Assembly (NCBI GenBank): GCA_001898505.1
Contig: MKTZ01000001.1
Coordinates: 682,001 to 746,000 of the forward strand
Direction: 5' to 3'
DNA from: Sphingobacteriales bacterium 50-39
GTDB taxonomy: Bacteria > Bacteroidota > Bacteroidia > Chitinophagales > Chitinophagaceae
DNA: 64,000 nt
Below are positions 1 through 64,000 of this stretch, piece by piece; the first letter of the stretch is position 1; each line of letters begins with the position of its first letter. Under the pieces are notes generated by a model, which was not told where the DNA came from, searched no databases, and was given only the letters and a program-made list of their open reading frames with translations. The position numbers were made by a program, and so were the translations under genes.

Positions 1-1
1 T

Positions 2-808
2 ATCAGTCCACGTATCTATGCTTATATCGCCCTTAATTGGGAAGCCAATGCGGGGAATTGGAGCATGGCCCTGCTCAGGAAGGTGACCAATCCTGCGTAC
101 ACCTGGACTGCGCTGTATTGGATATTCTTATTGGTGTTGTTGTGTATGGTACTGATCGTAGCTGTTTCAAAATTTCCAAGGGTGGCTTTGAACGAGGATG
201 AGCGCAGCGGCTCGGCCGCTACCTATCTTGTGTTGTTGAGGACGCCGCTGGTGAGGATGTATTTCTTCGGTATATTTTGTTATGTCGGCACCGAACAGGG
301 GATATCCGACTGGATGGCTGAGATGCTACACCGCTATCATGGACTGGACACGCTGAAGGAGGGGGCCAACGCATTGTCATGGTATTGGGGTTTGATGACC
401 GCCGGCTGTGCGGTGAATCTCCTGCTGCTGAAATTATTCGACAGCAGGAAGCTGTTGATATTCTTTTCGGTGTTGTCTATCCTCGTCCTGGGTGTTGCGT
501 TGTGGGGACCTCTGGAATATGCGCTGATCGCATGGCCGGCCATGGGTTTTACCATTTCCATTATGTACTCGGTGATCTTTTCCCTGGCCTTGAATTCCGT
601 TCCGGCCAACCATGGATCGTTCTCCGGCATTTTATGCACGGGCATTGCCGGGGGCGCCGCTGTGCCGTTGCTGATCGGCTGGGTAGCCGACCAGGCCGGG
701 CTGAGGACCGGTATGTGCTTAGTATTTGTTTGTTTGGCCTATATCCTGAGTATCGGCTTTTGGGCCAGACCCCTGATTGCCAATAAAACCATCCAATTTA
801 CGTCATGA
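2..808 (+). CDS. Sugar MFS transporter, FucP/NagP-like (3' part)
   Basis: The reading frame is open to the left edge, so the N-terminal half lies outside the window; the first ATG seen (position 65) is internal. About 268 residues remain, with at least six hydrophobic segments. The segment with YVGTEQGISDWMAEML and the later GSFSGILCTGIAGGAAVP resemble the second half of fucose/N-acetylglucosamine permeases of the FHS family (proton symporters of the inner membrane). The stop overlaps the next start by 4 bp (ATGA), so the two genes are translationally coupled. The neighbour is NagX/HGSNAT-like, which makes an amino-sugar substrate (NagP role) more likely than fucose; that is inference. The sugar cannot be decided from this fragment. 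Confidence 0.85.
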   Translation: MSPRIYAYIALNWEANAGNWSMALLRKVTNPAYTWTALYWIFLLVLLCMVLIVAVSKFPRVALNEDERSGSAATYLVLLRTPLVRMYFFGIFCYVGTEQGISDWMAEMLHRYHGLDTLKEGANALSWYWGLMTAGCAVNLLLLKLFDSRKLLIFFSVLSILVLGVALWGPLEYALIAWPAMGFTISIMYSVIFSLALNSVPANHGSFSGILCTGIAGGAAVPLLIGWVADQAGLRTGMCLVFVCLAYILSIGFWARPLIANKTIQFTS

Positions 809-1902
809 ACATGCAACCCCAACGCCTGATCTCACTGGATGCCCTGAGGGGCTTTACCATTGCCGCTATGATCGTCGTCAACTATCCCGGCAGTGAAGAC
901 CATGTATTCTTTACTTTACGGCATACTGTATGGAATGGGTTGTCCTTTACCGACCAGGTGGCGCCCTTCTTCCTGTTCATAGTAGGGGTATCCATCGCCA
1001 TGGCCTATAGCCGGAGGCTGGAGGAAGGGGTGCCAAAGGCTAAGTTGTACAAAAAGATACTTTGGCGATGCCTGAAGATCTATGCCGTGGGTATGTTCCT
1101 GAACCTGATGCCGCAATTCGACCTTCACACTATCCGATGGACCGGAACGCTGCAAAGGATCGCCTTTGTCTTTCTCTTCTGTTCGCTGATATATCTGCAT
1201 ACAAATTGGAAGCAGCAGGCATATATAGCTGCTCTGTTGTTAGTGGCATACTGGCTTGTGCTAACGTTGATCCCTACGCCAGGGATTGGGAAGGTGATGC
1301 TGGAGCCTGGTGTGAATATCGTCGCCTGGGTGGATAGTAAATATCTTCCCGGCAGGATGTGGAGGGGCACATGGGACCCTGAAAGTATCCTTACGACAGT
1401 GACATCTGTGGTATCCGGTATTACCGGTATGCTTGCAGGCGCTCTGATGCTGAGTCCCCGGAGTCCCCAGGAGAAGGCCAATATGCTGATGACCGCGGGT
1501 GTTTTCTCAGCGATGGCGGGTTATTTCTGGGGACTGGCATTTCCCGTGAATGAAAATTTATGGACGAGCAGCTTTGTGCTGGTGACCTCCGGATTTGCCG
1601 CGCTGCTTTTTGGCGCGATGTATTTTTTGGTGGACATCAAGGGGATGAGGAAGGGCACGCAGCCCGGTATTGTTTTTGGGGCCAATGCCATTACTATTTA
1701 TTTCCTGGCGGATGTGTGGGCGCTGTTGTTCTATGAATGGAAGCCTGGGGGACTGGGGCTGAACGACCGCTGGATGCAGGGTTTGATCGGGATGGGATGC
1801 AGCGGGGAGTTGGCCAGCCTGTTGTATGCGTTGCTTTTCACCACTATTAATTTTCTTCCTGCCTGGTGGTTATATAAGAAAAAAATATTTATAAGATTAT
1901 AG
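805..1902 (+). CDS. NagX / HGSNAT-like multi-pass acyltransferase family protein
   Basis: A 365-residue polytopic membrane protein with about ten hydrophobic segments. The N-terminus RLISLDALRGF followed by VAPFFLFIVGVSIAMA is the signature of the COG4299 family (NagX, DUF5009, related to heparan-alpha-glucosaminide N-acetyltransferase). Family members sit in the inner membrane and are often next to N-acetylglucosamine permeases and kinases in bacteria, where NagX is thought to act in amino-sugar uptake or modification. Here it follows a NagP/FucP-like permease with a 4-bp start/stop overlap, so both are made from one message. An in-frame ATG two codons downstream (811) could also be used. 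Biochemical function is not proven for bacterial members. Confidence 0.85.
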   Translation: MNMQPQRLISLDALRGFTIAAMIVVNYPGSEDHVFFTLRHTVWNGLSFTDQVAPFFLFIVGVSIAMAYSRRLEEGVPKAKLYKKILWRCLKIYAVGMFLNLMPQFDLHTIRWTGTLQRIAFVFLFCSLIYLHTNWKQQAYIAALLLVAYWLVLTLIPTPGIGKVMLEPGVNIVAWVDSKYLPGRMWRGTWDPESILTTVTSVVSGITGMLAGALMLSPRSPQEKANMLMTAGVFSAMAGYFWGLAFPVNENLWTSSFVLVTSGFAALLFGAMYFLVDIKGMRKGTQPGIVFGANAITIYFLADVWALLFYEWKPGGLGLNDRWMQGLIGMGCSGELASLLYALLFTTINFLPAWWLYKKKIFIRL

Positions 1903-1916
1903 CCGGTGGCTTGTGC

Positions 1917-1924
1917 TATCTTTG
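1917..1924 (+). promoter_or_regulatory. Bacteroidota -7 promoter box (TATCTTTG)
   Basis: Exact match to TAnnTTTG, ending only 4 nt before the ATG at 1929. I see no clear -33 TTG at the usual distance. If used, the transcript would start at or next to the start codon. Confidence 0.5.
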
Positions 1925-1928
1925 GTAG

Positions 1929-3191
1929 ATGCATAGAAGCGGCGCTACTGCCATCAAGATATTATTGATCATTCTGGGGATCAATTTCCTCATGGACTGG
2001 TATGTATTCAATGGATTAAAGACATTGACCGCCGACTGGCGGCGGGTGGTACTGCGTCAGGTGGTGAGAGGGGGGTATCTTTTTGTTTCTCTTATGGTGA
2101 CCGTATTGTTTGTCACCGGGGTAGGCAGCTACAGGACTGCCCGGGGGATGACGCCTTATCATGAATGGATGCTCAGCCTGTTCCTTGTCTTCTTTATTAC
2201 CAAAGTATTTTTTTGTGTGGTGCTGTTGCTGGGGGATACCGGCAGATTGTTATACGGTGTTGGGCGCAGGGTCGCCCAACCGGGTGGGGAGGGACCGTTG
2301 GTGCCGGGGCGACGTCGATTTATCAGCCAGATAGCGGTGCTGGTGGGGGCTGTTCCCTTTGCGGGGTTCCTCTATGGCATGCTGAGGGGCAAGTATGACT
2401 ACCGGGTGCATCGGACGACCTTGTATTTTGCGGATCTGCCGGAGGCTTTTGACGGATTCACCATCACACAGCTGTCGGATATACACTCGGGGAGCTTTGA
2501 CAATGCGGAAGCTGTACAGAGGGGGATCGATCTTGCGAAGGCACAGAAGAGTGATCTCTTCGTCTTCACTGGGGACCTGGTGAACAATGCGGCGTGGGAG
2601 ATAGAGCCTTATATCGAGCGATTTGGTCAGCTGAAGGCGCCGTATGGGCAATACTCTATTTTAGGGAACCATGACTATGGCGATTATATAGAATGGGACA
2701 GCGAGCAAGAGAAGATGGACAACCTGGAGAAATTGAAGCAACATCATGCTGCACTGGGTTACCGGTTGCTGCTGGATGAGAATGTAGCATTGGAAAAAGG
2801 TGGGCAAAAGATCTCGCTGATAGGGGTGCAAAATTGGGGGAGGGGATTTATCAAGGTCGGCGATCTGGACAAGGCAATGGAGGGAGTGGATAAGGGTGCA
2901 TTTAAAATATGTCTGTCGCATGATCCTACACATTGGGAAGAGAAGATCCGGTATCATGAAGTGCCGATACATCTGACATTATCGGGGCATACGCATGGGG
3001 CGCAATTTGGCGTGGAGACGGACAAGCTGCGATGGAGTCCTGTAGAATACCGGTATCTGGATTGGGCGGGATTGGTGAATGAAGGAAGCCGGTATTTGTA
3101 TGTAAACCGGGGGTTTGGGTTCCTGGCTTTCTCGGGGAGGCTCGGGATTTGGCCGGAGATTACGGTTCTTACGCTCAAGAGAAGGGTATAA
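1929..3191 (+). CDS. Membrane-anchored calcineurin-like metallophosphoesterase (YkuE-type)
   Basis: 420 residues. The first ~150 contain four hydrophobic segments; the rest is a binuclear-metal phosphoesterase domain. All five motifs are present in order: SDIH near residue 184 (D-x-H), TGDLVNN, LGNHD, LSHDP and SGHTHG. This places it with membrane-linked phosphoesterases such as YkuE; the natural substrate (phospholipid, nucleotide-sugar or other phosphate ester) cannot be read from sequence. It has its own -7 box immediately upstream and is followed after 12 nt by a small secreted protein gene, probably co-transcribed. No key residue is missing. Confidence 0.9.
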   Translation: MHRSGATAIKILLIILGINFLMDWYVFNGLKTLTADWRRVVLRQVVRGGYLFVSLMVTVLFVTGVGSYRTARGMTPYHEWMLSLFLVFFITKVFFCVVLLLGDTGRLLYGVGRRVAQPGGEGPLVPGRRRFISQIAVLVGAVPFAGFLYGMLRGKYDYRVHRTTLYFADLPEAFDGFTITQLSDIHSGSFDNAEAVQRGIDLAKAQKSDLFVFTGDLVNNAAWEIEPYIERFGQLKAPYGQYSILGNHDYGDYIEWDSEQEKMDNLEKLKQHHAALGYRLLLDENVALEKGGQKISLIGVQNWGRGFIKVGDLDKAMEGVDKGAFKICLSHDPTHWEEKIRYHEVPIHLTLSGHTHGAQFGVETDKLRWSPVEYRYLDWAGLVNEGSRYLYVNRGFGFLAFSGRLGIWPEITVLTLKRRV

Positions 3192-3203
3192 ACAACAATA
3201 TTT

Positions 3204-3659
3204 ATGTGTAGGAAATATCTCATTCTTATACTAGCAAGCATGCTACTGTCTGCTGTCTTGATGGCTCAGCGTAAGACCGGCGTGGTACAAGGTTGTTACG
3301 CTATCAGCTATGGCCAGTCAGGCCGTCTGATGGAGCTCGATTCCAATGGAAGGTTCTATATCAAAGTATATGATTGCCTGAGCCGTACTGCCATCGACAG
3401 CGGATCCTGGAAGTTGAATGAAGATAACTCTATTTTTATCCAATCCTCCAGGTTCAAGAACGTTTTCCATGCCATCCAATACGACCGGTATGTATTTTTT
3501 ATCAGCAATGCCGAAAAAAAGATGTTCGACAATGATCTTGCGATACTGGATAAAGAATATATAGATGGGAGACAATATGGTTCAGCCGCCTGGCCGGCAA
3601 CAAAACCGGAAATGATCTATAGTAGACTGATACAAAAATATTTTGTCAGGAAATTATGA
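3204..3659 (+). CDS. Small secreted protein of unknown function
   Basis: 151 residues. The N-terminus MCRKYLILILASMLLSAVLMAQ is a Sec signal peptide with the ...AQ cleavage site common in this phylum. The mature part has a GCYAIS...GRLMELDSNGRFYIK stretch and a later SGSWKLNEDNSIFIQ, a pattern like a small lipocalin-like beta-barrel in which alternating strands describe a residue-poor ligand pocket; this is a loose resemblance only. It follows the phosphoesterase after 12 nt and ends at a strong terminator, so it is probably the last gene of that unit. I do not recognise the family. Confidence 0.7.
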   Translation: MCRKYLILILASMLLSAVLMAQRKTGVVQGCYAISYGQSGRLMELDSNGRFYIKVYDCLSRTAIDSGSWKLNEDNSIFIQSSRFKNVFHAIQYDRYVFFISNAEKKMFDNDLAILDKEYIDGRQYGSAAWPATKPEMIYSRLIQKYFVRKL

Positions 3660-3669
3660 TATAAAGGAT

Positions 3670-3696
3670 GCCCGGCTGACGCCGGGCAATTTTTTA
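3670..3696 (+). terminator. Rho-independent terminator
   Basis: Perfect 7-bp stem GCCCGGC / GCCGGGC with a TGAC loop, followed by AATTTTTT. It lies 11 nt after the stop of the small secreted protein and overlaps the stop codon of the converging minus-strand gene. Confidence 0.85.
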
Positions 3697-3960
3697 GTGA
3701 TACCTTCTTTCCCAACGATCGTGATCGAACCTGCCGTCACGGAAATAGCGTCTGTGCTGTCTGTAGAACCTGTGACGATAGTGCTCATAATACATGCGGT
3801 CGCGATAATGGCCACGCCATGAGGGATAGTTATAGTAGTTGTAACCAGGGTAGTCCCTTTCCGAGAAGCCGTAGCGCCCATCTCCACGAATCTGCGAATA
3901 AGCCGAGCTGGCTACCAAGCTGCCGGCTACGATCATGATAAGAATGGCAAACTTCTTCAT
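3694..3960 (-). CDS. Small secreted Tyr/Arg/His-rich protein
   Basis: 88 residues: a clear signal peptide (MKKFAILIMIVAGSLVASSAYSQ) and a mature part of about 65 residues made almost only of Tyr, Arg, His, Asp, Gly and Phe, for example YYEHYRHRFYRQHRRYF. The mature protein is strongly basic and aromatic with no Cys and hardly any aliphatic residue, so it should be unstructured or bind a polymer or surface. Short proteins like this are common in Bacteroidota genomes near envelope genes and are without known role. The stop codon lies in the U-tract of the converging terminator. Confidence 0.7.
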   Translation of the reverse strand: MKKFAILIMIVAGSLVASSAYSQIRGDGRYGFSERDYPGYNYYNYPSWRGHYRDRMYYEHYRHRFYRQHRRYFRDGRFDHDRWERRYH

Positions 3961-4081
3961 ACAATAGAATTTTTGTTAGGAGAAATTGTGTTCTAAGAAC
4001 ACTGTCATCTATTGGAATGTGGTTGGTCTGTCCGGATTACTAAATCGTTGTTAAAAGGTTGTTGGGGATGTGTGAAATAGC

Positions 4082-4106
4082 GCCAGCCAGCACGAGGCTG
4101 GCTGGC
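4082..4106 (-). terminator. Hairpin downstream of the lytic transglycosylase gene
   Basis: Perfect 10-bp stem GCCAGCCAGC / GCTGGCTGGC with a 5-nt loop, 30 nt after the minus-strand stop at 4136. The following minus-strand bases are only weakly T-rich, so it may be an RNA-end-protecting hairpin and not a classical terminator. Confidence 0.6.
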
Positions 4107-4135
4107 ATGGTATATGGCATGGTATGAAGGTGCGT

Positions 4136-4969
4136 TTAGTTAACCGTTCCTAATAATTCATTTGATGCTTTCAAGGACGTAGCGGACTCTTTCATGAGCC
4201 TGCTGAACCTAACATCGTCGGACTCGGGCGCTTTTTTCAAGGATGCTGCTGCTATGTTATCACCACGCTCGAAATAATAAGCAGTGGCAATGAATTTTTT
4301 TACGTGTTGTCTCGACTCCGCGGGGAGGTATTTCTGGAGTACCCAGAAGTTCCTGCTGTGTGATTTGTGGATGGCCCGATAGACTGGTACCGGGCCGCCG
4401 TTATAGGCTGCGAGCACGAGTAGCCAGTCCTTGAATTCCCTGTGCAGGTCCTTCAGATAGAGGGCGGCGGCGCGGGTGCTTTTTCGGTAGTTCATACGCT
4501 CGTCCGCGCGGTGGTTGACCTTTAACCCAAGCTCATGGGCGGTGGAGGGCATCAGCTGCCAGGGACCTTTTGCACCGACACGGGAAAGAGCGGTGGGTTT
4601 TAGCTCGGACTCGATGACGGCAAGATATTTTAACTCCAACGGGAGGCCGTAATGATCGAGCACGGAATCGATGATAGCAAAGGGGCCTTCGCTCCTGTGC
4701 TTAACAGTAAGCAGGCAATCGTCATTGTTTCGTATATATGCGTGCACGAACTTCATCTGCTGTTGCATTTGTTGCGGGTTGGCAACCGCAAGCGAGATCT
4801 TGTTTGTCTTGTTTGTCCTGGAAGATTTACTGACGTTGGTCCCGGCGGGGGCGTAGACCAGATTTTTTCCAACAACCACTACGGGCTGGCTGGGATTGGC
4901 AGTCGTCGGCGGGACGACAGTAGTTAATACCAGGGTACAAATGTAAAAGGGTACTTTAGGCTTCAACAT
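4136..4969 (-). CDS. Lytic transglycosylase, SLT (MltD-like) domain
   Basis: 277 residues with an N-terminal hydrophobic export signal (FYICTLVLTTVVPPTTA). The catalytic domain begins near residue 100: IESELKP with the catalytic Glu, SRVGAKGPWQLMPSTAHELGL, then the helix with MNYRKSTRAAALYLKDL and LVLAAYNGGP, which is the GH23/SLT core of membrane-bound murein transglycosylase D. It cleaves the MurNAc-GlcNAc bond in peptidoglycan to give 1,6-anhydroMurNAc ends. No LysM repeats follow, unlike E. coli MltD, so it is a short form. A perfect TATCTTTG box lies about 150 nt upstream (5120-5127) on the same strand. Confidence 0.88.
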   Translation of the reverse strand: MLKPKVPFYICTLVLTTVVPPTTANPSQPVVVVGKNLVYAPAGTNVSKSSRTNKTNKISLAVANPQQMQQQMKFVHAYIRNNDDCLLTVKHRSEGPFAIIDSVLDHYGLPLELKYLAVIESELKPTALSRVGAKGPWQLMPSTAHELGLKVNHRADERMNYRKSTRAAALYLKDLHREFKDWLLVLAAYNGGPVPVYRAIHKSHSRNFWVLQKYLPAESRQHVKKFIATAYYFERGDNIAAASLKKAPESDDVRFSRLMKESATSLKASNELLGTVN

Positions 4970-5284
4970 CGTTTTAAACTTTTAGTAAAACAATGCCGGC
5001 CCCAAGATTTGGATTAGTTCTTTCGAAGGTTGGACATAGAATATTGGTGGGATTATCTGCCTTCTGCGGGTACGGTATTAAGGGTTTTTCATAAACAAGA
5101 AGACAGTAACTATATAGCACAAAGATAACCTTTATGGGAGGGAGATCATAGGGTATACTACGTAGGAAAAATACGATAGGTAATGGTGGGGGTTATAAGC
5201 GGCTGATTGTGACGGGGGATGTCCTATGGAGGAGGGGAATTAATTTTTTTGTATTTTGAATTATCAATCAGTTATGCGGTTATA
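4970..5284. other. Divergent intergenic region without a gene
   Basis: 315 bp between the start codons of two divergent genes. It holds one perfect -7 box for the minus-strand gene (5120-5127) and an A/T-rich run just before the plus-strand ATG. No ORF, repeat or RNA structure of note was seen. Confidence 0.6.
5120..5127 (-). promoter_or_regulatory. -7 promoter box (TATCTTTG) for the transglycosylase gene
   Basis: Exact TAnnTTTG match on the minus strand, giving a predicted leader of about 145 nt for the gene starting at 4969. No convincing -33 element. Confidence 0.4.
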
Positions 5285-6043
5285 ATGAAAACCCTGACCT
5301 TTTTTCTTCTCCTCTCGTGGCTTTATCCTGTCGCAAACGCCCAGACTGCCGCCGATACCGCGGCTACCCGGATCCGCCAGCTGTTGAAGCCCGGCAAACA
5401 TCTCGTTCACTATTTTCGGGCAGATCCTAACAAACAGCTGACGGCCGAGCAAAAAGCGCTTCTGGCTAAAGTCCGGAAAGCCCTGTCGGAGAACACGGCC
5501 TGGGTGCTCGATCCGGATTCAGCCAAGCATATATCAGGCACGAGGGAAGGAGTTCTCAACGACGTCCGGAAGAAGTTAAATTTGACGGAAGAAGAATGGA
5601 AGGCTTTGCAGGATTTGACGGATGTCGCCAAAAAAGACATCGACATCTACGGCAACGATACGCTCGAGATCATAGCCAGAGGAGATATCCTTTATTTTCG
5701 TGGGACTGGCAAGGCGTCAGGGCTTGATTCCGTATGCTTCGATCTTGCGCGGAATATTGCCCTATTCCGGCAGCGCAACATACCGTTTATGAACATATTT
5801 CATATCCCTGCAACTGCCAATGCTTTTCGTACTCCCGGTGTGACCTATGCATATGAATTGAATAATAACACTATGACCGATAGTACAGATATTAACACGC
5901 TGCATTTGGAAAGATATGATTTCGGCGTTTCCTATCAACCGCTGACCGGAAGAACGATGGTCATTTTTATGACAGCGACCGGCAATATGCACGGTGTGAA
6001 TCCGGTGCTACAGCCGAATATTGTGACCTTCCTGATAGAGTAA
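5285..6043 (+). CDS. Secreted protein of unknown function
   Basis: 252 residues from the ATG at 5285, chosen because it begins a clean signal peptide (MKTLTFFLLLSWLYPVANAQ); an in-frame start at 5219 would add 22 residues before it. The mature part is mixed alpha/beta and contains two acidic-helix stretches (LTAEQKALLAKVRKALSEN and LTEEEWKALQDLTDVAKK) followed by a beta-rich half. No lipobox, no T9SS tail and no recognised catalytic motif. It converges with a 51-residue minus-strand gene 17 bp downstream. Function unknown. Confidence 0.7.
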   Translation: MKTLTFFLLLSWLYPVANAQTAADTAATRIRQLLKPGKHLVHYFRADPNKQLTAEQKALLAKVRKALSENTAWVLDPDSAKHISGTREGVLNDVRKKLNLTEEEWKALQDLTDVAKKDIDIYGNDTLEIIARGDILYFRGTGKASGLDSVCFDLARNIALFRQRNIPFMNIFHIPATANAFRTPGVTYAYELNNNTMTDSTDINTLHLERYDFGVSYQPLTGRTMVIFMTATGNMHGVNPVLQPNIVTFLIE

Positions 6044-6059
6044 GTAGTTGGAGGCGAGA

Positions 6060-6215
6060 CTACTTGCGGACTTTGCGCGTGTTGGCGGCGATGTATTCTT
6101 TCATGGTGATCTTACCGCTGATGAGCTGGAGATACAATACTTCCTGATCGGCTTTGGAAACCTTTATGGCTTCTACCAACTCTTTGTCGAAAAATAACTG
6201 TTTGAGCGCTTTCAT
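6060..6215 (-). CDS. Small protein of unknown function
   Basis: 51 residues starting MKALKQLFFDKELVEAIKVSK. I prefer this start over an upstream one at 6293 because the upstream extension is Cys-rich, atypical and runs through the promoter; a perfect TACCTTTG box (6238-6245) sits 22 nt before this ATG. Predicted all-helical, slightly basic, soluble, with no known motif. It could be a small regulatory or packing protein; nothing in the neighbours tells which. Confidence 0.55.
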   Translation of the reverse strand: MKALKQLFFDKELVEAIKVSKADQEVLYLQLISGKITMKEYIAANTRKVRK

Positions 6216-6237
6216 GGTGGTTCGTTTTTTTACAATA

Positions 6238-6245
6238 CAAAGGTA
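6238..6245 (-). promoter_or_regulatory. -7 promoter box (TACCTTTG)
   Basis: Exact TAnnTTTG match on the minus strand, 22 nt upstream of the ATG at 6215; it supports that start and the reality of the small gene. Confidence 0.5.
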
Positions 6246-6437
6246 GGATGTGGGGGCATCGTTGCATAGACAACTTATTGGGGTTTGTATCATGTCAAAA
6301 AGGATGTGATGGGGTGTAGTTGTCTGTAAATTAGGTGATTAGGAGGGTTGGGGATATGAGGTCCAGGGTGCGCTGCATGTGACTGCGATGCACTTATGTA
6401 ATTTTAAATTACCCGCATCTTAAGGGAAACACTGTAT

Positions 6438-7400
6438 ATGAGCAGACCCCTACAACTGCATATACCCACGCCATGTCATGAAAACTGGGAGAATATGCAT
6501 CCCAATGAGAAAGGCCGGCATTGTATGGCTTGCCAGAAGACCGTGGTGGATTTTACCTTAATGAGCGATACAGAGATCATCCAATATTTTTCCAAAGCTT
6601 CGGGGTCTGTCTGTGGGAGGGTGGGTTCGGATCAGCTGAACAGAAAGCTGGTGGTTCCCAGGCCACCGAGGAAGAGTCCGTGGATAGGGTGGCCGGTGTT
6701 ATTGTCCGGATTGCTCTTTACGTCCGACGAGATGGGGCCGCCGCGTGTGGGAAAAACTGAAATACATCAATGCGAGCGGCCGAAATTGGACGGCCTGGAG
6801 AACGTGATAATGGGGACAATGCCGGTGATGCGGCTGGATACGAGTGTTATAGCGCAGGTGGGGGAGCGGCATGAGGTACTTGATAGTATTCCTGTTCTGC
6901 TGCAGGGGGAGATCATAGGCTACGATGAGGATACGGTGCGAGTTGCGAGTGACACAATTGCATCGCCGTATGACATGCGGATGATGGATTCCATTGGTGC
7001 GGGGGTAGACAGTGTGAATGTGCATAGGGCCCTGATGGGATGGAGCAGGAATGTATTCGATACGGTGAAGCAGATCGTCGCAGACAGTTTGGCGGTAGTG
7101 GGGCTCAAACCTCGCGAGTCCGCTGATCGTAATGAAATAAAGGCCGAAGCTGTTGAAGTGACTGTCTATCCAAACCCGGTGCTGAGGGGTGCGAGCCTAA
7201 ACCTGTTGTGGAAGAAAGAAGTGGAGGATGGCCGCGTAAACCTCTATAATATCAATGGAGCGTTGATACAATCGTGGATGATCCAGGGTGGCAGTACGAC
7301 GCGGACGTTGATGATGCCAGCGGATATTGCAGCGGGTGTGTACGTTCTGCAGGTAATAACTAAGGACGGTGGGTATACCCGGAAAGTGGTGGTTGAGTGA
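6438..7400 (+). CDS. T9SS sorting-domain protein with cytoplasmic-type Cys-rich N-terminus
   Basis: 320 residues. The N-terminus has HIPTPCHENWENM, then GRHCMACQKTVVDF and SGSVCGRV: a short Cys-containing module that I know from many Bacteroidota proteins at the N-terminus of otherwise different membrane proteins. A weak hydrophobic segment follows (PWIGWPVLLSGLLF). The last ~80 residues (VTVYPNPVLRGASLN ... GVYVLQVITKDGGYTRKVVVE) are a type A type IX secretion sorting domain. There is no normal Sec signal peptide, which T9SS cargo needs, so topology is puzzling. Upstream, a 15-bp palindrome (6398-6412, GTAATTT/AAATTAC) lies 25 nt before the ATG. Confidence 0.75.
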   Translation: MSRPLQLHIPTPCHENWENMHPNEKGRHCMACQKTVVDFTLMSDTEIIQYFSKASGSVCGRVGSDQLNRKLVVPRPPRKSPWIGWPVLLSGLLFTSDEMGPPRVGKTEIHQCERPKLDGLENVIMGTMPVMRLDTSVIAQVGERHEVLDSIPVLLQGEIIGYDEDTVRVASDTIASPYDMRMMDSIGAGVDSVNVHRALMGWSRNVFDTVKQIVADSLAVVGLKPRESADRNEIKAEAVEVTVYPNPVLRGASLNLLWKKEVEDGRVNLYNINGALIQSWMIQGGSTTRTLMMPADIAAGVYVLQVITKDGGYTRKVVVE

Positions 7401-7778
7401 CGCACCAATCTTTTAATCCTTCTTTAATAGCGTCGTCAAAGACGGACTTATTCTTTTTCCTCCTGAAAAACAGGAAGACTGTAGACAAGATCAACTTCAT
7501 ATCCCACTGAGTTAAAATAAAATGCAAATAAAAAATAAAAACATCCACCATATTTTATAAGCTACCTGCCGGTGGGGTTTGAAACAGGAACGGTATGTTG
7601 TGAGGTATGAGCGGAAAGTGCCAGTGTGGATAAAATACCGGGTGTTGGGTATTGCATTTTTCGACAACGACGAGTATCTTGCATGTTCAGTTGGTCACTC
7701 CACACACAAAAAAAAGAGTCTATACCCTTGAAATACCATGATGTAATCCATTGTATTTCATGTTTTAAATTAGACTCT
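7401..7778. other. Intergenic region with nested inverted repeats
   Basis: 378 bp without a convincing gene. The first half is A/T-rich. At 7715-7778, directly before the next ATG, two inverted repeats are nested: AGAGTCTA (7715-7722) with TAGACTCT (7771-7778), and inside it TGAAATAC (7729-7736) with GTATTTCA (7753-7760). The RNA would fold into a two-part stem ending at the start codon. Confidence 0.6.
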
Positions 7779-8219
7779 ATGATACACGCAAAAGAACTTC
7801 GCTGCGGGAACAAAGTGCAGACCCTGCAAGGTGAGACGATCACGGTACAGCAAATCCTTCACAATACTCTCATTTACGATACGGAGATAAAAGTGACGCA
7901 GGAAATGGCCAGTGTCGGCAAATCCTATAAGACAACCTATTATACTCAGGTAGTGGAAGTGGTAAAGGAGGCGGAGTTCCAGGAGATACTGCCTATCAAG
8001 CTGACACCGAAGATCCTGGAGAAATGCGGTTTTCGCAATTATGTGCGGGAAGAGTGGATCCTGAAAGTAGGTGGCAGCCATCTGGACTTCGAATTTAACG
8101 ATGAAGGGTTGCGTCTTCGGCAGCCGATACCTTCACAAGCCGGCATCCGTCATCTTCACCAGCTACAGAATTTTCTCTTTGTCATCACGGGACAAGAACT
8201 GGAAACGGAGCATGTCTAA
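7779..8219 (+). CDS. Conserved Bacteroidota protein of unknown function (phage-type family)
   Basis: 146 residues from the ATG at 7779; an upstream in-frame start at 7626 would read through the hairpin leader and gives an unlikely extension. The pattern MIHAKELRCGNKVQ ... ILPIKLTPKILEKCGF ... IRHLHQLQNFLFVITGQELE matches a family seen in Bacteroidota chromosomes and prophages (an N-terminal 'xELRxGN' and C-terminal 'HxLQNLxFxLTGxEL'). Function is unknown. No other phage gene is near. The last codons are part of a 37-bp imperfect tandem duplication (8188-8256). Confidence 0.7.
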   Translation: MIHAKELRCGNKVQTLQGETITVQQILHNTLIYDTEIKVTQEMASVGKSYKTTYYTQVVEVVKEAEFQEILPIKLTPKILEKCGFRNYVREEWILKVGGSHLDFEFNDEGLRLRQPIPSQAGIRHLHQLQNFLFVITGQELETEHV

Positions 8220-8256
8220 GATGCCGGGACAAGAACTGAAAACCGATACGGTGTAA
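8188..8256 (+). repeat. Imperfect tandem duplication, period 37 bp
   Basis: CGGGACAAGAACTG occurs at 8188 and again at 8225, each followed by a similar stretch and a stop codon (8217 and 8254). The first copy encodes GQELETEHV-stop, the second would encode GQELKTDTV-stop after the true end of the gene. Confidence 0.75.
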
Positions 8257-8258
8257 GA

Positions 8259-8837
8259 TCAATCCAGATTGAACTTATAGCCTACCGAGAAACCGATGGG
8301 AAGTATCTTATTCTTAAAGGTGATGCCATAGGTGTTCTTCAGATAGTCGATATAATCATTCGGATTGGTGCTGCGGATGGGGACGAAGAATGCCAGGGAG
8401 AACTGACCTTTGCCTTGTTCGTGTGAACCCAGGTCGAAGCCGATGCCAAATGTAGGCCCATAATACATCTTGTCATATTGGGAGGCGTTGGATACGTGAA
8501 CGGCGGCATTGTAGCCATACATAGCCATAAAAAAAGGCGTGAACTGAGAAGAGGGCTTGGCAGGTAATAATCTGCATTTGATGCCTGCATTGTAACCAAA
8601 GCCGGCGAACGCATATCCACCACCAACAAAGAGGCCTATATTCTTCTGGGGATAGACTGTCAGATTGCCACCGATGCCACCATAGTCGAATCCGAACCCG
8701 ATGCCCAGGTTGAGCTTGTCATAAGATGGGTCTGTACTTGCATACGGACCGGGTGATACTGTTTTTCTTTCCTGGGCACGGGAGGTGATGGTACATGACA
8801 GTAATACGAATAGGCATAAAGGGTAAATTCTACGCAT
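8259..8837 (-). CDS. Outer-membrane-type beta-barrel protein
   Basis: 192 residues with signal peptide (MRRIYPLCLFVLLSCTITSRAQ). The mature part alternates short aromatic-rich strands with Gly-rich turns (GIGFGFDYGGIGGNLTVYPQ, GGYAFAGFGYNAGIKCRLLP, MYYGPTFGIGFDLGS) and ends PIGFSVGYKFNLD, with a terminal aromatic-polar pattern typical of an outer-membrane barrel of about eight strands. Comparable small barrels in Chitinophagaceae have no assigned substrate. It is monocistronic. Confidence 0.7.
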   Translation of the reverse strand: MRRIYPLCLFVLLSCTITSRAQERKTVSPGPYASTDPSYDKLNLGIGFGFDYGGIGGNLTVYPQKNIGLFVGGGYAFAGFGYNAGIKCRLLPAKPSSQFTPFFMAMYGYNAAVHVSNASQYDKMYYGPTFGIGFDLGSHEQGKGQFSLAFFVPIRSTNPNDYIDYLKNTYGITFKNKILPIGFSVGYKFNLD

Positions 8838-8924
8838 ATAGGAGGCTTTTAGGAATTATAGACTCCCTAAAATGGTGAATTTATCCAGGATTTGCAACCC
8901 CAATTTGTTAATCATTTCACAAGA

Positions 8925-9566
8925 TCAATAGCCAATCTCCACCATTGCCCGGAAGGTTTCGGGGTCGTCCAGGTGAAAGATCATGAAATGGGCCACATCG
9001 GCCCGGGAGATGCTCAGGCTGTTCTTTAAGAAACTATTTATTCCCAGACGATAGTGGCCTGTGACGGGCTTGTTCAACAGCCTGGGTGGGCGGATGATGG
9101 TGTGTTCGATACCGGCAGCTTTTACAAGATGCTCCATTTTCAACTGATCGGCATACATGTGACGAAGCAATCTTTGCAGGACCCTGGTTGCCCATCTTGC
9201 ATAAAAAGGCAGGGCGGGGCTGGTCTCGATGGCGGATGACGAGATAAAGAAGGCGCGCTTTACGCCTTTCTTCTTCATTATTTCTATAAGATGGGCATTC
9301 CCCTCGGAGTAGAGCGTGGTGGGCTTATCGTTGAACGGTCCCCCATTCACTCCCAGCGCAGAGATGACGGCATCCTGGCGATCCATGTATCTTTCGAATG
9401 TGTATGGTTGCATGACATCTCCCTGTACTATTTCCAGGAGCGGATGCGTGATTGAGAGATTAGCGAGGTTGCGTACCATTGCCGTTGTATTATGTCCCGC
9501 TGTCAGGGCCTGCTCTACTGCCTGTCTGCCAATGCCCCCATTGGCGCCTACGACCAGAATATTCAT
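8925..9566 (-). CDS. NAD(P)-binding oxidoreductase, NmrA/SDR-like; ECF41 partner
   Basis: 213 residues with an N-terminal Rossmann motif VVGANGGIGRQAVEQA and a later VKRAFFISSSAIETSP strand; the classical SDR YxxxK is not obvious, so it belongs with atypical SDR / NAD(P)H-binding proteins (SDR_a5-like). It starts 4 nt after the stop of the sigma factor gene, so the two form an operon. Genes next to ECF41 sigma factors encode carboxymuconolactone decarboxylases, oxidoreductases or epimerases and are the usual targets of the sigma factor, so this gene is probably the target as well as the partner. The substrate is unknown. Confidence 0.85.
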   Translation of the reverse strand: MNILVVGANGGIGRQAVEQALTAGHNTTAMVRNLANLSITHPLLEIVQGDVMQPYTFERYMDRQDAVISALGVNGGPFNDKPTTLYSEGNAHLIEIMKKKGVKRAFFISSSAIETSPALPFYARWATRVLQRLLRHMYADQLKMEHLVKAAGIEHTIIRPPRLLNKPVTGHYRLGINSFLKNSLSISRADVAHFMIFHLDDPETFRAMVEIGY

Positions 9567-9570
9567 TTTA

Positions 9571-10476
9571 TCAAAGCGTTTTTTTTAAGTGCCGTAATTT
9601 ATCCGGATTGGTTTGAACGTATATGGTCTGGATGTGCTCTCCGTCGGAGTCGAGGGATACGAGGCTCACGGGGTTTTTTGCAGAATAGGATACGATGGAT
9701 GGCATCCCGTTGGTAAAGATGATCTCCTGATTGAAGTCGGGTACCGACTGCCGGAACTTGGGGATAACGCTGAGCAGGAGCCGTCCGATATTGTCTCTGC
9801 CTTCGATGGGTTTTTTGAATGCGGTGAGGCGTTGGCCCTGGACGGCGAAGGTCTTTCCTCCACCATCGGCGAATAAGAGAATGTCTTCCTTTAGAAGGTT
9901 TATCAGGTCATCCATGCTACCTTCCTGAATGGCCAGCATGAAATTGCCGAGCATTTTCTCGTGTACCTTGATGTCTACCTCAAAGCGACGGGTGTCCTTT
10001 CCAAGATTGTCCTTTGCTCTTTTGAAGATCTGCCGGCAGTTGTCGGTGGTCTTGTCGAAGATCTCCGCCAGCTCGAAATAGTCGTAAGAAAATATCTCTT
10101 TCAGAAGGAAAATGGCTCTTTCCTGCGGGGTAAGCTTTTCCATCAGGACGAGCATACCGATGGAGAGGGCATGATAAGATTCGATCCTGAACTGTCCGAT
10201 GAGCTGTTCCTGATCCTGTAATGGCTCGGGGAGCCATATGCCTATGTAATCCTCTCTTTGTACCCGGGCGCTGTTCAGGTGATTGATGCACCGATGGGTG
10301 GTCATCTTGACCAGGAACGCCTTTGTATGCTGCACATTGTCTGTCTCCGTGGTCATCCATTTGAGGTAGGTGTCCTGGACGATGTCCTCAGCCTGGTCGA
10401 TGTTGCCGAGCATGTTATAGGCTATCGAGAACAGGAGGTTCTTGTATTCCAGGAATATTTCCGTCTTGTTGTCCAT
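9571..10476 (-). CDS. ECF41-type RNA polymerase sigma factor with SnoaL-like C-terminal domain
   Basis: 301 residues. Sigma region 2 (residues ~8-75: DQAEDIVQDTYLKW) and region 4 (~110-170: LTPQERAIFLLKEIFSYDYFELAEIF) are followed by a SnoaL-like extension. All three hallmarks of group ECF41 are present: WLPEP in the linker (81-85), DGGGK (204-208) and NPDKL (290-294) at the C-terminus. In this group the fused domain replaces a separate anti-sigma factor and tunes activity. No anti-sigma gene is nearby. It lies 53 nt after the large permease gene and 4 nt before its oxidoreductase partner. Confidence 0.92.
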   Translation of the reverse strand: MDNKTEIFLEYKNLLFSIAYNMLGNIDQAEDIVQDTYLKWMTTETDNVQHTKAFLVKMTTHRCINHLNSARVQREDYIGIWLPEPLQDQEQLIGQFRIESYHALSIGMLVLMEKLTPQERAIFLLKEIFSYDYFELAEIFDKTTDNCRQIFKRAKDNLGKDTRRFEVDIKVHEKMLGNFMLAIQEGSMDDLINLLKEDILLFADGGGKTFAVQGQRLTAFKKPIEGRDNIGRLLLSVIPKFRQSVPDFNQEIIFTNGMPSIVSYSAKNPVSLVSLDSDGEHIQTIYVQTNPDKLRHLKKTL

Positions 10477-10529
10477 CCGGGGATGCTTGTTTTACCATTA
10501 GACAAATTGGCTGTCCTGGATGTGACATG

Positions 10530-12917
10530 CTATTCTGCTTTCAGGCTTTTTGCAGGGTTCATCAAGGCGGCCTTGATGGATTGGATGCTGACCGTGAGCA
10601 AGGTGATCACCAGGGCGCCGAAGCCGGCCGCTACGAATACCCATCCCGACATAGAGGCATGAAACTCATAGCTATTCAACCATTTGTCGAGGTAGTATCC
10701 TGCCAGGGGCGCAGCAATGAGATAGGAGAGCACCACCAACGCCACGAATTCCTTCGACAACAGTCTCCAAAGGCTATAAACAGTAGCGCCCAGCACTTTT
10801 CGTATACCTATTTTTTTGGTGCGTTGTTCTGCCACGAAGGAAGCCAGCCCAAACAGGCCGAGACAGGAGATAAAGATAGCAAGGACGGTGAACAGGGCTG
10901 CCAGGCTGCCGATGCGTTGTTCGGATGCGAACTTGAATGCATATTGTTCGTCCATGAACTTATATGCAAGAGGGCGGTCTGTTTCGTATTTTGAAAATAC
11001 GGGTGTGATCTTTTGGAGGGCCGTCTGCATGGGTACACCAGGCCGGACGCGCATATAAATATAATTGCCGGGGTAAAAAACATAGATGGTGGGCAGGGCG
11101 GACATGAAGGGGGATTCTGTCAGCATGTCGTTGACAACGCCGATGACCGGATGAGTATTGATACCTCGCGGTGAGGTGGAGCGTATAATCTCGCCTATAG
11201 GATGCTGTAGTCCTGTGAGCTTAACGGCCGCCTCGTTCAAAATAAAGGCCATAGAGTCGGAGGGAAAATTACGGGAGAAGTCCCTTCCTTGCTTTATCTG
11301 CCAATTGACAGTCCTGCCAAATTCGCCGGATATGGCCATTACCCTGAACAACTGGTGTGAACCGGGATCCCTGCCCTTCCAATCGAAGTCCTTTTGGGTA
11401 AGGAACACTTCCGTCAGGGCGGCATTGGCTTCGGCCATATTCTCTATTACTCCTGTCTGCAGTACATCGTTCTTTACGGCGTCATAATGTTCCTGCACAC
11501 CGGGTGAGCGTTCCACATTCACTGTGATGAGCCCCTCCCTGTTGTAGCCAGCGGGACGATCTTTGGCGAACTGTATCTGTTTATAGACGACAATGGATCC
11601 GATGATCAGGGCGATGGATATGGTGAATTGTACAGTGACCAGGACCTTACGTGGGAGAGAGGCATGCTGGCCGGTCTTGAAGGAGCCTTTCAAGACTTTT
11701 AACGGTGAGAAACCGGAGAGGTAGAAGGCAGGGTAGCTGCCGGAAACGAGTCCCGTGAAAAAGGTGAATCCCAGTATCAGCAACCAGAACAGGGGACTGG
11801 ACCAGGGGATGGTCAGCTGTTTGTTGGCTAACAATGTATTGAATGCGGGCAGGGAAACATCTGCCAGGAATAGGGCCAGGACAAGTGCGAGAAGAGCTGT
11901 CAGTAAGGACTCGCTGAGGAATTGCCCAATGAGATGCAGCCGGAGGGAGCCGATGGCTTTGCGGATGCCCACTTCCCTGGCTCGTTTTTCACTGCGGGCG
12001 GTGCTGAGGTTCATGAAATTGATACAGGCCAATAGCAAAATAAAGATGCCGATGATGCTGAAGAGCCTGACGAGGAGTATCGGGCCTCCTGCGACTTTGC
12101 CATCCTTGAATTCATTATATAGATGGAGTTTATCCATTGGATGGAGAAATATCTCCTCCTTGCCCACCTTGACATAATTCTTCGGGAGGTCTTTTATCTT
12201 TTTGTTGACCTTATCGAAACCCACGCCTTTATTGAGCTGTACTACAATGCGTCCGAAATGATAGCCCCATTGATCTTTCGAGTTTCGTACCCAGTCGCGG
12301 GTGCTGACGAACCTGTCCCAGGGGAGGAGGAATTTTACATGGCCGTATTCAGCATTGCGGGGGAGGTCTTCGAATACACCTGTGACCTTTACAGGCGGCT
12401 CGCTGTCTATGCTGACGGGGTGACCGATGGGATCGATGTTCCCGAACAATGCTGTGGCGAGGGATGCGGAGAGCATAATGGAGGATGGGTCTTTAAGGCC
12501 ATCGCGGGTACCTTTCAGCATATGCAGGGTGAGCATCTCCGGGAGTTGGGGTTGCATGAATATGCCGGAACTGGTGATCTTTTTGTCGCTTGCTGTGAGG
12601 AGGTGGGCGCTTTCGGAAGGGGAAATGAGGGCTACCTGTTTGAAGTCTTCGGGGTATTGGGTCCTCAGGAGTTCGGCCATGGGGATATCGACCTCTCTGT
12701 CCGTAGTGGTCTTGCCATTCCAGGTCTGGGTGTCGTATACGAGCGCCAGACGGCTGTGGTTGTCGTAGTTGTGATTGTAAGAGAGCTCATCCCATACCCA
12801 AAGTCCTATGAGGAGGGCGACGGTCATACCGATGGAGAGGCCCAGGATATTGATGAGAGAGTAGGTTCTGCTTTTCAGGAGGTGGCGCCAGGCGATCTTG
12901 AAATAGTTCTTTAGCAT
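10530..12917 (-). CDS. FtsX/MacB-type ABC transporter permease
   Basis: 795 residues. N-terminal helix MLKNYFKIAWRHLLKSRTYSLINILGLSIGM is the standard start of this Bacteroidota permease family; a periplasmic MacB-PCD-like domain follows, then three helices around residue 285-420 (FtsX domain), a second periplasmic domain, and a final FtsX domain with RTKKIGIRKVLGATVYSLW. These 2 x FtsX proteins act as mechanotransmission permeases that drive efflux or lipoprotein-linked processes with a separate ATPase. No ATPase gene is adjacent. It has a divergent neighbour (sterol-desaturase family) 193 bp away. Specific substrate unknown. Confidence 0.92.
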   Translation of the reverse strand: MLKNYFKIAWRHLLKSRTYSLINILGLSIGMTVALLIGLWVWDELSYNHNYDNHSRLALVYDTQTWNGKTTTDREVDIPMAELLRTQYPEDFKQVALISPSESAHLLTASDKKITSSGIFMQPQLPEMLTLHMLKGTRDGLKDPSSIMLSASLATALFGNIDPIGHPVSIDSEPPVKVTGVFEDLPRNAEYGHVKFLLPWDRFVSTRDWVRNSKDQWGYHFGRIVVQLNKGVGFDKVNKKIKDLPKNYVKVGKEEIFLHPMDKLHLYNEFKDGKVAGGPILLVRLFSIIGIFILLLACINFMNLSTARSEKRAREVGIRKAIGSLRLHLIGQFLSESLLTALLALVLALFLADVSLPAFNTLLANKQLTIPWSSPLFWLLILGFTFFTGLVSGSYPAFYLSGFSPLKVLKGSFKTGQHASLPRKVLVTVQFTISIALIIGSIVVYKQIQFAKDRPAGYNREGLITVNVERSPGVQEHYDAVKNDVLQTGVIENMAEANAALTEVFLTQKDFDWKGRDPGSHQLFRVMAISGEFGRTVNWQIKQGRDFSRNFPSDSMAFILNEAAVKLTGLQHPIGEIIRSTSPRGINTHPVIGVVNDMLTESPFMSALPTIYVFYPGNYIYMRVRPGVPMQTALQKITPVFSKYETDRPLAYKFMDEQYAFKFASEQRIGSLAALFTVLAIFISCLGLFGLASFVAEQRTKKIGIRKVLGATVYSLWRLLSKEFVALVVLSYLIAAPLAGYYLDKWLNSYEFHASMSGWVFVAAGFGALVITLLTVSIQSIKAALMNPAKSLKAE

Positions 12918-13110
12918 AGTTATGACGGGCCAATAAGGTGCCAGGTTTTTAAAATGCTGGTTATAATGTTATTAGATGCTCTTGAGTTTGAGCGGGTGAA
13001 CGTTTTTGATACGATGAATGTACGGTGGCGGGTGGGAAAAATAAAATACATTTACCCCTCGTTGTTCCAAATATGGATAAGCTGTTAAAGATCTTACTGG
13101 TATTGCCGGA

Positions 13111-13683
13111 GTGGGAAACGACTATGCATATACACGAAGGGAATGGCTGATTTGTGGAATGACGAATGTATTGAATACGGTGGTGACCTATGCGGGGTTC
13201 TGGCTTTGGAAGGATGGACTAATCGTCATCAGGGTGGAGCCTTCCTGGAAGATACTGACAGATTTTCTCCTGCTGTTCTTTTCGATGGACTTTTTGATGT
13301 ACCTGTTCCATTTCCTGATCCATAAGACGATGCTTTACCAATTGATCCACCGACTTCATCACGAGGCGACGGATCCCAAGCCAATGGATCTTTTTATATT
13401 GCATCCTGTCGAGACCTTGTCTTTTGGAGGGATGTGGCTGGTATTATTGCTATTGCTGCCTTTTAACTGGTATGCGATCCTTATTTATCTGACGGTGAAC
13501 CTGGTGTTTGGGCTGATAGGGCATTTGGGGATGGAGCCTTTGCCTATCCGGTGGCAGGATTCATGGGTGATGCGGGGATTGGGGTCTTCTACCTTTCATC
13601 ATGATCATCACAGGGATGTGGATCATAATTTTGGGTTTTATACGACGATATGGGATATCTTGTTTGGGACGTTGCGGAAGTAG
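13111..13683 (+). CDS. Sterol desaturase / fatty-acid hydroxylase family membrane protein, doubtful 5' end
   Basis: 190 residues from a GTG at 13111. The di-iron histidine boxes are present: HFLIH, HRLHHEATDP and FHHDHHRDVDH, between four hydrophobic segments, so the catalytic core of the family (O2-dependent C-H hydroxylation/desaturation of lipids) is complete. The start is odd: no in-frame ATG precedes it, whereas an ATG at 13073 in another frame reads MDKLLKILLVLPEWE and stops at 13150, with a near-consensus -7 box (TACATTTA, 13047-13054) ahead of it. Homologues I know begin with such a helix fused to the core. A deletion/frameshift that removed the first membrane helix is likely; otherwise the GTG is the true start. 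Confidence 0.75.
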   Translation: MGNDYAYTRREWLICGMTNVLNTVVTYAGFWLWKDGLIVIRVEPSWKILTDFLLLFFSMDFLMYLFHFLIHKTMLYQLIHRLHHEATDPKPMDLFILHPVETLSFGGMWLVLLLLLPFNWYAILIYLTVNLVFGLIGHLGMEPLPIRWQDSWVMRGLGSSTFHHDHHRDVDHNFGFYTTIWDILFGTLRK

Positions 13684-13742
13684 CTATTTCTTATCCTTTA
13701 AAGCGGATGGGAGCAGATAATTTTTGTGTGGGTAGGGAGTAA

Positions 13743-13773
13743 TAAAATTCCGGCGGGGGTATTCCCGCCGGAA
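13743..13773 (-). terminator. Terminator at the end of the sigma-FecR-SusCD operon
   Basis: Perfect 10-bp stem TTCCGGCGGG / CCCGCCGGAA (6-nt loop) 15 nt after the minus-strand stop at 13788, followed on that strand by TTTTATT. It may also stop plus-strand transcription from the desaturase gene. Confidence 0.8.
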
Positions 13774-13787
13774 CTAGTAAAATACTA

Positions 13788-14804
13788 TTATTTTGTATAG
13801 CAGGCCCCCAACTCATTCAGGGATGTATTGATCCCTGTGTTGTAAGAGCTGAGGGAGTACATGCTCCCGCTGGTCATATCGGCTATGTACAGGTCATATG
13901 CTCCACTGCCCCCTGTCTTGTCGCAGGACAGGACCACTTTGCTGGAGTCGCAGGGGAAGGCGTCGGAATAATCCGCATTGGTGGTGTTGAAGGGCAGGCT
14001 TGTGCGGGTGTTATTGGCAAAATAGCCCAGGTAGACCTGGTCCGACTGGTTGGTGGCGCTGACCCATCGGGTATATAAAAAAGTCGCGGAGTCCCGGACG
14101 ATGGGGTAATACTCCTGTACACCGGAAACGTTGGCCAGGGCATGATCGTTGGTCCCATCGACATTGACCATGTAGATATCCGAGGTGCTTCCTGCTCCCC
14201 GGGCATATAGCAGTGCGGCAGAGTCCTTCGTAAAATAGGGCATTCCGCTCTCGATGGTATTGTTCGTGACAGAGTTGGTGATCACACCGTTGAGGTCCAT
14301 GATCTTGAGGTTGCCGACACCTCCGGCAGGGGTCTGTTTGAAGCATATCTTAGTCCCGTTGGGAGAGAATTTCGGGTCTTCGTCCCGGCAGCCGTCGCCT
14401 GCAGTAAGGTTGACCGGCGCAGAAGTAGAGCCCACTGTCCAGAGATAGATATCCCATTTCCCGCCTTTCGTCGCCTCTCCCATGAAGACGATCTTCGTCC
14501 CATCGTTGTTGAAATGTGCATTCATGGGATCGTAGATGTTCCAGCTCTGACTGATCCAGGTGAGCTGGTTGGTCGCGAAATTATACAGATAGAGTTTCGA
14601 GACGGCGCCATAGCTCCTGTAGCTATGATAGACGAGCTTGCCGGTGAGAGCGGGGAGCGTCGTGGATGCAGCGGTCCTTTCGGAAGTACTGACCTCATGC
14701 TGGCCGGAGAGGGTGGAGGTGCTCTTTCCACAGCCTGTGGAGGCTGTCAACAGGAGGAGGGCGCAGGCGAAACAGGTGGTATGATGGAGGGGATTTTTTT
14801 TCAT
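13788..14804 (-). CDS. Surface lipoprotein with TolB-like (PD40) beta-propeller
   Basis: 338 residues. The N-terminus ends in a lipobox (LTASTGC), so it is lipid-anchored. The rest consists of about six TolB/PD40-type blades such as WNIYDPMNAHFNNDGTKIVFMG, GCRDEDPKFSPNGTKICF and GMPYFTKDSAALLYARG, each with the SPDGTKI-like core. It is the last gene of the SusC/SusD operon (48 nt after SusD, with a GC hairpin between), the position usually taken by a surface glycan- or peptide-binding protein or an enzyme. Propellers of this class bind ligands without catalysis; a role as accessory capture protein is inferred. Confidence 0.85.
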   Translation of the reverse strand: MKKNPLHHTTCFACALLLLTASTGCGKSTSTLSGQHEVSTSERTAASTTLPALTGKLVYHSYRSYGAVSKLYLYNFATNQLTWISQSWNIYDPMNAHFNNDGTKIVFMGEATKGGKWDIYLWTVGSTSAPVNLTAGDGCRDEDPKFSPNGTKICFKQTPAGGVGNLKIMDLNGVITNSVTNNTIESGMPYFTKDSAALLYARGAGSTSDIYMVNVDGTNDHALANVSGVQEYYPIVRDSATFLYTRWVSATNQSDQVYLGYFANNTRTSLPFNTTNADYSDAFPCDSSKVVLSCDKTGGSGAYDLYIADMTSGSMYSLSSYNTGINTSLNELGACYTK

Positions 14805-14825
14805 GATGGTGTTTTTTATGATTAG

Positions 14826-14846
14826 GGGGCCGGCCTGGCCGGCCCC
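14826..14846 (-). terminator. Intergenic GC hairpin between susD-like and propeller lipoprotein genes
   Basis: Perfect 8-bp stem GGGGCCGG / CCGGCCCC with a 5-nt loop and no T-run after it on the minus strand. It looks like an intra-operon stabiliser or attenuator that sets the SusD to lipoprotein mRNA ratio. Confidence 0.55.
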
Positions 14847-14852
14847 TGGTGT

Positions 14853-16427
14853 TTAATACGATGGGTTTTGTGTGAGACTGGGATTGGCCTGCATTTCGAG
14901 CAGGGGGATGGGAAGCACCAGCTTTTGCTGGGTCATGTTCAGGGTGATGGGAATGGCAGGCCCCTGGGTACCTCCGTTGCAGGTGTATTTGTTCTCCTGG
15001 AGGCCGTTCATAATGTTGACGGCCTGTCCATAACGGAGAAGGTCATCCCAACGCTGTGCTTCGAAGGATAGTTCAAGCTGCCGTTGGTTCAGGAGGGTGG
15101 TGCGCATCTGGTCCTGTGAGGCCGGGCTGATAGGGGTGATGCCGGCGCGGCTTGTGATCGACAGGAGGGTTTGGATGGCGCCGGGCAGGTCTCCCGTCTC
15201 GTTCTGGGCTTCGGCCTTCAGGAGAATGATATCGGCCAGCCTGAGCAGGTAGACATGATCGCCGCTGCCCCAGTTATTGGGGTGTTTTTGTGCGACGTTG
15301 AAGGGGACCTTTGTCTGAGGGACGCCGCAAGGATTCCAGTTCTCGTCGGACCAAGGGACTGTTTCGAAACTTATTTTCGCATTTTTCCGGACAGTGTCAC
15401 CTACTGCATCATATGCATGTACGAGGGTTTTGGTGGGTACGCAATACCGCTGCCAGGCGTCGATGGGGACCTTGCCATTGTCATCGTGTGTAGGATAGAA
15501 TAATTCCGCTCCCCAGCATCCTTGCGGGGTACTCGCTACGTAGGGGATCTCGAGAATAGACTCGTTGTTGTACGGATGGTTACCGTCGAACAGATCGGCA
15601 TAGTTGGTCAGGAGCGTATAGCCTGCGGGGCTGGAGATGACAGCATTGCAATATTGCAGCACTTTGGAATAGTCCCGGTCGGGGCGTTGCGCCCAGATCT
15701 TTGCGAGCAGGGCGTTGGCGGCGCCTTTGGTGGCCCGCACCTTGTCGATGGAGGGGCTGCCATAGCTATCCGGCAGGTTCTGGACGGCTGTCTGCAGGTC
15801 GGCGGCGATGAAATTATATACAGCCGTATCGGGCGCCCGGCTGATGCGGATCACGGAGGGGTCGGAGCTGTTGGAATGCTTTTCCAGTGGTACTCCGCCC
15901 CATAGCTTCACCAGTTGATAGTAATGAAAGGCCCGGAGGAAGGACGCCTCCCCGATGATCTGGGCACGGCGCGTGTCCGTCATGGCAGGGTCTGCTGCGA
16001 CATCTGCTATATGGTCGATCACTGCATTGCATTTGGCGATGCTGGCATAGAGCTCGGTCCAGTCACGGTAGACGAGGCCGTTGGCATTCGAGATAGTATT
16101 CAGGTCCAGTTGCAGAAAATCACCGTCTCCGCTGCCACCTGCATAGGCGTTATCGGAGCGGACATCGCTCTGTTCGACAAATTCCCACTGATAGTAATTG
16201 GTGACCATAAAGGAGGAATAGGCGCCGTTAAGGGCGGCTTCGATGTTAGCTGCCGTGGTATAGGCGTTCTCCGTGGTGATGGCGGACACCGGCTTGAGGT
16301 CCAGGAATTTTTTACAGGAGCTCAAACCCAGCAGCGCCGGTAGGAGGAGACATGCGGCGATGGTAAAAATTCCGGAAGGATGCCGCCGGAGGGGGCGATG
16401 TGTTCCGGTAGTTTGATAAGTGATCAT
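14853..16427 (-). CDS. RagB/SusD family outer-membrane lipoprotein
   Basis: 524 residues. Lipobox LGLSSC near residue 38, then the standard mature start KKFLDLKPVSAITTENAY. TPR-like helices in the middle (AQIIGEASFLRAFHYYQLVKLWG) and the C-terminal RQLELSFEAQRWDDLLRYG are diagnostic for SusD. It forms the extracellular lid over its SusC partner and binds the nutrient before import. It lies 31 nt after SusC in the same operon. Carbohydrate versus peptide substrate cannot be decided; no glycoside hydrolase is encoded within this operon, which makes a non-glycan or promiscuous substrate possible. Confidence 0.95.
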   Translation of the reverse strand: MITYQTTGTHRPLRRHPSGIFTIAACLLLPALLGLSSCKKFLDLKPVSAITTENAYTTAANIEAALNGAYSSFMVTNYYQWEFVEQSDVRSDNAYAGGSGDGDFLQLDLNTISNANGLVYRDWTELYASIAKCNAVIDHIADVAADPAMTDTRRAQIIGEASFLRAFHYYQLVKLWGGVPLEKHSNSSDPSVIRISRAPDTAVYNFIAADLQTAVQNLPDSYGSPSIDKVRATKGAANALLAKIWAQRPDRDYSKVLQYCNAVISSPAGYTLLTNYADLFDGNHPYNNESILEIPYVASTPQGCWGAELFYPTHDDNGKVPIDAWQRYCVPTKTLVHAYDAVGDTVRKNAKISFETVPWSDENWNPCGVPQTKVPFNVAQKHPNNWGSGDHVYLLRLADIILLKAEAQNETGDLPGAIQTLLSITSRAGITPISPASQDQMRTTLLNQRQLELSFEAQRWDDLLRYGQAVNIMNGLQENKYTCNGGTQGPAIPITLNMTQQKLVLPIPLLEMQANPSLTQNPSY

Positions 16428-16458
16428 AGAAATATATTCAATTAGTTAGTGATAATCG

Positions 16459-19400
16459 TTAAAACGTGATATTCAATCCGACAATAATATCCCGTGTCTG
16501 GGGATAAGTGCCGAAGTCGATGCCAGGTGCGACGTTATTGCTCTGGCTGCCGGCCGATGCCTTTCCGAATGCACTGACTTCCGGGTCGAAACCGGAGTAG
16601 TGGGTAAAGGTCAGCAGGTTCTCCCCCGTGACATAGAGCCGGGCGCGGGTGATGCTCCATTTTTGGAGAAGGGTGCCGGGCAATTCATAAGACAGGCTCA
16701 GGGATTTGACGCGCAGATAGCTGCCCTTTTCAACAAACCGGCTCGATATAAGCGAATTATAATATGTCACCGGGGTTGTCGTATTCGTGAGGTCCTGCCG
16801 GGGAATATCTGTATGGTCTCCTGGTTTCTCCCATCTGCGGAGCACGACGGCCGACTGGTTGCGGGGTTCCCAAAGACCTTCGGAGAAGATGCGGGTGGCG
16901 TTGAAGATGTCATTCCCATAGACGCCCTGGAGGAAGACATTCAACGACCAGGAGCCGTATTTGAAATTATTGGTAAATCCGTAAGCGAAGGATGGGTTGG
17001 CATTGCCGATGACGGTCATGTCGCTGGTAGCCAGGCCCTGGGATTGATCCTTGATGCGGTAGTTCATATTTCCTGTAGCCGGATCTACTCCCTGTGCGAC
17101 ATAGCCGAAGAAAGAACCCAGCGGGAGACCGGCCCTCACGATGGAGGAATTACCTCTTTCAATGAGGGGGCCGTCGTGTATCGTACCGCCCGCGATATTG
17201 AGCACCTTGTTCCGGTTGAAGCTGATGTTGAAATCGCTGGACCATTGGAAAGCGCCGGTGAGATTGCGGGTGGTCAGCTGAAATTCCCAGCCTTTGTTCT
17301 CCAGGTCTCCAATGTTCTTCAGTGCGGTGGTATAGCCGGAGCTGGCGGGGACAGGCGTATTAAGCAGCAGGCCGGTGGTCTTCTTATAATAATAGTCGGC
17401 TGTAAACAGTACCCGTGAGTTGAAAAGGGCCAGGTCCAAGCCGATGTCTGTCTGATGGGTAGTCTCCCAGTGCAGGGAAGGGTTATCCAGGGATTGTGGA
17501 AGATAGCCGGCTACTACATTACCTCCGATGACATAGGACCCGGAGGGAGCTACTGTTCCCAGGTAAGAATAGGGAGCGATCTGGTTGTTGCCGACGGCGC
17601 CCCAGCTGCCTCTCAGCTTTAGATCATTGATCCCGTCGATGCCCTCGAAGAACGCTTCTTTGGAGATCCTCCATCCCGCCGAGAAGGAAGGGAAATAGCC
17701 CCAGCGTTTGGCGGGACCGAAGACAGAAGAGGCATCGGCCCTGAAATTGGCCGTGAACAGGTACCTGTCCGCATAGTCATACCCGATCCTGCTGATGACA
17801 GAAGCTGTGGATACGGCGGCCGCCGTTGCCGTGGCGCCGTCGATGACAGATCCTCCGTTGACGGTCGTAATATCGGGATTGGCGAAATTATGAGTCCGAA
17901 TGTCCGAGGCCCCGGATTCTGTTTTGGAAGTGATAAAACCCGCGAGGGCTGTCAGGTTGTGCTGACCAAAGGATTGATGGAAGGTCAGGGTATTCTCGGA
18001 GATCCAGTATTGGTTATCGCTGGCGCTTTGTTCAGCCTGTCCCTTGAAGCCCCTGCCTGAAGTCGTCTTATAGGGGTCGACGTACAAATTGTATATGCCG
18101 TGATATTCTTCATAGCCGAACATCGACCTAAATTTCAGGGAAGGGAGGATCTGTGCCTCCAGGTAGGCGTTGCCCTGGAAACGCAGGTTGGTCCATCCGT
18201 GCAGGGTGCCTGTGGCAAGGGCCACAGGGTTGTCGAGATCGTTCCGGAACGGGTCGGTGGTGTATTCTTTACCGGTGGAATCCCATATGCCGATGACCGG
18301 CGCACCCAGGATAGTGTTCATGATGCTGCCGTTACGGCTGTTCTCGGAGACATCGACATCGTGCCAGCGATTGTAGGAGATGCTGGTCCCTACTTTAAAG
18401 ATCTTACTGATGGTGTGGTCGAGATTGAGCTTGAAATTAGCTCTGTTGACAGTATTGGTGATAACGACCCCGTCCTGTTTCATGACGCTGCCGGAGAGGT
18501 AGAACCCTGTTTGCTGATTCCCACCCGTGACCGAGAGCTGGTAATTTTGCTGGTTGGCTTTCCGGAATAGTTCGTCCTGCCAATTGGTGTTGGCGGTATA
18601 TTTCGATCCGTCCAATGGCTGGCCCATTTCCGCCATCAGGTCTTTGTATTGTGAGCTGTTCAGCACCTTCATACGACGCCAGATACTCGAATAGCCGTTG
18701 TATACTTCGAGATTGACGGCTGCTTTCTGGTTGCGTCCGCGGCGCGTGGTGATCAGGATGACCCCATTGGCTCCGGAGGACCCATATATGGCGGCTGCCG
18801 AAGCGTCCTTCAATACGGAAAAGCTTTCGATATCGGCGGGGTTGATCTCGTTGATGCTGGCGGTAGGAACGCCATCGACGATGTACAGTGGCTCGCTACC
18901 AGATGTGATGGTAGAAGTGCCCCGGATGCGAATGGAAAAGCCGGCTTGGGGCTGGCCGGAAGAACGGATGACCTGGACTCCAGCCGCCTTGCCTTCGAGG
19001 GCGTAGCCGAATTGGTTATTGGGCCGGTCTTCCAGCTCTTTGGAGGAGATCACGGAGACGGAGCCGGTGATATCTTTTTTCTTTTGTGTGCCATATCCTA
19101 CCACAACGACCTGGTCCAGGAGGCGTGTCTCCTGCTGGAGGCTGATGGTACAGGAGGTGCGGTTATTGACGGGCCATTCCTGTTCACGGAATCCAACATA
19201 GTGAAATACAAGGGTGGCCGATCCGTCGCGGACCCTGAGGTGGAAGACACCGTTAGCATCCGTCACGACTCCATTGGTGGTATTTTTTTCCATCACGGAC
19301 ACACCGGCGATGCCTTCACCTGTTTTATCATTGACCACTTTGCCCGTAATCTCCAGGGACTCGGGGGAAGGGGAGGAGAGGCTTTCCGCCGAAGGATCGG

Positions 19401-19761
19401 CCGATGGCTTAATAACGATGACATGACCGATGATCTTAAAAGAAAGCGGCTGACCACGGAGTACCTGGCGGAGGACGGAGTCCAGGGAGGCGTTCCGCAC
19501 GGAAATGGTGATCTTCCTATTCAGGTCCAGCTGGTCGTTGCGATAGAAGATGCTGAAGTCGGACTTCCTTTCTATTTCTTTGAGTACGGACCCCAGCGGT
19601 GCGGAGGGCCTGTTCAGGCTGAGGAGCGTCCCCTGGGAATATCCATGGGCATGTATCTGGAGTATGCCAATAATCATAAACAGGGCAGTCAGTCTCATGA
19701 TTCGAACGATTTTCTCATACAGGGAATGCGGGGGCATAAGCATTCCAGCAAAATGTTTCAT
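16459..19761 (-). CDS. SusC/RagA TonB-dependent transporter with STN signalling domain
   Basis: 1100 residues from the ATG at 19761 (an earlier in-frame start at 19869 adds 36 unlikely residues). After the signal segment (LTALFMIIGILQIHAHGYSQ) comes an STN domain (~residues 45-110, FSIFYRNDQLDLN), a carboxypeptidase-like beta-sandwich (ITGKVVNDKTGEGIAGVSV), the TonB-box region, the plug (VVVGYGTQKKKDITGSVS) and a ~22-strand barrel ending in an aromatic residue (VGLNITF). The STN domain contacts the FecR protein encoded just upstream and passes substrate occupancy to the sigma factor. It imports the ligand captured by SusD using TonB energy. Confidence 0.95.
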   Translation of the reverse strand: MKHFAGMLMPPHSLYEKIVRIMRLTALFMIIGILQIHAHGYSQGTLLSLNRPSAPLGSVLKEIERKSDFSIFYRNDQLDLNRKITISVRNASLDSVLRQVLRGQPLSFKIIGHVIVIKPSADPSAESLSSPSPESLEITGKVVNDKTGEGIAGVSVMEKNTTNGVVTDANGVFHLRVRDGSATLVFHYVGFREQEWPVNNRTSCTISLQQETRLLDQVVVVGYGTQKKKDITGSVSVISSKELEDRPNNQFGYALEGKAAGVQVIRSSGQPQAGFSIRIRGTSTITSGSEPLYIVDGVPTASINEINPADIESFSVLKDASAAAIYGSSGANGVILITTRRGRNQKAAVNLEVYNGYSSIWRRMKVLNSSQYKDLMAEMGQPLDGSKYTANTNWQDELFRKANQQNYQLSVTGGNQQTGFYLSGSVMKQDGVVITNTVNRANFKLNLDHTISKIFKVGTSISYNRWHDVDVSENSRNGSIMNTILGAPVIGIWDSTGKEYTTDPFRNDLDNPVALATGTLHGWTNLRFQGNAYLEAQILPSLKFRSMFGYEEYHGIYNLYVDPYKTTSGRGFKGQAEQSASDNQYWISENTLTFHQSFGQHNLTALAGFITSKTESGASDIRTHNFANPDITTVNGGSVIDGATATAAAVSTASVISRIGYDYADRYLFTANFRADASSVFGPAKRWGYFPSFSAGWRISKEAFFEGIDGINDLKLRGSWGAVGNNQIAPYSYLGTVAPSGSYVIGGNVVAGYLPQSLDNPSLHWETTHQTDIGLDLALFNSRVLFTADYYYKKTTGLLLNTPVPASSGYTTALKNIGDLENKGWEFQLTTRNLTGAFQWSSDFNISFNRNKVLNIAGGTIHDGPLIERGNSSIVRAGLPLGSFFGYVAQGVDPATGNMNYRIKDQSQGLATSDMTVIGNANPSFAYGFTNNFKYGSWSLNVFLQGVYGNDIFNATRIFSEGLWEPRNQSAVVLRRWEKPGDHTDIPRQDLTNTTTPVTYYNSLISSRFVEKGSYLRVKSLSLSYELPGTLLQKWSITRARLYVTGENLLTFTHYSGFDPEVSAFGKASAGSQSNNVAPGIDFGTYPQTRDIIVGLNITF

Positions 19762-19880
19762 ACATTTGTCAGGTTTTGGTGTTAATAAATATCGATACAC
19801 GGGTATTTTGTACGCCAGACTCGCCGGGGATGTTGCTGCATCTCCGGTTTCTGTTTCTCTTCGCTCCATTCAGGAACTAT

Positions 19881-20999
19881 TCATTTTAGATGGTTTTGGT
19901 GATTGATGGTTTTCAGGATAACAGTATCCTTTTTTGTCTCATAGGAGAAGGGGGTGGTTTCTTTTAGTATGTCCAGGACTGCGGTGATATCCCGGAGGCC
20001 CTTGAAGCTACCCGTATAGTGACAGGCAGCCAGCGTGGGATCTTCTATGCGGATGGTGATATCGTATTTTCTCTCCAGCCGATTGGCAATATCCCGGAAG
20101 CATTCATCTTCGAAGGAGAGCTGATCTTCCTTCCAGCCAGTGTAGCGATCGACTTCGGAGGACTGGGTAAGGCTCACGATCGGCTCATTTCTACCGGGTG
20201 CTGTTTCATTGACCGGACCAGGTGCGGAGGGGGATGATACCAGGGAGTCAGTAAGCGAAGCGAGCGCTGTCTTTCTGATCTTGAGTACCTGGTTATGAGA
20301 CAGGACGATGCGGCTGGGCTTGTTATTCCTGGAAAAATGACCTTCCACGGAAATTTCGCCTTCGAGGACCGCGGTTTCGAAATGTGTATCGCCCGGGTAG
20401 GTATTTACATTGAAGGCGGTGCCGATGTCACGGATGGTATAATTACGGGTGGCGACCGTGAATACGAGGTTGCTGTCGTGGCGTACTTTGAAATAGCCCT
20501 CACCTTCAAGGAACACATTCCGATGACGCATACCGAACCCCGGCTCGACACGCAGGGTGGTTCCGGCATTGAGCCATATTTCCGTACTGTCAGACAGGAT
20601 CAGGTGTTTTTTTTGTCCCTTTGGAACAACAATCTGCTCCGCCACCGTGCCCTCCGAACCTGACGGATGGCTCTTCCATCTGACGGAATAAAAGTAGGCT
20701 GCACCACCAATTATCAGCGCTCCGCCCAGCGCGGCCGCCACTTTATAGAGCAGGCGTACCGGACGCCGTTGTCCGTCTGCCGGCCAGCCGAGATGGCGCC
20801 GGAATTTTTCGAAAGCCGGCTCTGCATCGAATGCAGCGGGGGTTGCACCCCATCGGGCATCCCTCCATGCCTGCTCCAGCGCCGCATATTCTTCCAGGTG
20901 GGCGGGGTTCTGTTCCAGCCATTCCTCCACATGGGAAGATTCCTCCGGGGTGGCTGAGCCGGCAATATATTTTACCAGTAAGTCTTTTATATCATCCAT
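19881..20999 (-). CDS. FecR-family anti-sigma factor
   Basis: 372 residues. N-terminal cytoplasmic domain (SATPEESSHVEEWLEQNPAHLEEYAALEQAW), one membrane helix near residue 87-105 (AAALGGALIIGGAAYFY), the periplasmic FecR domain (VPKGQKKHLILSDSTEIWLNAGT ... FKVRHDSN) and a C-terminal DUF4974 domain (LSFEDECFRDIANRLERKYDI). It holds the ECF sigma factor in the cytoplasm and releases it when the STN domain of the SusC partner signals. It lies 121 nt after the sigma gene and 119 nt before SusC, the standard arrangement. Confidence 0.95.
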   Translation of the reverse strand: MDDIKDLLVKYIAGSATPEESSHVEEWLEQNPAHLEEYAALEQAWRDARWGATPAAFDAEPAFEKFRRHLGWPADGQRRPVRLLYKVAAALGGALIIGGAAYFYSVRWKSHPSGSEGTVAEQIVVPKGQKKHLILSDSTEIWLNAGTTLRVEPGFGMRHRNVFLEGEGYFKVRHDSNLVFTVATRNYTIRDIGTAFNVNTYPGDTHFETAVLEGEISVEGHFSRNNKPSRIVLSHNQVLKIRKTALASLTDSLVSSPSAPGPVNETAPGRNEPIVSLTQSSEVDRYTGWKEDQLSFEDECFRDIANRLERKYDITIRIEDPTLAACHYTGSFKGLRDITAVLDILKETTPFSYETKKDTVILKTINHQNHLK

Positions 21000-21120
21000 A
21001 CTAGACGGGACACTGAGCCTTTGGTCAATGCGCCATCCCTAAGACAACGAGGTGGAAAGATACCCTGAAAGCCTTTGTTGTCTTTTTTTTGTTCGTTACG
21101 TTGCAGCGATGGGCTTGTTC

Positions 21121-21702
21121 TTAGGTAAAATGATGCAGGACAATAAAAAGGGGGATCCAATGCCGAAGGTTATGTCGCAGCTTCCGCAGCGCTATGGACA
21201 TCTGGGTTTCCACTGTTTTGGGAGAGATGTTCAGGAGGGTGGCTATTTCGTGGTATTTCTTGCCTCCAAACCGGCTCAGTAGAAATATTTCCCGGCAGCG
21301 GTCGGGAAGCGCTTGGAGTGCCTTTTCAATGTCCTGCCGGAGATCGCCGCCTGTCTGCAGCTGTTCCGCGATGACGCCTTCTGTCCAGGAGGGAAGATGA
21401 TCCAGGAGGTAGTTCTCATATTTTTTCCTGGTTTTCAGGTGTTTCAAGTGATTGAGGCCCTTGTTGTGGACCGTGCGGAAGAGATAGGATCTTATTGAAG
21501 TGTCGAAGTTTATCTCCTTTCTTTTTTCCCATATAGCGGCAAAGGTTGAAGAGACAAGCTCCTCGGACATTGCCTGCTCGCCGGTGAAGCGATAGGCGTA
21601 GATGCATAGGGATGTATAGTATTCTTTGAACAGCCACTCGAAGACCACCTTATCCCCTTCCTTCAGCCGCTGGATGATTGCTCGTTCCGTGTATTCCATC
21701 AC
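21121..21702 (-). CDS. ECF sigma-70 factor (FecI-like), SusCD operon regulator
   Basis: 193 residues. Region 2 (FEWLFKEYYTSLCIYAYRFTGEQAMSEELVSSTFAAIWEKR) and region 4 (LPDRCREIFLLSRFGGKKYHEIATLLNISPKTVETQM) are both complete; the sequence matches the Bacteroidota sigma-70 subgroup paired with FecR and SusC. It should direct RNA polymerase to the SusC operon when released. ATGs at residue 1 and 2 are equivalent candidates. A TTAATTTG element (21741-21748, minus strand), one mismatch from the -7 consensus, lies about 38 nt upstream of the start. Confidence 0.93.
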   Translation of the reverse strand: MMEYTERAIIQRLKEGDKVVFEWLFKEYYTSLCIYAYRFTGEQAMSEELVSSTFAAIWEKRKEINFDTSIRSYLFRTVHNKGLNHLKHLKTRKKYENYLLDHLPSWTEGVIAEQLQTGGDLRQDIEKALQALPDRCREIFLLSRFGGKKYHEIATLLNISPKTVETQMSIALRKLRHNLRHWIPLFIVLHHFT

Positions 21703-21781
21703 TACTATTTGCCTTACCGATAAAAAAAGTGCGCAGGGCCCAAATTAATGATAAATTGCTGTAATTTCACTTTCGACAAAC

Positions 21782-21929
21782 TCAGATTGCCTTGAATTCC
21801 TGCCATACCGGCACCGGCTTTATGGGTTCCTCTTTCAGCTGACCAAGTCCCATTCTGTCAGCGAGGATCTTTAAAGCATCGTGCCCTGAATTCCCTGAAG
21901 CGTATCAGCAAGGAAGAAATGCTGATCAT
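21782..21929 (+). pseudogene. Remnant of a second ECF sigma factor gene
   Basis: No ORF of normal size, but two fragments in successive frames read like an ECF sigma factor. The first, in frame with 21785, encodes YRHRLYGFLFQLTKS and SVSEDL (region 2.1-2.2) and ends at a stop at 21872. The second, in frame with 21877, encodes HRALNSLKRISKEEMLI (end of region 2). About 40 codons between them, the start codon and all of region 4 are gone. It runs directly into the SusD-like remnant. Assignment rests on motif memory, not on a search; the minus strand reading of the same bases looks protein-like but is a shadow. Confidence 0.55.
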
Positions 21930-22456
21930 TGTCTATACAATCTTCCCGCCAGCCTGGCACGAAATTCCTTTTCGATGTACAATCATGCCACTTTCCACCG
22001 CAATGACAAGATGCCTGTGTACATGTTCTCACTGGCCGAACTGGATCTGTTGGAGGCTGAGATCGAGCTGAAGGGACTGGCTTCCACCGGCGAGGCGGCG
22101 GAGGACCATATAAAGGATGCTGTAGTCCATTCCACCAACTACTGGTACAATATCAATCAGAACAGCGACTTTAAGGATAATCCGGATGCGCAGGGGGCTG
22201 CTGCTCCTTTGTATCCCATGAAGCCAGCGGATAATGTCATTTCCGACTGGGGTGATACCGTCAAGGCGAAATTTTTGGCTGCGGGCAGTGTCGATGACAA
22301 GATGGAGGTGGGGCGCGTTATCCGTCGTCGGAGCAAACGAATAATGCTTCGAATTTTTCGAAGGTGTCGGGTGAAAATAATATGACCAGCAAGATTTTCT
22401 GGGTACCTTCGGACAGAACCCCAAATATCTACTGGAGTGATTATAATTATAAGTAA
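21930..22456 (+). pseudogene. Remnant of a SusD/RagB-like lipoprotein gene (C-terminal part, internal deletion)
   Basis: In the frame of 21975 the sequence reads LPASLARNSFSMYNHAT, then FSLAELDLLEAEIELKG and a C-terminal-domain pattern up to DDKMEV near 22307. The next homologous piece is in another frame: RYPSSEQTNNASNFSKVSG ... MTSKIFWVPSDRTPNIYW, ending at TAA 22456. This is the usual end of SusD-like lipoproteins of the SusD-like_2 type, and about 70-90 codons (the ...RRTRHPK... section) are missing at the junction near 22315. No N-terminus or lipobox remains. Together with the sigma remnant it suggests that an ECF-FecR-SusC-SusD block was deleted down to its two ends. Confidence 0.7.
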
Positions 22457-25028
22457 GCAAAGACGGTGCGCCCTTTTAACCGGGGTATTATTTTCATTGT
22501 CAACAATTTTTTGCTTTGGTCAGGCTAAGGAGTATGTCTTTACCAAGGGGCTTTTTACGGCTGCGGGCGTCCATTACGGGCGGGAAGCGTTGTATACGGA
22601 TGCGCTGGCATGGCAGCTGTACACCGGCGGGCTAAAGCAACCTGTGGAAGGTGGTGAGTGGCTGGTGGATGAGAAGGGACGGCATTTAAGCTGGCAGGCG
22701 CTGGCCGCGGACAGTGTAGGAAGGTTCATCCAACGCAGGGGTGGACGGGGAGGCGGCGGTGGTGGCGGCTTTGGCTTTGGCGCGGGCTACCTTTATCTGG
22801 AATACTCATCGACAAAAGAAGAAAGCGTCCTTCTGCATGTGCAGGGGGATGCTTCTCTTTTCTTCAATGGAGAGCCGCATGCGGGTGATCCGTATAGTTC
22901 CGGGTGGTTGTATATTCCTGTCCGTCTAAAAAAGGGGGTGAATGAGCTGTATATACGTCCCGGCGGGCCGGTGAAGGCCAGTCTGATCTTTCCCGATAAG
23001 CCTATACAGCTGAATACAGAGGACCCTACTATGCCTGTTGTTGTAGCGGGTGCGGCTGAGAATGCTGCCTTGCAGGGAGCAGTCGTGGTGTTGAATTGTT
23101 CGGCTGCGCCGTTGAAGGGAAGCCGGATGCGGGCCGTGGTGAGTGGAAAGACCATGGAGACTTTGTTGCCGGAGGTTCCGGCGATGAGTAGCCGAAAAGT
23201 AGCCTTTTCTTTCGATGCGTCCGGTATGACCGGGAAAGGGAAATATGAGTGTTTAGTGACCCTGTTGGAAAAGGATAGGGTACTGGATGATAAAAAAATA
23301 GTGCTGGAAGGGGTAGAGGCGGGCGATCATTATAGTGTGACCTTTGTGAGCGGCATCGATGGGAGCCTGCAATATTATGCCGTGACGCCACAGACGAAGG
23401 GTGAGCCTGTGGTCAATTCTTTTATAGGGCCGGATGGACCTCCGCCGCCGGGGACTGTGTTCGCTCCCAATACTTCTTATGTAGCCGGAAGGGCTCCCGA
23501 TGGGGCGGCGAGCTCTGCGGGGCCTGCATTGTTCCTTTCGGTGCACGGGGCCGGTGTGGAAGCTATCGGCCAGGCAAGGGCCTATCAATCCAAGGACTGG
23601 GGGACTCTTGTTGCGGCCACCAACCGGCGTCCAAGGGGTTTTAACTGGGAGGATTGGGGGAGGCTGGATGCCATGGAGGTGTTGACGCTTGCAAAGGCGC
23701 GATTTCATCCTGACGAACGATATATTTATCTGACAGGGCATTCCATGGGTGGTCACGGCACCTGGTTCCTCGGAGCCACGTATCCGGATAAATGGGCTGC
23801 TATCGGGGCTTGCTCGGGGTATCCTACGTTGAAAGATTATGGCAGCCATGACGGGGTGATCCCCGACAGCGCCACATCTCCTGTAGAGCAGACACTGCTG
23901 CGCGCCAGCAATCAAAGCGATGTCATCAAGCTGGCGACGAATTACAAGCCATACGGGGTATATATCCTTCACGGGGATGCGGACATGGTGGTGCCCGTCA
24001 AATATGCGCGGCAGATGAGGAAGGTGCTGGGGGACTTTCATGCGGACCTCAGCTATCATGAGGTGCCTGGTGCGGAGCATTGGTATGGCAATCAAAGTGT
24101 GGACTGGAAGCCTTTGTTCGACTTTTTCAAATGGCATAGCCGTCATCCGGACAGCCTTGTGAACGATATAGATTTTACCACTTCCAACCCCGGGATATCG
24201 GCGTCGTTCCGTTGGGCCGGCATTCAGCAGCAGGTGCGGTCGTTGGAATACAGCCGGATGCAATTACGGCGGGATTTGAAAGAGAAAACTGTGGCAGGGA
24301 GTACGGAAAATATAGAAGTGCTGTCCCTGGCGTTGGCGGATTTTGGGAAGGGGGCTGTTGTGACGATACGGCTGGATAGCCTTGGGGCTTTGTCTTATAC
24401 AACTCAGTCGGCTGCCGATACCGTGTATCTTCATAAGGGAGCCGGTGGCTGGACGCTGGGTGCGAGGCCGGGGCCGGAAGAGAAGAATCCTGCCCGTGCG
24501 GGGACTTTTAAGGAGGCATTCGATCATCGTATGGTATATGTTTATGGGACATTGGGGAGCAGGGAGGAGCGGGAGTGGAGTATTTGCAAGGCGCGTTACG
24601 ATGCGGAGACATGGTATTACCGGGGTAATGGGGCCGTGGATATCGTGGCGGATAAAGATTATACCCCCGAGCGTTACCAGGGCAGGAGTGTGATATTGTA
24701 TGGGAATGCCTCGACCAATAGCGCCTGGGCGTTGTTGCTAAAGGACTGTCCGATACAGGTGAAACGAAATGAGCTGAAGGCCGGGGATAAGGTGTATACA
24801 GGAGATGATCTGGCTGCCTATTTTATACGACCGTTGCCCGATGGACTCACTTCTGTGGCTGTCATTGCGGGGACGGGGCTGAAGGGTATGCAGGCTGCCA
24901 ATGCGAATCAATATTTTGCCGGGGCCAGCGGCTTCCCCGACTATATGATCTTCCGGCTGCAGATGCTGCAAGCGGGGGCGTCGGGGGTGTTGATGGCAGG
25001 ATTTTTTAATAACGACTGGAAATTTTAA
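22437..25028 (+). CDS. Secreted alpha/beta-hydrolase (S9/esterase-like) of the glycan locus
   Basis: 863 residues from a GTG at 22437 that overlaps the end of the SusD remnant; no ATG fits, and the signal peptide (CALLTGVLFSLSTIFCFGQ) starts right after. An N-terminal beta-sandwich region with a Gly-rich stretch (residues ~102-115) precedes the hydrolase domain: GHSMGG with Ser436, Asp near 516 in HGDADMVVP and His near 547 in GAEHWYG form the triad. The C-terminal ~250 residues are beta-rich and unassigned. Such proteins in polysaccharide loci are esterases or peptidases that act on substituted glycans. It is followed after 23-86 nt by the multi-domain glycosidase gene. Confidence 0.85.
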   Translation: MIIIISKQRRCALLTGVLFSLSTIFCFGQAKEYVFTKGLFTAAGVHYGREALYTDALAWQLYTGGLKQPVEGGEWLVDEKGRHLSWQALAADSVGRFIQRRGGRGGGGGGGFGFGAGYLYLEYSSTKEESVLLHVQGDASLFFNGEPHAGDPYSSGWLYIPVRLKKGVNELYIRPGGPVKASLIFPDKPIQLNTEDPTMPVVVAGAAENAALQGAVVVLNCSAAPLKGSRMRAVVSGKTMETLLPEVPAMSSRKVAFSFDASGMTGKGKYECLVTLLEKDRVLDDKKIVLEGVEAGDHYSVTFVSGIDGSLQYYAVTPQTKGEPVVNSFIGPDGPPPPGTVFAPNTSYVAGRAPDGAASSAGPALFLSVHGAGVEAIGQARAYQSKDWGTLVAATNRRPRGFNWEDWGRLDAMEVLTLAKARFHPDERYIYLTGHSMGGHGTWFLGATYPDKWAAIGACSGYPTLKDYGSHDGVIPDSATSPVEQTLLRASNQSDVIKLATNYKPYGVYILHGDADMVVPVKYARQMRKVLGDFHADLSYHEVPGAEHWYGNQSVDWKPLFDFFKWHSRHPDSLVNDIDFTTSNPGISASFRWAGIQQQVRSLEYSRMQLRRDLKEKTVAGSTENIEVLSLALADFGKGAVVTIRLDSLGALSYTTQSAADTVYLHKGAGGWTLGARPGPEEKNPARAGTFKEAFDHRMVYVYGTLGSREEREWSICKARYDAETWYYRGNGAVDIVADKDYTPERYQGRSVILYGNASTNSAWALLLKDCPIQVKRNELKAGDKVYTGDDLAAYFIRPLPDGLTSVAVIAGTGLKGMQAANANQYFAGASGFPDYMIFRLQMLQAGASGVLMAGFFNNDWKF

Positions 25029-25075
25029 CACATCTGACAGGTAGCCACAGGATGGTTTCATGGGGCGGGTGTTCG

Positions 25076-25083
25076 TACATTTG
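25076..25083 (+). promoter_or_regulatory. -7 promoter box (TACATTTG) of the fusion glycosidase gene
   Basis: Exact TAnnTTTG match 31 nt before the ATG at 25115, overlapping the first bases of a perfect palindrome (25081-25098). Confidence 0.55.
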
Positions 25084-25098
25084 GTCATTCCTGACCAA
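25081..25098 (+). promoter_or_regulatory. Operator-like palindrome TTGGTCA-TTCC-TGACCAA
   Basis: Perfect 7-bp inverted repeat with a 4-nt spacer that overlaps the -7 box and covers the predicted transcription start of the GH78-GH20 fusion gene. The position suits a repressor site; the binding protein is not identified. Confidence 0.5.
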
Positions 25099-25114
25099 TA
25101 ATAAATTTTCCGTG

Positions 25115-28100
25115 ATGATAAGCTTGCACCGAATCTTCTTTTTTTCCCTTTTTGTATTGTTTGTTGTTAGTGATGCTTTTCCCCAGACCGGGACGAAGGG
25201 GGGACGTGCCGCCCTGCCGGCCGGTGAATGGAAGGCGGAGTGGGTGACAGACAGCAAGGAGCCTATTGTGGAGGATAGCCTGTTGTATCAGGATAATCCC
25301 GCGCCCCTGTTCAGGAAAGAATTCCAGGTGAGTGGGGCTGTAAGGAAAGCTACATTGTATATTACCGGTATTGGTTATTATGAAGCATCGATCAATGGGG
25401 GGAAGGTCGGAGATCATTTCTTAAGTCCCGGGTGGACGGATTACCGGAAGACCATACCTTATAATGTGTTTGATGTGACGGCCCGGCTACGGAGCGGGCG
25501 GAGCTGTCTGGGGGTGGAACTCGGGAATGGATGGTATAACCCCCTGCCGCTGCTGATGTGGGGCGGGCTGAATATTCGGAAGTCCGTGGCGACGGGGGCG
25601 CCACGATTTATTGCACGGCTGGAGATCGAATATGCGGATGGGCATAGTCAAACGGTGGTATCGGATGGATCGTGGAAGGTGATGGATGGTCCGTTGCGGA
25701 AGAATAACAACTATATCGGGTGTACATATGATGATAATTATGCTGTGCGGGGATGGAATATGCCTGGGGCGTCGGAGGCGGGGTGGAGGAATGTACGGGC
25801 GGTGTCGGGGCCTGGTGGAGAGCTGGTGGTACAGCAGCATCCACCTGTGCGTGTGCGGGAGGTTTTGCGACCCGTGGGCGTGCGGGTGTTGGGGCCGGGC
25901 AAATATCTGGTGGATCTGGGACGGAATTTTGGAGGGATCGTGCGGCTGAAGGCGAAGGGGCGGAAAGGTGATAAGGTGGTGCTGCGTTATGGCGAGCTGC
26001 TGTATCCGGATGGCTCATTGAATGTGATGACGAGTGTGGCGGGGCAGGTGAAGCGTGCCGGGATAGGTGGCCCTGGCGCGCCGCCTGTGGCATGGCAGGA
26101 GGATGACCTGATACTGGGGGATCGGGAGGTGGTGTTCGAGCCTTTGTTTACTTTTCACGGACTTCGTTACGTGGAGATCGATGGATATCCGGGGGTGCTG
26201 ACGGCGGATAAGATCCAGGGAATTGCGCTGGCGTCGGATGTGCCATCGGTGGGGACCTTCCGATGCAGTAATGATCTTTTTAACAAGATACAGGAGGTGA
26301 CGCGTCATACTTTTCTCAGCAATCTTTTTAGCGTCCAATCGGATTGTCCGCATCGGGAAAAGCTGGGGTATGGCGGTGATATTGTCGCTACGAGTGAGGC
26401 CTTTATGGCCAACTTTGGCATGCGTGAGTTTTATGCCAAAACCGTACGGGATTTTGCGGATGATGCGATGGCCGATGGGGGATTGACGGAGACCGCGCCG
26501 TATGTGGGCATTTCTGATGAGAGTCTGACGCGCGGATCGGGACCTATCGGGTGGGGGACGGTGCTGCCGTTGCTCTTGCGGCAGTTGTATCAATACTATG
26601 GCGACACGGCGCTGATCAGCTCCTGTTATCCTTTTGCAAAGGGATGGGTTGATTTTCTGCACGCGCATGCGGATCATTATATCATCAGCAAGGGCATTGG
26701 GGATCATGAGTCGGTGGATCCGAAACAGGTGGAGGTGACGAGTACCGCCTTCCTTTACTATAATACTCATTTGCTGTCGGAACTGGCGGGGGTACTGGGT
26801 AAGCGGGAGGAGGAGCGGAGATATGCGACGCTGGCGGATGAAGTGAAGGCGGCTTTTGTAAAGAAATTCTATGATCCTGCCACCGGTGCGGTAGGGATAC
26901 ATACGGAGGCGACGCAGGCTTTTGCCTTATATTTTCATCTGCTGCCTGCACAGGAGGAGGAGAAGGCATTGAAGGTGTTGATGGATCAGATAAACCATGC
27001 CAACAAGCATGTAAGGACGGGGATCTTTGGTACGAAGTATTTGTTGGAGGTGTTGTCGGAACATGGGCTGAGCGATGTGGCCTGTCGCATGGTGATGCAG
27101 AAGGATTTCCCTGGATGGGGGAATATGCTGGAGTATGGGGCTACAACGTTGTGGGAGCATTGGGAGTTTAGTGACAATACGTTTTCGCATAATCACCCCA
27201 TGTTCGGGAGTGTCAGCGGGTGGTTCTATAAATATATTGCGGGGATACGGCCGGCGCCGGATGCGGTGGGGTATGATAAGGTGATATTACAGCCGTCGGG
27301 TTTTGAGCGGTTGAGTTTTGCGCAGGCATCTTGTCGCACGGCACATGGAGAGATTCGCGCGGCCTGGAAGATAAAAGGGGACTCACTGTATTATGAGGTG
27401 ACCGTGCCGGAAGGAGTAACGGGGACGGTGATGTTGCCGGGGAAGATTGCTATGGTGGGGGCGGGTCATTATAAATATCGGGTGAGAGTGAGGACGAGTC
27501 AGGGGGCTGTTGCCGGTGCGGAGACTGCTGCCAGCCAGGTGGTGGGGGTGATACCTTATCCTGTGGCGGCATCGTCTGCAGGTGGGCAGTTTGTCATAGA
27601 TGGGAAGACGGAGATCGTCCGGGAGGTGAAAGGGAAGTTGTTCGAGGGAGAGGCGCAATTTCTGCGGAATATGCTCCATTCTTATTTGGGAGTGAGTGGT
27701 AGAGGCGGGGGTGGGAAAAAAATCATTTTGAGGGAGGATGTGTCTGTGAGGGAGGAAGAGGGGTACAGGCTGACTGTCAATGCACAGCAGATCGTGTTAT
27801 CGGCCAGTCATGGGGCGGGGATGTTCTATGCCATGGAGACCCTGCGTCAATTGTTACCGGCGGAGGTAGAGAATGGGCATGGTGGATCTTTGGCTGTTGC
27901 GGGTGTGGATATCAGCGATCATCCGAAATATGCGTGGAGGGGTATGCATCTGGATGTGTCGCGGCATTTCTTCTCTACGGATTATTTGAGAAAGTACATC
28001 GACATGATGGCACTGTACAAGATGAACAAGCTGCATCTGCATCTCACGGACGACCAGGGCTGGCGTATCGAGATCAGGAAATATCCCCGTCTGGCGACGG

Positions 28101-31100
28101 AGGGTGGCTGGCGGACTTTTAACAACCAGGATTCGGCCTGTATGCGGGTGGCGAAGGAAACGGGCAATCCGGATATGGACATCGATCCAAAGCATATCCG
28201 TACCGTCAATGGACAGGTGCAATATGGAGGATATTATACGCAGGCCGAGATGAAGGAGATAATCCGGTATGCCGCGAGCCGTCATGTGGAGATCATCCCG
28301 GAGATAGATATGCCGGGGCATATGATGGCGGCCATTGCCTTGTATCCCGAGCTGGCCTGTGAGGGATGGGGTGGAGATGATCTGACAAAAGGATTTTCCA
28401 CACCTATCTGTCCCTGCCGGGAGAATGTGCTGGAATTTGCCAAGGATATCTTTACGGAGATCGCTGCGCTCTTCCCTTCCCGCTATATACATATCGGTGG
28501 GGACGAGGTGGAAAGGAGTCATTGGGCGGCCTCTTCTCTGTGCCAGGCATTCATGAAGGAGCATCATATCCAGTCGCTGCCACAGCTGCAAAGTTATTTT
28601 AACGACTATATGCAAGCATTTTTCCGCAGCAAGGGGAAGATACTGATGGGATGGGACGAGATCGTGGAAGGGGGGATCGACTCTACGGCGGCCGTCATGT
28701 TCTGGCGGGCCTGGGCGAGGACGATGCCTGCGAAGGCGACGGCGAATGGGAACAAGGTGGTGATGGCGTCGGATGGTCCTTTGTACTTCGATGCCATACC
28801 CGATAAGAATTCTCTCTCTCAAGTATACCATTACAATCCTGTAGATCCGCTGTATGGGATGAATGCTCAACAGCAAAAAAATATTATAGGCGTGCATGCC
28901 TGTCTCTGGAGCGAGATGGTGCCTACCGAGGAGCGGGCTGATCATATGATCATGCCACGACTCACGGCATTGGCTGAGTTGGGCTGGACGAACCGGGACC
29001 TCTATGATAGTTATTTACAGCGGCTGGCAGGGCAGTATGACAGGCTGGACAGATTGAAGGTTCATTACCGACTACCTGATCTGCCGGAGGCGATGGATAA
29101 TCGGGTCTTTGTGGATACGGCAACTTTTATGGTGAAACCGCCTATGAGGGGAATGAGCATTCATTATACGATCGATGGGAGCTGGCCGACGTTGCAATCG
29201 CCTGTATTGGAGAGCCCGCTGCGGATAGATCATTCGCTGACCTTGCGGATGGCGGCTTTTACGGCGGCGGGGAGGAGAGGGGATGTGAGTACGACTGAGT
29301 TCCGGCGGGAAGATTATGCGAGGCCAGTAGGGGCCGGGGGGATGGAGGCAGGGTTGCGATGTAAGGTATATAAAGGGGACTTTAGTCGTACTGCGGATAT
29401 GAAGGGGGCGGCTGTGCAGGAGCTTGTGATGGCTGGGCCAGGCCTTTTGAAGGAGACGCCAATCACGGGGTGGGGGATGCAGTTTACGGGATATATAAAT
29501 GTACCGGAGACCGGTGTTTATACTTTTCTTCTCAATTCGGATGACGGGAGTGTACTGCGGATTGCGGGGAGACTTGTAGTGGATAATGACGGATTGCACA
29601 GTGCAAGGGAGAAGGTGGGCCAGGTGGCTTTGGAGAAGGGACTGCATGTATTCAGCCTGGACTTTATCGATGGGGGTGGCGGAAGTGCATTGGACCTGCG
29701 GTATAGTGTAAATAACGGGCCTATACGGGATGTGCCTGCGGTGTGGTTCAGGCATGGAGAAGAGATAAATACCTCGGCCATCCACAAAGCAGATGATCAC
29801 CCCCGTATCGTCAATATCGTCAATTTTATCCGCTGGCTGGAGCCGAGGGATGCGGCTATCACGAAGGATGTGCTGTATGAGACCGTAGTGAAGCAAATAG
29901 ATCTGATGAAGCGTTGCCGGCTGGGCGGGACCTTTCTCCTTCAATATGATGCGTTGATCGATCCACGTTATCAACGGCTGCTGCAGACATTGTCCAGGGA
30001 CAGCTTTGAGATCGGAGCGTGGTGGGAGCTGCCACAGCAGCTGGTAGAGAAGGCTGGCCTTAAATGGAGAGGAAGGTATTCCTGGGACTGGCGCGCGGAT
30101 GTAGGATTCGCGGCGGGGTATTCCGTTGAGGAGCGCCGGAAACTGGTAGACATATATATGGAGGATTTTAAACAGATATTCGGGTACTATCCACGTAGTG
30201 TGGGATCCTGGTATATCGATGCCTATACGCTGGATTATATGTACAGCAAATATGGCATCAAGGCCAGCTGTAACTGTAAGGACCAGGTGGGTACCGATGG
30301 GTATACCTTATGGGGTGGTTATTGGAACCAGGCGTATTATCCCAGCAGGCTGTCTGCCTATATGCCTGCGCAGCATATGGAGCATCAGATACCTGTGCCC
30401 GTGTTCCGGATGTTGGGGAGCGATCCTATCCGGCAGTATGAGAATGGGTTGGGGATGGGGCATCAGGGTGTGGTCACGCTGGAGCCCGTATATGGGAATG
30501 CGGGTGCGGATAGTACCTGGGTGCAGTGGTTCCTGAAGCAGCTGGTGGAAGGACCTTGTATGGAGTATGGCTATACGCAGGCAGGGCAGGAGAATTCTTT
30601 TACCTGGGCTGCGATGGGGAAGGGGCTGGAGATGCAGTTCCCATTGATTGCCCGGCTGCGCGATGAGGGTAAGCTAAAAGTGGAGACGTTGGAGGCATCG
30701 GGACAATGGTTCAAGGAGCATTATGCGGTGACGCCTGCTACGTCTGTGACGGTGAAGGAAGACCTGCCCGGGGGTGATAAGAAAACTGTGTGGTTCGACA
30801 GCCGCTGGTACAGGGCGAACTTTATCTGGGAAAAGGGAACGATGCGTTGCCGGGACCTGCATCTTTTTGACGAGGGGAAGGTGGGGGATGTGCCGCAGGC
30901 GAATCCTTCAACGGTGAGCGTCATGAGTACGCTGCCTTTTATCGACGGGTATATGTGGAGCGGTAAGGATCATGTGGCGGGGATGCGGCTGATGGTGAAG
31001 GAAGAGGGGCAAGAGGTGGAACTAAAGGGAGGCGATCCGGTGGTAACGGATACGATCAAGGGAAAATTATTCATCCGGTGGCCATTAGCTTCTTATGATG

Positions 31101-31387
31101 CTGCGTTGCTGGTGGAACTGTCGGAAGATAGGATGCGGCTGAGCATGGAGGGGAATGGGCCGGCGGATTGGTATCTTGACCTCGTGTGTTCGGGGAGCGC
31201 GAAGCTGCCTTTTAAAAAGATAAGTAGTCGCCGGATAGAGGGGCAGTATGAGGGCAGGGTATATAGTGTGCGGGCCCTGAAGGGGGCGTTTGAGAAAGGT
31301 GGTGATGCGTCGGCTGTGGCAGGAGGGTCGCCTGTGTGGACGATACATCCGGGGAAGGAGGGGATTGAGGTGAAGATGGGGGAGTAA
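25115..31387 (+). CDS. Multimodular glycosidase: GH78 rhamnosidase - GH20 hexosaminidase - PA14 - DUF3863-like
   Basis: 2090 residues from the ATG at 25115, chosen because it starts the signal peptide (MISLHRIFFFSLFVLFVV); an earlier start at 25052 reads through the promoter. Modules in order: GH78 alpha-L-rhamnosidase (~25-800; DCPHREKLGYGGD motif and TTLWEHW); GH20 N-terminal domain (~809-930) and catalytic barrel (~935-1330; HIGGDE with Asp1130-Glu1131); Fn3-like strap (~1338-1392); PA14 carbohydrate-binding domain (~1408-1549); then ~530 residues (RIVNIVNFIRW ... GSWYIDAYTLDYMY ... CNCKDQVGTDGYTLWGGYW) that I recall as the DUF3863/DUF3864 type. Each is normally a separate secreted enzyme. 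Reading frame is unbroken across both junctions. Rhamnose- and HexNAc-containing glycan is the inferred substrate. Confidence 0.9.
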   Translation: MISLHRIFFFSLFVLFVVSDAFPQTGTKGGRAALPAGEWKAEWVTDSKEPIVEDSLLYQDNPAPLFRKEFQVSGAVRKATLYITGIGYYEASINGGKVGDHFLSPGWTDYRKTIPYNVFDVTARLRSGRSCLGVELGNGWYNPLPLLMWGGLNIRKSVATGAPRFIARLEIEYADGHSQTVVSDGSWKVMDGPLRKNNNYIGCTYDDNYAVRGWNMPGASEAGWRNVRAVSGPGGELVVQQHPPVRVREVLRPVGVRVLGPGKYLVDLGRNFGGIVRLKAKGRKGDKVVLRYGELLYPDGSLNVMTSVAGQVKRAGIGGPGAPPVAWQEDDLILGDREVVFEPLFTFHGLRYVEIDGYPGVLTADKIQGIALASDVPSVGTFRCSNDLFNKIQEVTRHTFLSNLFSVQSDCPHREKLGYGGDIVATSEAFMANFGMREFYAKTVRDFADDAMADGGLTETAPYVGISDESLTRGSGPIGWGTVLPLLLRQLYQYYGDTALISSCYPFAKGWVDFLHAHADHYIISKGIGDHESVDPKQVEVTSTAFLYYNTHLLSELAGVLGKREEERRYATLADEVKAAFVKKFYDPATGAVGIHTEATQAFALYFHLLPAQEEEKALKVLMDQINHANKHVRTGIFGTKYLLEVLSEHGLSDVACRMVMQKDFPGWGNMLEYGATTLWEHWEFSDNTFSHNHPMFGSVSGWFYKYIAGIRPAPDAVGYDKVILQPSGFERLSFAQASCRTAHGEIRAAWKIKGDSLYYEVTVPEGVTGTVMLPGKIAMVGAGHYKYRVRVRTSQGAVAGAETAASQVVGVIPYPVAASSAGGQFVIDGKTEIVREVKGKLFEGEAQFLRNMLHSYLGVSGRGGGGKKIILREDVSVREEEGYRLTVNAQQIVLSASHGAGMFYAMETLRQLLPAEVENGHGGSLAVAGVDISDHPKYAWRGMHLDVSRHFFSTDYLRKYIDMMALYKMNKLHLHLTDDQGWRIEIRKYPRLATEGGWRTFNNQDSACMRVAKETGNPDMDIDPKHIRTVNGQVQYGGYYTQAEMKEIIRYAASRHVEIIPEIDMPGHMMAAIALYPELACEGWGGDDLTKGFSTPICPCRENVLEFAKDIFTEIAALFPSRYIHIGGDEVERSHWAASSLCQAFMKEHHIQSLPQLQSYFNDYMQAFFRSKGKILMGWDEIVEGGIDSTAAVMFWRAWARTMPAKATANGNKVVMASDGPLYFDAIPDKNSLSQVYHYNPVDPLYGMNAQQQKNIIGVHACLWSEMVPTEERADHMIMPRLTALAELGWTNRDLYDSYLQRLAGQYDRLDRLKVHYRLPDLPEAMDNRVFVDTATFMVKPPMRGMSIHYTIDGSWPTLQSPVLESPLRIDHSLTLRMAAFTAAGRRGDVSTTEFRREDYARPVGAGGMEAGLRCKVYKGDFSRTADMKGAAVQELVMAGPGLLKETPITGWGMQFTGYINVPETGVYTFLLNSDDGSVLRIAGRLVVDNDGLHSAREKVGQVALEKGLHVFSLDFIDGGGGSALDLRYSVNNGPIRDVPAVWFRHGEEINTSAIHKADDHPRIVNIVNFIRWLEPRDAAITKDVLYETVVKQIDLMKRCRLGGTFLLQYDALIDPRYQRLLQTLSRDSFEIGAWWELPQQLVEKAGLKWRGRYSWDWRADVGFAAGYSVEERRKLVDIYMEDFKQIFGYYPRSVGSWYIDAYTLDYMYSKYGIKASCNCKDQVGTDGYTLWGGYWNQAYYPSRLSAYMPAQHMEHQIPVPVFRMLGSDPIRQYENGLGMGHQGVVTLEPVYGNAGADSTWVQWFLKQLVEGPCMEYGYTQAGQENSFTWAAMGKGLEMQFPLIARLRDEGKLKVETLEASGQWFKEHYAVTPATSVTVKEDLPGGDKKTVWFDSRWYRANFIWEKGTMRCRDLHLFDEGKVGDVPQANPSTVSVMSTLPFIDGYMWSGKDHVAGMRLMVKEEGQEVELKGGDPVVTDTIKGKLFIRWPLASYDAALLVELSEDRMRLSMEGNGPADWYLDLVCSGSAKLPFKKISSRRIEGQYEGRVYSVRALKGAFEKGGDASAVAGGSPVWTIHPGKEGIEVKMGE

Positions 31388-31390
31388 GAT

Positions 31391-32284
31391 CTAGTAAGTA
31401 ATTTTATAATAAAACAATTCAGGTTTCACTCCTTCGCTGGTGGTGTAGTAGCCTGTGCCTTCGAGGTTGAACCCGATGGCTTCTCCCTGTGGCTCGACAA
31501 TATAGGGGAGGATGGCGGGTGGGCGGCGGAGTGTCTTCCAGACCGGCTCGCAGGCGGGGCGTGGCCAATAGTATACTTTTCTGTAGCTTTTTAGCAATAT
31601 CTGATAGCCATCGGCGGAGATATCGCCTGCTGTGATCCATTTGCCTTTGCCGGAGAAATAGAGGGTTGTATTCTTTGTAAGGGTGATCGTGTCATGGGCC
31701 CTGAAGTTCAGCGGTGTACTGTATACGTGTACGGAGTCCTCTCTTTTGGAGACGATGTATATCAGCTTGTCGATAGGATCTACCATGAGGGTCTCTGCGT
31801 CGCGGGGGCCGTCGGGGTATTGGAGAACGAGGGGAGCGGCGTCGAGGCGATCGACGGGGACGGTGGGTGTGGGGAAGTGCAGGATGGGTTCTTTTATTCT
31901 ATAAACAGTAATATATTTTCTCCGGCTGTTGTTGTCACCTATGTCACCCATGTATACATAATTGGTGTTGCTGTCGGGACCCGGTCCGACGGCGATGTCT
32001 TCGCAGTCTTTTACGCCCAGGGAGAGGGTGGGGTCTCCATCGAAATAAAGGATGGCTCGCAGGCGACCGTCGGGAGTGATGGCGAAGAAGCGGCTGGAGT
32101 CTCCGCTGTCATTATGTACATAGAGATAACCGGGGTTGGTCCGGGAGGCGGCGATGCCGGAAGTTTCGTCCATGCGCGGGTCGTCCAGGAAGGAGTCGGT
32201 GGGTATCCGCAGGTGTTTGTAGCGGCAGGATGTAAGAATGAATACCGAACAGACGAACATTTGACGGATGGAGGGGAACAACAT
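31391..32284 (-). CDS. Lipoprotein with esterase/phytase-like beta-propeller
   Basis: 297 residues; lipobox FILTSC at residue ~20. The mature part starts DETSGIAASRTNPGYLYVHNDSGD and continues with VKDCEDIAVGPGPD and VYMGDIGDNNSRRKY, a pattern of a secreted propeller family in Bacteroidota that resembles phytase/esterase-like propellers (DxSG, WEDIA, DIGDN repeats). Calcium or substrate ligation by these Asp residues is likely but catalytic activity is not established. It converges on the fusion glycosidase gene with 3 bp between the stops. Confidence 0.75.
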   Translation of the reverse strand: MLFPSIRQMFVCSVFILTSCRYKHLRIPTDSFLDDPRMDETSGIAASRTNPGYLYVHNDSGDSSRFFAITPDGRLRAILYFDGDPTLSLGVKDCEDIAVGPGPDSNTNYVYMGDIGDNNSRRKYITVYRIKEPILHFPTPTVPVDRLDAAPLVLQYPDGPRDAETLMVDPIDKLIYIVSKREDSVHVYSTPLNFRAHDTITLTKNTTLYFSGKGKWITAGDISADGYQILLKSYRKVYYWPRPACEPVWKTLRRPPAILPYIVEPQGEAIGFNLEGTGYYTTSEGVKPELFYYKITY

Positions 32285-32318
32285 GCTGTAATTTAGTACT
32301 TTTTGCTGTAGGGCGATG

Positions 32319-32888
32319 TTAACCTAGTATCCTCGATATAAAATCCGAGTGCAGGCTGACCTTGAAGAAAGCAGCGAGTCCGAAGATGATGCCCAGCAGG
32401 CTGACGCTGCTGGCGAAGTACAGCAGCCATTTCCGCTGAGTAAGGGCGCTGATGCCGAACATGGCAATGGAGATGGTGAGCAGGGCTTCGGTCATATCGA
32501 ACTGGTCATCGAAGAGGTTGAGGTCGTCGTATTGTTTGGCATAGCCTTCGGCTTCCGCCTTTATTTCATTCTTTTCCTTATCGTAACGGGCAATGAGGGC
32601 CTCGTATTTTTTTATGATCGAATCGCTGCCGGGTTGTTTTTGGAGCTTTATGATCTCAAGGGTATTCTCCGCATTGGATTGCTTTGTGCTTTTGGCCTGG
32701 AAATAGGACCATGCGTCGATGGAGTGGGCCTGTGCCTGATCCATGGCCTGGACGATATTGCCGTCCTTGACATTGCAGATGGCCATAAAGGTGGCGGTGA
32801 TGGCTACAAACAGGGCGACCATGGCATTGATCTTGCTTTTGCTTGCGTCCTCCAGCGGCTCCCGGATCGTGTCTGTGATCTCTGTCAT
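32319..32888 (-). CDS. DUF4337 membrane protein
   Basis: 189 residues. Helix 1 near residue 20-42 (KINAMVALFVAITATFMAICNV), a long charged helical region with coiled-coil character (~50-120), and two membrane helices at the end (ALLTISIAMFGISAL and YFASSVSLLGIIFGLAAFF). This layout and the EPLEDASKSKIN start match DUF4337. Function is unknown. It lies 10 nt after the GH97 remnant on the same strand and upstream of the propeller lipoprotein gene (34 nt), so the three may have been one transcript. Confidence 0.85.
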   Translation of the reverse strand: MTEITDTIREPLEDASKSKINAMVALFVAITATFMAICNVKDGNIVQAMDQAQAHSIDAWSYFQAKSTKQSNAENTLEIIKLQKQPGSDSIIKKYEALIARYDKEKNEIKAEAEGYAKQYDDLNLFDDQFDMTEALLTISIAMFGISALTQRKWLLYFASSVSLLGIIFGLAAFFKVSLHSDFISRILG

Positions 32889-32898
32889 ATCAGTTGAA

Positions 32899-33672
32899 TT
32901 AAATTGAGCGTTTTTCGAGCTTTATAATAATGCCTCCGCCGGGCGCCAAATGGATGGGGAGGGTGTCGTTCCTATTAACGAATTTATTCTCAATTAGTGT
33001 ATAATCCGCGGCATAGCGGTCAGCGTTTATGCCGTCCTGACAAATGGCGGCCTTATAGGTCCCGTCGTCCAGGAAATTCAGGGAGAGGGTGAGGTCGCGG
33101 GCCGACCAGTTGGTCATGCCTCCTATGAACCAGCTGTTATTCTTTTTCCGGGCGGTGAGGATGTATTCGGATACCTTTCCATCCAGTATGCGGGTATCGT
33201 CCCAGGTGGTGGGGATGCTGCCTAATAATTCCATGAATGCTGGTTCCTGCATGCCCTGGGAGGGATTGCCGGAGAAGATCTGCATGGGGTTGTCGTATAC
33301 CACGAACATAGCCAGCTGATGGCAGCGGGTGCCCTGGCTCATGACCATGCCTTCGATGGGCCGGAACCCCTTTTGGGTGGCGTTGTTTAGTATACCCGGC
33401 TCATAATCGAATGATCCTGCCAGCATGCGGGTAAAGGGCAGGGTGACGTCATGTGGAGGGTTAGCTTTGTCGCTCCATATATTATACTCGGAGCCGAGGA
33501 CGCCTTCGCGGGAGACGGCGTTGGGCCAGGTGCGATTGAAACCTTTTGGGGGGAAGGCGCCGTGATACATGATCATGATATGATGGTCGGCGCAGGCCCT
33601 TGCTATACGATGATAGAAATTGACTGTCGGCTGATCGTCGCGGTCGATGAAGTCGGTCATGATATAATCCAC
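32899..33672 (-). pseudogene. GH97 pseudogene, C-terminal fragment
   Basis: 257 codons of the second half of a GH97 glycosidase, open upstream to about 33711 in the same frame (TLNRQLDSALAQFNKWG). It holds the retaining-type nucleophile region YIMTDFIDRDDQ, then MYHGAFPPKGFNRTWPN, VTLPFTRMLAGSFDY and the C-terminal beta domain (GGMTNWSARDLTL). With the fragment at 33717-34736 it forms one gene; the frames differ and about 55-60 residues that normally contain YKYYIDFA...ILDEGW are missing at the joint. GH97 enzymes are secreted alpha-glucosidases or alpha-galactosidases; this one should be inactive unless the halves assemble. Confidence 0.85.
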
Positions 33673-33716
33673 TCCCCATTTGTTGAATTGCGCCAGTGCG
33701 CTGTCCAGCTGTCTAT

Positions 33717-34736
33717 TTAGCGTATGGCTGTGTTGACGCCGCTGCGGAAGGGGACATTGAAGAGATTTACATTAATGGTCCATTCGTCCGTGCCTTTGCC
33801 CGGATGTATCCAGGAGGGATCGGCGACCCTGGATGGGCTGGCCAGTCTGTAGACTATGTCGTTGGAGGGACGGTCCTTGTCCTGATCGGCAATGATGAGT
33901 ACCCGCCAGGGCAGGGTGCGGTTGCCTTTTATCCGGGCGATGTAGTTTGCGCGGCGGGTGACGATGGCTTCGGGATATTCGCCGGGCATCAGCCGTTCTT
34001 GCAGGGGATAGGGGGCGAAGTCGCCTATGAGGATGGGGGCGCCGGTGCCGGCGATGAACATGCCGGGATAGTCTTCGAGGTCGGACTCGGTGAGTGCGAT
34101 CTTGGGGGTGGGGGAGACCGGGGAGCCGGTGGCTGAGTTCGTGATGTCCGTGACCAGTACCGGAGAATAAGCGATCTCGCCGGGTGCGATGGAGTCCAGT
34201 CTTCTCAATGGGTAGAGCTCTTCGAAACTGGTATGGTAGATGTCTGCGTCGGGGCGTTTTTTTATACCAGGGAACCAGGCGGAAGGGTTGCCGGGGAAAT
34301 GGAAGCGGGCTATTTCTTTCTGTATGGTGAGGGTGTCCTTAAACAGCGTGATGATACGATAGGCCACCGCGTCGTCGTATACACGGAACTCCAGTCGATA
34401 GGGCTGTCGGAAGGAGAGGGTGAGTGCATTATAATGATCGGGTATATGTATCCTTTTTTCGGGTACGGGGGAGATGATCTCTTCGGCTACTTGGCGGGTG
34501 GTGTGGGTGCGGATGGGGTTGTTGTGGGAGAGGGCGGGGGCGCCGAGAGGGATGAGGTCGATGATGGAGGTGTCGAGGATGAGGCGGGAGTCTTCGAAGA
34601 GGCGGTATTTTATTTCGTGGTCCTGCCAGACCTCGAGGGTGAGGCGGCCGGAGGGGGAGGAGAGCCGCAGGGTGTCGGAAGGAAAAGCTTGAAGAGTAGT
34701 TAGTAATGCAATTAAAATTATGATCGATCTATTCAT
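33717..34736 (-). pseudogene. GH97 pseudogene, N-terminal fragment
   Basis: 339 codons starting with a signal peptide (MNRSIIILIALLTTLQAF) and the GH97 N-terminal super-sandwich (LRLSSPSGRLTLEVWQD ... DAVAYRIITLFKDTLTI), then the start of the catalytic barrel (SPSRVADPSWIHPGKG and VPFRSGVNTAI). It breaks off at a stop just where the next barrel strand should begin; downstream homology resumes 10-40 nt later in another frame. A deletion of roughly 170 bp with frame change explains it. The upstream promoter region has TAAATTGG (one base short of the -7 consensus). Confidence 0.85.
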
Positions 34737-34768
34737 TGGCAGGGAATTGATGCCAATTTAATCATTTT

Positions 34769-35521
34769 CTACAGGCGATTGGGCTTCAGTTTTTGCAGTA
34801 ACAGTTCTTTTCGGCTGCGGGAGACGTCGATGTGGTTTCCATCAGACATAATAAGGTACCCACCTTCCCCCTTCACATACTTTTGAATTTCATTTATATT
34901 GACCAGATAGGAATGATGGACACGAACGAAGGAACGGCCTTCCAGCACTTCCTCCACCTCCTTCAAATTGCGGCAAGCGGTGATCTTCTGCTGGTTCTTT
35001 AAATGGAAGATGGTATAGTTGCTATCCGACTGACAGTGTGTGATCGAGTCGATCGGCACCATTAGAAGCCCTTCCAGCGTTGGTATGGCAATTCGCTGAT
35101 TGGTAGTAGCCGGTTGATGGAATTTTTGCAATAATATTTCCAGTTGCTGAGGCAATGGCGGCTGGTGTCTTTCCGTCACTTTTTTGACGGCGATTTTCAA
35201 TTCTTCGCGATCCACCGGTTTCAACAGGTAATCCAGTGCGCTGAATTTTATAGCTTTTATGGCATATTGGTCGTAACTAGTCGTGAAGATCAGTTCAAAC
35301 CCAATCTCAGGCAGCCGCTCGATCATCTCAAACCCGTTCATATGCGGCATTTCAATATCAAGGAATACCAGTTGGGGATTATGGGAAGGTATTTCCTGCA
35401 AGGCGGAAGCGCCGGAATTACAGATGGCTGCCACTTCCACTTCCGGACAATATCGCCGAAGCATGGTTGCAAGGGATTCCGAACAATCCGGTTCGTCATC
35501 CACGATAATTGCTTTTAACAT
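34769..35521 (-). CDS. LytTR-family response regulator
   Basis: 250 residues: receiver domain (1-~120) with VDDEPDCSESL, phospho-acceptor Asp in LVFLDIEMPHMNG and Lys in LLKPVD; LytTR DNA-binding domain (~145-245; RIAIPTLEGLLMVPIDSITHCQSDSNYT and VRVHHSYLVNINEI). Its start overlaps the stop of the sensor kinase gene by 7 bp, so they form one two-component pair. LytTR proteins bind tandem repeats in target promoters. Adjacent GH97 remnant and glycan genes suggest a carbohydrate signal, which is inference. Confidence 0.95.
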   Translation of the reverse strand: MLKAIIVDDEPDCSESLATMLRRYCPEVEVAAICNSGASALQEIPSHNPQLVFLDIEMPHMNGFEMIERLPEIGFELIFTTSYDQYAIKAIKFSALDYLLKPVDREELKIAVKKVTERHQPPLPQQLEILLQKFHQPATTNQRIAIPTLEGLLMVPIDSITHCQSDSNYTIFHLKNQQKITACRNLKEVEEVLEGRSFVRVHHSYLVNINEIQKYVKGEGGYLIMSDGNHIDVSRSRKELLLQKLKPNRL

Positions 35522-38500
35522 AGTTTAGGTTTTATCCGCAATATTACTTTTGTTCCTGTGGCATGTCCAGCCTCGTCGAACAGGTCTTCTATGACAAAAT
35601 CATTTTCTGTCGGGCCGGCGTTACCGTTGATCAATGTCAGACGCTGCCGGGTGATCTGGATCCCCATCGACTTGTTCTTCTCCACGGATTTACTCTCTGC
35701 TGCTTTGGCGAATGAGCGGCCGACCCCGTTGTCCTCGACAATCCCGACCAGGGTATTTCCTTCCGCCCTGATCGATATTTTTAGCCAGCCCGGCTCTGTC
35801 TTATGCATCAAACCATGCCAAACCGCATTTTCGACAAATGGCTGGAACAGGAGGGGCGGAATGAACAGGTCTTTTGCCTCTATACACGGGTCCATATGGA
35901 TGCACCAGGTGAAGGCTTGTTTATAACGAAGCTGTTCCATTTCGAGGTACAGCCCTAACATTTGCATCTCATCTTCCAGCGGTATATAGGATCTTTTCGA
36001 ATTGTTCAGTACTGTTCGTATCAACCGGGAGAATTTGGTAAGATAGTCAGACGCTGCCTCTGTTTCGTTTTTTGTAATAAAATTATTGATCGAGCTGAGA
36101 CAATTGAAAATGAAGTGGGGGTTCATCTGAGCCCGCAATGCCTGCATCTCCAGTTCCCGGAGCATGCCACGTTCCCGTTCCTTACGGATCAACCGTCGTC
36201 GCTGCATCCGGTCGAATAGAAATATGGCTGTCCCCAGGACCAGTATATACAAGCCATATGCCCACCAACTCCTCCACCAGGGGCCGGAAATAATCAGAGG
36301 AATAGTTTTTTCCGCCGAGGCGCCATTGGTACTATTGGAGACTTTTATCTTAAAAACATAGTTGCCGGGAGCCACGTTAAAATAATAGGCTCTTTGATCA
36401 GCGTCGGCCGGTCGCCAATCCAGGTCATAATTTTCCAGCCTGTAATAAAAGCTCTTATCGTCCGGACTGTTATAATCGATGGCCGTAAAGCCCAGGGAAA
36501 ATGTGTTTTGATCGTATTGAAGCCGGATGCTGTTGGCCTGTGCAACCGGCTGTTGCAGTGGTCCGTTAGATCCTTCTTTAATGAGCTGCCCTTTCAGCCA
36601 TAAGTTGGTAAGCTCAATTTTCGGAACATCGGAAGTTATGATCAGCTTGTCGGGGTAGAAACTGTAATAGCCGGCGCCGGTGCCAAAAAATATCTGACCA
36701 TCCTGCCCTTTATAGGCCGCTGTGCCTGAGTAGTCTCCCTGGTTGGGAGCCCCCTCTACTCCATTCCTGCTATTATATAGAATGACCCTTTCCCTTGTCC
36801 TGTCGATCCGAAATATTCCGGAAGAAGAAGCTAACCAAAGGCTATTTTGATCATCCCCGACAATAGCCGCGACGTTGCTGATCCGGCGTCCGGCATTGCC
36901 TTCTCCGAAAAGCAGGAAGTCATCAGACTTTTCATTATAGCGATAGAGCCCGTTTGATGATCCTATCCATAGGATGCCGTCCGCATCCTTATACATACAG
37001 GTAACAAAAACGCTGGGCAGGTAAAGCTTACACCGCCCTGTCTGCCTGTTCATCCTGTTCAGGCCCGCATAGTAGCCGCCCGCCCAAAGCTCGTTCGGTC
37101 CCGCATCGAGGATATACGTTATCAAATAGGTGCTCAGGCTGGTCGTGTCATCGGGGCTTTTCCGGTAGTGCGTAAATTTACCCGTCGTTCGATCCATATA
37201 ATCCAGTCCATTCTCAGTGGCCAGCCATAAATTGGATTGGCTGTCTTCGAGGATATGATATACATCGTTGCCGCAGAGGCTTTCCTTGTTGACCGGGTCA
37301 TGCTGATATCTTTTGAAGACCCCTGTTTTGGGGTTGAACCAATTGATCCCTCCTCCGTAGGTTGCCACCCAGAAATTGCCTTGCTTCTCCTTAAAGATAT
37401 AGGTTACCTTATTGTTGCTCAAACTATTTGAGTTTGCCGGATCATACTGGTATAGCCGGGAAGCTCCATTGGTAAGGTCTTTACGTAGAAGTCCTGTTTC
37501 CGTTCCCAGCCAGAGAACATGGGAAGAGTCTTCATAAAAGGTATGGACCCTGCCGGCATTGGTCTCGTGAAGAGAAATATTATTGGTGAAGAGATCAATC
37601 CTATAAAGGTTAGGTTCCTGAGTAGCAAGCCAAAGCTGGCCGTCGCGTGAAGCACATGTCCACCAGCAGCTTTTATCTTTCAGATTGCCCGGCTGATCGG
37701 TGCTGCTACCGAAGTGCGTTAGTTTTTTGGTGACTGGATCGTAGCGGTTCATTCCATTTCCAAATGTCCCGATCCATATATATCCCAGGGCGTCTTCCGT
37801 GATAAAGGTGATATGGTCGCCCATATTTGGAGCCACAGGCGGGCGGCTGAGCTGGTCTGGTTTGGCCGGGTCATAACGATGCCGCTGGAACAGCCCGGTG
37901 TGTCTGTCCATTGTATGCAACCCGTCCCCTCCCGTGCCTACCCAGAAAACGCCCCGGCTGTCCTCGAAGATGGATCTTACCTTATTGTTGATCAGGCAAT
38001 GGGGATTCCCGGGGTCGGCCATATAACGTGTAAAAGTTCCTGTTTCCCGGTGCAGGCGGTTCAAACCGCCCTTGTCAGCCGGCTCTATCCAGGGGAATCC
38101 CGTCCCAACCCAAAGAGTACCTTCATGGTCCTCGTAGAGGTCCCGCACAATGGGGTCACTCAGTGTAGTGGAGTCCGACGCCTGGCTCAGGAAATGTTTG
38201 AACCTGCCGGTGGTTCTATCCAGGAGATCCAGTCCGCCGTGCGTGGCTACCCAAAAGTTGCCCAGGTGATCCACTAACAGCATCGTTACGCTGTCATTTA
38301 TCAAGCTACCGGGGTCGTCGGCCCGATGGCGGAAATGGGTAAAAGAATTGGTAACAGGGTCAAATCTATCAAAGCCCATTCCCATGAAGCCGATCCAAAC
38401 AATCCCCGCGGAGTCAGCCATGATGAATTCGGGATACCGGCCACCGAGCGAGTTGGGGTTTTGGGGATCGTGGGAAAACCGGGTCATTCGTGTGCCGTCA

Positions 38501-38694
38501 TACCGGGTGATACAGCGATTATCCTGATCCGAAAACCACATGACACCTTTTGGATCGCAGGCAATGGAGTTGATCCTTCCCACGGTTATCCCGTTCGCGC
38601 CCGGGACCAGGATGAAGTTTACCTGCTGGGTTTGGGCGGGGCAGTCCCCGAGTGTGAGTAGCAGAAAGATATATGGAAAGTGATACTTCTTCAT
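35515..38694 (-). CDS. Propeller-type sensor histidine kinase (LytS/His_kinase class)
   Basis: 1059 residues from the ATG at 38694, which starts the signal peptide (MKKYHFPYIFLLLTLGDCPAQ); an upstream in-frame ATG at 38712 lies in the promoter. Periplasmic part: two seven-bladed propellers of Reg_prop repeats (e.g. GVMWFSDQDNRCITRYDG, GVFWVGTGGDGLHTMDR), then a Y_Y_Y domain, one membrane helix (WWAYGLYILVLGTAIFLF), and a cytoplasmic His_kinase domain with MNPHFIFN (phospho-acceptor His) and the ATPase box VEDNGVGRS. Architecture is that of hybrid-two-component glycan sensors but with the regulator as a separate gene. A TATCTTTG box lies 15 nt upstream. Confidence 0.93.
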   Translation of the reverse strand: MKKYHFPYIFLLLTLGDCPAQTQQVNFILVPGANGITVGRINSIACDPKGVMWFSDQDNRCITRYDGTRMTRFSHDPQNPNSLGGRYPEFIMADSAGIVWIGFMGMGFDRFDPVTNSFTHFRHRADDPGSLINDSVTMLLVDHLGNFWVATHGGLDLLDRTTGRFKHFLSQASDSTTLSDPIVRDLYEDHEGTLWVGTGFPWIEPADKGGLNRLHRETGTFTRYMADPGNPHCLINNKVRSIFEDSRGVFWVGTGGDGLHTMDRHTGLFQRHRYDPAKPDQLSRPPVAPNMGDHITFITEDALGYIWIGTFGNGMNRYDPVTKKLTHFGSSTDQPGNLKDKSCWWTCASRDGQLWLATQEPNLYRIDLFTNNISLHETNAGRVHTFYEDSSHVLWLGTETGLLRKDLTNGASRLYQYDPANSNSLSNNKVTYIFKEKQGNFWVATYGGGINWFNPKTGVFKRYQHDPVNKESLCGNDVYHILEDSQSNLWLATENGLDYMDRTTGKFTHYRKSPDDTTSLSTYLITYILDAGPNELWAGGYYAGLNRMNRQTGRCKLYLPSVFVTCMYKDADGILWIGSSNGLYRYNEKSDDFLLFGEGNAGRRISNVAAIVGDDQNSLWLASSSGIFRIDRTRERVILYNSRNGVEGAPNQGDYSGTAAYKGQDGQIFFGTGAGYYSFYPDKLIITSDVPKIELTNLWLKGQLIKEGSNGPLQQPVAQANSIRLQYDQNTFSLGFTAIDYNSPDDKSFYYRLENYDLDWRPADADQRAYYFNVAPGNYVFKIKVSNSTNGASAEKTIPLIISGPWWRSWWAYGLYILVLGTAIFLFDRMQRRRLIRKERERGMLRELEMQALRAQMNPHFIFNCLSSINNFITKNETEAASDYLTKFSRLIRTVLNNSKRSYIPLEDEMQMLGLYLEMEQLRYKQAFTWCIHMDPCIEAKDLFIPPLLFQPFVENAVWHGLMHKTEPGWLKISIRAEGNTLVGIVEDNGVGRSFAKAAESKSVEKNKSMGIQITRQRLTLINGNAGPTENDFVIEDLFDEAGHATGTKVILRIKPKLC

Positions 38695-38709
38695 ATAGCA
38701 GCCGGCAGT

Positions 38710-38717
38710 CAAAGATA
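38710..38717 (-). promoter_or_regulatory. -7 promoter box (TATCTTTG) of the LytS-type kinase gene
   Basis: Exact TAnnTTTG match on the minus strand, 15 nt before the ATG at 38694; no obvious -33. Confidence 0.5.
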
Positions 38718-38776
38718 CATATTCTATAAAGGTCGGGCCTGCCGCGGCACGAGGGGAGTCAGAATGCGTATCCCGT

Positions 38777-39172
38777 CTATTTGGGTGACGAAACGACTAA
38801 TTGGTCGTGTAATCGCTGGAGCGCGCCGGCTGGGTCGCTGCAAAAACCGGGATGTACCTTAGATGTCTGGAGGATGGTGCTGCGGGTGGCGGTGAGCCAG
38901 CGAAAGCGGGAAGCTATGTCCAGTGCGCCGATGGGACCTCCTTCGGGGCTGCCGAGGGCGATCTGCCGGAAGGCTTCCAGGTGTTCCCGGACCTCTGCGA
39001 GGTCGATGCCGGGAAAAAGCGCTTTGAGCCGGGCTTCGTCCAGGGTGAAGATCGTTTGCAGGAATTTTTGTTTCGGGCAATAGAGTATGACCCCGACATT
39101 CAGGAACTCTTCGCGCTCGACCCGAGGCACAACACGAAGGACGGCGTATTCAAACAAGTGACTGTCTGGCAT
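38777..39172 (-). CDS. DUF3037 protein, partner of HipA-like kinase
   Basis: 131 residues. The start FEYAVLRVVPRVEREEFLNVGVILYC is diagnostic for DUF3037. No enzymatic motif. It overlaps the end of the HipA-like gene by 23 bp, and these two families are commonly found as a pair in bacteria, so it is probably a binding partner or regulator of the kinase-like protein. It is cytoplasmic and has no signal peptide. Function unknown. Confidence 0.88.
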   Translation of the reverse strand: MPDSHLFEYAVLRVVPRVEREEFLNVGVILYCPKQKFLQTIFTLDEARLKALFPGIDLAEVREHLEAFRQIALGSPEGGPIGALDIASRFRWLTATRSTILQTSKVHPGFCSDPAGALQRLHDQLVVSSPK

Positions 39173-39947
39173 GTTGCGCTGCTTTTATAATGGTTTTGGA
39201 TTGGGTGAGGCGGATGGTCAGGAATTCGGTATAGACCTCTTTTATATCGCGGACTGACATATCCAGGGACCAGCCGGTGAGCCATTCATCGGGTATCAGC
39301 TGGACGATGGCGCTGATCTTTTCGGGAGTAAGGATATGGTGGAAGGCGTCGTCTATTTGTTCAAGTCTCGTAGCGTATGGCAGAAGCACATGATCTTTTA
39401 CCATTGCAAAGGGTTTGACCGCCTGCTCTTTCCAGTTGTCCCATGCATGATGAAAATAGAGGGAGGCGCCATGGTCGATGAGCCAAAGCTCTTTATTCCA
39501 TACCAGCATATTGGTGTTGCGGGCTGTGCGGTCCACATTGGTGAGGAGGCAGTCGAGCCATACGATGCGGGAGGCCAGGAGCGGGTCCACCTTATTGACG
39601 ACGGGGTCGAAGGTGATGGAGCCGGAGAGATAATGCAACCCCAGATTAAGTCCTACGCTGGCTTTGAGGAGGTCCTGGATCTCTTCATCGGGTTCGCTGC
39701 GGCCAAAGGCGGTGTCGAGCCGGGCAAAAACGATCTCGGGTACCTTCAGGTCCAGGGTGCGTGCAAACTCGCCGCCGATGAGCTCGGCGATCAGGGATTT
39801 GATGCCCTGGCCGGCGCCTCTGAACTTCAGGACGTACAAAAATCCGTCGTCCGCCTCGGCGATGGCAGGCAAGGAGCCGCCTTCCCGCAACGGGGTAACA
39901 TAACGGGTGACGTTCACGGTGCGGAGGGATGGGTGGCGGTTATCCAT
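39150..39947 (-). CDS. HipA-like Ser/Thr kinase-fold protein
   Basis: 265 residues from the ATG at 39947 (a TTG three codons upstream is also open). The N-lobe reads DDGFLYVLKFRGAGQGIKSLIAELIGGEFAR (Lys and Glu for ATP), the catalytic segment WLDCLLTNVDRTARNTNML corresponds to the HipA loop with catalytic Asp and Asn, and LIDHGASL is the metal-binding segment. So the active site looks complete. It is about 60 percent of the length of E. coli HipA and lacks the N-terminal subdomain; no HipB-like DNA-binding gene is near, the partner is DUF3037. A -7 box TATCTTTG (39954-39961) lies 6 nt upstream. Confidence 0.85.
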   Translation of the reverse strand: MDNRHPSLRTVNVTRYVTPLREGGSLPAIAEADDGFLYVLKFRGAGQGIKSLIAELIGGEFARTLDLKVPEIVFARLDTAFGRSEPDEEIQDLLKASVGLNLGLHYLSGSITFDPVVNKVDPLLASRIVWLDCLLTNVDRTARNTNMLVWNKELWLIDHGASLYFHHAWDNWKEQAVKPFAMVKDHVLLPYATRLEQIDDAFHHILTPEKISAIVQLIPDEWLTGWSLDMSVRDIKEVYTEFLTIRLTQSKTIIKAAQHARQSLV

Positions 39948-39953
39948 GACGGG

Positions 39954-39961
39954 CAAAGATA
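39954..39961 (-). promoter_or_regulatory. -7 promoter box (TATCTTTG) of the HipA-like/DUF3037 pair
   Basis: Exact TAnnTTTG match on the minus strand, 6 nt before the ATG at 39947, implying a nearly leaderless message. Confidence 0.5.
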
Positions 39962-40016
39962 TTCGTTACTGTCCTGATATTGAAGAAAAAGAGAATTTAG
40001 GGCTACCTTGCGGCCT

Positions 40017-40898
40017 ATGAGTTTTTTAGACGTATCGCTAGGGGATGTGCGTATGGTCCTTTCGAAAGGGTGGAAAATGGCTGTTGCGGGGGAGACGGGA
40101 TCGGGGAAGACGACCCTTTTGAAGACGATGGCGGGGCTGGCGCAGGCGGAGAAGGGGACCGTGTCATTCGAGGGGCAGCGGGTTTTGGGACCTTTGGAAA
40201 AGCTGATACCGGGGCATCCGGGTATCGCCTATCTTTCTCAACAATTTGAATTACCACAACATTTACGGATCGAGCAGGTGCTGGAATATGCCAATGAACT
40301 GCCGGAAGAGGAGGCGCAGGAGCTGTTCAGGGTATGCCAGATCGACCACCTGATGAAGCGAAAGACCCACCAACTGTCCGGCGGGGAGCGGCAGCGGATC
40401 GCGCTGGCCAAATTACTTATTGCGTCGCCGCGATTGCTGTTGTTGGATGAACCTTTTTCCAACCTGGATATGATCCACAAGGAAGTGTTGAAATCCGTGA
40501 TAAGGGACATCGGGCAAAGACTCGATATCACCTGTATGCTGGTGTCGCATGATCCTTTGGATACTTTATCGTGGGCTGACGAGATACTGGTGCTGCGGGA
40601 TGGGAAAGTGGTGCAGCAGGGGCCGCCTATGCAGGTTTACCAGACTCCCGTGGATGAATATGTGGCGGGATTGTTTGGAAAATACAACCTTATCGACGGG
40701 AGGATCGTGCGGCCGGAACAGATCGGGATCCTTTCTGTTGAACGACCGGGAGTGTTGAAGGGCAGGATAGAAACAATGAGCTTTTGGGGAAGCTTTTTTG
40801 AGGCGACTGTCCTGACGGACAGCGGGCTTTATCTTACTGTACGGGTATGGGGGACCAGCCTGGCGGCGGGTGATCTTGTGTACGTGACTGTACCGTAA
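40017..40898 (+). CDS. ABC transporter ATP-binding protein with TOBE-like C-terminus
   Basis: 293 residues from the ATG at 40017. Walker A GETGSGKTTLL, Q-loop near LSQQFELPQ, signature LSGGERQRIALAKLL, Walker B LLLLDEPFSNLD and H-loop LVSHDPLD are all intact. The last ~70 residues (IVRPEQIGILSV ... LTVRVWGTSLAAGDLVYVTVP) form a TOBE-like beta barrel as in PotA/CysA/MalK importers. No permease or binding-protein gene adjoins, so its membrane partner lies elsewhere. A TACCTTG element (one T short of consensus) ends 6 nt before the ATG. zwf starts 23 nt after its stop; co-transcription is possible. Confidence 0.92.
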   Translation: MSFLDVSLGDVRMVLSKGWKMAVAGETGSGKTTLLKTMAGLAQAEKGTVSFEGQRVLGPLEKLIPGHPGIAYLSQQFELPQHLRIEQVLEYANELPEEEAQELFRVCQIDHLMKRKTHQLSGGERQRIALAKLLIASPRLLLLDEPFSNLDMIHKEVLKSVIRDIGQRLDITCMLVSHDPLDTLSWADEILVLRDGKVVQQGPPMQVYQTPVDEYVAGLFGKYNLIDGRIVRPEQIGILSVERPGVLKGRIETMSFWGSFFEATVLTDSGLYLTVRVWGTSLAAGDLVYVTVP

Positions 40899-40921
40899 AA
40901 AAATTGCCTATATTTATTCCT

Positions 40922-42436
40922 ATGAAAACAAATCCTCTTAAGAAAGTTCCCTGCGCCAACATTACCATTTTCGGAGCAAAAGGTGATCTTACGAATCGCA
41001 AGCTAATTCCAGCCCTTTATAATTTATTTATCGAGAATCATTTGCCGCCGGCATTCGCCATCTATTGCGTAGATGCCATACAGATAGATGAGGCACAGTT
41101 CAAGGATGAGCTGCTGGCGGGTGTCAACTCCTTTAGCCGTAATGGCGCTGCCAATCCCGTGCAGTGGAAGGACTTTGCCGCACGCCTCGTGTATTTACAG
41201 GGAGATTTTTTGAAGGAGGAGACCTATCTGGGGTTGAAGGCGAAGATGGAGAGCTTTGACAAGGAGCACTCGATAAGGGCAACCCGTATGTATTATTTTG
41301 CCACGGCGCCCCGCTTTATCGAAGTGATCGCGGATGGGCTGAGCAAGTACAAGCTGGCGACGAAGCAGCTGTTAGACAGGATCGTCGTGGAGAAGCCGTT
41401 TGGTACGGACCTGGAGACCGCCAGGAAGCTCAACCGATACCTCACCAAACGATTTGCCGAAAAACAGATCTATAGAATAGACCATTATCTGGGTAAGGAG
41501 ACGGTGCAGAATATCCTGGCCTTCAGATTTGCCAACTATGTGTTCGAGCCTTTGTGGAACCGGAAGTTCATAGACCATATACAGATCAGCCTGGCCGAGG
41601 AGGTTGGGGTTGGAAAGCGGGGCGGCTATTATGACAGCGCCGGCGCCTTGCGGGATATGATCCAGAACCACCTGCTCCAACTGGTGTGTGTCATTGGTAT
41701 GGAATGCCCGAAGGAGTATGAGGCCGAGCATATCCGGGATGCAAAGACGAGAGTGATGAAGAGCGTAAAGCTATATTCCCCGGAACAGGTGTTCAAGGAT
41801 GTCGTGCGGGGACAATATACGGAGGGGGATATCAATGGCGTCGAGCGTCCGGGATACCGGGAGGAGCCGCAGGTGGCGTCGGGCAGCGATACGGAAACCT
41901 ATGTGGCAGCCAAAATGTTTATCGACAATGAGCGGTGGAGGGGCGTGCCATTCTTTCTCCGTACAGGCAAGTCGCTGCCCAGGCAATCCTCTGTCATCGT
42001 GATACAATTCAAGGACTCGCCGCATAGGATATTCAAGGATGACATCGTTCCCAACCGGCTGATCATTAGCATCCAGCCTGAGCTGGAGATAAGTTTGTTG
42101 TTCGAGAGCAAGATCCCGGGGCTGGAGATGAAGCTGTTCCCCGTGGAGATGGATTTTATGTACCAGGATGCCTATACGGGCAATGTGCCGGAAGCCTATG
42201 AGGCACTGCTGTTGGATGTGCTGGAGGGAGATGCTACTTTGTTCATGCGCGCCGACCAGGTGGAAGCCGCCTGGAAGGTGGTGATGCCGGTACTGGATGC
42301 CTGGAAGAAATATCCTTCCAAAAAGCTGCATTTTTATAAATCGGGTACCTGGGGACCTGTTGCCGCGGATGCCTTGTTAAAGCCGTTTGCGAAAGAATGG
42401 TTCCGGCTGCCGGAAAGAAATAACCATCATGAATAA
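40922..42436 (+). CDS. zwf: Glucose-6-phosphate 1-dehydrogenase
   Basis: 504 residues from the ATG at 40922 (a TTG at 40904 is less likely). The N-terminal Rossmann motif is TIFGAKGDLTNRKL (usual GASGDL; Lys replaces Ser). The substrate site RIDHYLGKETVQN is intact, followed by the conserved EPLWNRKFIDHIQI and LRDMIQNHLLQL. It converts glucose-6-phosphate to 6-phosphogluconolactone and reduces NADP+ (or NAD+) as the first step of the oxidative pentose phosphate pathway in the cytoplasm. The usual pgl and gnd neighbours are absent; a near-consensus -7 box (TATATTTA, 40909-40916) suggests its own promoter. Confidence 0.97.
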   Translation: MKTNPLKKVPCANITIFGAKGDLTNRKLIPALYNLFIENHLPPAFAIYCVDAIQIDEAQFKDELLAGVNSFSRNGAANPVQWKDFAARLVYLQGDFLKEETYLGLKAKMESFDKEHSIRATRMYYFATAPRFIEVIADGLSKYKLATKQLLDRIVVEKPFGTDLETARKLNRYLTKRFAEKQIYRIDHYLGKETVQNILAFRFANYVFEPLWNRKFIDHIQISLAEEVGVGKRGGYYDSAGALRDMIQNHLLQLVCVIGMECPKEYEAEHIRDAKTRVMKSVKLYSPEQVFKDVVRGQYTEGDINGVERPGYREEPQVASGSDTETYVAAKMFIDNERWRGVPFFLRTGKSLPRQSSVIVIQFKDSPHRIFKDDIVPNRLIISIQPELEISLLFESKIPGLEMKLFPVEMDFMYQDAYTGNVPEAYEALLLDVLEGDATLFMRADQVEAAWKVVMPVLDAWKKYPSKKLHFYKSGTWGPVAADALLKPFAKEWFRLPERNNHHE

Positions 42437-42486
42437 TGGGCGGGCGGCTAGGGAATGGTCCGGGAGATGCCCTTGCGCGATACGCC

Positions 42487-43116
42487 CTAAACGATGCGTT
42501 CGCTGATGGCTTTGGCAATGGCTTCTTTGCCGCAGTTGACATGCAGCTTCCTATAAATATTCTTCAGGTGTGAGCGGACGGTGTCGAAGGCGAGGTTCAT
42601 TTCCGACGCGATAGATTTTATACTATAGCCTTTGGTGAGCCATTGGAGGACCTCTATCTCCCTTGCGGAGAGATCATATTTTTTGGCGCCGGCTGCTCCG
42701 GACTGGAAGCTGAGGAGGACCTTGCGGGCGATGGTGGGGGACATGGGGGCGCCGCCTTCCAGCACTTCCTGGATGGCGTCGAAGAGGCGGGCGGGGGAGG
42801 TTTTTTTCAGGAGATAACCGTTGGCGCCGGCACAGAGGCATTGAAAGAGTTTTTCGTCGTCTTCGAAGACGGTGTACATGATGACGGCGGTGTGGGGGCG
42901 TGCCTCTTTTATCAGCTTCACGCCTGTGATGCCGCTTTCACCGGGCATGTCGATGTCCATGAGGACGACGTCGGGCTTGTAGACGCGGACGATGGTGGCT
43001 GCTTCATCACAGCGGCCATAGTTGCCTACGACCTCGTAGTCGTTCATCTGCAGGAGGTGTGTGAGGGTCTCCCGGAGGCGGTCGTTGTCTTCGAAGATGG
43101 CGATGCGGGTGGGCAT
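42487..43116 (-). CDS. NarL/LuxR-family response regulator
   Basis: 209 residues from the ATG at 43116; an in-frame upstream start (43242) reads back into the kinase gene. Receiver domain with FEDNDRL, phospho-acceptor Asp in VLMDIDMPGESG, and Lys in LLKKTSP; then a LuxR helix-turn-helix (LSAREIEVLQWLTKGYSIKSIASEMNLAFDTVRSHLKNIYRKL). It follows the sensor kinase after 53 nt and is its partner. No further output domain. Signals are probably the same as those sensed by the propeller domain of the kinase. Confidence 0.95.
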   Translation of the reverse strand: MPTRIAIFEDNDRLRETLTHLLQMNDYEVVGNYGRCDEAATIVRVYKPDVVLMDIDMPGESGITGVKLIKEARPHTAVIMYTVFEDDEKLFQCLCAGANGYLLKKTSPARLFDAIQEVLEGGAPMSPTIARKVLLSFQSGAAGAKKYDLSAREIEVLQWLTKGYSIKSIASEMNLAFDTVRSHLKNIYRKLHVNCGKEAIAKAISERIV

Positions 43117-43169
43117 AGTGTAAATGTAGCGTAAATTTCGAGGTGGGGAATCACTCTTTTGGGGGAGGT

Positions 43170-46145
43170 CTATGCCATGGGGATATGCACGCGGACCGTT
43201 GTGCCGGAGGGCGAGGAGTCGATATGGGCGGAGCCATGCCATTTTTCGACACGGAGGCGGATGTTCTTGAGACCGTTGCGATGTGTGACGGCCGTGGTAT
43301 CGAAGCCATGGCCATCGTCGGTGATCTCCATGCTGAAATGACGGGATGCCTGGGTCAGGCGGATGTGTACGTTATGGGCGCGGGCATGTTTATAAATATT
43401 ATTCAAGATCTCTTTGAAGGCGAGGAAACAGTCCCGTCTTTGTTCCATATTCAATTTGCGGTGAAGGGAGGGAGTAGCTGTATCGAACTGGTAACGGATG
43501 TCGGCGCCATCGAAGATCTCGGCGGCATAGCGCCGCATGCGGGCTATCATTTGTTCGAGGGTGTCGTTGTTGGTGTTGATGCTCCATACGATGTCGTCGA
43601 GGGCCTGACCGGAGCTTTGAACTTCCTCGGAGATGCGGTCCAGGTAGAGAGTGGAGTCCTGGTCCTTACCGATGCTTTTGCGACTGAGCTCGGAAAGCAG
43701 GCTGATATTGGTGAGGGCGGAACCGATGTCGTCGTGGAGGTCGGTGGCTATACGGTGGCGTATCTGCTGGACCTTTAACAGCTGACTGATACGGTAGCGA
43801 TAAAAAGCGTATAGAAGCCCTATCAGGGTGAGCGAGCAGAGCGTAATAAACCACCATGTTCTCCAAAAGGGGGGACGGATCCGGATATTCAGGGTCGTAA
43901 TTTTCTCCTCTCCCTTTGAGATCGGGGCGATGGTGCGGACCTGGAAGGTATATGCGCCGGGGGGCAGGTTCGTATAGGCTGCATAGTTACGATCGCCGGA
44001 CTCGATCCAGTCGGATTGATAGGGTAGTAATCTGTAAGCGTAGGAGGTCTTAGCGCCCGCGACAAAGTCAATAGCGGAAAAGTTGAACGAGAGCGAATTT
44101 TGCCGGTGGGATAGATCGAGGTCCTTTTGATAGGAGGCTATGGTGTCTTCCTGAAGAGGCGCGTTGTTCACCATGATGCCTGTCAGGACGATGTCGGGCT
44201 GTTGTCCTTCGAGCACGAGCCGGGTAGGATGGAATATGGTAAGACCATTGATGCCTCCAAAGAAGAGCTCGCCGTCGCGACCTTCGTGGTAAGCGCCGGT
44301 GTTGAACTCATTGCTTTGTAGTCCGTCCGCCCGGGTGAAGATGGTGAAATGGGTCTTATTGGTGTTGTCGAAATTTCCGGGTGGGGCATAGCGGCAAAGA
44401 CCTTTATTGGTGCTCATCCAATAATTACCATAGTGATCGGGGAGGATGGCGTAGATGGTGTTATTGGGAAGCCCTTCTTTTTCAGAGATAGTACGAAGGC
44501 GATGCGTCATCAGATCGACTATACGAAGGCCTTTGCCCTGCGTGCCAACCCAAAGATGGGGGTATTGATAAAAAAGACATTTAAGAATAAATGTGTCTTG
44601 TTGCAGTGGTGGGAGAGCCGGTAGCAACCTGCCTGTATTCTTATTCAAGAGGGAGACTCCTGCCCTTTCGAACCCGATGCCGATGATGCTGTCATTGATA
44701 TGGGTGAGCGCACGGATATTCTTCTCCGGCAGGACGGCGTCGTATGTACGTAATAGCCCTTTGTATTTATCGAGGAGGCAGAGACCTCCGCTGCGCGTAC
44801 CTATCCAGACAAGGCGGCCTGTGTCAGGCAACATGCACCATACGGTATGATCCGGCAGACGGGTGATGTAGTCGCCCTCGGGATGAAAATGTTGTTTTGT
44901 CGCCCTTGTATTGCCATCCATTATCAACAGGCCATTGTCCTGGGTGCCGACCCAGCAATCCCCTTCCCTGTCGGTGAAAAGAGAAACGACCCTTTCATAA
45001 TTGCTGATGCCTTTTTTATAAGGCGGCAGCACGGGAGCGATGAATTTTCCGGAGGACCTGTCCATATAGGCGAGGCCGTTGTTGGAAGTGCCTATCCAAA
45101 TACCTTTTCTTTTGTCCGTGGTGATGGCTCGTACCTGCTCGATGGGCATGCCGGCGGGAACATTCTCCCTGGATAAAAGAGAGAAATTGTTGAATCGCAC
45201 GTTGTATTGTGCGACCCCGCCGCCGTCGGTGCCGATCCAGATCCCGCCATATGGGTCTTCGCGGATACAGAGTATATCGTTGTAGGGCAGGGAAAAGGGG
45301 TCTTTTTTATCGGCCAGGAAGTGGCTGGTCTTTTCTCCATCCAGGAGAAAGAGGCCTTTACCATAAGTGCCAACCCAAACCCTGTCATTGCGATCGACGG
45401 TGACAGTTTCAATGATCAGGTCGGCGGGGAGGGTGGTGGAGCGAAAGAGGCTATCGCCTTTTTCCAGCCTGTAGAGGCCATTGCCATAAGTGCCGAGCCA
45501 GTAATTACCTTTTTTGTCCTGGCTGATGGAGCTGCAGTTGATAGGGGTGGGGGTTGTAAGAAAGGTCTTTTGTGTATGTGTGTCGGCGTTGTAGACGAGC
45601 AGACCCTTGCTGGTGAGTATCCAAATTGCACCCTGTGCATCCTCCATGATCTGCTGGATGGAAAGAGAGGGAAGCGACAAATGCAGGGATAAGTCGGCAG
45701 AGCAGGCGGGATGAAAAATAATGCCTTTATTGTCTGTGCCGAGCCATTGGTTATGGCGGGAGTCTTCGTAGAAACAATTGATGGTTTGGGTAGTAATGGA
45801 GGAGAAACGATGATTATGCAGGTCCATTTTTTCCAGACGACCGCCGCTGGTGATCAGCCACAGGGCGCCTTTCCGGCCTTTGATAAGCTTGCCTAAGCGG
45901 CTGCCGGTGTGGGTGGTGATGTCGTCGAAATTCTTTGGAAAGATGAGGAATTCCTTTCCATCGTACCTGTTGAGCCCGTCCTGTGTGGCAAACCAGGCAA
46001 AACCCAGGCTGTCGAAGGCAATATCGATGACGCAGCTCTGTGATAAACCCTGGTTGATCCCGATGGTCCTGAAAGAAAAGGACGGGGATTGCGCCATTAC
46101 CGTGGTGGTAATGAAAGAAAGGAAAATAAACAGGTGTCTTATCAT
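43170..46145 (-). CDS. Propeller-type sensor histidine kinase (NarX/HisKA_3 class)
   Basis: 991 residues with signal peptide (MIRHLFIFLSFITTTVMAQ). Two Reg_prop propellers (for example GFAWFATQDGLNRYDGK, GNYWLGTYGNGLYRLEKG, GGIWIGTDGGGVAQYN) fill residues ~25-620, then a Y_Y_Y domain (~690-755), a membrane helix (WWFITLCSLTLIGLLYAFY) and a cytoplasmic HisKA_3 domain with TDLHDDIGSALTN (His is the phospho-acceptor) and ATPase motif ITDDGHGFD. The regulator gene follows after 53 nt. The class differs from the second propeller kinase in this window (His_kinase/LytS type). It is divergent from rpiA with only 53 bp between start codons. Confidence 0.94.
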   Translation of the reverse strand: MIRHLFIFLSFITTTVMAQSPSFSFRTIGINQGLSQSCVIDIAFDSLGFAWFATQDGLNRYDGKEFLIFPKNFDDITTHTGSRLGKLIKGRKGALWLITSGGRLEKMDLHNHRFSSITTQTINCFYEDSRHNQWLGTDNKGIIFHPACSADLSLHLSLPSLSIQQIMEDAQGAIWILTSKGLLVYNADTHTQKTFLTTPTPINCSSISQDKKGNYWLGTYGNGLYRLEKGDSLFRSTTLPADLIIETVTVDRNDRVWVGTYGKGLFLLDGEKTSHFLADKKDPFSLPYNDILCIREDPYGGIWIGTDGGGVAQYNVRFNNFSLLSRENVPAGMPIEQVRAITTDKRKGIWIGTSNNGLAYMDRSSGKFIAPVLPPYKKGISNYERVVSLFTDREGDCWVGTQDNGLLIMDGNTRATKQHFHPEGDYITRLPDHTVWCMLPDTGRLVWIGTRSGGLCLLDKYKGLLRTYDAVLPEKNIRALTHINDSIIGIGFERAGVSLLNKNTGRLLPALPPLQQDTFILKCLFYQYPHLWVGTQGKGLRIVDLMTHRLRTISEKEGLPNNTIYAILPDHYGNYWMSTNKGLCRYAPPGNFDNTNKTHFTIFTRADGLQSNEFNTGAYHEGRDGELFFGGINGLTIFHPTRLVLEGQQPDIVLTGIMVNNAPLQEDTIASYQKDLDLSHRQNSLSFNFSAIDFVAGAKTSYAYRLLPYQSDWIESGDRNYAAYTNLPPGAYTFQVRTIAPISKGEEKITTLNIRIRPPFWRTWWFITLCSLTLIGLLYAFYRYRISQLLKVQQIRHRIATDLHDDIGSALTNISLLSELSRKSIGKDQDSTLYLDRISEEVQSSGQALDDIVWSINTNNDTLEQMIARMRRYAAEIFDGADIRYQFDTATPSLHRKLNMEQRRDCFLAFKEILNNIYKHARAHNVHIRLTQASRHFSMEITDDGHGFDTTAVTHRNGLKNIRLRVEKWHGSAHIDSSPSGTTVRVHIPMA

Positions 46146-46198
46146 GCCGTGGATAGCGGCCGAAATTTACAAAATATTTCCTGCTTATCTTTACCGAT

Positions 46199-46879
46199 AT
46201 GAACGACCTTAAGCAACAAGCTGCCCTGGCGGCTGTAAAAATGATAAAAGAAAACAGTATCGTGGGTTTTGGGGCGGGCTCTACCATTGCCCATCTTGTA
46301 AATGGCATCAGGAGCCTGCCCGGTCTGGCGGGTACCATCTCTACCGTGACATCTTCTTATAATACAAGACTGCTGCTTCGGCAATCGGGATTTGTCGTGA
46401 AGGAAATGGGTGATCTGCAGGAAATAGACCTGTATTTCGATGGCTGCGATCAATTCGACAGCCGTCTGAGCGCCCTGAAAAGCGGCGGGGGCATTCATAC
46501 GCGGGAAAAGATACTCGCCAGTATGGCCCGGGAATTCGTACTTATCGGGGATGCATCGAAATATGTGGAAAAGCTGGATGGGAAGTACCCTCTGGTCGTG
46601 GAGGTGATACCCGACGCGCTGGCTTTTGTCATGAGCCGCGTGCAGCAATTGCTGAACCCATCGGAATGCCGGGTGCGGATGAGCGATAAGAAGGATGGGG
46701 CTGTCATTACGGAGAACGGGAACTTTTTGCTGGACTGCCGGTGGACCGTTTTTCCGGACCCCGAGGTGGTGAATGAAAAGGTGATCCGGATCCCCGGTGT
46801 GCTGGAGCATTCCTTATTTTTCAATATAGCCCGGCTGGGGATTATCGCAGGGGCCGAGGGTATTAAAATCATACGTTAG
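46199..46879 (+). CDS. rpiA: Ribose-5-phosphate isomerase A
   Basis: 226 residues. VGFGAGSTIAHLV is the GTGST-type phosphate loop, DLYFDGCDQFDSRLSALKSGGGIHTREKIL carries the catalytic Asp/Glu/Lys cluster (usual DGADE...KGGGGAL...EK; here GCDQ and GGGIHTREK), and FVLIGDASKYVEKL and LPVEV-like VVEVIPDAL follow. It interconverts ribose-5-phosphate and ribulose-5-phosphate in the cytoplasm. The Asp-Gly-Ala-Asp-Glu variation to DGCDQ is unusual. A TATCTTTA box (46186-46193) ends 5 nt before the ATG. It is 4 nt ahead of a GH2 gene, with which it is probably co-transcribed. Confidence 0.9.
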   Translation: MNDLKQQAALAAVKMIKENSIVGFGAGSTIAHLVNGIRSLPGLAGTISTVTSSYNTRLLLRQSGFVVKEMGDLQEIDLYFDGCDQFDSRLSALKSGGGIHTREKILASMAREFVLIGDASKYVEKLDGKYPLVVEVIPDALAFVMSRVQQLLNPSECRVRMSDKKDGAVITENGNFLLDCRWTVFPDPEVVNEKVIRIPGVLEHSLFFNIARLGIIAGAEGIKIIR

Positions 46880-46883
46880 TCAT

Positions 46884-48728
46884 ATGAGAATTTTTCTTTT
46901 TTTGATTTTTGTGGCGTTCGGCGAGCTACAAGCGCAGACGTCCTTGATCACGGATATTCCTTCCCGGCAGTCCATCAGCCTGAATGGGAAATGGCAGTAT
47001 ATCGTGGACCCGTATGAGACGGGGTTTTACGACTACCGGTATAAGGAAAAGAATGAATCGGACAAGGAGGCTTATTGGAATTCCGATGTGCCTCAGCGGA
47101 AGAGCGATCGGATCGAATTTGGCTACAACGACAAATATACGTTGATGGCGCCCGGAGACTGGAATCATCAGGACCCCAAGTTCCTCTATTATGAAGGGTC
47201 CGTGTGGTATAAGAAATCCTTTGACATGCCACGCCGCGAACCGTCCAGGCGTGTGTTCCTTTACTTCGGAGCTGTCAATTACCGGGCCGATGTATACCTG
47301 AATGGGAGAAAGCTGGGTATGCATCAGGGAGGATTTACTCCTTTCAATTTCGAAATACCGGATACATTACTGAAAGACAAGGGAAATTATCTGGTAGTGC
47401 GTGTGAATAACAAACGGGGGACGGATGAAGTGCCTACGGTGAATACGGATTGGTGGAACTATGGGGGTATTACGCGGGATGTAAAGCTGGTGCTGGTGCC
47501 GCGAACTTTTATCCGGGATTATTTTTTAGGGTTGAAGAAACCAGGTGCGGGAGAGGCGCCGAAGACGAACAATGCGGAAGTGGAGGGGTGGATCAGGCTG
47601 GATGGCATGGACCACGAGGATGCCGTCGTGGAGATACCCGAGCTAAAGATCAAACGAAAGTTCCCTGTATCGGGCAACGAGGTATCGTTACAACTGACCT
47701 TGCCATCCGTGCAGCTTTGGTCCCCTGAATCTCCGAAACTTTATAAGGTGATCATTACCTGTGATGGGGACAGGATCGAGGATATGATCGGGTTCCGCAC
47801 TATCGAGGCTTATGGGAAACGGGTCTTGCTGAACGGCAAGCCTGTATTTATGCGTGGCATCTGTATCCATGAAGAGATGGCTCAGCAGATGAGGCGGGCA
47901 TACTCAAAACAGGATGCGATGCAGCTGTTGGGATGGGCCAAGGGACTGGGTTGTAATATGGTGCGGCTGGCGCATTATCCGCACGACGAGACGATGACAA
48001 GGCTGGCGGATTCGCTGGGTGTGCTGGTATGGTCGGAGATACCTGTCTACTGGACGATTGACTTTGGGAACAGCGAGGTTTTTGAAAAGGCAAAGAGACA
48101 GCTGACGGAAATGATCGAACGGGACCGGGATCGATGCAGTGTCATCACCTGGAGTGTAGGTAATGAGACACCTGTAAATCCTGTGCGGACCGACTTTATG
48201 CGGAGGCTGATCGAACAGGCGAGGATGCTGGACCCCTCCCGTATGATCACGGCGGCGCTGGAGGTAAATTATGGTTCCGGCAAGGAGCAGCATATGGTGG
48301 ATGATCCCCTGGGTCAGTATGTAGACCTGGTGGCATTCAACGAGTATTTAGGCTGGTACGGCGGATTGCCTTCTGCCTGTGCCACGGCCAACTGGGGGAC
48401 TATCTATGACAAGCCTTTGTTCATCAGTGAAACGGGAGCGGAGGCGCTGGGTGGATATCACGCAGACTCGCTGACAAGATGGAGCGAGGAATACCAGGAG
48501 TGGTATTATCGGGAGCAGGTGAAGATGCTGGATCGCATGCCTGATAATTTTACGGGTGTTTCGCCCTGGATACTGACCGACTTCCGAAGTCCCAAGCGTA
48601 ATAACCCCGTGTATCAGGAAGGCTGGAATAATAAGGGATTGATCGATCACCTGGGGAGGAAGAAAAAGGCATATAACGTATTGAAGGAATATTATAAAAA
48701 GAAACAACATATCGATGGAGCCCATTAA
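46884..48728 (+). CDS. Glycoside hydrolase family 2 (beta-glucuronidase-like)
   Basis: 614 residues with signal peptide (MRIFLFLIFVAFGELQAQ). Sugar-binding jelly-roll domain (~25-220; YKKSFDMP, ADVYLNGRKLGMHQGGFTPF), immunoglobulin-like domain (~220-310) and the TIM barrel. Acid/base Glu428 lies in WSVGNETP and the nucleophile Glu516 in FISETGAEA, both expected for retaining GH2. The SETGA ending and length are closest to beta-glucuronidases, although beta-galactosidase cannot be excluded. It follows rpiA after 4 nt and overlaps the SDR gene start by 14 bp, so it belongs to a rpiA-GH2-SDR operon. Exported, acting on glycan oligosaccharides in the periplasm or outside. Confidence 0.9.
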   Translation: MRIFLFLIFVAFGELQAQTSLITDIPSRQSISLNGKWQYIVDPYETGFYDYRYKEKNESDKEAYWNSDVPQRKSDRIEFGYNDKYTLMAPGDWNHQDPKFLYYEGSVWYKKSFDMPRREPSRRVFLYFGAVNYRADVYLNGRKLGMHQGGFTPFNFEIPDTLLKDKGNYLVVRVNNKRGTDEVPTVNTDWWNYGGITRDVKLVLVPRTFIRDYFLGLKKPGAGEAPKTNNAEVEGWIRLDGMDHEDAVVEIPELKIKRKFPVSGNEVSLQLTLPSVQLWSPESPKLYKVIITCDGDRIEDMIGFRTIEAYGKRVLLNGKPVFMRGICIHEEMAQQMRRAYSKQDAMQLLGWAKGLGCNMVRLAHYPHDETMTRLADSLGVLVWSEIPVYWTIDFGNSEVFEKAKRQLTEMIERDRDRCSVITWSVGNETPVNPVRTDFMRRLIEQARMLDPSRMITAALEVNYGSGKEQHMVDDPLGQYVDLVAFNEYLGWYGGLPSACATANWGTIYDKPLFISETGAEALGGYHADSLTRWSEEYQEWYYREQVKMLDRMPDNFTGVSPWILTDFRSPKRNNPVYQEGWNNKGLIDHLGRKKKAYNVLKEYYKKKQHIDGAH

Positions 48729-49455
48729 GTCCTTGCAAAAAGTGATATTGATACTTGGGGCCAATTCCGATGTGGCCAAGGAGGCTATTCGACTGTACGT
48801 GGAAAGGGGTGACAGGGTTATTGCAGCTTCGCGTAGCGTGGATGAATTACGGGATTTTGTAGCGCGGACGGTGTCCCGGCCGGAGCTGGTGACTGTCCTT
48901 TATTTCGATGCGGTGGTTTTTGACGAGCACCGGAGATTTTATGAAGGGCTGCCGGAGAAGCCGCATATCGTGGTGTATGCAGCGGGGTATTTGAAGAATA
49001 ATGAGGAGGCGATGAGAGATTGGGGCGGCGCCTTCAGGATGATGCAGGTGCATTATGCGGGGGCTGTATCCATTTTGAATATTATTGTGACGGATGAAAG
49101 CAATGCACGGCTGGAAAGGATCATTGGGCTGTCGTCATTGTCGGGGGTGAGGGGGCGGAAGAGTAATTTTATTTATGGAAGTACGAAGTCTGCCATGACG
49201 CAATATCTGGCGGGGCTGCGGCAGTATCTTTTCGGTAGGAATATTACCGTGAATGTGCTGGTGGCGGGGTATATCCGGAGCAAGATGACGGCCGGGCTGA
49301 ATTTACCCGAGTCGCTGATGCTGGAGCCGGTGTTTATTGCCCGATCGGTCGTGGGAGCCGGGAGGCGTTTCACCATCGTGCCGGGGTTTAAGTGGAAGAT
49401 CATTTATTGGGTGCTGAAGCTGTCACCGGAGGGGTTGGTGGCGAGACTGCCTTAG
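48715..49455 (+). CDS. Short-chain dehydrogenase/reductase
   Basis: 246 residues. Rossmann motif LILGANSDVAKEAIR (atypical SDR glycine motif), VVYAAG strand and catalytic SSLSG...YGSTKSA (Ser-Tyr-Lys) are intact; the C-terminal residues (TIVPGFKWKIIYWVLKLSPEGLV) are hydrophobic, as in decaprenyl-phosphoryl sugar reductase (DprE2)-like members. It should reduce a keto group with NAD(P)H; the substrate is unknown. It overlaps the GH2 gene by 14 bp and ends 18 bp from a convergent small gene, closing the rpiA operon. Cytoplasmic or membrane-associated. Confidence 0.88.
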   Translation: MEPIKSLQKVILILGANSDVAKEAIRLYVERGDRVIAASRSVDELRDFVARTVSRPELVTVLYFDAVVFDEHRRFYEGLPEKPHIVVYAAGYLKNNEEAMRDWGGAFRMMQVHYAGAVSILNIIVTDESNARLERIIGLSSLSGVRGRKSNFIYGSTKSAMTQYLAGLRQYLFGRNITVNVLVAGYIRSKMTAGLNLPESLMLEPVFIARSVVGAGRRFTIVPGFKWKIIYWVLKLSPEGLVARLP

Positions 49456-49472
49456 GGGCTTTGGCGCGGGAG

Positions 49473-49706
49473 CTAATCCTCTTTTACGTATTTGTATACG
49501 TTCTTTTTGTATGCTTCGAGGTCCTCCAGACTGGTGAATTCGTCGAACTTATAATGTTCACCGGATGGCTGTACTCTTTCCAGCACGACTTTCCCTCCAC
49601 CGACGAGGATGCTTTGCGCCCTTCGGAATACCTGACCCAGGCTATTGGTGTCGTTGAGGGTTTGCCACTCTTCTATATTGTTGACTGTTATGACCAGGTC
49701 ATCCAT
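49473..49706 (-). CDS. Small protein of unknown function
   Basis: 77 residues starting MDDLVITVNNIEEWQTLNDTN and containing VVLERVQPSGEHYKFDEFTSLEDLEAYKK. The start at 49706 is preferred over one at 49781, which overlaps the end of the dioxygenase gene; a perfect -7 box (49711-49718) lies 4 nt upstream. The sequence is acidic, soluble, mixed alpha/beta and without known motif. It follows the dioxygenase gene after 13 bp. No function assigned. Confidence 0.65.
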   Translation of the reverse strand: MDDLVITVNNIEEWQTLNDTNSLGQVFRRAQSILVGGGKVVLERVQPSGEHYKFDEFTSLEDLEAYKKNVYKYVKED

Positions 49707-49710
49707 AGGA

Positions 49711-49718
49711 CAAAGGTA
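49711..49718 (-). promoter_or_regulatory. -7 promoter box (TACCTTTG)
   Basis: Exact TAnnTTTG match on the minus strand, 4 nt before the ATG at 49706 and inside the 13-bp gap behind the dioxygenase gene. Confidence 0.5.
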
Positions 49719-49719
49719 C

Positions 49720-50667
49720 TTAATACTTACTGAAGTCCAGTGTGATGGGGGGCAGGGCCGTTTCGATGCCGGCGCGATCATTTTCGAATGAGGGCGGAAG
49801 CTTTAGTGACTGGCCGAGCTGGTCCAAAGGCTCGTCAACCTGGAAGCCGGGGCCAGCGGTGGCTATTTCGAAGAGGACGCCGCCGGGCTCCCTGAAATAG
49901 ATGGAAGTAAAATAATTCCTATCCAGCACGGGGGTGGGGTTCAGCTGCCGCTGGACCAGCAATTGGCGAGCCTGGTCCTGGGTCTCGCGGGTGGGGGTGG
50001 CAAAGGCGATGTGGTGGATCGTGCCGCTGCCGGGAAGTCCCCTGAGACTATCGGGCATGCATATGATATCGACATAGTTGCCGGGAGCATCGGTGGCTGC
50101 AAAGCGGAAGCGATTGCCTCTTTCGGCAATGAGGGTATGATCCATTTGACTGGTAAGAAGGCCGGCTGTCCGCTCGTACCCCTCCTGACCTATTTCCACG
50201 TTATAAAATCCTTTGATGGCATGCTGGGGTGGAATATGTCCGTGGGTAAAGCCGGAGCGTTGGTCCCTGTCTGTAAAGACAAGCTCCAGTCCCAATCCAT
50301 CGAAGTCCTCGAAATAGATAAACACCTCGCTGCCGAAGCGCTGCTGCGGGGCCTTATAGTTGATGTTGTATTTCGTGAGGCGCTGTATCCAATAATCCAT
50401 GGAGGATGTGGCGAGTGAAAACGTGGTGGTGTTGAGCATGCCTTTGCCGTGACGTCCTCTTGCCAATCCCTGATAGGGGAAGAAGGTGAGGATGCCGCCT
50501 GGCTGACCCGTCTCGTCGCCATAATAGAAGTGATACACGTGGTTGGCGTCGAAATTGACCGTCTTTTTTATCAGGCGCATGCCGAGGATACCTGCGTAGA
50601 AGTCGATGTTCTTCTGCGCATCGCTGGTGAGGGCTGTAACGTGGTGTATGCCGGTGATCAATTGCAT
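49720..50667 (-). CDS. Ring-cleaving dioxygenase, glyoxalase fold (MhqO/MhqA-like)
   Basis: 315 residues made of two glyoxalase/bleomycin-resistance modules. HHVTAL near the N-terminus provides a His, IHHIAFATPT in the second half another, and GGVLFEIATAG the Glu that completes the Fe(II)/Mn site. The FYAGILGMRLIKKTVNFD start is typical of MhqO/MhqA-type proteins, which cleave hydroquinones or catechols extradiol-style with O2 and confer quinone/electrophile resistance. Cytoplasmic. It is divergent from the FKBP gene with 47 bp between them. Confidence 0.9.
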   Translation of the reverse strand: MQLITGIHHVTALTSDAQKNIDFYAGILGMRLIKKTVNFDANHVYHFYYGDETGQPGGILTFFPYQGLARGRHGKGMLNTTTFSLATSSMDYWIQRLTKYNINYKAPQQRFGSEVFIYFEDFDGLGLELVFTDRDQRSGFTHGHIPPQHAIKGFYNVEIGQEGYERTAGLLTSQMDHTLIAERGNRFRFAATDAPGNYVDIICMPDSLRGLPGSGTIHHIAFATPTRETQDQARQLLVQRQLNPTPVLDRNYFTSIYFREPGGVLFEIATAGPGFQVDEPLDQLGQSLKLPPSFENDRAGIETALPPITLDFSKY

Positions 50668-50714
50668 ATTTATGTTCGGAAAAATTGGTCGTAAATTAGC
50701 AAAAAATTCAGATT

Positions 50715-51149
50715 ATGGGTATCGCAGACAAGTTATTCAATATGAGAAATGAAAAAGCTGCCGCCAACCTGAAGGCGGGGGAGGAGTTCTTAGCAGCCAA
50801 CAAGAACAAGCCCGGTGTCGTCGCCCTGCCCAGTGGCTTGCAATACGAGATCATCCATGAAGGCTCGGGGGTAAAGCCTTTGGCTTCCAATAAAGTAACC
50901 TGTCATTATCATGGGACGTTGATAGACGGCACGGTATTCGACAGCAGCGTAAAGCGTGGACAGCCAGCAACTTTCCCTTTGAATGCGGTGATCAAGGGCT
51001 GGACGGAAGGGTTGCAGCTGATGTCTACGGGCAGCAAATGGCGCTTTTTTATACCACCCCATCTGGGATATGGGGAAAGGCAGGTGAGCGCGCAGATAGG
51101 TCCCAACAGTACGTTGATATTCGATGTGGAGCTGCTGGAGGTGAAATAG
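50715..51149 (+). CDS. FKBP-type peptidyl-prolyl cis-trans isomerase
   Basis: 144 residues. A short helical N-terminus (NEKAAANLKAGEEFLAANK) typical of FklB/FkpA-type proteins is followed by the FKBP domain: VALPSGLQYEII, VTCHYHGTLIDGTVFDSS, PLNAVIKGWTEGLQLMSTGSKWRFFIPP and LGYGER. Active-site aromatic residues (Tyr, Phe, Asp, Trp in place) are present. No signal peptide, so cytoplasmic. It accelerates proline isomerisation during folding. It is monocistronic, ending 93 nt before the GH106-like gene. Confidence 0.95.
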   Translation: MGIADKLFNMRNEKAAANLKAGEEFLAANKNKPGVVALPSGLQYEIIHEGSGVKPLASNKVTCHYHGTLIDGTVFDSSVKRGQPATFPLNAVIKGWTEGLQLMSTGSKWRFFIPPHLGYGERQVSAQIGPNSTLIFDVELLEVK

Positions 51150-51242
51150 ATGGTGCATCGGCGACCAAGGGGCGAAGATGGGGCTAAGACGCGCAGGATG
51201 CTACAGGATGCAGGACCGGATGATCCTTCTTAATTTCCTGTC

Positions 51243-54200
51243 ATGAAAATATTTTTCCGGGTATTGGTGGCCCTGATTTTGGGGGCCACTAAGCTGTCGG
51301 CCCAATCTAACGGTTCTGTCCCAGGTGTCAACACCATCGAGTCCAATTTTTCTCATCCTCCTCCTGCTGCCCGTCCTGGGGTGTACTGGTATTTTATGGA
51401 TGGCAACCGGAACAAGGCTGCCATGTCTGCTGACCTGGAGTCCATGAAGCGGGTGGGTATCGGGAATGTATTATTCCTGGAAGTCAATGTGGGTGTGCCG
51501 CGTGGTCCGGTGGATTTTCTTAGTGAGGAGTGGAATGAGCTGTTCAGGCATGCGGTGCGGGAATGTGAACGGCTTGGGATCGAATTGGTGCTAGGAACCG
51601 GTCCCGGGTGGACGGGTAGCGGCGGGCCGTGGGTGAAGCCGGAGGAGTCTATGCAGGAACTTGTGGGGAGTACGACGTATGTAACCACCCCTTCAGGGGG
51701 CGCTCCAGGTGGGGCCGTGCCGGGAACGGCCGGCCGGATCGTGCTGCCGGTGCCTGCGCCAAGAAAGCCGTATTTTGGGATGGGCGTATTTACTCCGCCG
51801 TTGAAAAAAGAATGGGATGATTTTTATAGGGATGTGGCTGTGCTGGCGTGGCCGACGCGGGACAGTTCTTTTAAAATAAAAGACATCGACGAGAAGGCTT
51901 TGTATTATCGGGAGCCTTATACTTCTGTACGTGGCGTGAAAGCTTATCTCCCATCACCCAGTGATTCTACTTTATCTGCTGATATTGTCATTCCAAAAGA
52001 AAAGGTTCTCGACCTGACAGACAAGTTGTCTGCGGACGGGGTATTGACCTGGGACGCTCCTCCGGGCAACTGGACCATCGTGCGGCTGGGCGTGCGTAAT
52101 AACGGGGCGGTGACGCGGCCTGCGCCTATACCGGGATTGGGTTTCGAGTGTGACAAGATGGATACTGTTGCGCTCAACGACCATCTACAGGACTATGTGG
52201 GGAAGCTGCTGGCAAAGACCGGAGACCCCGATCCCCGTCTGGAGGGAGGGTTCAAGCGGCTGCATATAGACAGCTGGGAGATGGGTTCGCAGAACTGGAC
52301 CCCTCATTTCCGGGAGGAATTTATCCGGCGTCGAGGGTATGACCCTCAACCATTTTATCCTGTTTATTTAGGGAATATCGTGGGCAGTCTGGGGATGAGC
52401 GAGCGATTCCTATGGGATCTTCGTCAGACCTCACAGGAGCTGGTGTTGGCGTATCACGCCGAGCAGGTGAAGAAATACAGTCATCGTCATGGGATGACAT
52501 TGTCTATCGAGCCGTATGATATGAACCCAACTGCCGATCTGGAGCTGGGGGCTGTAGCAGATGTGCCCATGTGTGAGTTCTGGAGCAAGGGATATGGGTT
52601 CAACTCTTCCTTTAGCTGTATCGAGGCCACCTCTATTGCCCATGTGAATGGGATACCGCTGGTGCCTGCGGAGTCCTTTACGGCAGGGGATGAGGAAGGC
52701 TGGAAGCAATATCCCGGCAGCATGAAGAACCAGGGTGACTGGGCATTTGCAACGGGGATCAACCGGCTGGTGTATCATACTTTTCAGCATCAGGCGCTGG
52801 ACTCCTCTCTGAAGCCGGGGATGACGATGGGCCCTTATGGGGTGCATTGGAACCGGAGCCAGACCTGGTGGCCGATGGTGGGTGCTTATCACAACTATAT
52901 AGCGCGGTGTCAATATCTGTTACAGCAAGGGCGTACTGTGGCCGATATACTGTATCTGACACCCGAGGGGTCGCCGCATGTCTTTCGGGCTCCTGTGTCT
53001 GCGATGACGGAGGATGATGCCGTGATGCCGGATAGAAAGGGTTTTAACTTCGATGGTTGTGCGCCAAGCCAATTATACAAGGCATCCGTGCGGGATGGGA
53101 AGATTGTATTCCCCGGCGGGGCTGAGTACAGGGTATTGGTATTGCCGTCTACGCCTACGATGACGCCCACCCTACTTAAGAAGATTATCGATCTTGTGCA
53201 AGCGGGGGCAACTGTGATGGGGGCGCCGCCTCAGCGGAGTCCGAGTCTGGCCGGGTATCCGGGGTGCGATGAACAGGTGGGGGCGCTGGTGAAGGAGGGG
53301 TGGGGCGGGACGTTGGCGCCGGGTAGGAGGTTGGAGCGAGGTGTAGGGAAGGGACGGATCGTATGGGGCGGGAATCTTGCGGGGAATGACAATTTGTATC
53401 CGTCGTATGGGGTGACGGCGGAGGTGTTGCATTCGATGGGGGTTCGAGAGGATTTTTCTTCGGATGGGTCTTTGCGTTATACGCATCGGACCGGAGAGGG
53501 ATGGGATGCATATTTTGTTTCGAATAAACGGGATAGTGGGGTTCGTACAGAAGTAACCTTTCGTGTAGGGAGCGGTACGCCGGAGCTGTGGGATGCGGTG
53601 ACCGGACGGCGGAGGAAGTTACCGGAATATACTGTGAAGGATGGGATGATGGTGGTGCCGATGGTGTTGCGGCCGTATGAGAGTTTTTTTGTCGTATTTA
53701 GGAAGGAGAATTTGGTGAAGCCCGGGGCGGGCCTGGCGAAGAGGCCGGGGGCGGGTAAGAACTTTTCGGAGGGCCATGACATCAGGACATTGCGAGGACC
53801 GTGGGCTGTGTCGTTCGATACTGTGTGGGGCGGTCCGGCTAAGGTGCGATTTGATTCGTTGTACGACTGGACGAGGAGTGGGGTGGATGGGATACGGTAT
53901 TATTCGGGGATCGCCCATTACCGGAAGATATTCGATGCACCGGTGAAGTCGGTGCCGGTGGGGGCTGCGGCGGTGAGGTCCGGTGACAGGATTTACCTGG
54001 ACCTGGGAGTGGTAAAAGATATGGCGAGGGTACGGCTCAATGGAGCGGATCTGGGTGTGGTATGGACCGCGCCGTGGAGAGTAGATATTACGGACCATTT
54101 GCGGGCGGGGAACAATGAGCTGGATATCGAGGTGGTGAACAGGTGGCCGAACCGGCTCATCGGAGATGAGCGGAGGCCGGATGATGGCATAAAGGACGGG

Positions 54201-54341
54201 AAGTGGCCGGAGTGGTTGTTGGCAGGGAAGCCGAGGATGAGCGGGAGATATACATTTACTACGTATAAACATTATAGCGCGGACTCACCTTTGCTGCCGT
54301 CGGGATTGCTGGGGCCGGTGAGGGTGGTGGTGGCGCCTTAG
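51243..54341 (+). CDS. GH106-like glycoside hydrolase (alpha-L-rhamnosidase family)
   Basis: 1032 residues with signal peptide (MKIFFRVLVALILGATKLSAQ). The barrel opens with PGVYWYFMDGNRNKAAMSADLESMKRVGIGNV and ELVLGTGPGWTGSGGPWVKPEESMQEL, the GH106 start, and continues with the DSWEMGSQNWT segment. The C-terminal ~150 residues form a beta-sandwich with LDLGVVKDMARVRLNGADLGVVWTAPW, as in the sugar-binding domain of GH2/GH106 relatives. GH106 enzymes release alpha-L-rhamnose by inversion. Its 3' end overlaps the convergent patatin-like gene by 4 bp. The protein is secreted or outer-membrane associated; substrate inferred. Confidence 0.85.
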   Translation: MKIFFRVLVALILGATKLSAQSNGSVPGVNTIESNFSHPPPAARPGVYWYFMDGNRNKAAMSADLESMKRVGIGNVLFLEVNVGVPRGPVDFLSEEWNELFRHAVRECERLGIELVLGTGPGWTGSGGPWVKPEESMQELVGSTTYVTTPSGGAPGGAVPGTAGRIVLPVPAPRKPYFGMGVFTPPLKKEWDDFYRDVAVLAWPTRDSSFKIKDIDEKALYYREPYTSVRGVKAYLPSPSDSTLSADIVIPKEKVLDLTDKLSADGVLTWDAPPGNWTIVRLGVRNNGAVTRPAPIPGLGFECDKMDTVALNDHLQDYVGKLLAKTGDPDPRLEGGFKRLHIDSWEMGSQNWTPHFREEFIRRRGYDPQPFYPVYLGNIVGSLGMSERFLWDLRQTSQELVLAYHAEQVKKYSHRHGMTLSIEPYDMNPTADLELGAVADVPMCEFWSKGYGFNSSFSCIEATSIAHVNGIPLVPAESFTAGDEEGWKQYPGSMKNQGDWAFATGINRLVYHTFQHQALDSSLKPGMTMGPYGVHWNRSQTWWPMVGAYHNYIARCQYLLQQGRTVADILYLTPEGSPHVFRAPVSAMTEDDAVMPDRKGFNFDGCAPSQLYKASVRDGKIVFPGGAEYRVLVLPSTPTMTPTLLKKIIDLVQAGATVMGAPPQRSPSLAGYPGCDEQVGALVKEGWGGTLAPGRRLERGVGKGRIVWGGNLAGNDNLYPSYGVTAEVLHSMGVREDFSSDGSLRYTHRTGEGWDAYFVSNKRDSGVRTEVTFRVGSGTPELWDAVTGRRRKLPEYTVKDGMMVVPMVLRPYESFFVVFRKENLVKPGAGLAKRPGAGKNFSEGHDIRTLRGPWAVSFDTVWGGPAKVRFDSLYDWTRSGVDGIRYYSGIAHYRKIFDAPVKSVPVGAAAVRSGDRIYLDLGVVKDMARVRLNGADLGVVWTAPWRVDITDHLRAGNNELDIEVVNRWPNRLIGDERRPDDGIKDGKWPEWLLAGKPRMSGRYTFTTYKHYSADSPLLPSGLLGPVRVVVAP

Positions 54342-57229
54342 AAACCTGCCGTGATCCTTAGAATTTTTTTGATACCTTCCTGGTTATAGGACCGGATCAT
54401 GTCCGGGTCGAAGCTGTGAGATAATCTTTCCAGCGAGGGCGCGGATATCTGCCAGCCGAGGGGGAGGACGGGTGAATACAACGAGCCCCCGCTTCCTGCC
54501 ACACAGGTAGCGGTGATCCAGACAGAGGAATAGTCGGAGCGGATGCCGGGGAACTGTGTAGAGTCGGAGATGTACCGATATTGGAGGGTGTTGTCCGCCG
54601 ACATGGCGTTGCCATAGATGCCGCTGTTGACGATGCCTACCAGGGGGCTGATGGGTTCAAACCTATTGGAGACCAACTGCCGGGTGTCGGGATTGTAGTA
54701 GGGGCTGTTGGTGAGGGAGACGAAATAAAAGCGAACTTTTTTTATCAGCCGCATAAAAAGGCTGTCGTCTGTCCGAAGGCACCCCTGACGGGCCAGGCTG
54801 ATAAAGATGTCTTCGGAGGTGGATGCGCCGGAATTGTCCTTCCCTCCACCATCCATAAAATGATAGCCTGCTCCTATCTTACCGCTGGGGCTTATAAAGG
54901 GGAAGCGGGCGCTGAGGAAAGCGCCTGTGATCAGCGGGAGGGTTGCCTGTGCGGGCAGTCTATCCCGTATAAAGATGGCGCCGGGGAAATCATTTTTCGA
55001 GAGCACTATGGGAGCCATAATGCCTTTTAGCCCATCGTCAACATTCAGGGTATTGGAAAATAATAACGGGACTTCGTAGCGCGCGGGGTTAGCTGCGGAG
55101 GTGTCCCATAGAAAATCGAAGGCGTTGTTGAGCTGTATGTCCAGGCCTGTGCGGCCAAAACCTGCCCATATCCTTTCCTGTATAGCGGCCCTGTCCTCCC
55201 AAACGGGGTATCCGACGGCGGAGGCCCAGACATCCCGTCCTATCATACTACCCAATACGGGCGTGAGAAAATCGTGTTTGTAAAAATCCCGGAAATATTG
55301 CAGGCTGTATGCGCCGGCACTGCTGTCGAGATGTCTGTACCGGTAGGCACATTGTACGGTAGCACCAATGGTTCCACCCGAGGCGCCGCTGACGGAAAAG
55401 ACGAAATGTTCGAATCCTTTACGGTTTTTCGAGGTGGTTATGAGGGTGCTGTCGAGCCAGGAGAACATCATATTCGTAAAGGATGCCGCCTTGATGCCGC
55501 CACCATAGGAATTGACGAGGAAGACAGGATAGTTGTCGGGGCCGTTGAGGATCTCGTCCTTGCGCTGCAGGAGCCAGCCTTTGAAATAGTTATTGAGGGT
55601 AGGAGGACTCGCTACGCGAGCGGATGAAGTGAGACGAACAGCATGAAAGTCGTTGGGAATGCTGATAGCCAGGATGAGGCCCGTGATCAGTATGAAGAAT
55701 ACCAGGTTGATCTTCAGCCAGAGGCTGAGACGTATCAATAGGGTGAAGAGGATGATATAAAAAATGATACCGGCCAGCAGAACAGGTAGGGTGAGATAAT
55801 TAGAATCCAGGTTCAGCACCGAGGAAGGGAAGATATTGAAGAGTATGAAAAGAAGGGCCAGGAGGAGACCGCCCAGGATGATAGGCCATCCGATGTGGCG
55901 ACCGATCAATCCCTGTCCTGTGAATATATTGGTGCGGGTGCTGACGAATATCCAGAAGGCCTTTGCCAGGAGCAGGAGATGGATGAAAAGCCATATGAGG
56001 GCGCCGGGTGTATTGCTGTCTTCTTTCAGGAGAGAAAGCCTGATCAGCCCTGGCAGGATAAATGCCAGCAATATCAAGGTTGTGATGAAGATGGTATTGG
56101 CGGTGGCCTCATTCCAGCGGTCTTTTATCCAGCACCAGACCTTACATGCCAGATCGTATTTTATCAGGACGAAGAAAAGGGAGAGCAGGGCTACGAGCCA
56201 TATAATGGGTGGGAAGATATCCAGTGGATAATGTATTCGAAGGGCCCGGAGGGCGTTCAGTATCGCTGTAGCGGGGATGATGATCGTCGCCACGCCAAGA
56301 TAGCGGGATACCTTTTTCTCTGAAGCTTCCCGGATGGGGTCGGTGATCACGGGCTCCACCATGGGGCATACCGGCCCTTTATATTCCTGTTCGAAGAATA
56401 GCTTGGCCAGCCACCAGTTGAGCAGGGCGGCCATGCATACGACACCCACGAAAAGAACGACACCGTTGTCACTGGAATTGCTGTTGACGAGCAGGTCCTG
56501 TCCCTGGTCCATTATCCAGATGGGGAGAGAAAAGGCCACTACGCCAATAAGGATGACCCTATAGCGGAATAGCTGAATGCTCTTATTGCGAATGTACCCG
56601 GACAGCTTTTGGAGTCCCTTATCCTTTATGACGAGTGTAAAAGGTAGATAGAGGAAGAGGATAAAGGCCAGGATGATGAACTTGGTCATGGCTACAGCGT
56701 GGGTCAGGCGGGCCGTGAATTCGGTGGAATGAGACGTATTATTAAGGCCATCGCGGATGAATTGCAGCATACCAATGTTCTCTATCACGTCACAGATGCC
56801 GGCTATCAGGGGCAGCGCCAGCAGGACATGGCTGAACCAGGAGTCTGTCTTTCCGATGCGGCTTTGAAGAGCGGCAATGATGATGATGCCCAGGGCCGTG
56901 TAGAGCAGTATGAAGAGGAAGTCCATCCGGACATCGGTGCGGGCCTTATGGAGTCTGTTGATGGCGGATGAGGCAGCGCTGCAGGGATTGGCGGTCGAAC
57001 GATCCAGCGTATCCTGTTCCCAGGACCTGACGATGGCGCCGTCGGCGGCGCGGGTGGGGCCCAGTTCGAGGGAAACTATGCCTTTGGGCGCCTTATCATT
57101 TTTTAGATAGGTCTGGTCTTTTAGCTGGAGGAAGGCGACGATGAAGGTCGCGGTGAATACCGGCCAGAAAAGGAGTTTAAAATTTTGACGTACAAAATGG
57201 TACAATCGGCTGATCGGGAACAGGGACAT
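54338..57229 (-). CDS. Patatin-like phospholipase with large polytopic membrane domain
   Basis: 963 residues. About 12 membrane helices lie in residues ~15-560; the C-terminal ~400 residues are a patatin domain: FLVNSYGGGIKAA (oxyanion hole), VFSVSGASGGTIG with nucleophile Ser in GxSxG, and the DGG motif in HFMDGGGKDNSG supplying the catalytic Asp. So the Ser-Asp dyad is complete. Patatins hydrolyse acyl esters of phospholipids; the membrane domain is unlike that of the outer-membrane PlpD type. Divergent from GH20 with 75 bp between them. Its cellular role is unknown. Confidence 0.82.
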   Translation of the reverse strand: MSLFPISRLYHFVRQNFKLLFWPVFTATFIVAFLQLKDQTYLKNDKAPKGIVSLELGPTRAADGAIVRSWEQDTLDRSTANPCSAASSAINRLHKARTDVRMDFLFILLYTALGIIIIAALQSRIGKTDSWFSHVLLALPLIAGICDVIENIGMLQFIRDGLNNTSHSTEFTARLTHAVAMTKFIILAFILFLYLPFTLVIKDKGLQKLSGYIRNKSIQLFRYRVILIGVVAFSLPIWIMDQGQDLLVNSNSSDNGVVLFVGVVCMAALLNWWLAKLFFEQEYKGPVCPMVEPVITDPIREASEKKVSRYLGVATIIIPATAILNALRALRIHYPLDIFPPIIWLVALLSLFFVLIKYDLACKVWCWIKDRWNEATANTIFITTLILLAFILPGLIRLSLLKEDSNTPGALIWLFIHLLLLAKAFWIFVSTRTNIFTGQGLIGRHIGWPIILGGLLLALLFILFNIFPSSVLNLDSNYLTLPVLLAGIIFYIILFTLLIRLSLWLKINLVFFILITGLILAISIPNDFHAVRLTSSARVASPPTLNNYFKGWLLQRKDEILNGPDNYPVFLVNSYGGGIKAASFTNMMFSWLDSTLITTSKNRKGFEHFVFSVSGASGGTIGATVQCAYRYRHLDSSAGAYSLQYFRDFYKHDFLTPVLGSMIGRDVWASAVGYPVWEDRAAIQERIWAGFGRTGLDIQLNNAFDFLWDTSAANPARYEVPLLFSNTLNVDDGLKGIMAPIVLSKNDFPGAIFIRDRLPAQATLPLITGAFLSARFPFISPSGKIGAGYHFMDGGGKDNSGASTSEDIFISLARQGCLRTDDSLFMRLIKKVRFYFVSLTNSPYYNPDTRQLVSNRFEPISPLVGIVNSGIYGNAMSADNTLQYRYISDSTQFPGIRSDYSSVWITATCVAGSGGSLYSPVLPLGWQISAPSLERLSHSFDPDMIRSYNQEGIKKILRITAGF

Positions 57230-57304
57230 AGGTAGAGGTTATGGCCCAAGATACAAAAGATTTTTGTTGCCATTGGTGGCGGGAACCAATTCAATACGTA
57301 TATT

Positions 57305-59128
57305 ATGGGCATGAAGCAAATTATATACCTGTTGGGTATCGCTCTGATGCCTTGTCTGTCATCCGCCCAGGGGCCGGCTCAGGACCCCAATATGGGTATT
57401 ATCCCGGCTCCTGTAATGATCAAACATACTACGGGAAAATTCAAGCTGGGTGTAACGGCCTTTATCAAGGCAGACAAGAGCGCCGCGTCCGAAGTGAAGT
57501 GGCTGACCACCTGGCTGGAGCATAATGGCTATAAGGTCCGCATGGGAGATGCGGCCTCTTCCCTTATCGAACTGACGACATCGGGTACTGACGGACTACC
57601 GGAGGAGGGGTACAGGTTAACCATCGGTGAGGGGAAGCTCGTCATAGCAGGAAAGGGGGCGGGGCTATTTTACGGGATACAAACCCTGCTGCAGCTGATG
57701 GCGGACAAAAAAGATATCCCATGCGCCTATATCGAAGATTATCCAAGACTGGCCTACCGGGGGATGTTGCTGGATGTAGGCCGGCATTTCTTTACGGTGG
57801 ATGCCGTCAAGGCCTTTCTCGACAGGATGGCGGCGTATAAGCTGAACAGATTTCAGTGGCATCTGACGGATAATGAAGGCTGGCGGATAGAGATAAAAAA
57901 ATATCCAAAGCTAACGCAGGTTGGCGCGTACCGCATGCAGGGCGAGGTGGCCTGGAACAGGGACTGGCCCGACAGTGTAACCTATGGGGGATATTATACG
58001 CAGGATCAGATAAGGGAGGTTGTACGTTATGCGGCCGACCGTCATATCGTGGTGATACCGGAGATCGAGATGCCGTCGCATTCGGGTGCTGCTCTCCGGG
58101 CTTATCCGTCGATGAAATGTCCGTTGGATACATCCGCGAAGATGGATTGGGCTTTCGATATCCTATACTGTCCCACGGAAGAGACCTTTCAGTTCTTAGA
58201 AGATGTTTTGACCGAGGTGATAGCGTTGTTCCCCAGCAAGTACATTCATATTGGCGGGGATGAGGCGGAAAAAACGCCCTGGGCCCGGAGCGCTTTTTGC
58301 CAGGATCTGATCCATAAGAAGGGGTTGAAGGATGAGAAGGGATTGCAGAGCTATTTTATTCAACGGATAGAAAAATTCCTGCTGACCAAGGGGCGAAATA
58401 TCATTGGCTGGGATGAGATATTGGAAGGCGGCCTTGCGCCCAATGCCACTGTCATGAGCTGGCGGGGTGAAGAGGGAGGAATTGCTGCTGCCCAGCAACA
58501 TCACCAGGTGATCATGAGCCCTTCCACCAATGGGATGTATCTCGACTATGCCCAGAGCCGCAACGACAAAGAGCCTGTCAATATCGGAGGGTATACTCCC
58601 CTGCAGCAAACCTATGATTATGATCCCATGCCAGCGTCATTGACAAAAGAGCAGCAGCAATATATATTGGGTGTGCAGGGTAATGTCTGGACAGAATTCA
58701 TCGGTACCCCCGCCAAGATCGAATACATGACGTTACCGCGGATGTATGCTCTCTCCGAGATGAGCTGGTCGCCTCTGTCCCGTAAGGATCTTGTGGATTT
58801 TTCACAGGTGAGGGCGCCGCGTCATCTGGCCCGGCTGGATGCTGCCGGTGTCAATTACCGTGTGCCTGCGGCTATCGGTGTGGCGGACAGCACCGTGACC
58901 CTTCATGGAGCTTCTTTTCATTTTGCGTTGCAATCGCCTCTGCCGGGAGCGAAGATCTATTATACGCTGAATGACAAGGAACCGGGGGATACGGACTGGG
59001 AATATGTCTCGCCGCTGGATATTGTCGTGCCGCGAGGGGAAACACGTGTATTGCGGACCATTGTCATAACGCCGGGGGGCAGGCGGAGCGTGCCAACGCG
59101 GACCGTGCTTGTGAATACTAAGGAGTGA
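57305..59128 (+). CDS. GH20 beta-N-acetylhexosaminidase
   Basis: 607 residues with signal peptide (MKQIIYLLGIALMPCLSSAQ, beginning at the second ATG, 57311). GH20b domain (~25-140), then the catalytic barrel with YRGMLLDVGRHFF, FQWHLTDNEGWRIEI, PEIEMPSHSGAAL and HIGGDEAEK (Asp319-Glu320 catalytic pair), followed by a short Fn3-like end. It removes terminal beta-linked GlcNAc or GalNAc with substrate-assisted catalysis. It is single-domain, in contrast to the GH20 module in the fusion enzyme. The 3' end overlaps the convergent SnoaL-like gene by 11 bp. Confidence 0.95.
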   Translation: MGMKQIIYLLGIALMPCLSSAQGPAQDPNMGIIPAPVMIKHTTGKFKLGVTAFIKADKSAASEVKWLTTWLEHNGYKVRMGDAASSLIELTTSGTDGLPEEGYRLTIGEGKLVIAGKGAGLFYGIQTLLQLMADKKDIPCAYIEDYPRLAYRGMLLDVGRHFFTVDAVKAFLDRMAAYKLNRFQWHLTDNEGWRIEIKKYPKLTQVGAYRMQGEVAWNRDWPDSVTYGGYYTQDQIREVVRYAADRHIVVIPEIEMPSHSGAALRAYPSMKCPLDTSAKMDWAFDILYCPTEETFQFLEDVLTEVIALFPSKYIHIGGDEAEKTPWARSAFCQDLIHKKGLKDEKGLQSYFIQRIEKFLLTKGRNIIGWDEILEGGLAPNATVMSWRGEEGGIAAAQQHHQVIMSPSTNGMYLDYAQSRNDKEPVNIGGYTPLQQTYDYDPMPASLTKEQQQYILGVQGNVWTEFIGTPAKIEYMTLPRMYALSEMSWSPLSRKDLVDFSQVRAPRHLARLDAAGVNYRVPAAIGVADSTVTLHGASFHFALQSPLPGAKIYYTLNDKEPGDTDWEYVSPLDIVVPRGETRVLRTIVITPGGRRSVPTRTVLVNTKE

Positions 59129-59501
59129 GGGCGCCCCAGTGTTCGACCAGCTGACCATCTGCGATGCGGAATATATCGATGACACCGAGCCTGACCGGGG
59201 CGTGGGTAGCAGGCATGCCCATGAACTCGGCCTGCTGGACGGCGTGTAATATTTTACGGGTGACGATGCGGTCGCCTTCTCCGAACTGATCGAGTATTTC
59301 CACTTTCAACCCCGACAAGGCGGGCCATAATACTTGCTGAAAGAACTGTAGGGTGTCATCGAACCCCTGATGGCCGGGAGGGGCGGCGTGATTGACAAAT
59401 GCGGGGGAGACGAGTTCGTGATAAGCCCGTAATTGTTGCTCTTCCAGGAATTCCTTGTTGAAACGATCGACCAATGCCTTATTCTGTGCTACTGTTGTCA
59501 T
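59118..59501 (-). CDS. SnoaL-like / ester-cyclase family protein
   Basis: 127 residues from the ATG at 59501 (upstream in-frame start at 59558 is less likely as it contains the -7 box). The fold pattern NKALVDRFNKEFLEEQ, YHELVSPAFVNHA, VEILDQFGEGDRIVTRKI and GVIDIFRIADGQLVEHWG is typical of SnoaL-like polyketide-cyclase-type proteins of the NTF2 superfamily. The catalytic role is unknown; members act as small hydrolase/cyclase or binding proteins. It follows a Crp-type gene after 60 bp and has its own perfect -7 box (TACTTTTG, 59522-59529). Confidence 0.82.
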   Translation of the reverse strand: MTTVAQNKALVDRFNKEFLEEQQLRAYHELVSPAFVNHAAPPGHQGFDDTLQFFQQVLWPALSGLKVEILDQFGEGDRIVTRKILHAVQQAEFMGMPATHAPVRLGVIDIFRIADGQLVEHWGALTP

Positions 59502-59521
59502 GGTATAAATTTTTGCAGGGA

Positions 59522-59529
59522 CAAAAGTA
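59522..59529 (-). promoter_or_regulatory. -7 promoter box (TACTTTTG) of the SnoaL-like gene
   Basis: Exact TAnnTTTG match on the minus strand, 20 nt before the ATG at 59501. Confidence 0.45.
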
Positions 59530-59561
59530 GCGGGAGCATCGGGGGCGTCGTGTGACAATTG

Positions 59562-60155
59562 TCACAATCCGGGGGATGATGCGTTTTTTCGGAACCGGCT
59601 TAGGGTTTCCCTGGCTACCCCCAGGTAAGAGGCCAGCCAGGAAAGGGGAACACGCTGGAGCAGTTCGGGCTGGTGTTGTTCGATGTAGCGGAACCGCTGC
59701 TCGGCGGAATATAATTTGAACAGATCCAGGTGCTCTTCCTGCTGTATGGCGATGTTCTCCAGCAGCCTTTTCCCAAAGTCGAGGATGGGGGGTGACTGTG
59801 CATAGAGCTTCATCATTTTCTCTTTCGTGAATACATATACCTGGGCGGGTTCCGCCGCTGCGATAAAGGAGGTGGATGGGGCGCCTGTCAGGAGGCTTTT
59901 CAGACTGGTGACGAAGGAACCTTCGAAATGAAGACCGGTATTTATTTCAAGCCCGTCCTGGGTATGGTAAGTGCGCAGATAGCCGCTGTCGACAAAGAAA
60001 ATTTTTTGGCAGCTATCGCCTTCCTTCAGCAGCGGCTGTCCTTTCTTATATTCCGTGGGAATGGCGGCAGCGCAAAAATTGTCCATATCCTCTTTGGAAA
60101 GACGGGTGATGCCGGCTGCCGTTGCCTTGAGTCTGTCGAATGCGGGATAGGTCAA
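59562..60155 (-). CDS. Crp/Fnr-family transcriptional regulator
   Basis: 197 residues: cyclic-nucleotide-binding-type beta-roll (~25-125; KKGQPLLKEGDSCQKIFFVDSGYLR) and a C-terminal winged helix with WLASYLGVARETLSRFRK. The recognition helix carries Arg-Glu-x-x-x-Arg with the spacing of E. coli CRP (Arg180, Glu181, Arg185), which reads GTGA half-sites. Its start overlaps the stop of a second Crp gene by 4 bp, so both come from one message. The C-terminus is shorter than usual. No cysteines for an iron-sulfur cluster. Confidence 0.92.
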   Translation of the reverse strand: MTYPAFDRLKATAAGITRLSKEDMDNFCAAAIPTEYKKGQPLLKEGDSCQKIFFVDSGYLRTYHTQDGLEINTGLHFEGSFVTSLKSLLTGAPSTSFIAAAEPAQVYVFTKEKMMKLYAQSPPILDFGKRLLENIAIQQEEHLDLFKLYSAEQRFRYIEQHQPELLQRVPLSWLASYLGVARETLSRFRKNASSPGL

Positions 60156-60856
60156 TAGTTGGCTATTTTCAGCAGTTGGGGAACATTTTTTACAATGATC
60201 TTTCTGCCCCTGGTGGTAATGATCTCATCTTCCTTCCATTCGGCGAGTATCCGTAAGACATTCTCCCTCGTCGCTCCCACCAGGCTGGCCAGATCGTCCC
60301 TCGACATATTTATTTCAACGGACATGCCGGGCCGGAATTCTACTTTGTATTTTTCTCTCAAAATTATCAGCTGGATGGCCAATCGTTCGCGAAGAGGGCG
60401 GCTTGCGAACAATGCGATGCTGTTGACCAGTACGGCAAACTCATGGCTGAGTGTTTTTAACAATCGTCTGTTTAAAATGGCGGAGTGCTGGAGGACCTCT
60501 AAAAAATCCTCTTTGGGGATAAACCCTATCTTGCTCTCCTCCAATGCCGCGGCGGAGTCGGGATATCTGTCCTCTTCCAGGATAGCATGATAACCTATCA
60601 GTTCCCCGGTGTTGGCGACATAAATGATCTGTTCCTTCCCATCCTTATCCAGCTTATATTTTTTGGCCATGCCGGACATGATATAGAAAATTCCTGTGGG
60701 ATAGGCTCCTTCGCGGAAGATGACCTCTCCCTTGTCGTACACCTGTGTGCTCATGTGCATGGTAAGAGCCGACCAATCCTCTTTTGGAAGATCTGTCAAA
60801 ATGGACTGACTTTTAAAGTCCCATTTATCTATAGGGAATATGCCTCTTATACTCAT
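60152..60856 (-). CDS. Crp/Fnr-family transcriptional regulator
   Basis: 234 residues: beta-roll (~35-130; YDKGEVIFREGAYPTGIFYIMSG and IYVANTGELIGYHAIL), dimer helix and C-terminal helix-turn-helix (MSRDDLASLVGATRENVLRILAEWKE). The recognition helix TRENVLR has Arg, Glu and Arg at the positions that contact GTGA in CRP. It contains no cysteine, so it cannot be an oxygen-sensing FNR of the [4Fe-4S] type. A GTGA-N6-TCAC palindrome lies 25-42 bp upstream, in position to autoregulate. It is the first gene of a three-gene minus-strand operon and divergent from the methyltransferase-SulP operon. Confidence 0.95.
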   Translation of the reverse strand: MSIRGIFPIDKWDFKSQSILTDLPKEDWSALTMHMSTQVYDKGEVIFREGAYPTGIFYIMSGMAKKYKLDKDGKEQIIYVANTGELIGYHAILEEDRYPDSAAALEESKIGFIPKEDFLEVLQHSAILNRRLLKTLSHEFAVLVNSIALFASRPLRERLAIQLIILREKYKVEFRPGMSVEINMSRDDLASLVGATRENVLRILAEWKEDEIITTRGRKIIVKNVPQLLKIANY

Positions 60857-60880
60857 AGCGAGTTTAAAATTAGCTTTTTT

Positions 60881-60898
60881 AAGTGATAAACATCACTT
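60881..60898. promoter_or_regulatory. CRP/FNR-type operator AAGTGATAAACATCACTT
   Basis: Perfect 7-bp inverted repeat with a 4-nt spacer; it contains GTGA-N6-TCAC, the core of CRP sites. It sits between the Crp gene (ATG at 60856) and the methyltransferase gene; its centre (60889.5) is about 63 bp before the predicted start of the latter, the usual position for class I activation. Confidence 0.7.
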
Positions 60899-60940
60899 TT
60901 TAGGGTAGTCTGCATTACGGCGGCGGCTTGCTGTAACCAA

Positions 60941-60948
60941 TACCTTTG
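60941..60948 (+). promoter_or_regulatory. -7 promoter box (TACCTTTG) of the methyltransferase-SulP operon
   Basis: Exact TAnnTTTG match ending 5 nt before the ATG at 60954. Confidence 0.55.
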
Positions 60949-60953
60949 CAAAC

Positions 60954-61559
60954 ATGTCAAGTGCTGTAGCCTCGCAAAATGAAAATAACTGGTTTGAGAC
61001 GGATGCCCAATTTCACAATCTATATCCCCTTTCGATACGGCTACTTGCAGTAAGGCACTGGACTCCTTTGCATGTGACACAGCGGGTGGTCCAATACCTG
61101 ACGCCAGTGGGCAATGAAAATATACTGGATATCGGCAGTGGCGTAGGCAAGTTCTGCATGGCGGCCGCCAATTCGGCGCCATCGGCGTTCTTTTTCGGCG
61201 TCGAACAGCGTAATGACCTCGTGAAGCATGCTGATGCGGCGAGTAAAGCGCTGGGGCTGTCCAACATTCGATTTATACACGGCAATTTCACGCAGCTGGA
61301 TTTTAAGCTGTTCGACCATTTCTACTTTTACAATTCCTTTTATGAGAACCTGATCGATACCGATAAGATCGATGACAGGATAGACTATTCTGTGGAGTTA
61401 TACAATTACTACAACAGGCAATTATATAATAAGCTAAAGGAAATGCCGTCGGGCACCCGGGTCGTTACTTTTCATAGCCTGGGAGAAGAGATACCGTCCG
61501 ACTACCACCTGGTGGAGGCGCAAATGAATGACCTGTTGAAATTCTGGATCAAAAAGTGA
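60954..61559 (+). CDS. Class I SAM-dependent methyltransferase
   Basis: 201 residues. Motif I reads NILDIGSGVGKFCMAAAN (GxGxG), followed by FFGVEQRNDLV (acidic motif II ribose contact) and LSNIRFIHGNFTQLDF. The C-terminal half (PSGTRVVTFHSLGEEIPSDYHLVE) is the substrate-binding side. It resembles methyltransferases of the RsmD/TrmB-like superfamily without being assignable to one. Substrate unknown (small molecule, protein or RNA). It overlaps or abuts the SulP gene (stop at 61559, ATG at 61571) and is first in an operon controlled by the CRP-type site. Confidence 0.88.
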   Translation: MSSAVASQNENNWFETDAQFHNLYPLSIRLLAVRHWTPLHVTQRVVQYLTPVGNENILDIGSGVGKFCMAAANSAPSAFFFGVEQRNDLVKHADAASKALGLSNIRFIHGNFTQLDFKLFDHFYFYNSFYENLIDTDKIDDRIDYSVELYNYYNRQLYNKLKEMPSGTRVVTFHSLGEEIPSDYHLVEAQMNDLLKFWIKK

Positions 61560-61570
61560 TATCGACCGAT

Positions 61571-63211
61571 ATGTTAAGACCCAAGCTCCTGGATACGTTG
61601 AAGCATTATGACCGGCAACAGTTCGGAAGGGATATAATGGCGGGTGTGATCGTGGGTGTTGTCGCATTGCCGCTGGCGATAGCGTTTGCCATTGCTTCGG
61701 GGGTCTCGCCGGAGAAAGGGCTATTTACGGCTGTCATTGCGGGATTTATCATTTCCGCATTTGGAGGCAGTAAGGTACAGATCGGCGGGCCTACCGGCGC
61801 CTTTATCGTCATTGTATACGGCATCGTACAGCAATATGGAGTGGGGGGCCTTACGATAGCCACCTGTATTGCGGGCGTGCTGCTTATCCTGCTTGGGTTG
61901 GCCAGGATGGGCTCTGTTATAAAATTTATTCCATACCCGCTGATCGTAGGGTTTACGAGTGGCATAGCCCTGATCATCTTTTCGTCTCAGATAAAGGATC
62001 TCCTGGGACTTAAGATCCCGGGGAGCGTGCCGGCTGATTTTCTTTATAAATGGAAGGTTTATGCAGAGAATATTTCTTCCTTGAACAGTTATTCTATACT
62101 GTTAGCGGCTGTAACCATTGTCATCATCATTTTTTGGCCTAAGGTGACGCATAAGATACCGGGATCGCTGATCGCTATCCTGGTGACGACCCTGGCCACT
62201 TTGTTCTTTCATTTTCCTGTCGAGACCATCGGCAGCAGGTTTGGGAGCATACCCTCCTCCCTGCCTGCACCGTCCGTACCGCGACTCGATATGGAGACGA
62301 TAAAGGGGCTGATCAGACCTGCATTTGCCATTGCCCTGCTGGGAGGGATCGAATCCCTGTTGTCGGCTGTAGTAGCAGATGGAATGATCGGGGGGAATCA
62401 CCGATCGAACATGGAGCTGGTGGCACAGGGCGGCGCCAATATTTTTTCGTCTTTGTTCGGCGGTATACCCGCTACGGGCGCTATTGCACGTACGGCTACG
62501 AATATAAAAAACGGAGGGCGTACACCTGTGGCCGGGATGATGCATGCTGTGACCTTATTATTGATCATGTTATGTGTAGGCAAGTGGGCGGCCCTGATCC
62601 CCATGGCGACCCTGGGAGGCATCCTGGTGGTAGTGGCATATAATATGAGCGAATGGGAGAATTTTCTGTCCGTCCTAAAAGGGCCGCGAGGTGATGTGGT
62701 GGTATTGCTAACCACCTTTTTTCTCACCGTTCTGGTGGATCTTACCCTTGCCATCGAGATCGGGATGGTGCTGGCCGTCTTCCTCTTTATGCGTAAGATG
62801 ATCCAGATGAGCGATGTCAGTGCGCTGAAGGGGCAGTTGGAGGATGGGGGCGATGGAGTGGCAGAGCGGATCGTGCTGCCTGCGAATGTAGAAATATTCG
62901 AGATAACAGGACCGCTGTTCTTTGGGGCGGTGTACAAATTCAAGGATGCTATAAGATTTATCGAAAGGCCTCCCAAAGTATTTATCATCCGGATGCGTCA
63001 TGTGCCTATCATCGATGCCACGGGTATAAAAGCCATTCAGGAGGTCTATAGGGAATGCAAGCGGCATGGGACCCGACTGATCCTGTCGGAGGTGCACAGT
63101 TCGCAGGTGATGAAGGAGTTGAAAGATGCGCGGCTGCTGTTTGCTATCGGCAAGGCCAATGTAACGGATGATCTCGATGCGTCCATAAAAAGAAGTAAGG
63201 AGCTATTATGA
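61571..63211 (+). CDS. SulP-family anion permease with STAS domain
   Basis: 546 residues from the ATG at 61571 (a GTG at 61556 overlaps the methyltransferase stop). About 12 membrane helices with the SulP signature region (GVIVGVVALPLAIAFAIASGVSPEKGLFTAVIAG and GGSKVQIGGPTGAFIV), then a C-terminal STAS domain from ~residue 445 (FEITGPLFFGAVYKF ... VPIIDATGIKAIQEV). Homologues carry sulfate, bicarbonate or other anions across the inner membrane. The neighbouring Crp regulators and methyltransferase point to a metabolic or gas-exchange role, but the ion cannot be read from sequence. Confidence 0.93.
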   Translation: MLRPKLLDTLKHYDRQQFGRDIMAGVIVGVVALPLAIAFAIASGVSPEKGLFTAVIAGFIISAFGGSKVQIGGPTGAFIVIVYGIVQQYGVGGLTIATCIAGVLLILLGLARMGSVIKFIPYPLIVGFTSGIALIIFSSQIKDLLGLKIPGSVPADFLYKWKVYAENISSLNSYSILLAAVTIVIIIFWPKVTHKIPGSLIAILVTTLATLFFHFPVETIGSRFGSIPSSLPAPSVPRLDMETIKGLIRPAFAIALLGGIESLLSAVVADGMIGGNHRSNMELVAQGGANIFSSLFGGIPATGAIARTATNIKNGGRTPVAGMMHAVTLLLIMLCVGKWAALIPMATLGGILVVVAYNMSEWENFLSVLKGPRGDVVVLLTTFFLTVLVDLTLAIEIGMVLAVFLFMRKMIQMSDVSALKGQLEDGGDGVAERIVLPANVEIFEITGPLFFGAVYKFKDAIRFIERPPKVFIIRMRHVPIIDATGIKAIQEVYRECKRHGTRLILSEVHSSQVMKELKDARLLFAIGKANVTDDLDASIKRSKELL

Positions 63212-63477
63212 ATAAAGAACTAACTCCGGAGATCCTGGATGAACTAAAGAAAAAGGGCTTCAAATACGTAATTGTAAGCGGCTATACGCATGACAAACGC
63301 TCGGATTATATGGAGCCGCATTATTTTTTGCTGGAGCCGGTAAAGGAGCTGCCGGACGATGTCAACAGGAAGGGTATTTATGAGCCTATCGAAAGCCCCT
63401 TGCTGATGGAGTGGGCTAAACATCCCCATGAAGGCACCCGGATCTATATCATGATGGGTCAAAAAGTGAAGCCATAG
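63208..63477 (+). CDS. Small conserved protein of the SulP operon
   Basis: 89 residues; its ATG overlaps the SulP stop by 4 bp (ATGA), so translation is coupled. The pattern LDELKKKGFKYVIVSGYTHDKRSDYMEPHYFLLEPVKELPDD ... YEPIESPLLMEWAKHP is a soluble alpha/beta protein without known catalytic motif. Similar small proteins follow SulP genes in other Bacteroidota as far as I recall. The conserved acidic and His residues could bind a cation or the STAS domain; this is speculative. Confidence 0.7.
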   Translation: MNKELTPEILDELKKKGFKYVIVSGYTHDKRSDYMEPHYFLLEPVKELPDDVNRKGIYEPIESPLLMEWAKHPHEGTRIYIMMGQKVKP

Positions 63478-63588
63478 ACCTGACCCGACCGGGACCTGCC
63501 CAAGGACTGGCACCAGAACCTGTCCAAGGTCCGGCGTATCAAAAACTACAGGTCAAATATCAAAACCTCCATTCTTTTTAGGGCAGAT

Positions 63589-63614
63589 AGGAATACATTT
63601 GATAATGTATTCCT
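63589..63614 (+). promoter_or_regulatory. Operator-like palindrome over a promoter
   Basis: Perfect 11-bp inverted repeat, arms AGGAATACATT (63589-63599) and AATGTATTCCT (63604-63614) with a TGAT spacer. It encloses the -7 box and ends 5 nt before the ATG at 63620. As RNA it would be a stable hairpin beside the start codon. Confidence 0.65.
63594..63601 (+). promoter_or_regulatory. -7 promoter box (TACATTTG) inside the palindrome
   Basis: Exact TAnnTTTG match lying within the left arm and spacer of the palindrome at 63589-63614; 18 nt before the ATG at 63620. The same TACATTTG box occurs before the fusion glycosidase gene. Confidence 0.5.
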
Positions 63615-63619
63615 ATAAT

Positions 63620-64000
63620 ATGAAAATGAACCTACTTCGACAGCATGCCGGGGCGAGGGTGTGCGGCCTGCTGCTCGTATTGAGCCTTCTGTCGGGGGCT
63701 GTCCATGCACAGAAGAATGATTTTGGATATCTGAAGGAGCATTTTGCCGCTCCGGATAATCATTTTGGCAGCGCGCCTTTATGGGTATGGAATACGAAGG
63801 TGACCAGGGCGGACATCGACACGATGCTGTATGGATTTAAGAAGAATGCTTTTGGCGGTGTGTTCGTGCATCCCCGGCCGGGGCTGATCACGGAATACCT
63901 TTCGAAGGAGTGGTTTGATGATTATGCCTATACCGTCCGTAAGGCAAAAGAGCTGGGGCTGGATGTGTGGATCTATGATGAGAATTCGTATCCCTCCGGA
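63620..64000 (+). CDS. GH106-like glycoside hydrolase, 5' part (continues beyond window)
   Basis: 127 codons from the ATG at 63620, open to the right edge. Signal peptide (LLRQHAGARVCGLLLVLSLLSGAVHAQ) is followed by APLWVWNTKVTRADIDTML, FGGVFVHPRPGLI and GLDVWIYDENSYPSG, the N-terminal barrel strands of GH106-like/GH2-related rhamnosidase-type enzymes. It differs clearly from the complete GH106-like protein at 51243. Only the start is visible, so catalytic residues cannot be checked. Promoter and palindrome lie immediately upstream. Confidence 0.8.
   Translation, partial: MKMNLLRQHAGARVCGLLLVLSLLSGAVHAQKNDFGYLKEHFAAPDNHFGSAPLWVWNTKVTRADIDTMLYGFKKNAFGGVFVHPRPGLITEYLSKEWFDDYAYTVRKAKELGLDVWIYDENSYPSG

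Follow-up and report, generated by a model that had tools for sequence, protein, structure and literature searches.

Glycoside hydrolases of family GH78 are inverting enzymes that take alpha-L-rhamnose off non-reducing ends, and those of family GH20 are retaining enzymes, acting by substrate assistance, that take off beta-GlcNAc or beta-GalNAc; PA14 domains may bind glycan. The metal site of CE4 enzymes is Asp-His-His, and GH57/GH38-type proteins consist of a barrel followed by a large all-beta part. We know of no function for the DUF3863 structure 3lm3 (BDI_3119). Chains that combine several such catalytic activities are known among carbohydrate enzymes, and some characterised cases lack synergy between their domains, according to one study (PMC8417218). 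The CE15-GH8 enzyme of Bacteroides eggerthii described there resembles the protein reported here in carrying several catalytic domains per chain but belongs to other enzyme families, its GH8 part acting on xylo-oligosaccharides (PMC8417218). The open-licence literature, which covers few subscription journals, yielded nothing on a GH78-GH20 or rhamnosidase fusion order, on DUF3863 or on BDI_3119, in keeping with an initial annotation of this DNA that knew of no characterised enzyme with this order.

Here we describe such a fusion in a window of 64,000 nucleotides (the whole stretch analysed) from Sphingobacteriales bacterium 50-39, a member of the Chitinophagaceae and, to judge by what its close relatives are called, probably of Puia or a neighbouring genus. 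Four clusters of proteins share a conserved single frame that joins a GH78 module, a GH20-PA14 module and a C-terminal module (the C module).

Architecture of the fusion gene

The fusion gene (25115..31387, + strand) is an open frame of 2090 aa running without interruption from the ATG at 25115 to the stop ending at 31387, with a further in-frame ATG 5' of that start, at 25052. It opens with an N-terminal signal peptide (25115..25186), read by eye, in which no lipobox Cys was seen. The GH78 alpha-L-rhamnosidase module that follows (residues 75-777, 25337..27445) was delimited by Pfam and by alignment to 3w5m and 6i60. It comprises Bac_rhamnosid_N (75-249), a concanavalin-like domain (259-371), the six-hairpin catalytic domain (378-708) and Bac_rhamnosid_C (710-777), the same four domains in the same order as in the rhamnosidases 6i60, 3w5m and 6gsz; the catalytic domain and the N- and C-terminal rhamnosidase domains all exceed the Pfam cut-offs. 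Glu415, in the motif DCPHREKLGYGGD (residues 410-422), and Glu681, in TTLWEHW (residues 677-683), align with conserved glutamates of 3w5m and 6i60, so that both positions are retained, and we take them to be the general acid and base of GH78. The fusion departs from the known structures in an acid motif one residue shorter (DCPHREKLG versus DCPQRDERMG and DTPARDERLG) and in the further modules on the C-terminus of its GH78 part.

Linker 1 (27455..27538) leads into the GH20 beta-N-acetylhexosaminidase module (27545..28993), assigned by Pfam and PDB alignment, in which domain 2 (GH20b, 811-935) and the catalytic domain (GH20, 939-1293) both score above cut-offs. The Asp1130-Glu1131 pair of its HIGGDE motif (residues 1126-1131), presumably the GH20 catalytic pair, aligns with that of 6q63, 7cbn and 4c7d. 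The module shares with these enzymes domain 2 and a catalytic domain bearing the Asp-Glu pair; unlike them, it lies inside a bigger chain and has no signal peptide of its own. Pfam further places a CHB_HEX_C_1/Fn3_assoc domain at residues 1344-1396 (29144..29302) and a PA14 domain at residues 1453-1525 (29471..29689). Beyond linker 2 (29750..29800; both linkers were delimited by alignment of relatives) comes the C module, with a barrel part of NodB/DUF3863 type (29804..30733), drawn from a structure model and conservation, and a C-terminal all-beta part (30740..31384), drawn from the structure model.

The Pfam scan of the whole protein thus confirms the GH78, GH20 and PA14 domains proposed in the initial annotation, the motifs that it called intact were all located, and its unbroken frame of 2090 residues has counterparts elsewhere (see below). 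It had also held that the joints carry no signal peptides, and inspection by eye found no internal one at either the GH78/GH20 joint (joint 1, ~27.54 kb) or the PA14/C module joint (joint 2, ~29.78 kb), nor is there a stop codon at either. At family level, the rhamnosidase and hexosaminidase activities predicted for the first two modules are safe. We considered whether the C module is a recent foreign arrival; base composition gives no sign of this, its GC of 0.547 comparing with 0.53-0.57 in the remaining modules.

An alpha/beta-hydrolase (esterase-like) gene lies upstream (22437..25028, + strand) and a convergent gene of no recognised family downstream (31391..32284, - strand). Both are syntenic in the genome G017, in which the convergent gene comes directly after a two-module fusion. 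An apparent SusD-like remnant was seen by eye at 21975-22440 (+), between the sigma factor and esterase genes; its 136-aa frame has no NCBIfam match. A 339-aa gene at 33717-34736 (-) matches the GH97 N-terminal domain only, the catalytic part being seemingly absent. About 20 kb from the fusion, a GH106 rhamnosidase gene (51243-54341) and a second, standalone GH20 gene (57305-59128) lie 3 kb apart, and the pairing of rhamnosidase and hexosaminidase therefore recurs within the window. The 963-aa protein encoded between these two (54338-57229, -) has no Pfam match at E<=1e-5 and no NCBIfam match at E<=0.01.

Conservation of the full module order

The same module order is present in three further clusters (P0003, P0005 and P0006; 2076-2107 aa), as a search for it in other genomes, advised in the initial annotation, revealed. 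Their identity to the window protein is 84-87% in GH78, 84-92% in GH20, 77-84% in PA14 and 87-90% in the C module. The linkers are much less alike, at 39-76% over both: linker 1 varies in sequence and in length, and linker 2 is 65-76% identical and of equal length in these three and longer in P0004. Against the syntenic relative G017 (NG86), dN is 0.19 for GH78 and 0.21 for GH20, with dS of 1.45 and 1.57; the resulting dN/dS of about 0.13 is rough because dS is near saturation. The GH78 and GH20 modules are under purifying selection, and an open frame conserved in other clusters and of low dN/dS against G017 is far beyond chance.

Close relatives that stop at joint 2 could be taken to mean that misassembly produced the long frame. 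We regard this as exceedingly improbable and reject it, since both joints are spanned, each time with distinct linker sequences, in P0003, P0005 and P0006, whose separate contigs measure 28.5, 26.1 and 227.7 kb; a single assembly error is therefore excluded.

Separate, two-module and reduced forms

Bacteroidota commonly carry GH20-PA14 as a separate gene. At E<=1e-150 it was found in 26 of 294 genomes of the family, and only the window's copy lies within a long frame, the others having frames of 764-900 aa. In a scan of named genomes in which 80 of 322 loci were kept, 72 held a separate GH20-PA14 gene, 7 held GH78 only and one (L016) a two-module fusion. GH78 and GH20 are adjacent separate genes in a genus-mate (G015, L126), the GH20 gene being cut by the contig end, and in Pedobacter sp. 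HMWF019 (L021, 7536-12806) a GH78 of another branch lies directly 5' of a separate GH20-PA14 gene.

Five proteins (P0187, P0188, P0189, P0191 and P0192) consist of GH78-GH20-PA14 with nothing further; P0190 is partial, so uninformative on its C-terminal end. P0187, P0188 and P0189 are close relatives that terminate at joint 2, as judged from protein records rather than DNA. P0192 is the G017 copy: it is flanked, as in the window, by the esterase gene on one side and the convergent gene on the other, with the C-module block absent. G017 has, besides this two-module fusion, a second, more distant GH78-GH20 match (G017:C12:82756-86802; 44% identity over query residues 32-1359, in a frame of 1850 aa). 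P0197 and P0217 are more distant proteins in which GH78 and GH20 domains both occur. P0187-P0189, which have no C module, resemble the window protein no less than the forms carrying it, so the C module is dispensable. Among the best 120 of 202 matches, at least 12 proteins have GH78 and GH20 domains, four of these 12 with the C module, so that the architecture is not without company for its GH78-GH20 part.

In the GH78 and GH20 trees, two- and three-module forms are interleaved, well-supported forks forcing this in GH20, not in GH78. Within the window's fused clade, the C modules form one group (SH-aLRT 100) in a quick tree that left out P0063-P0066, four very distant rows, and 19 of 23 Ig-type rows. 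The simplest account is a single gain of the C module followed by loss or exchange. P0007, in which GH78 is joined directly to the C module, groups with P0006 in the GH78 tree and would fit an inner deletion of GH20-PA14. Within the genus, in which fusion state was judged from open-frame length, the copy in G027 (L119, truncated where its contig stops) appears fused to a different GH78, and the window's C module is therefore not the sole fused one.

The initial annotation had treated separate genes at the joints as evidence against its fusion. This objection applies in part, since such forms do exist: at joint 2, P0187-P0189 end there and the G017 locus has no C module, and at joint 1 the genus-mate keeps GH78 and GH20 apart. 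Because P0003, P0005 and P0006 hold all modules in one frame, the reduced and separate forms suggest stepwise assembly rather than an artefact.

The C-terminal module

No Pfam family, DUF3863 (PF12979) and GH57 included, matches residues 1526-2090 at E<=10, and NCBIfam and PDB sequence searches with the C module gave no match. The PF12979 profile found nothing in the window's own genome and matched in 2 of 247 genomes of the phylum in the same search; when confined to the own genome it again found nothing, the control being likewise silent. The C-module profile is matched in 3 of the 247, the own genome among them. Of 48 relatives of the C module, one matched PF12979 (E 0.057), and some relatives bear precomputed tags of the more recent PF12979.14. 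The module is nevertheless predicted to share the fold of the DUF3863 structure 3lm3, by structure comparison of a model, and its profile gives a short match to a true DUF3863 protein. The label 'DUF3863-like' in the initial annotation therefore fails by Pfam, whose model does not recognise the module, and holds by structure and profile. Compared with 3lm3, the C module is 14% identical and longer (535 versus 434 residues). In alignment A2 the placement of P0299 is reliable only at module residues 136-241, Glu271 being unaligned there, and the correspondence of Glu271 to DUF3863 is by eye only.

The structure model used here derives from diverse relatives; an earlier one that drew on close relatives alone scored poorly where conservation is highest (pLDDT 75.2). 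Structure comparison of the model points to a GH57-type barrel; among the fold neighbours listed, deacetylase-type structures are nearer than GH57, and CE4 pseudoenzymes are included. Many carboxylates and aromatics are invariant down to about 31-35% identity, in a conservation count over 58 distant rows that left out the close fused relatives P0003-P0007; Asp1612, Glu1638, Asp1728, Asp1770, Glu1790 and Glu1826 are the candidate catalytic residues. No barrel His is conserved, the best position (314) being His in 21 of 44 rows, and the CE4 Asp-His-His metal site is therefore absent.

The module is very widespread, with 5,226 relatives at E<=0.001 among 8,000 candidates scored, and it very commonly stands alone, as a protein of about 560 aa. 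By raw tally of 65 long C-module proteins, 32 have a recognised glycosidase partner, which in 26 is of rhamnosidase type: GH78, GH106 or C7, an unnamed GH78/GH37-like protein. GH20 occurs in seven (four also with GH78, P0004 of these being a fragment), alone in three; GH28 (as we read PF00295 on P0063), GH29 and GH32 occur once each. The C-module gene and the C7 gene overlap by four bases in two genus-mates, once in each order (C7 at L116 6154-8736 and L123 1899-4412); a third C7 (L125 1396-5448) bears an alpha-1,3-glucanase-type second half. Fusions of the types C7-C module and C7-GH106-C module also exist. The latter (P0012, P0013, P0016, P0020 and P0022; 2284-3362 aa) resemble the window protein in placing the C module at the end, after modules of rhamnosidase type; they differ in their rhamnosidase families, in lacking GH20 and in a C module from another branch. 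According to a Pfam scan, which also gave the content of P0012, P0022 (3362 aa) combines C7, GH106 in three stretches, apparently two modules, and a C module. With GH78 partners on separate branches and fused C modules on several, the pairing arose repeatedly.

Proposed function and alternatives

We propose that the fusion is probably a secreted multicatalytic Chitinophagaceae enzyme whose C module is a third glycosidase, acting on the same rhamnose-containing glycan as the rhamnosidases. The three-module enzyme would be exo-acting on a glycan with rhamnose and HexNAc: at family level, GH78 would remove terminal alpha-L-rhamnose and GH20 beta-GlcNAc or beta-GalNAc, and PA14 may hold the glycan. 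The C module, with its NodB/GH57-kind barrel and all-beta part, might hydrolyse a glycosidic bond through carboxylates without a metal triad and might cooperate with the rhamnosidases on that one glycan. With the modules tethered, the activities would stay side by side, whether periplasmic or extracellular, and terminal sugars could come off one after another, as the initial annotation suggested for a specific Rha/HexNAc glycan. Several observations count against this proposal: deacetylase-type structures are nearer in fold than GH57, the C module is dispensable, 33 of the 65 long C-module proteins lack a recognised glycosidase partner (23 carry Ig-type domains), and the SusC/D genes are on the opposite strand, ~5-10 kb off the fusion gene, so any PUL link is at best putative. 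More tentatively, the C module could be the first recognised member of a glycoside hydrolase family that is new and very widespread, has a deacetylase/GH57-type barrel and specifically cleaves a linkage adjacent to rhamnose; the window protein would then be an exo-enzyme taking one Rha/HexNAc glycan apart in three steps.

The modules could instead be functionally uncoupled, adjacent genes having simply lost their stops, a reading compatible with the activities proposed for the single modules. The neighbouring, separate GH78 and GH20 genes of the genus-mate and the multicatalytic enzymes without domain synergy (PMC8417218) speak for it, whereas retention of the fusion by several clusters whose linkers have diverged while their modules are well preserved, and the joining of the C module to rhamnosidase-type partners on several branches argue the other way; on balance we find it doubtful. 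A polysaccharide deacetylase function for the C module, or that of some other ester or amide hydrolase of NodB/CE4/PuuE kind, deacetylating the glycan and thereby exposing it to GH78 and GH20, is unlikely given a barrel with no conserved His and no CE4 metal site, and given a large all-beta part behind it, as in GH57/GH38-type proteins. Equally unlikely in our judgement is a dead or binding-only module in an effectively bifunctional GH78-GH20 enzyme: two-module relatives do without it and CE4 pseudoenzymes are among its fold neighbours, yet carboxylates and aromatics invariant at such low identity would be unusual for binding alone, and the standalone copies are very common.

The fusion links a very common module to enzymes of known chemistry. 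Rhamnose-containing glycans thereby become the likely substrates of this module, and what it does can be put to a direct test. Should the C module prove to be a glycosidase, it would constitute a new family, and from the multi-enzyme chain one could read which sugars co-occur in a natural glycan.
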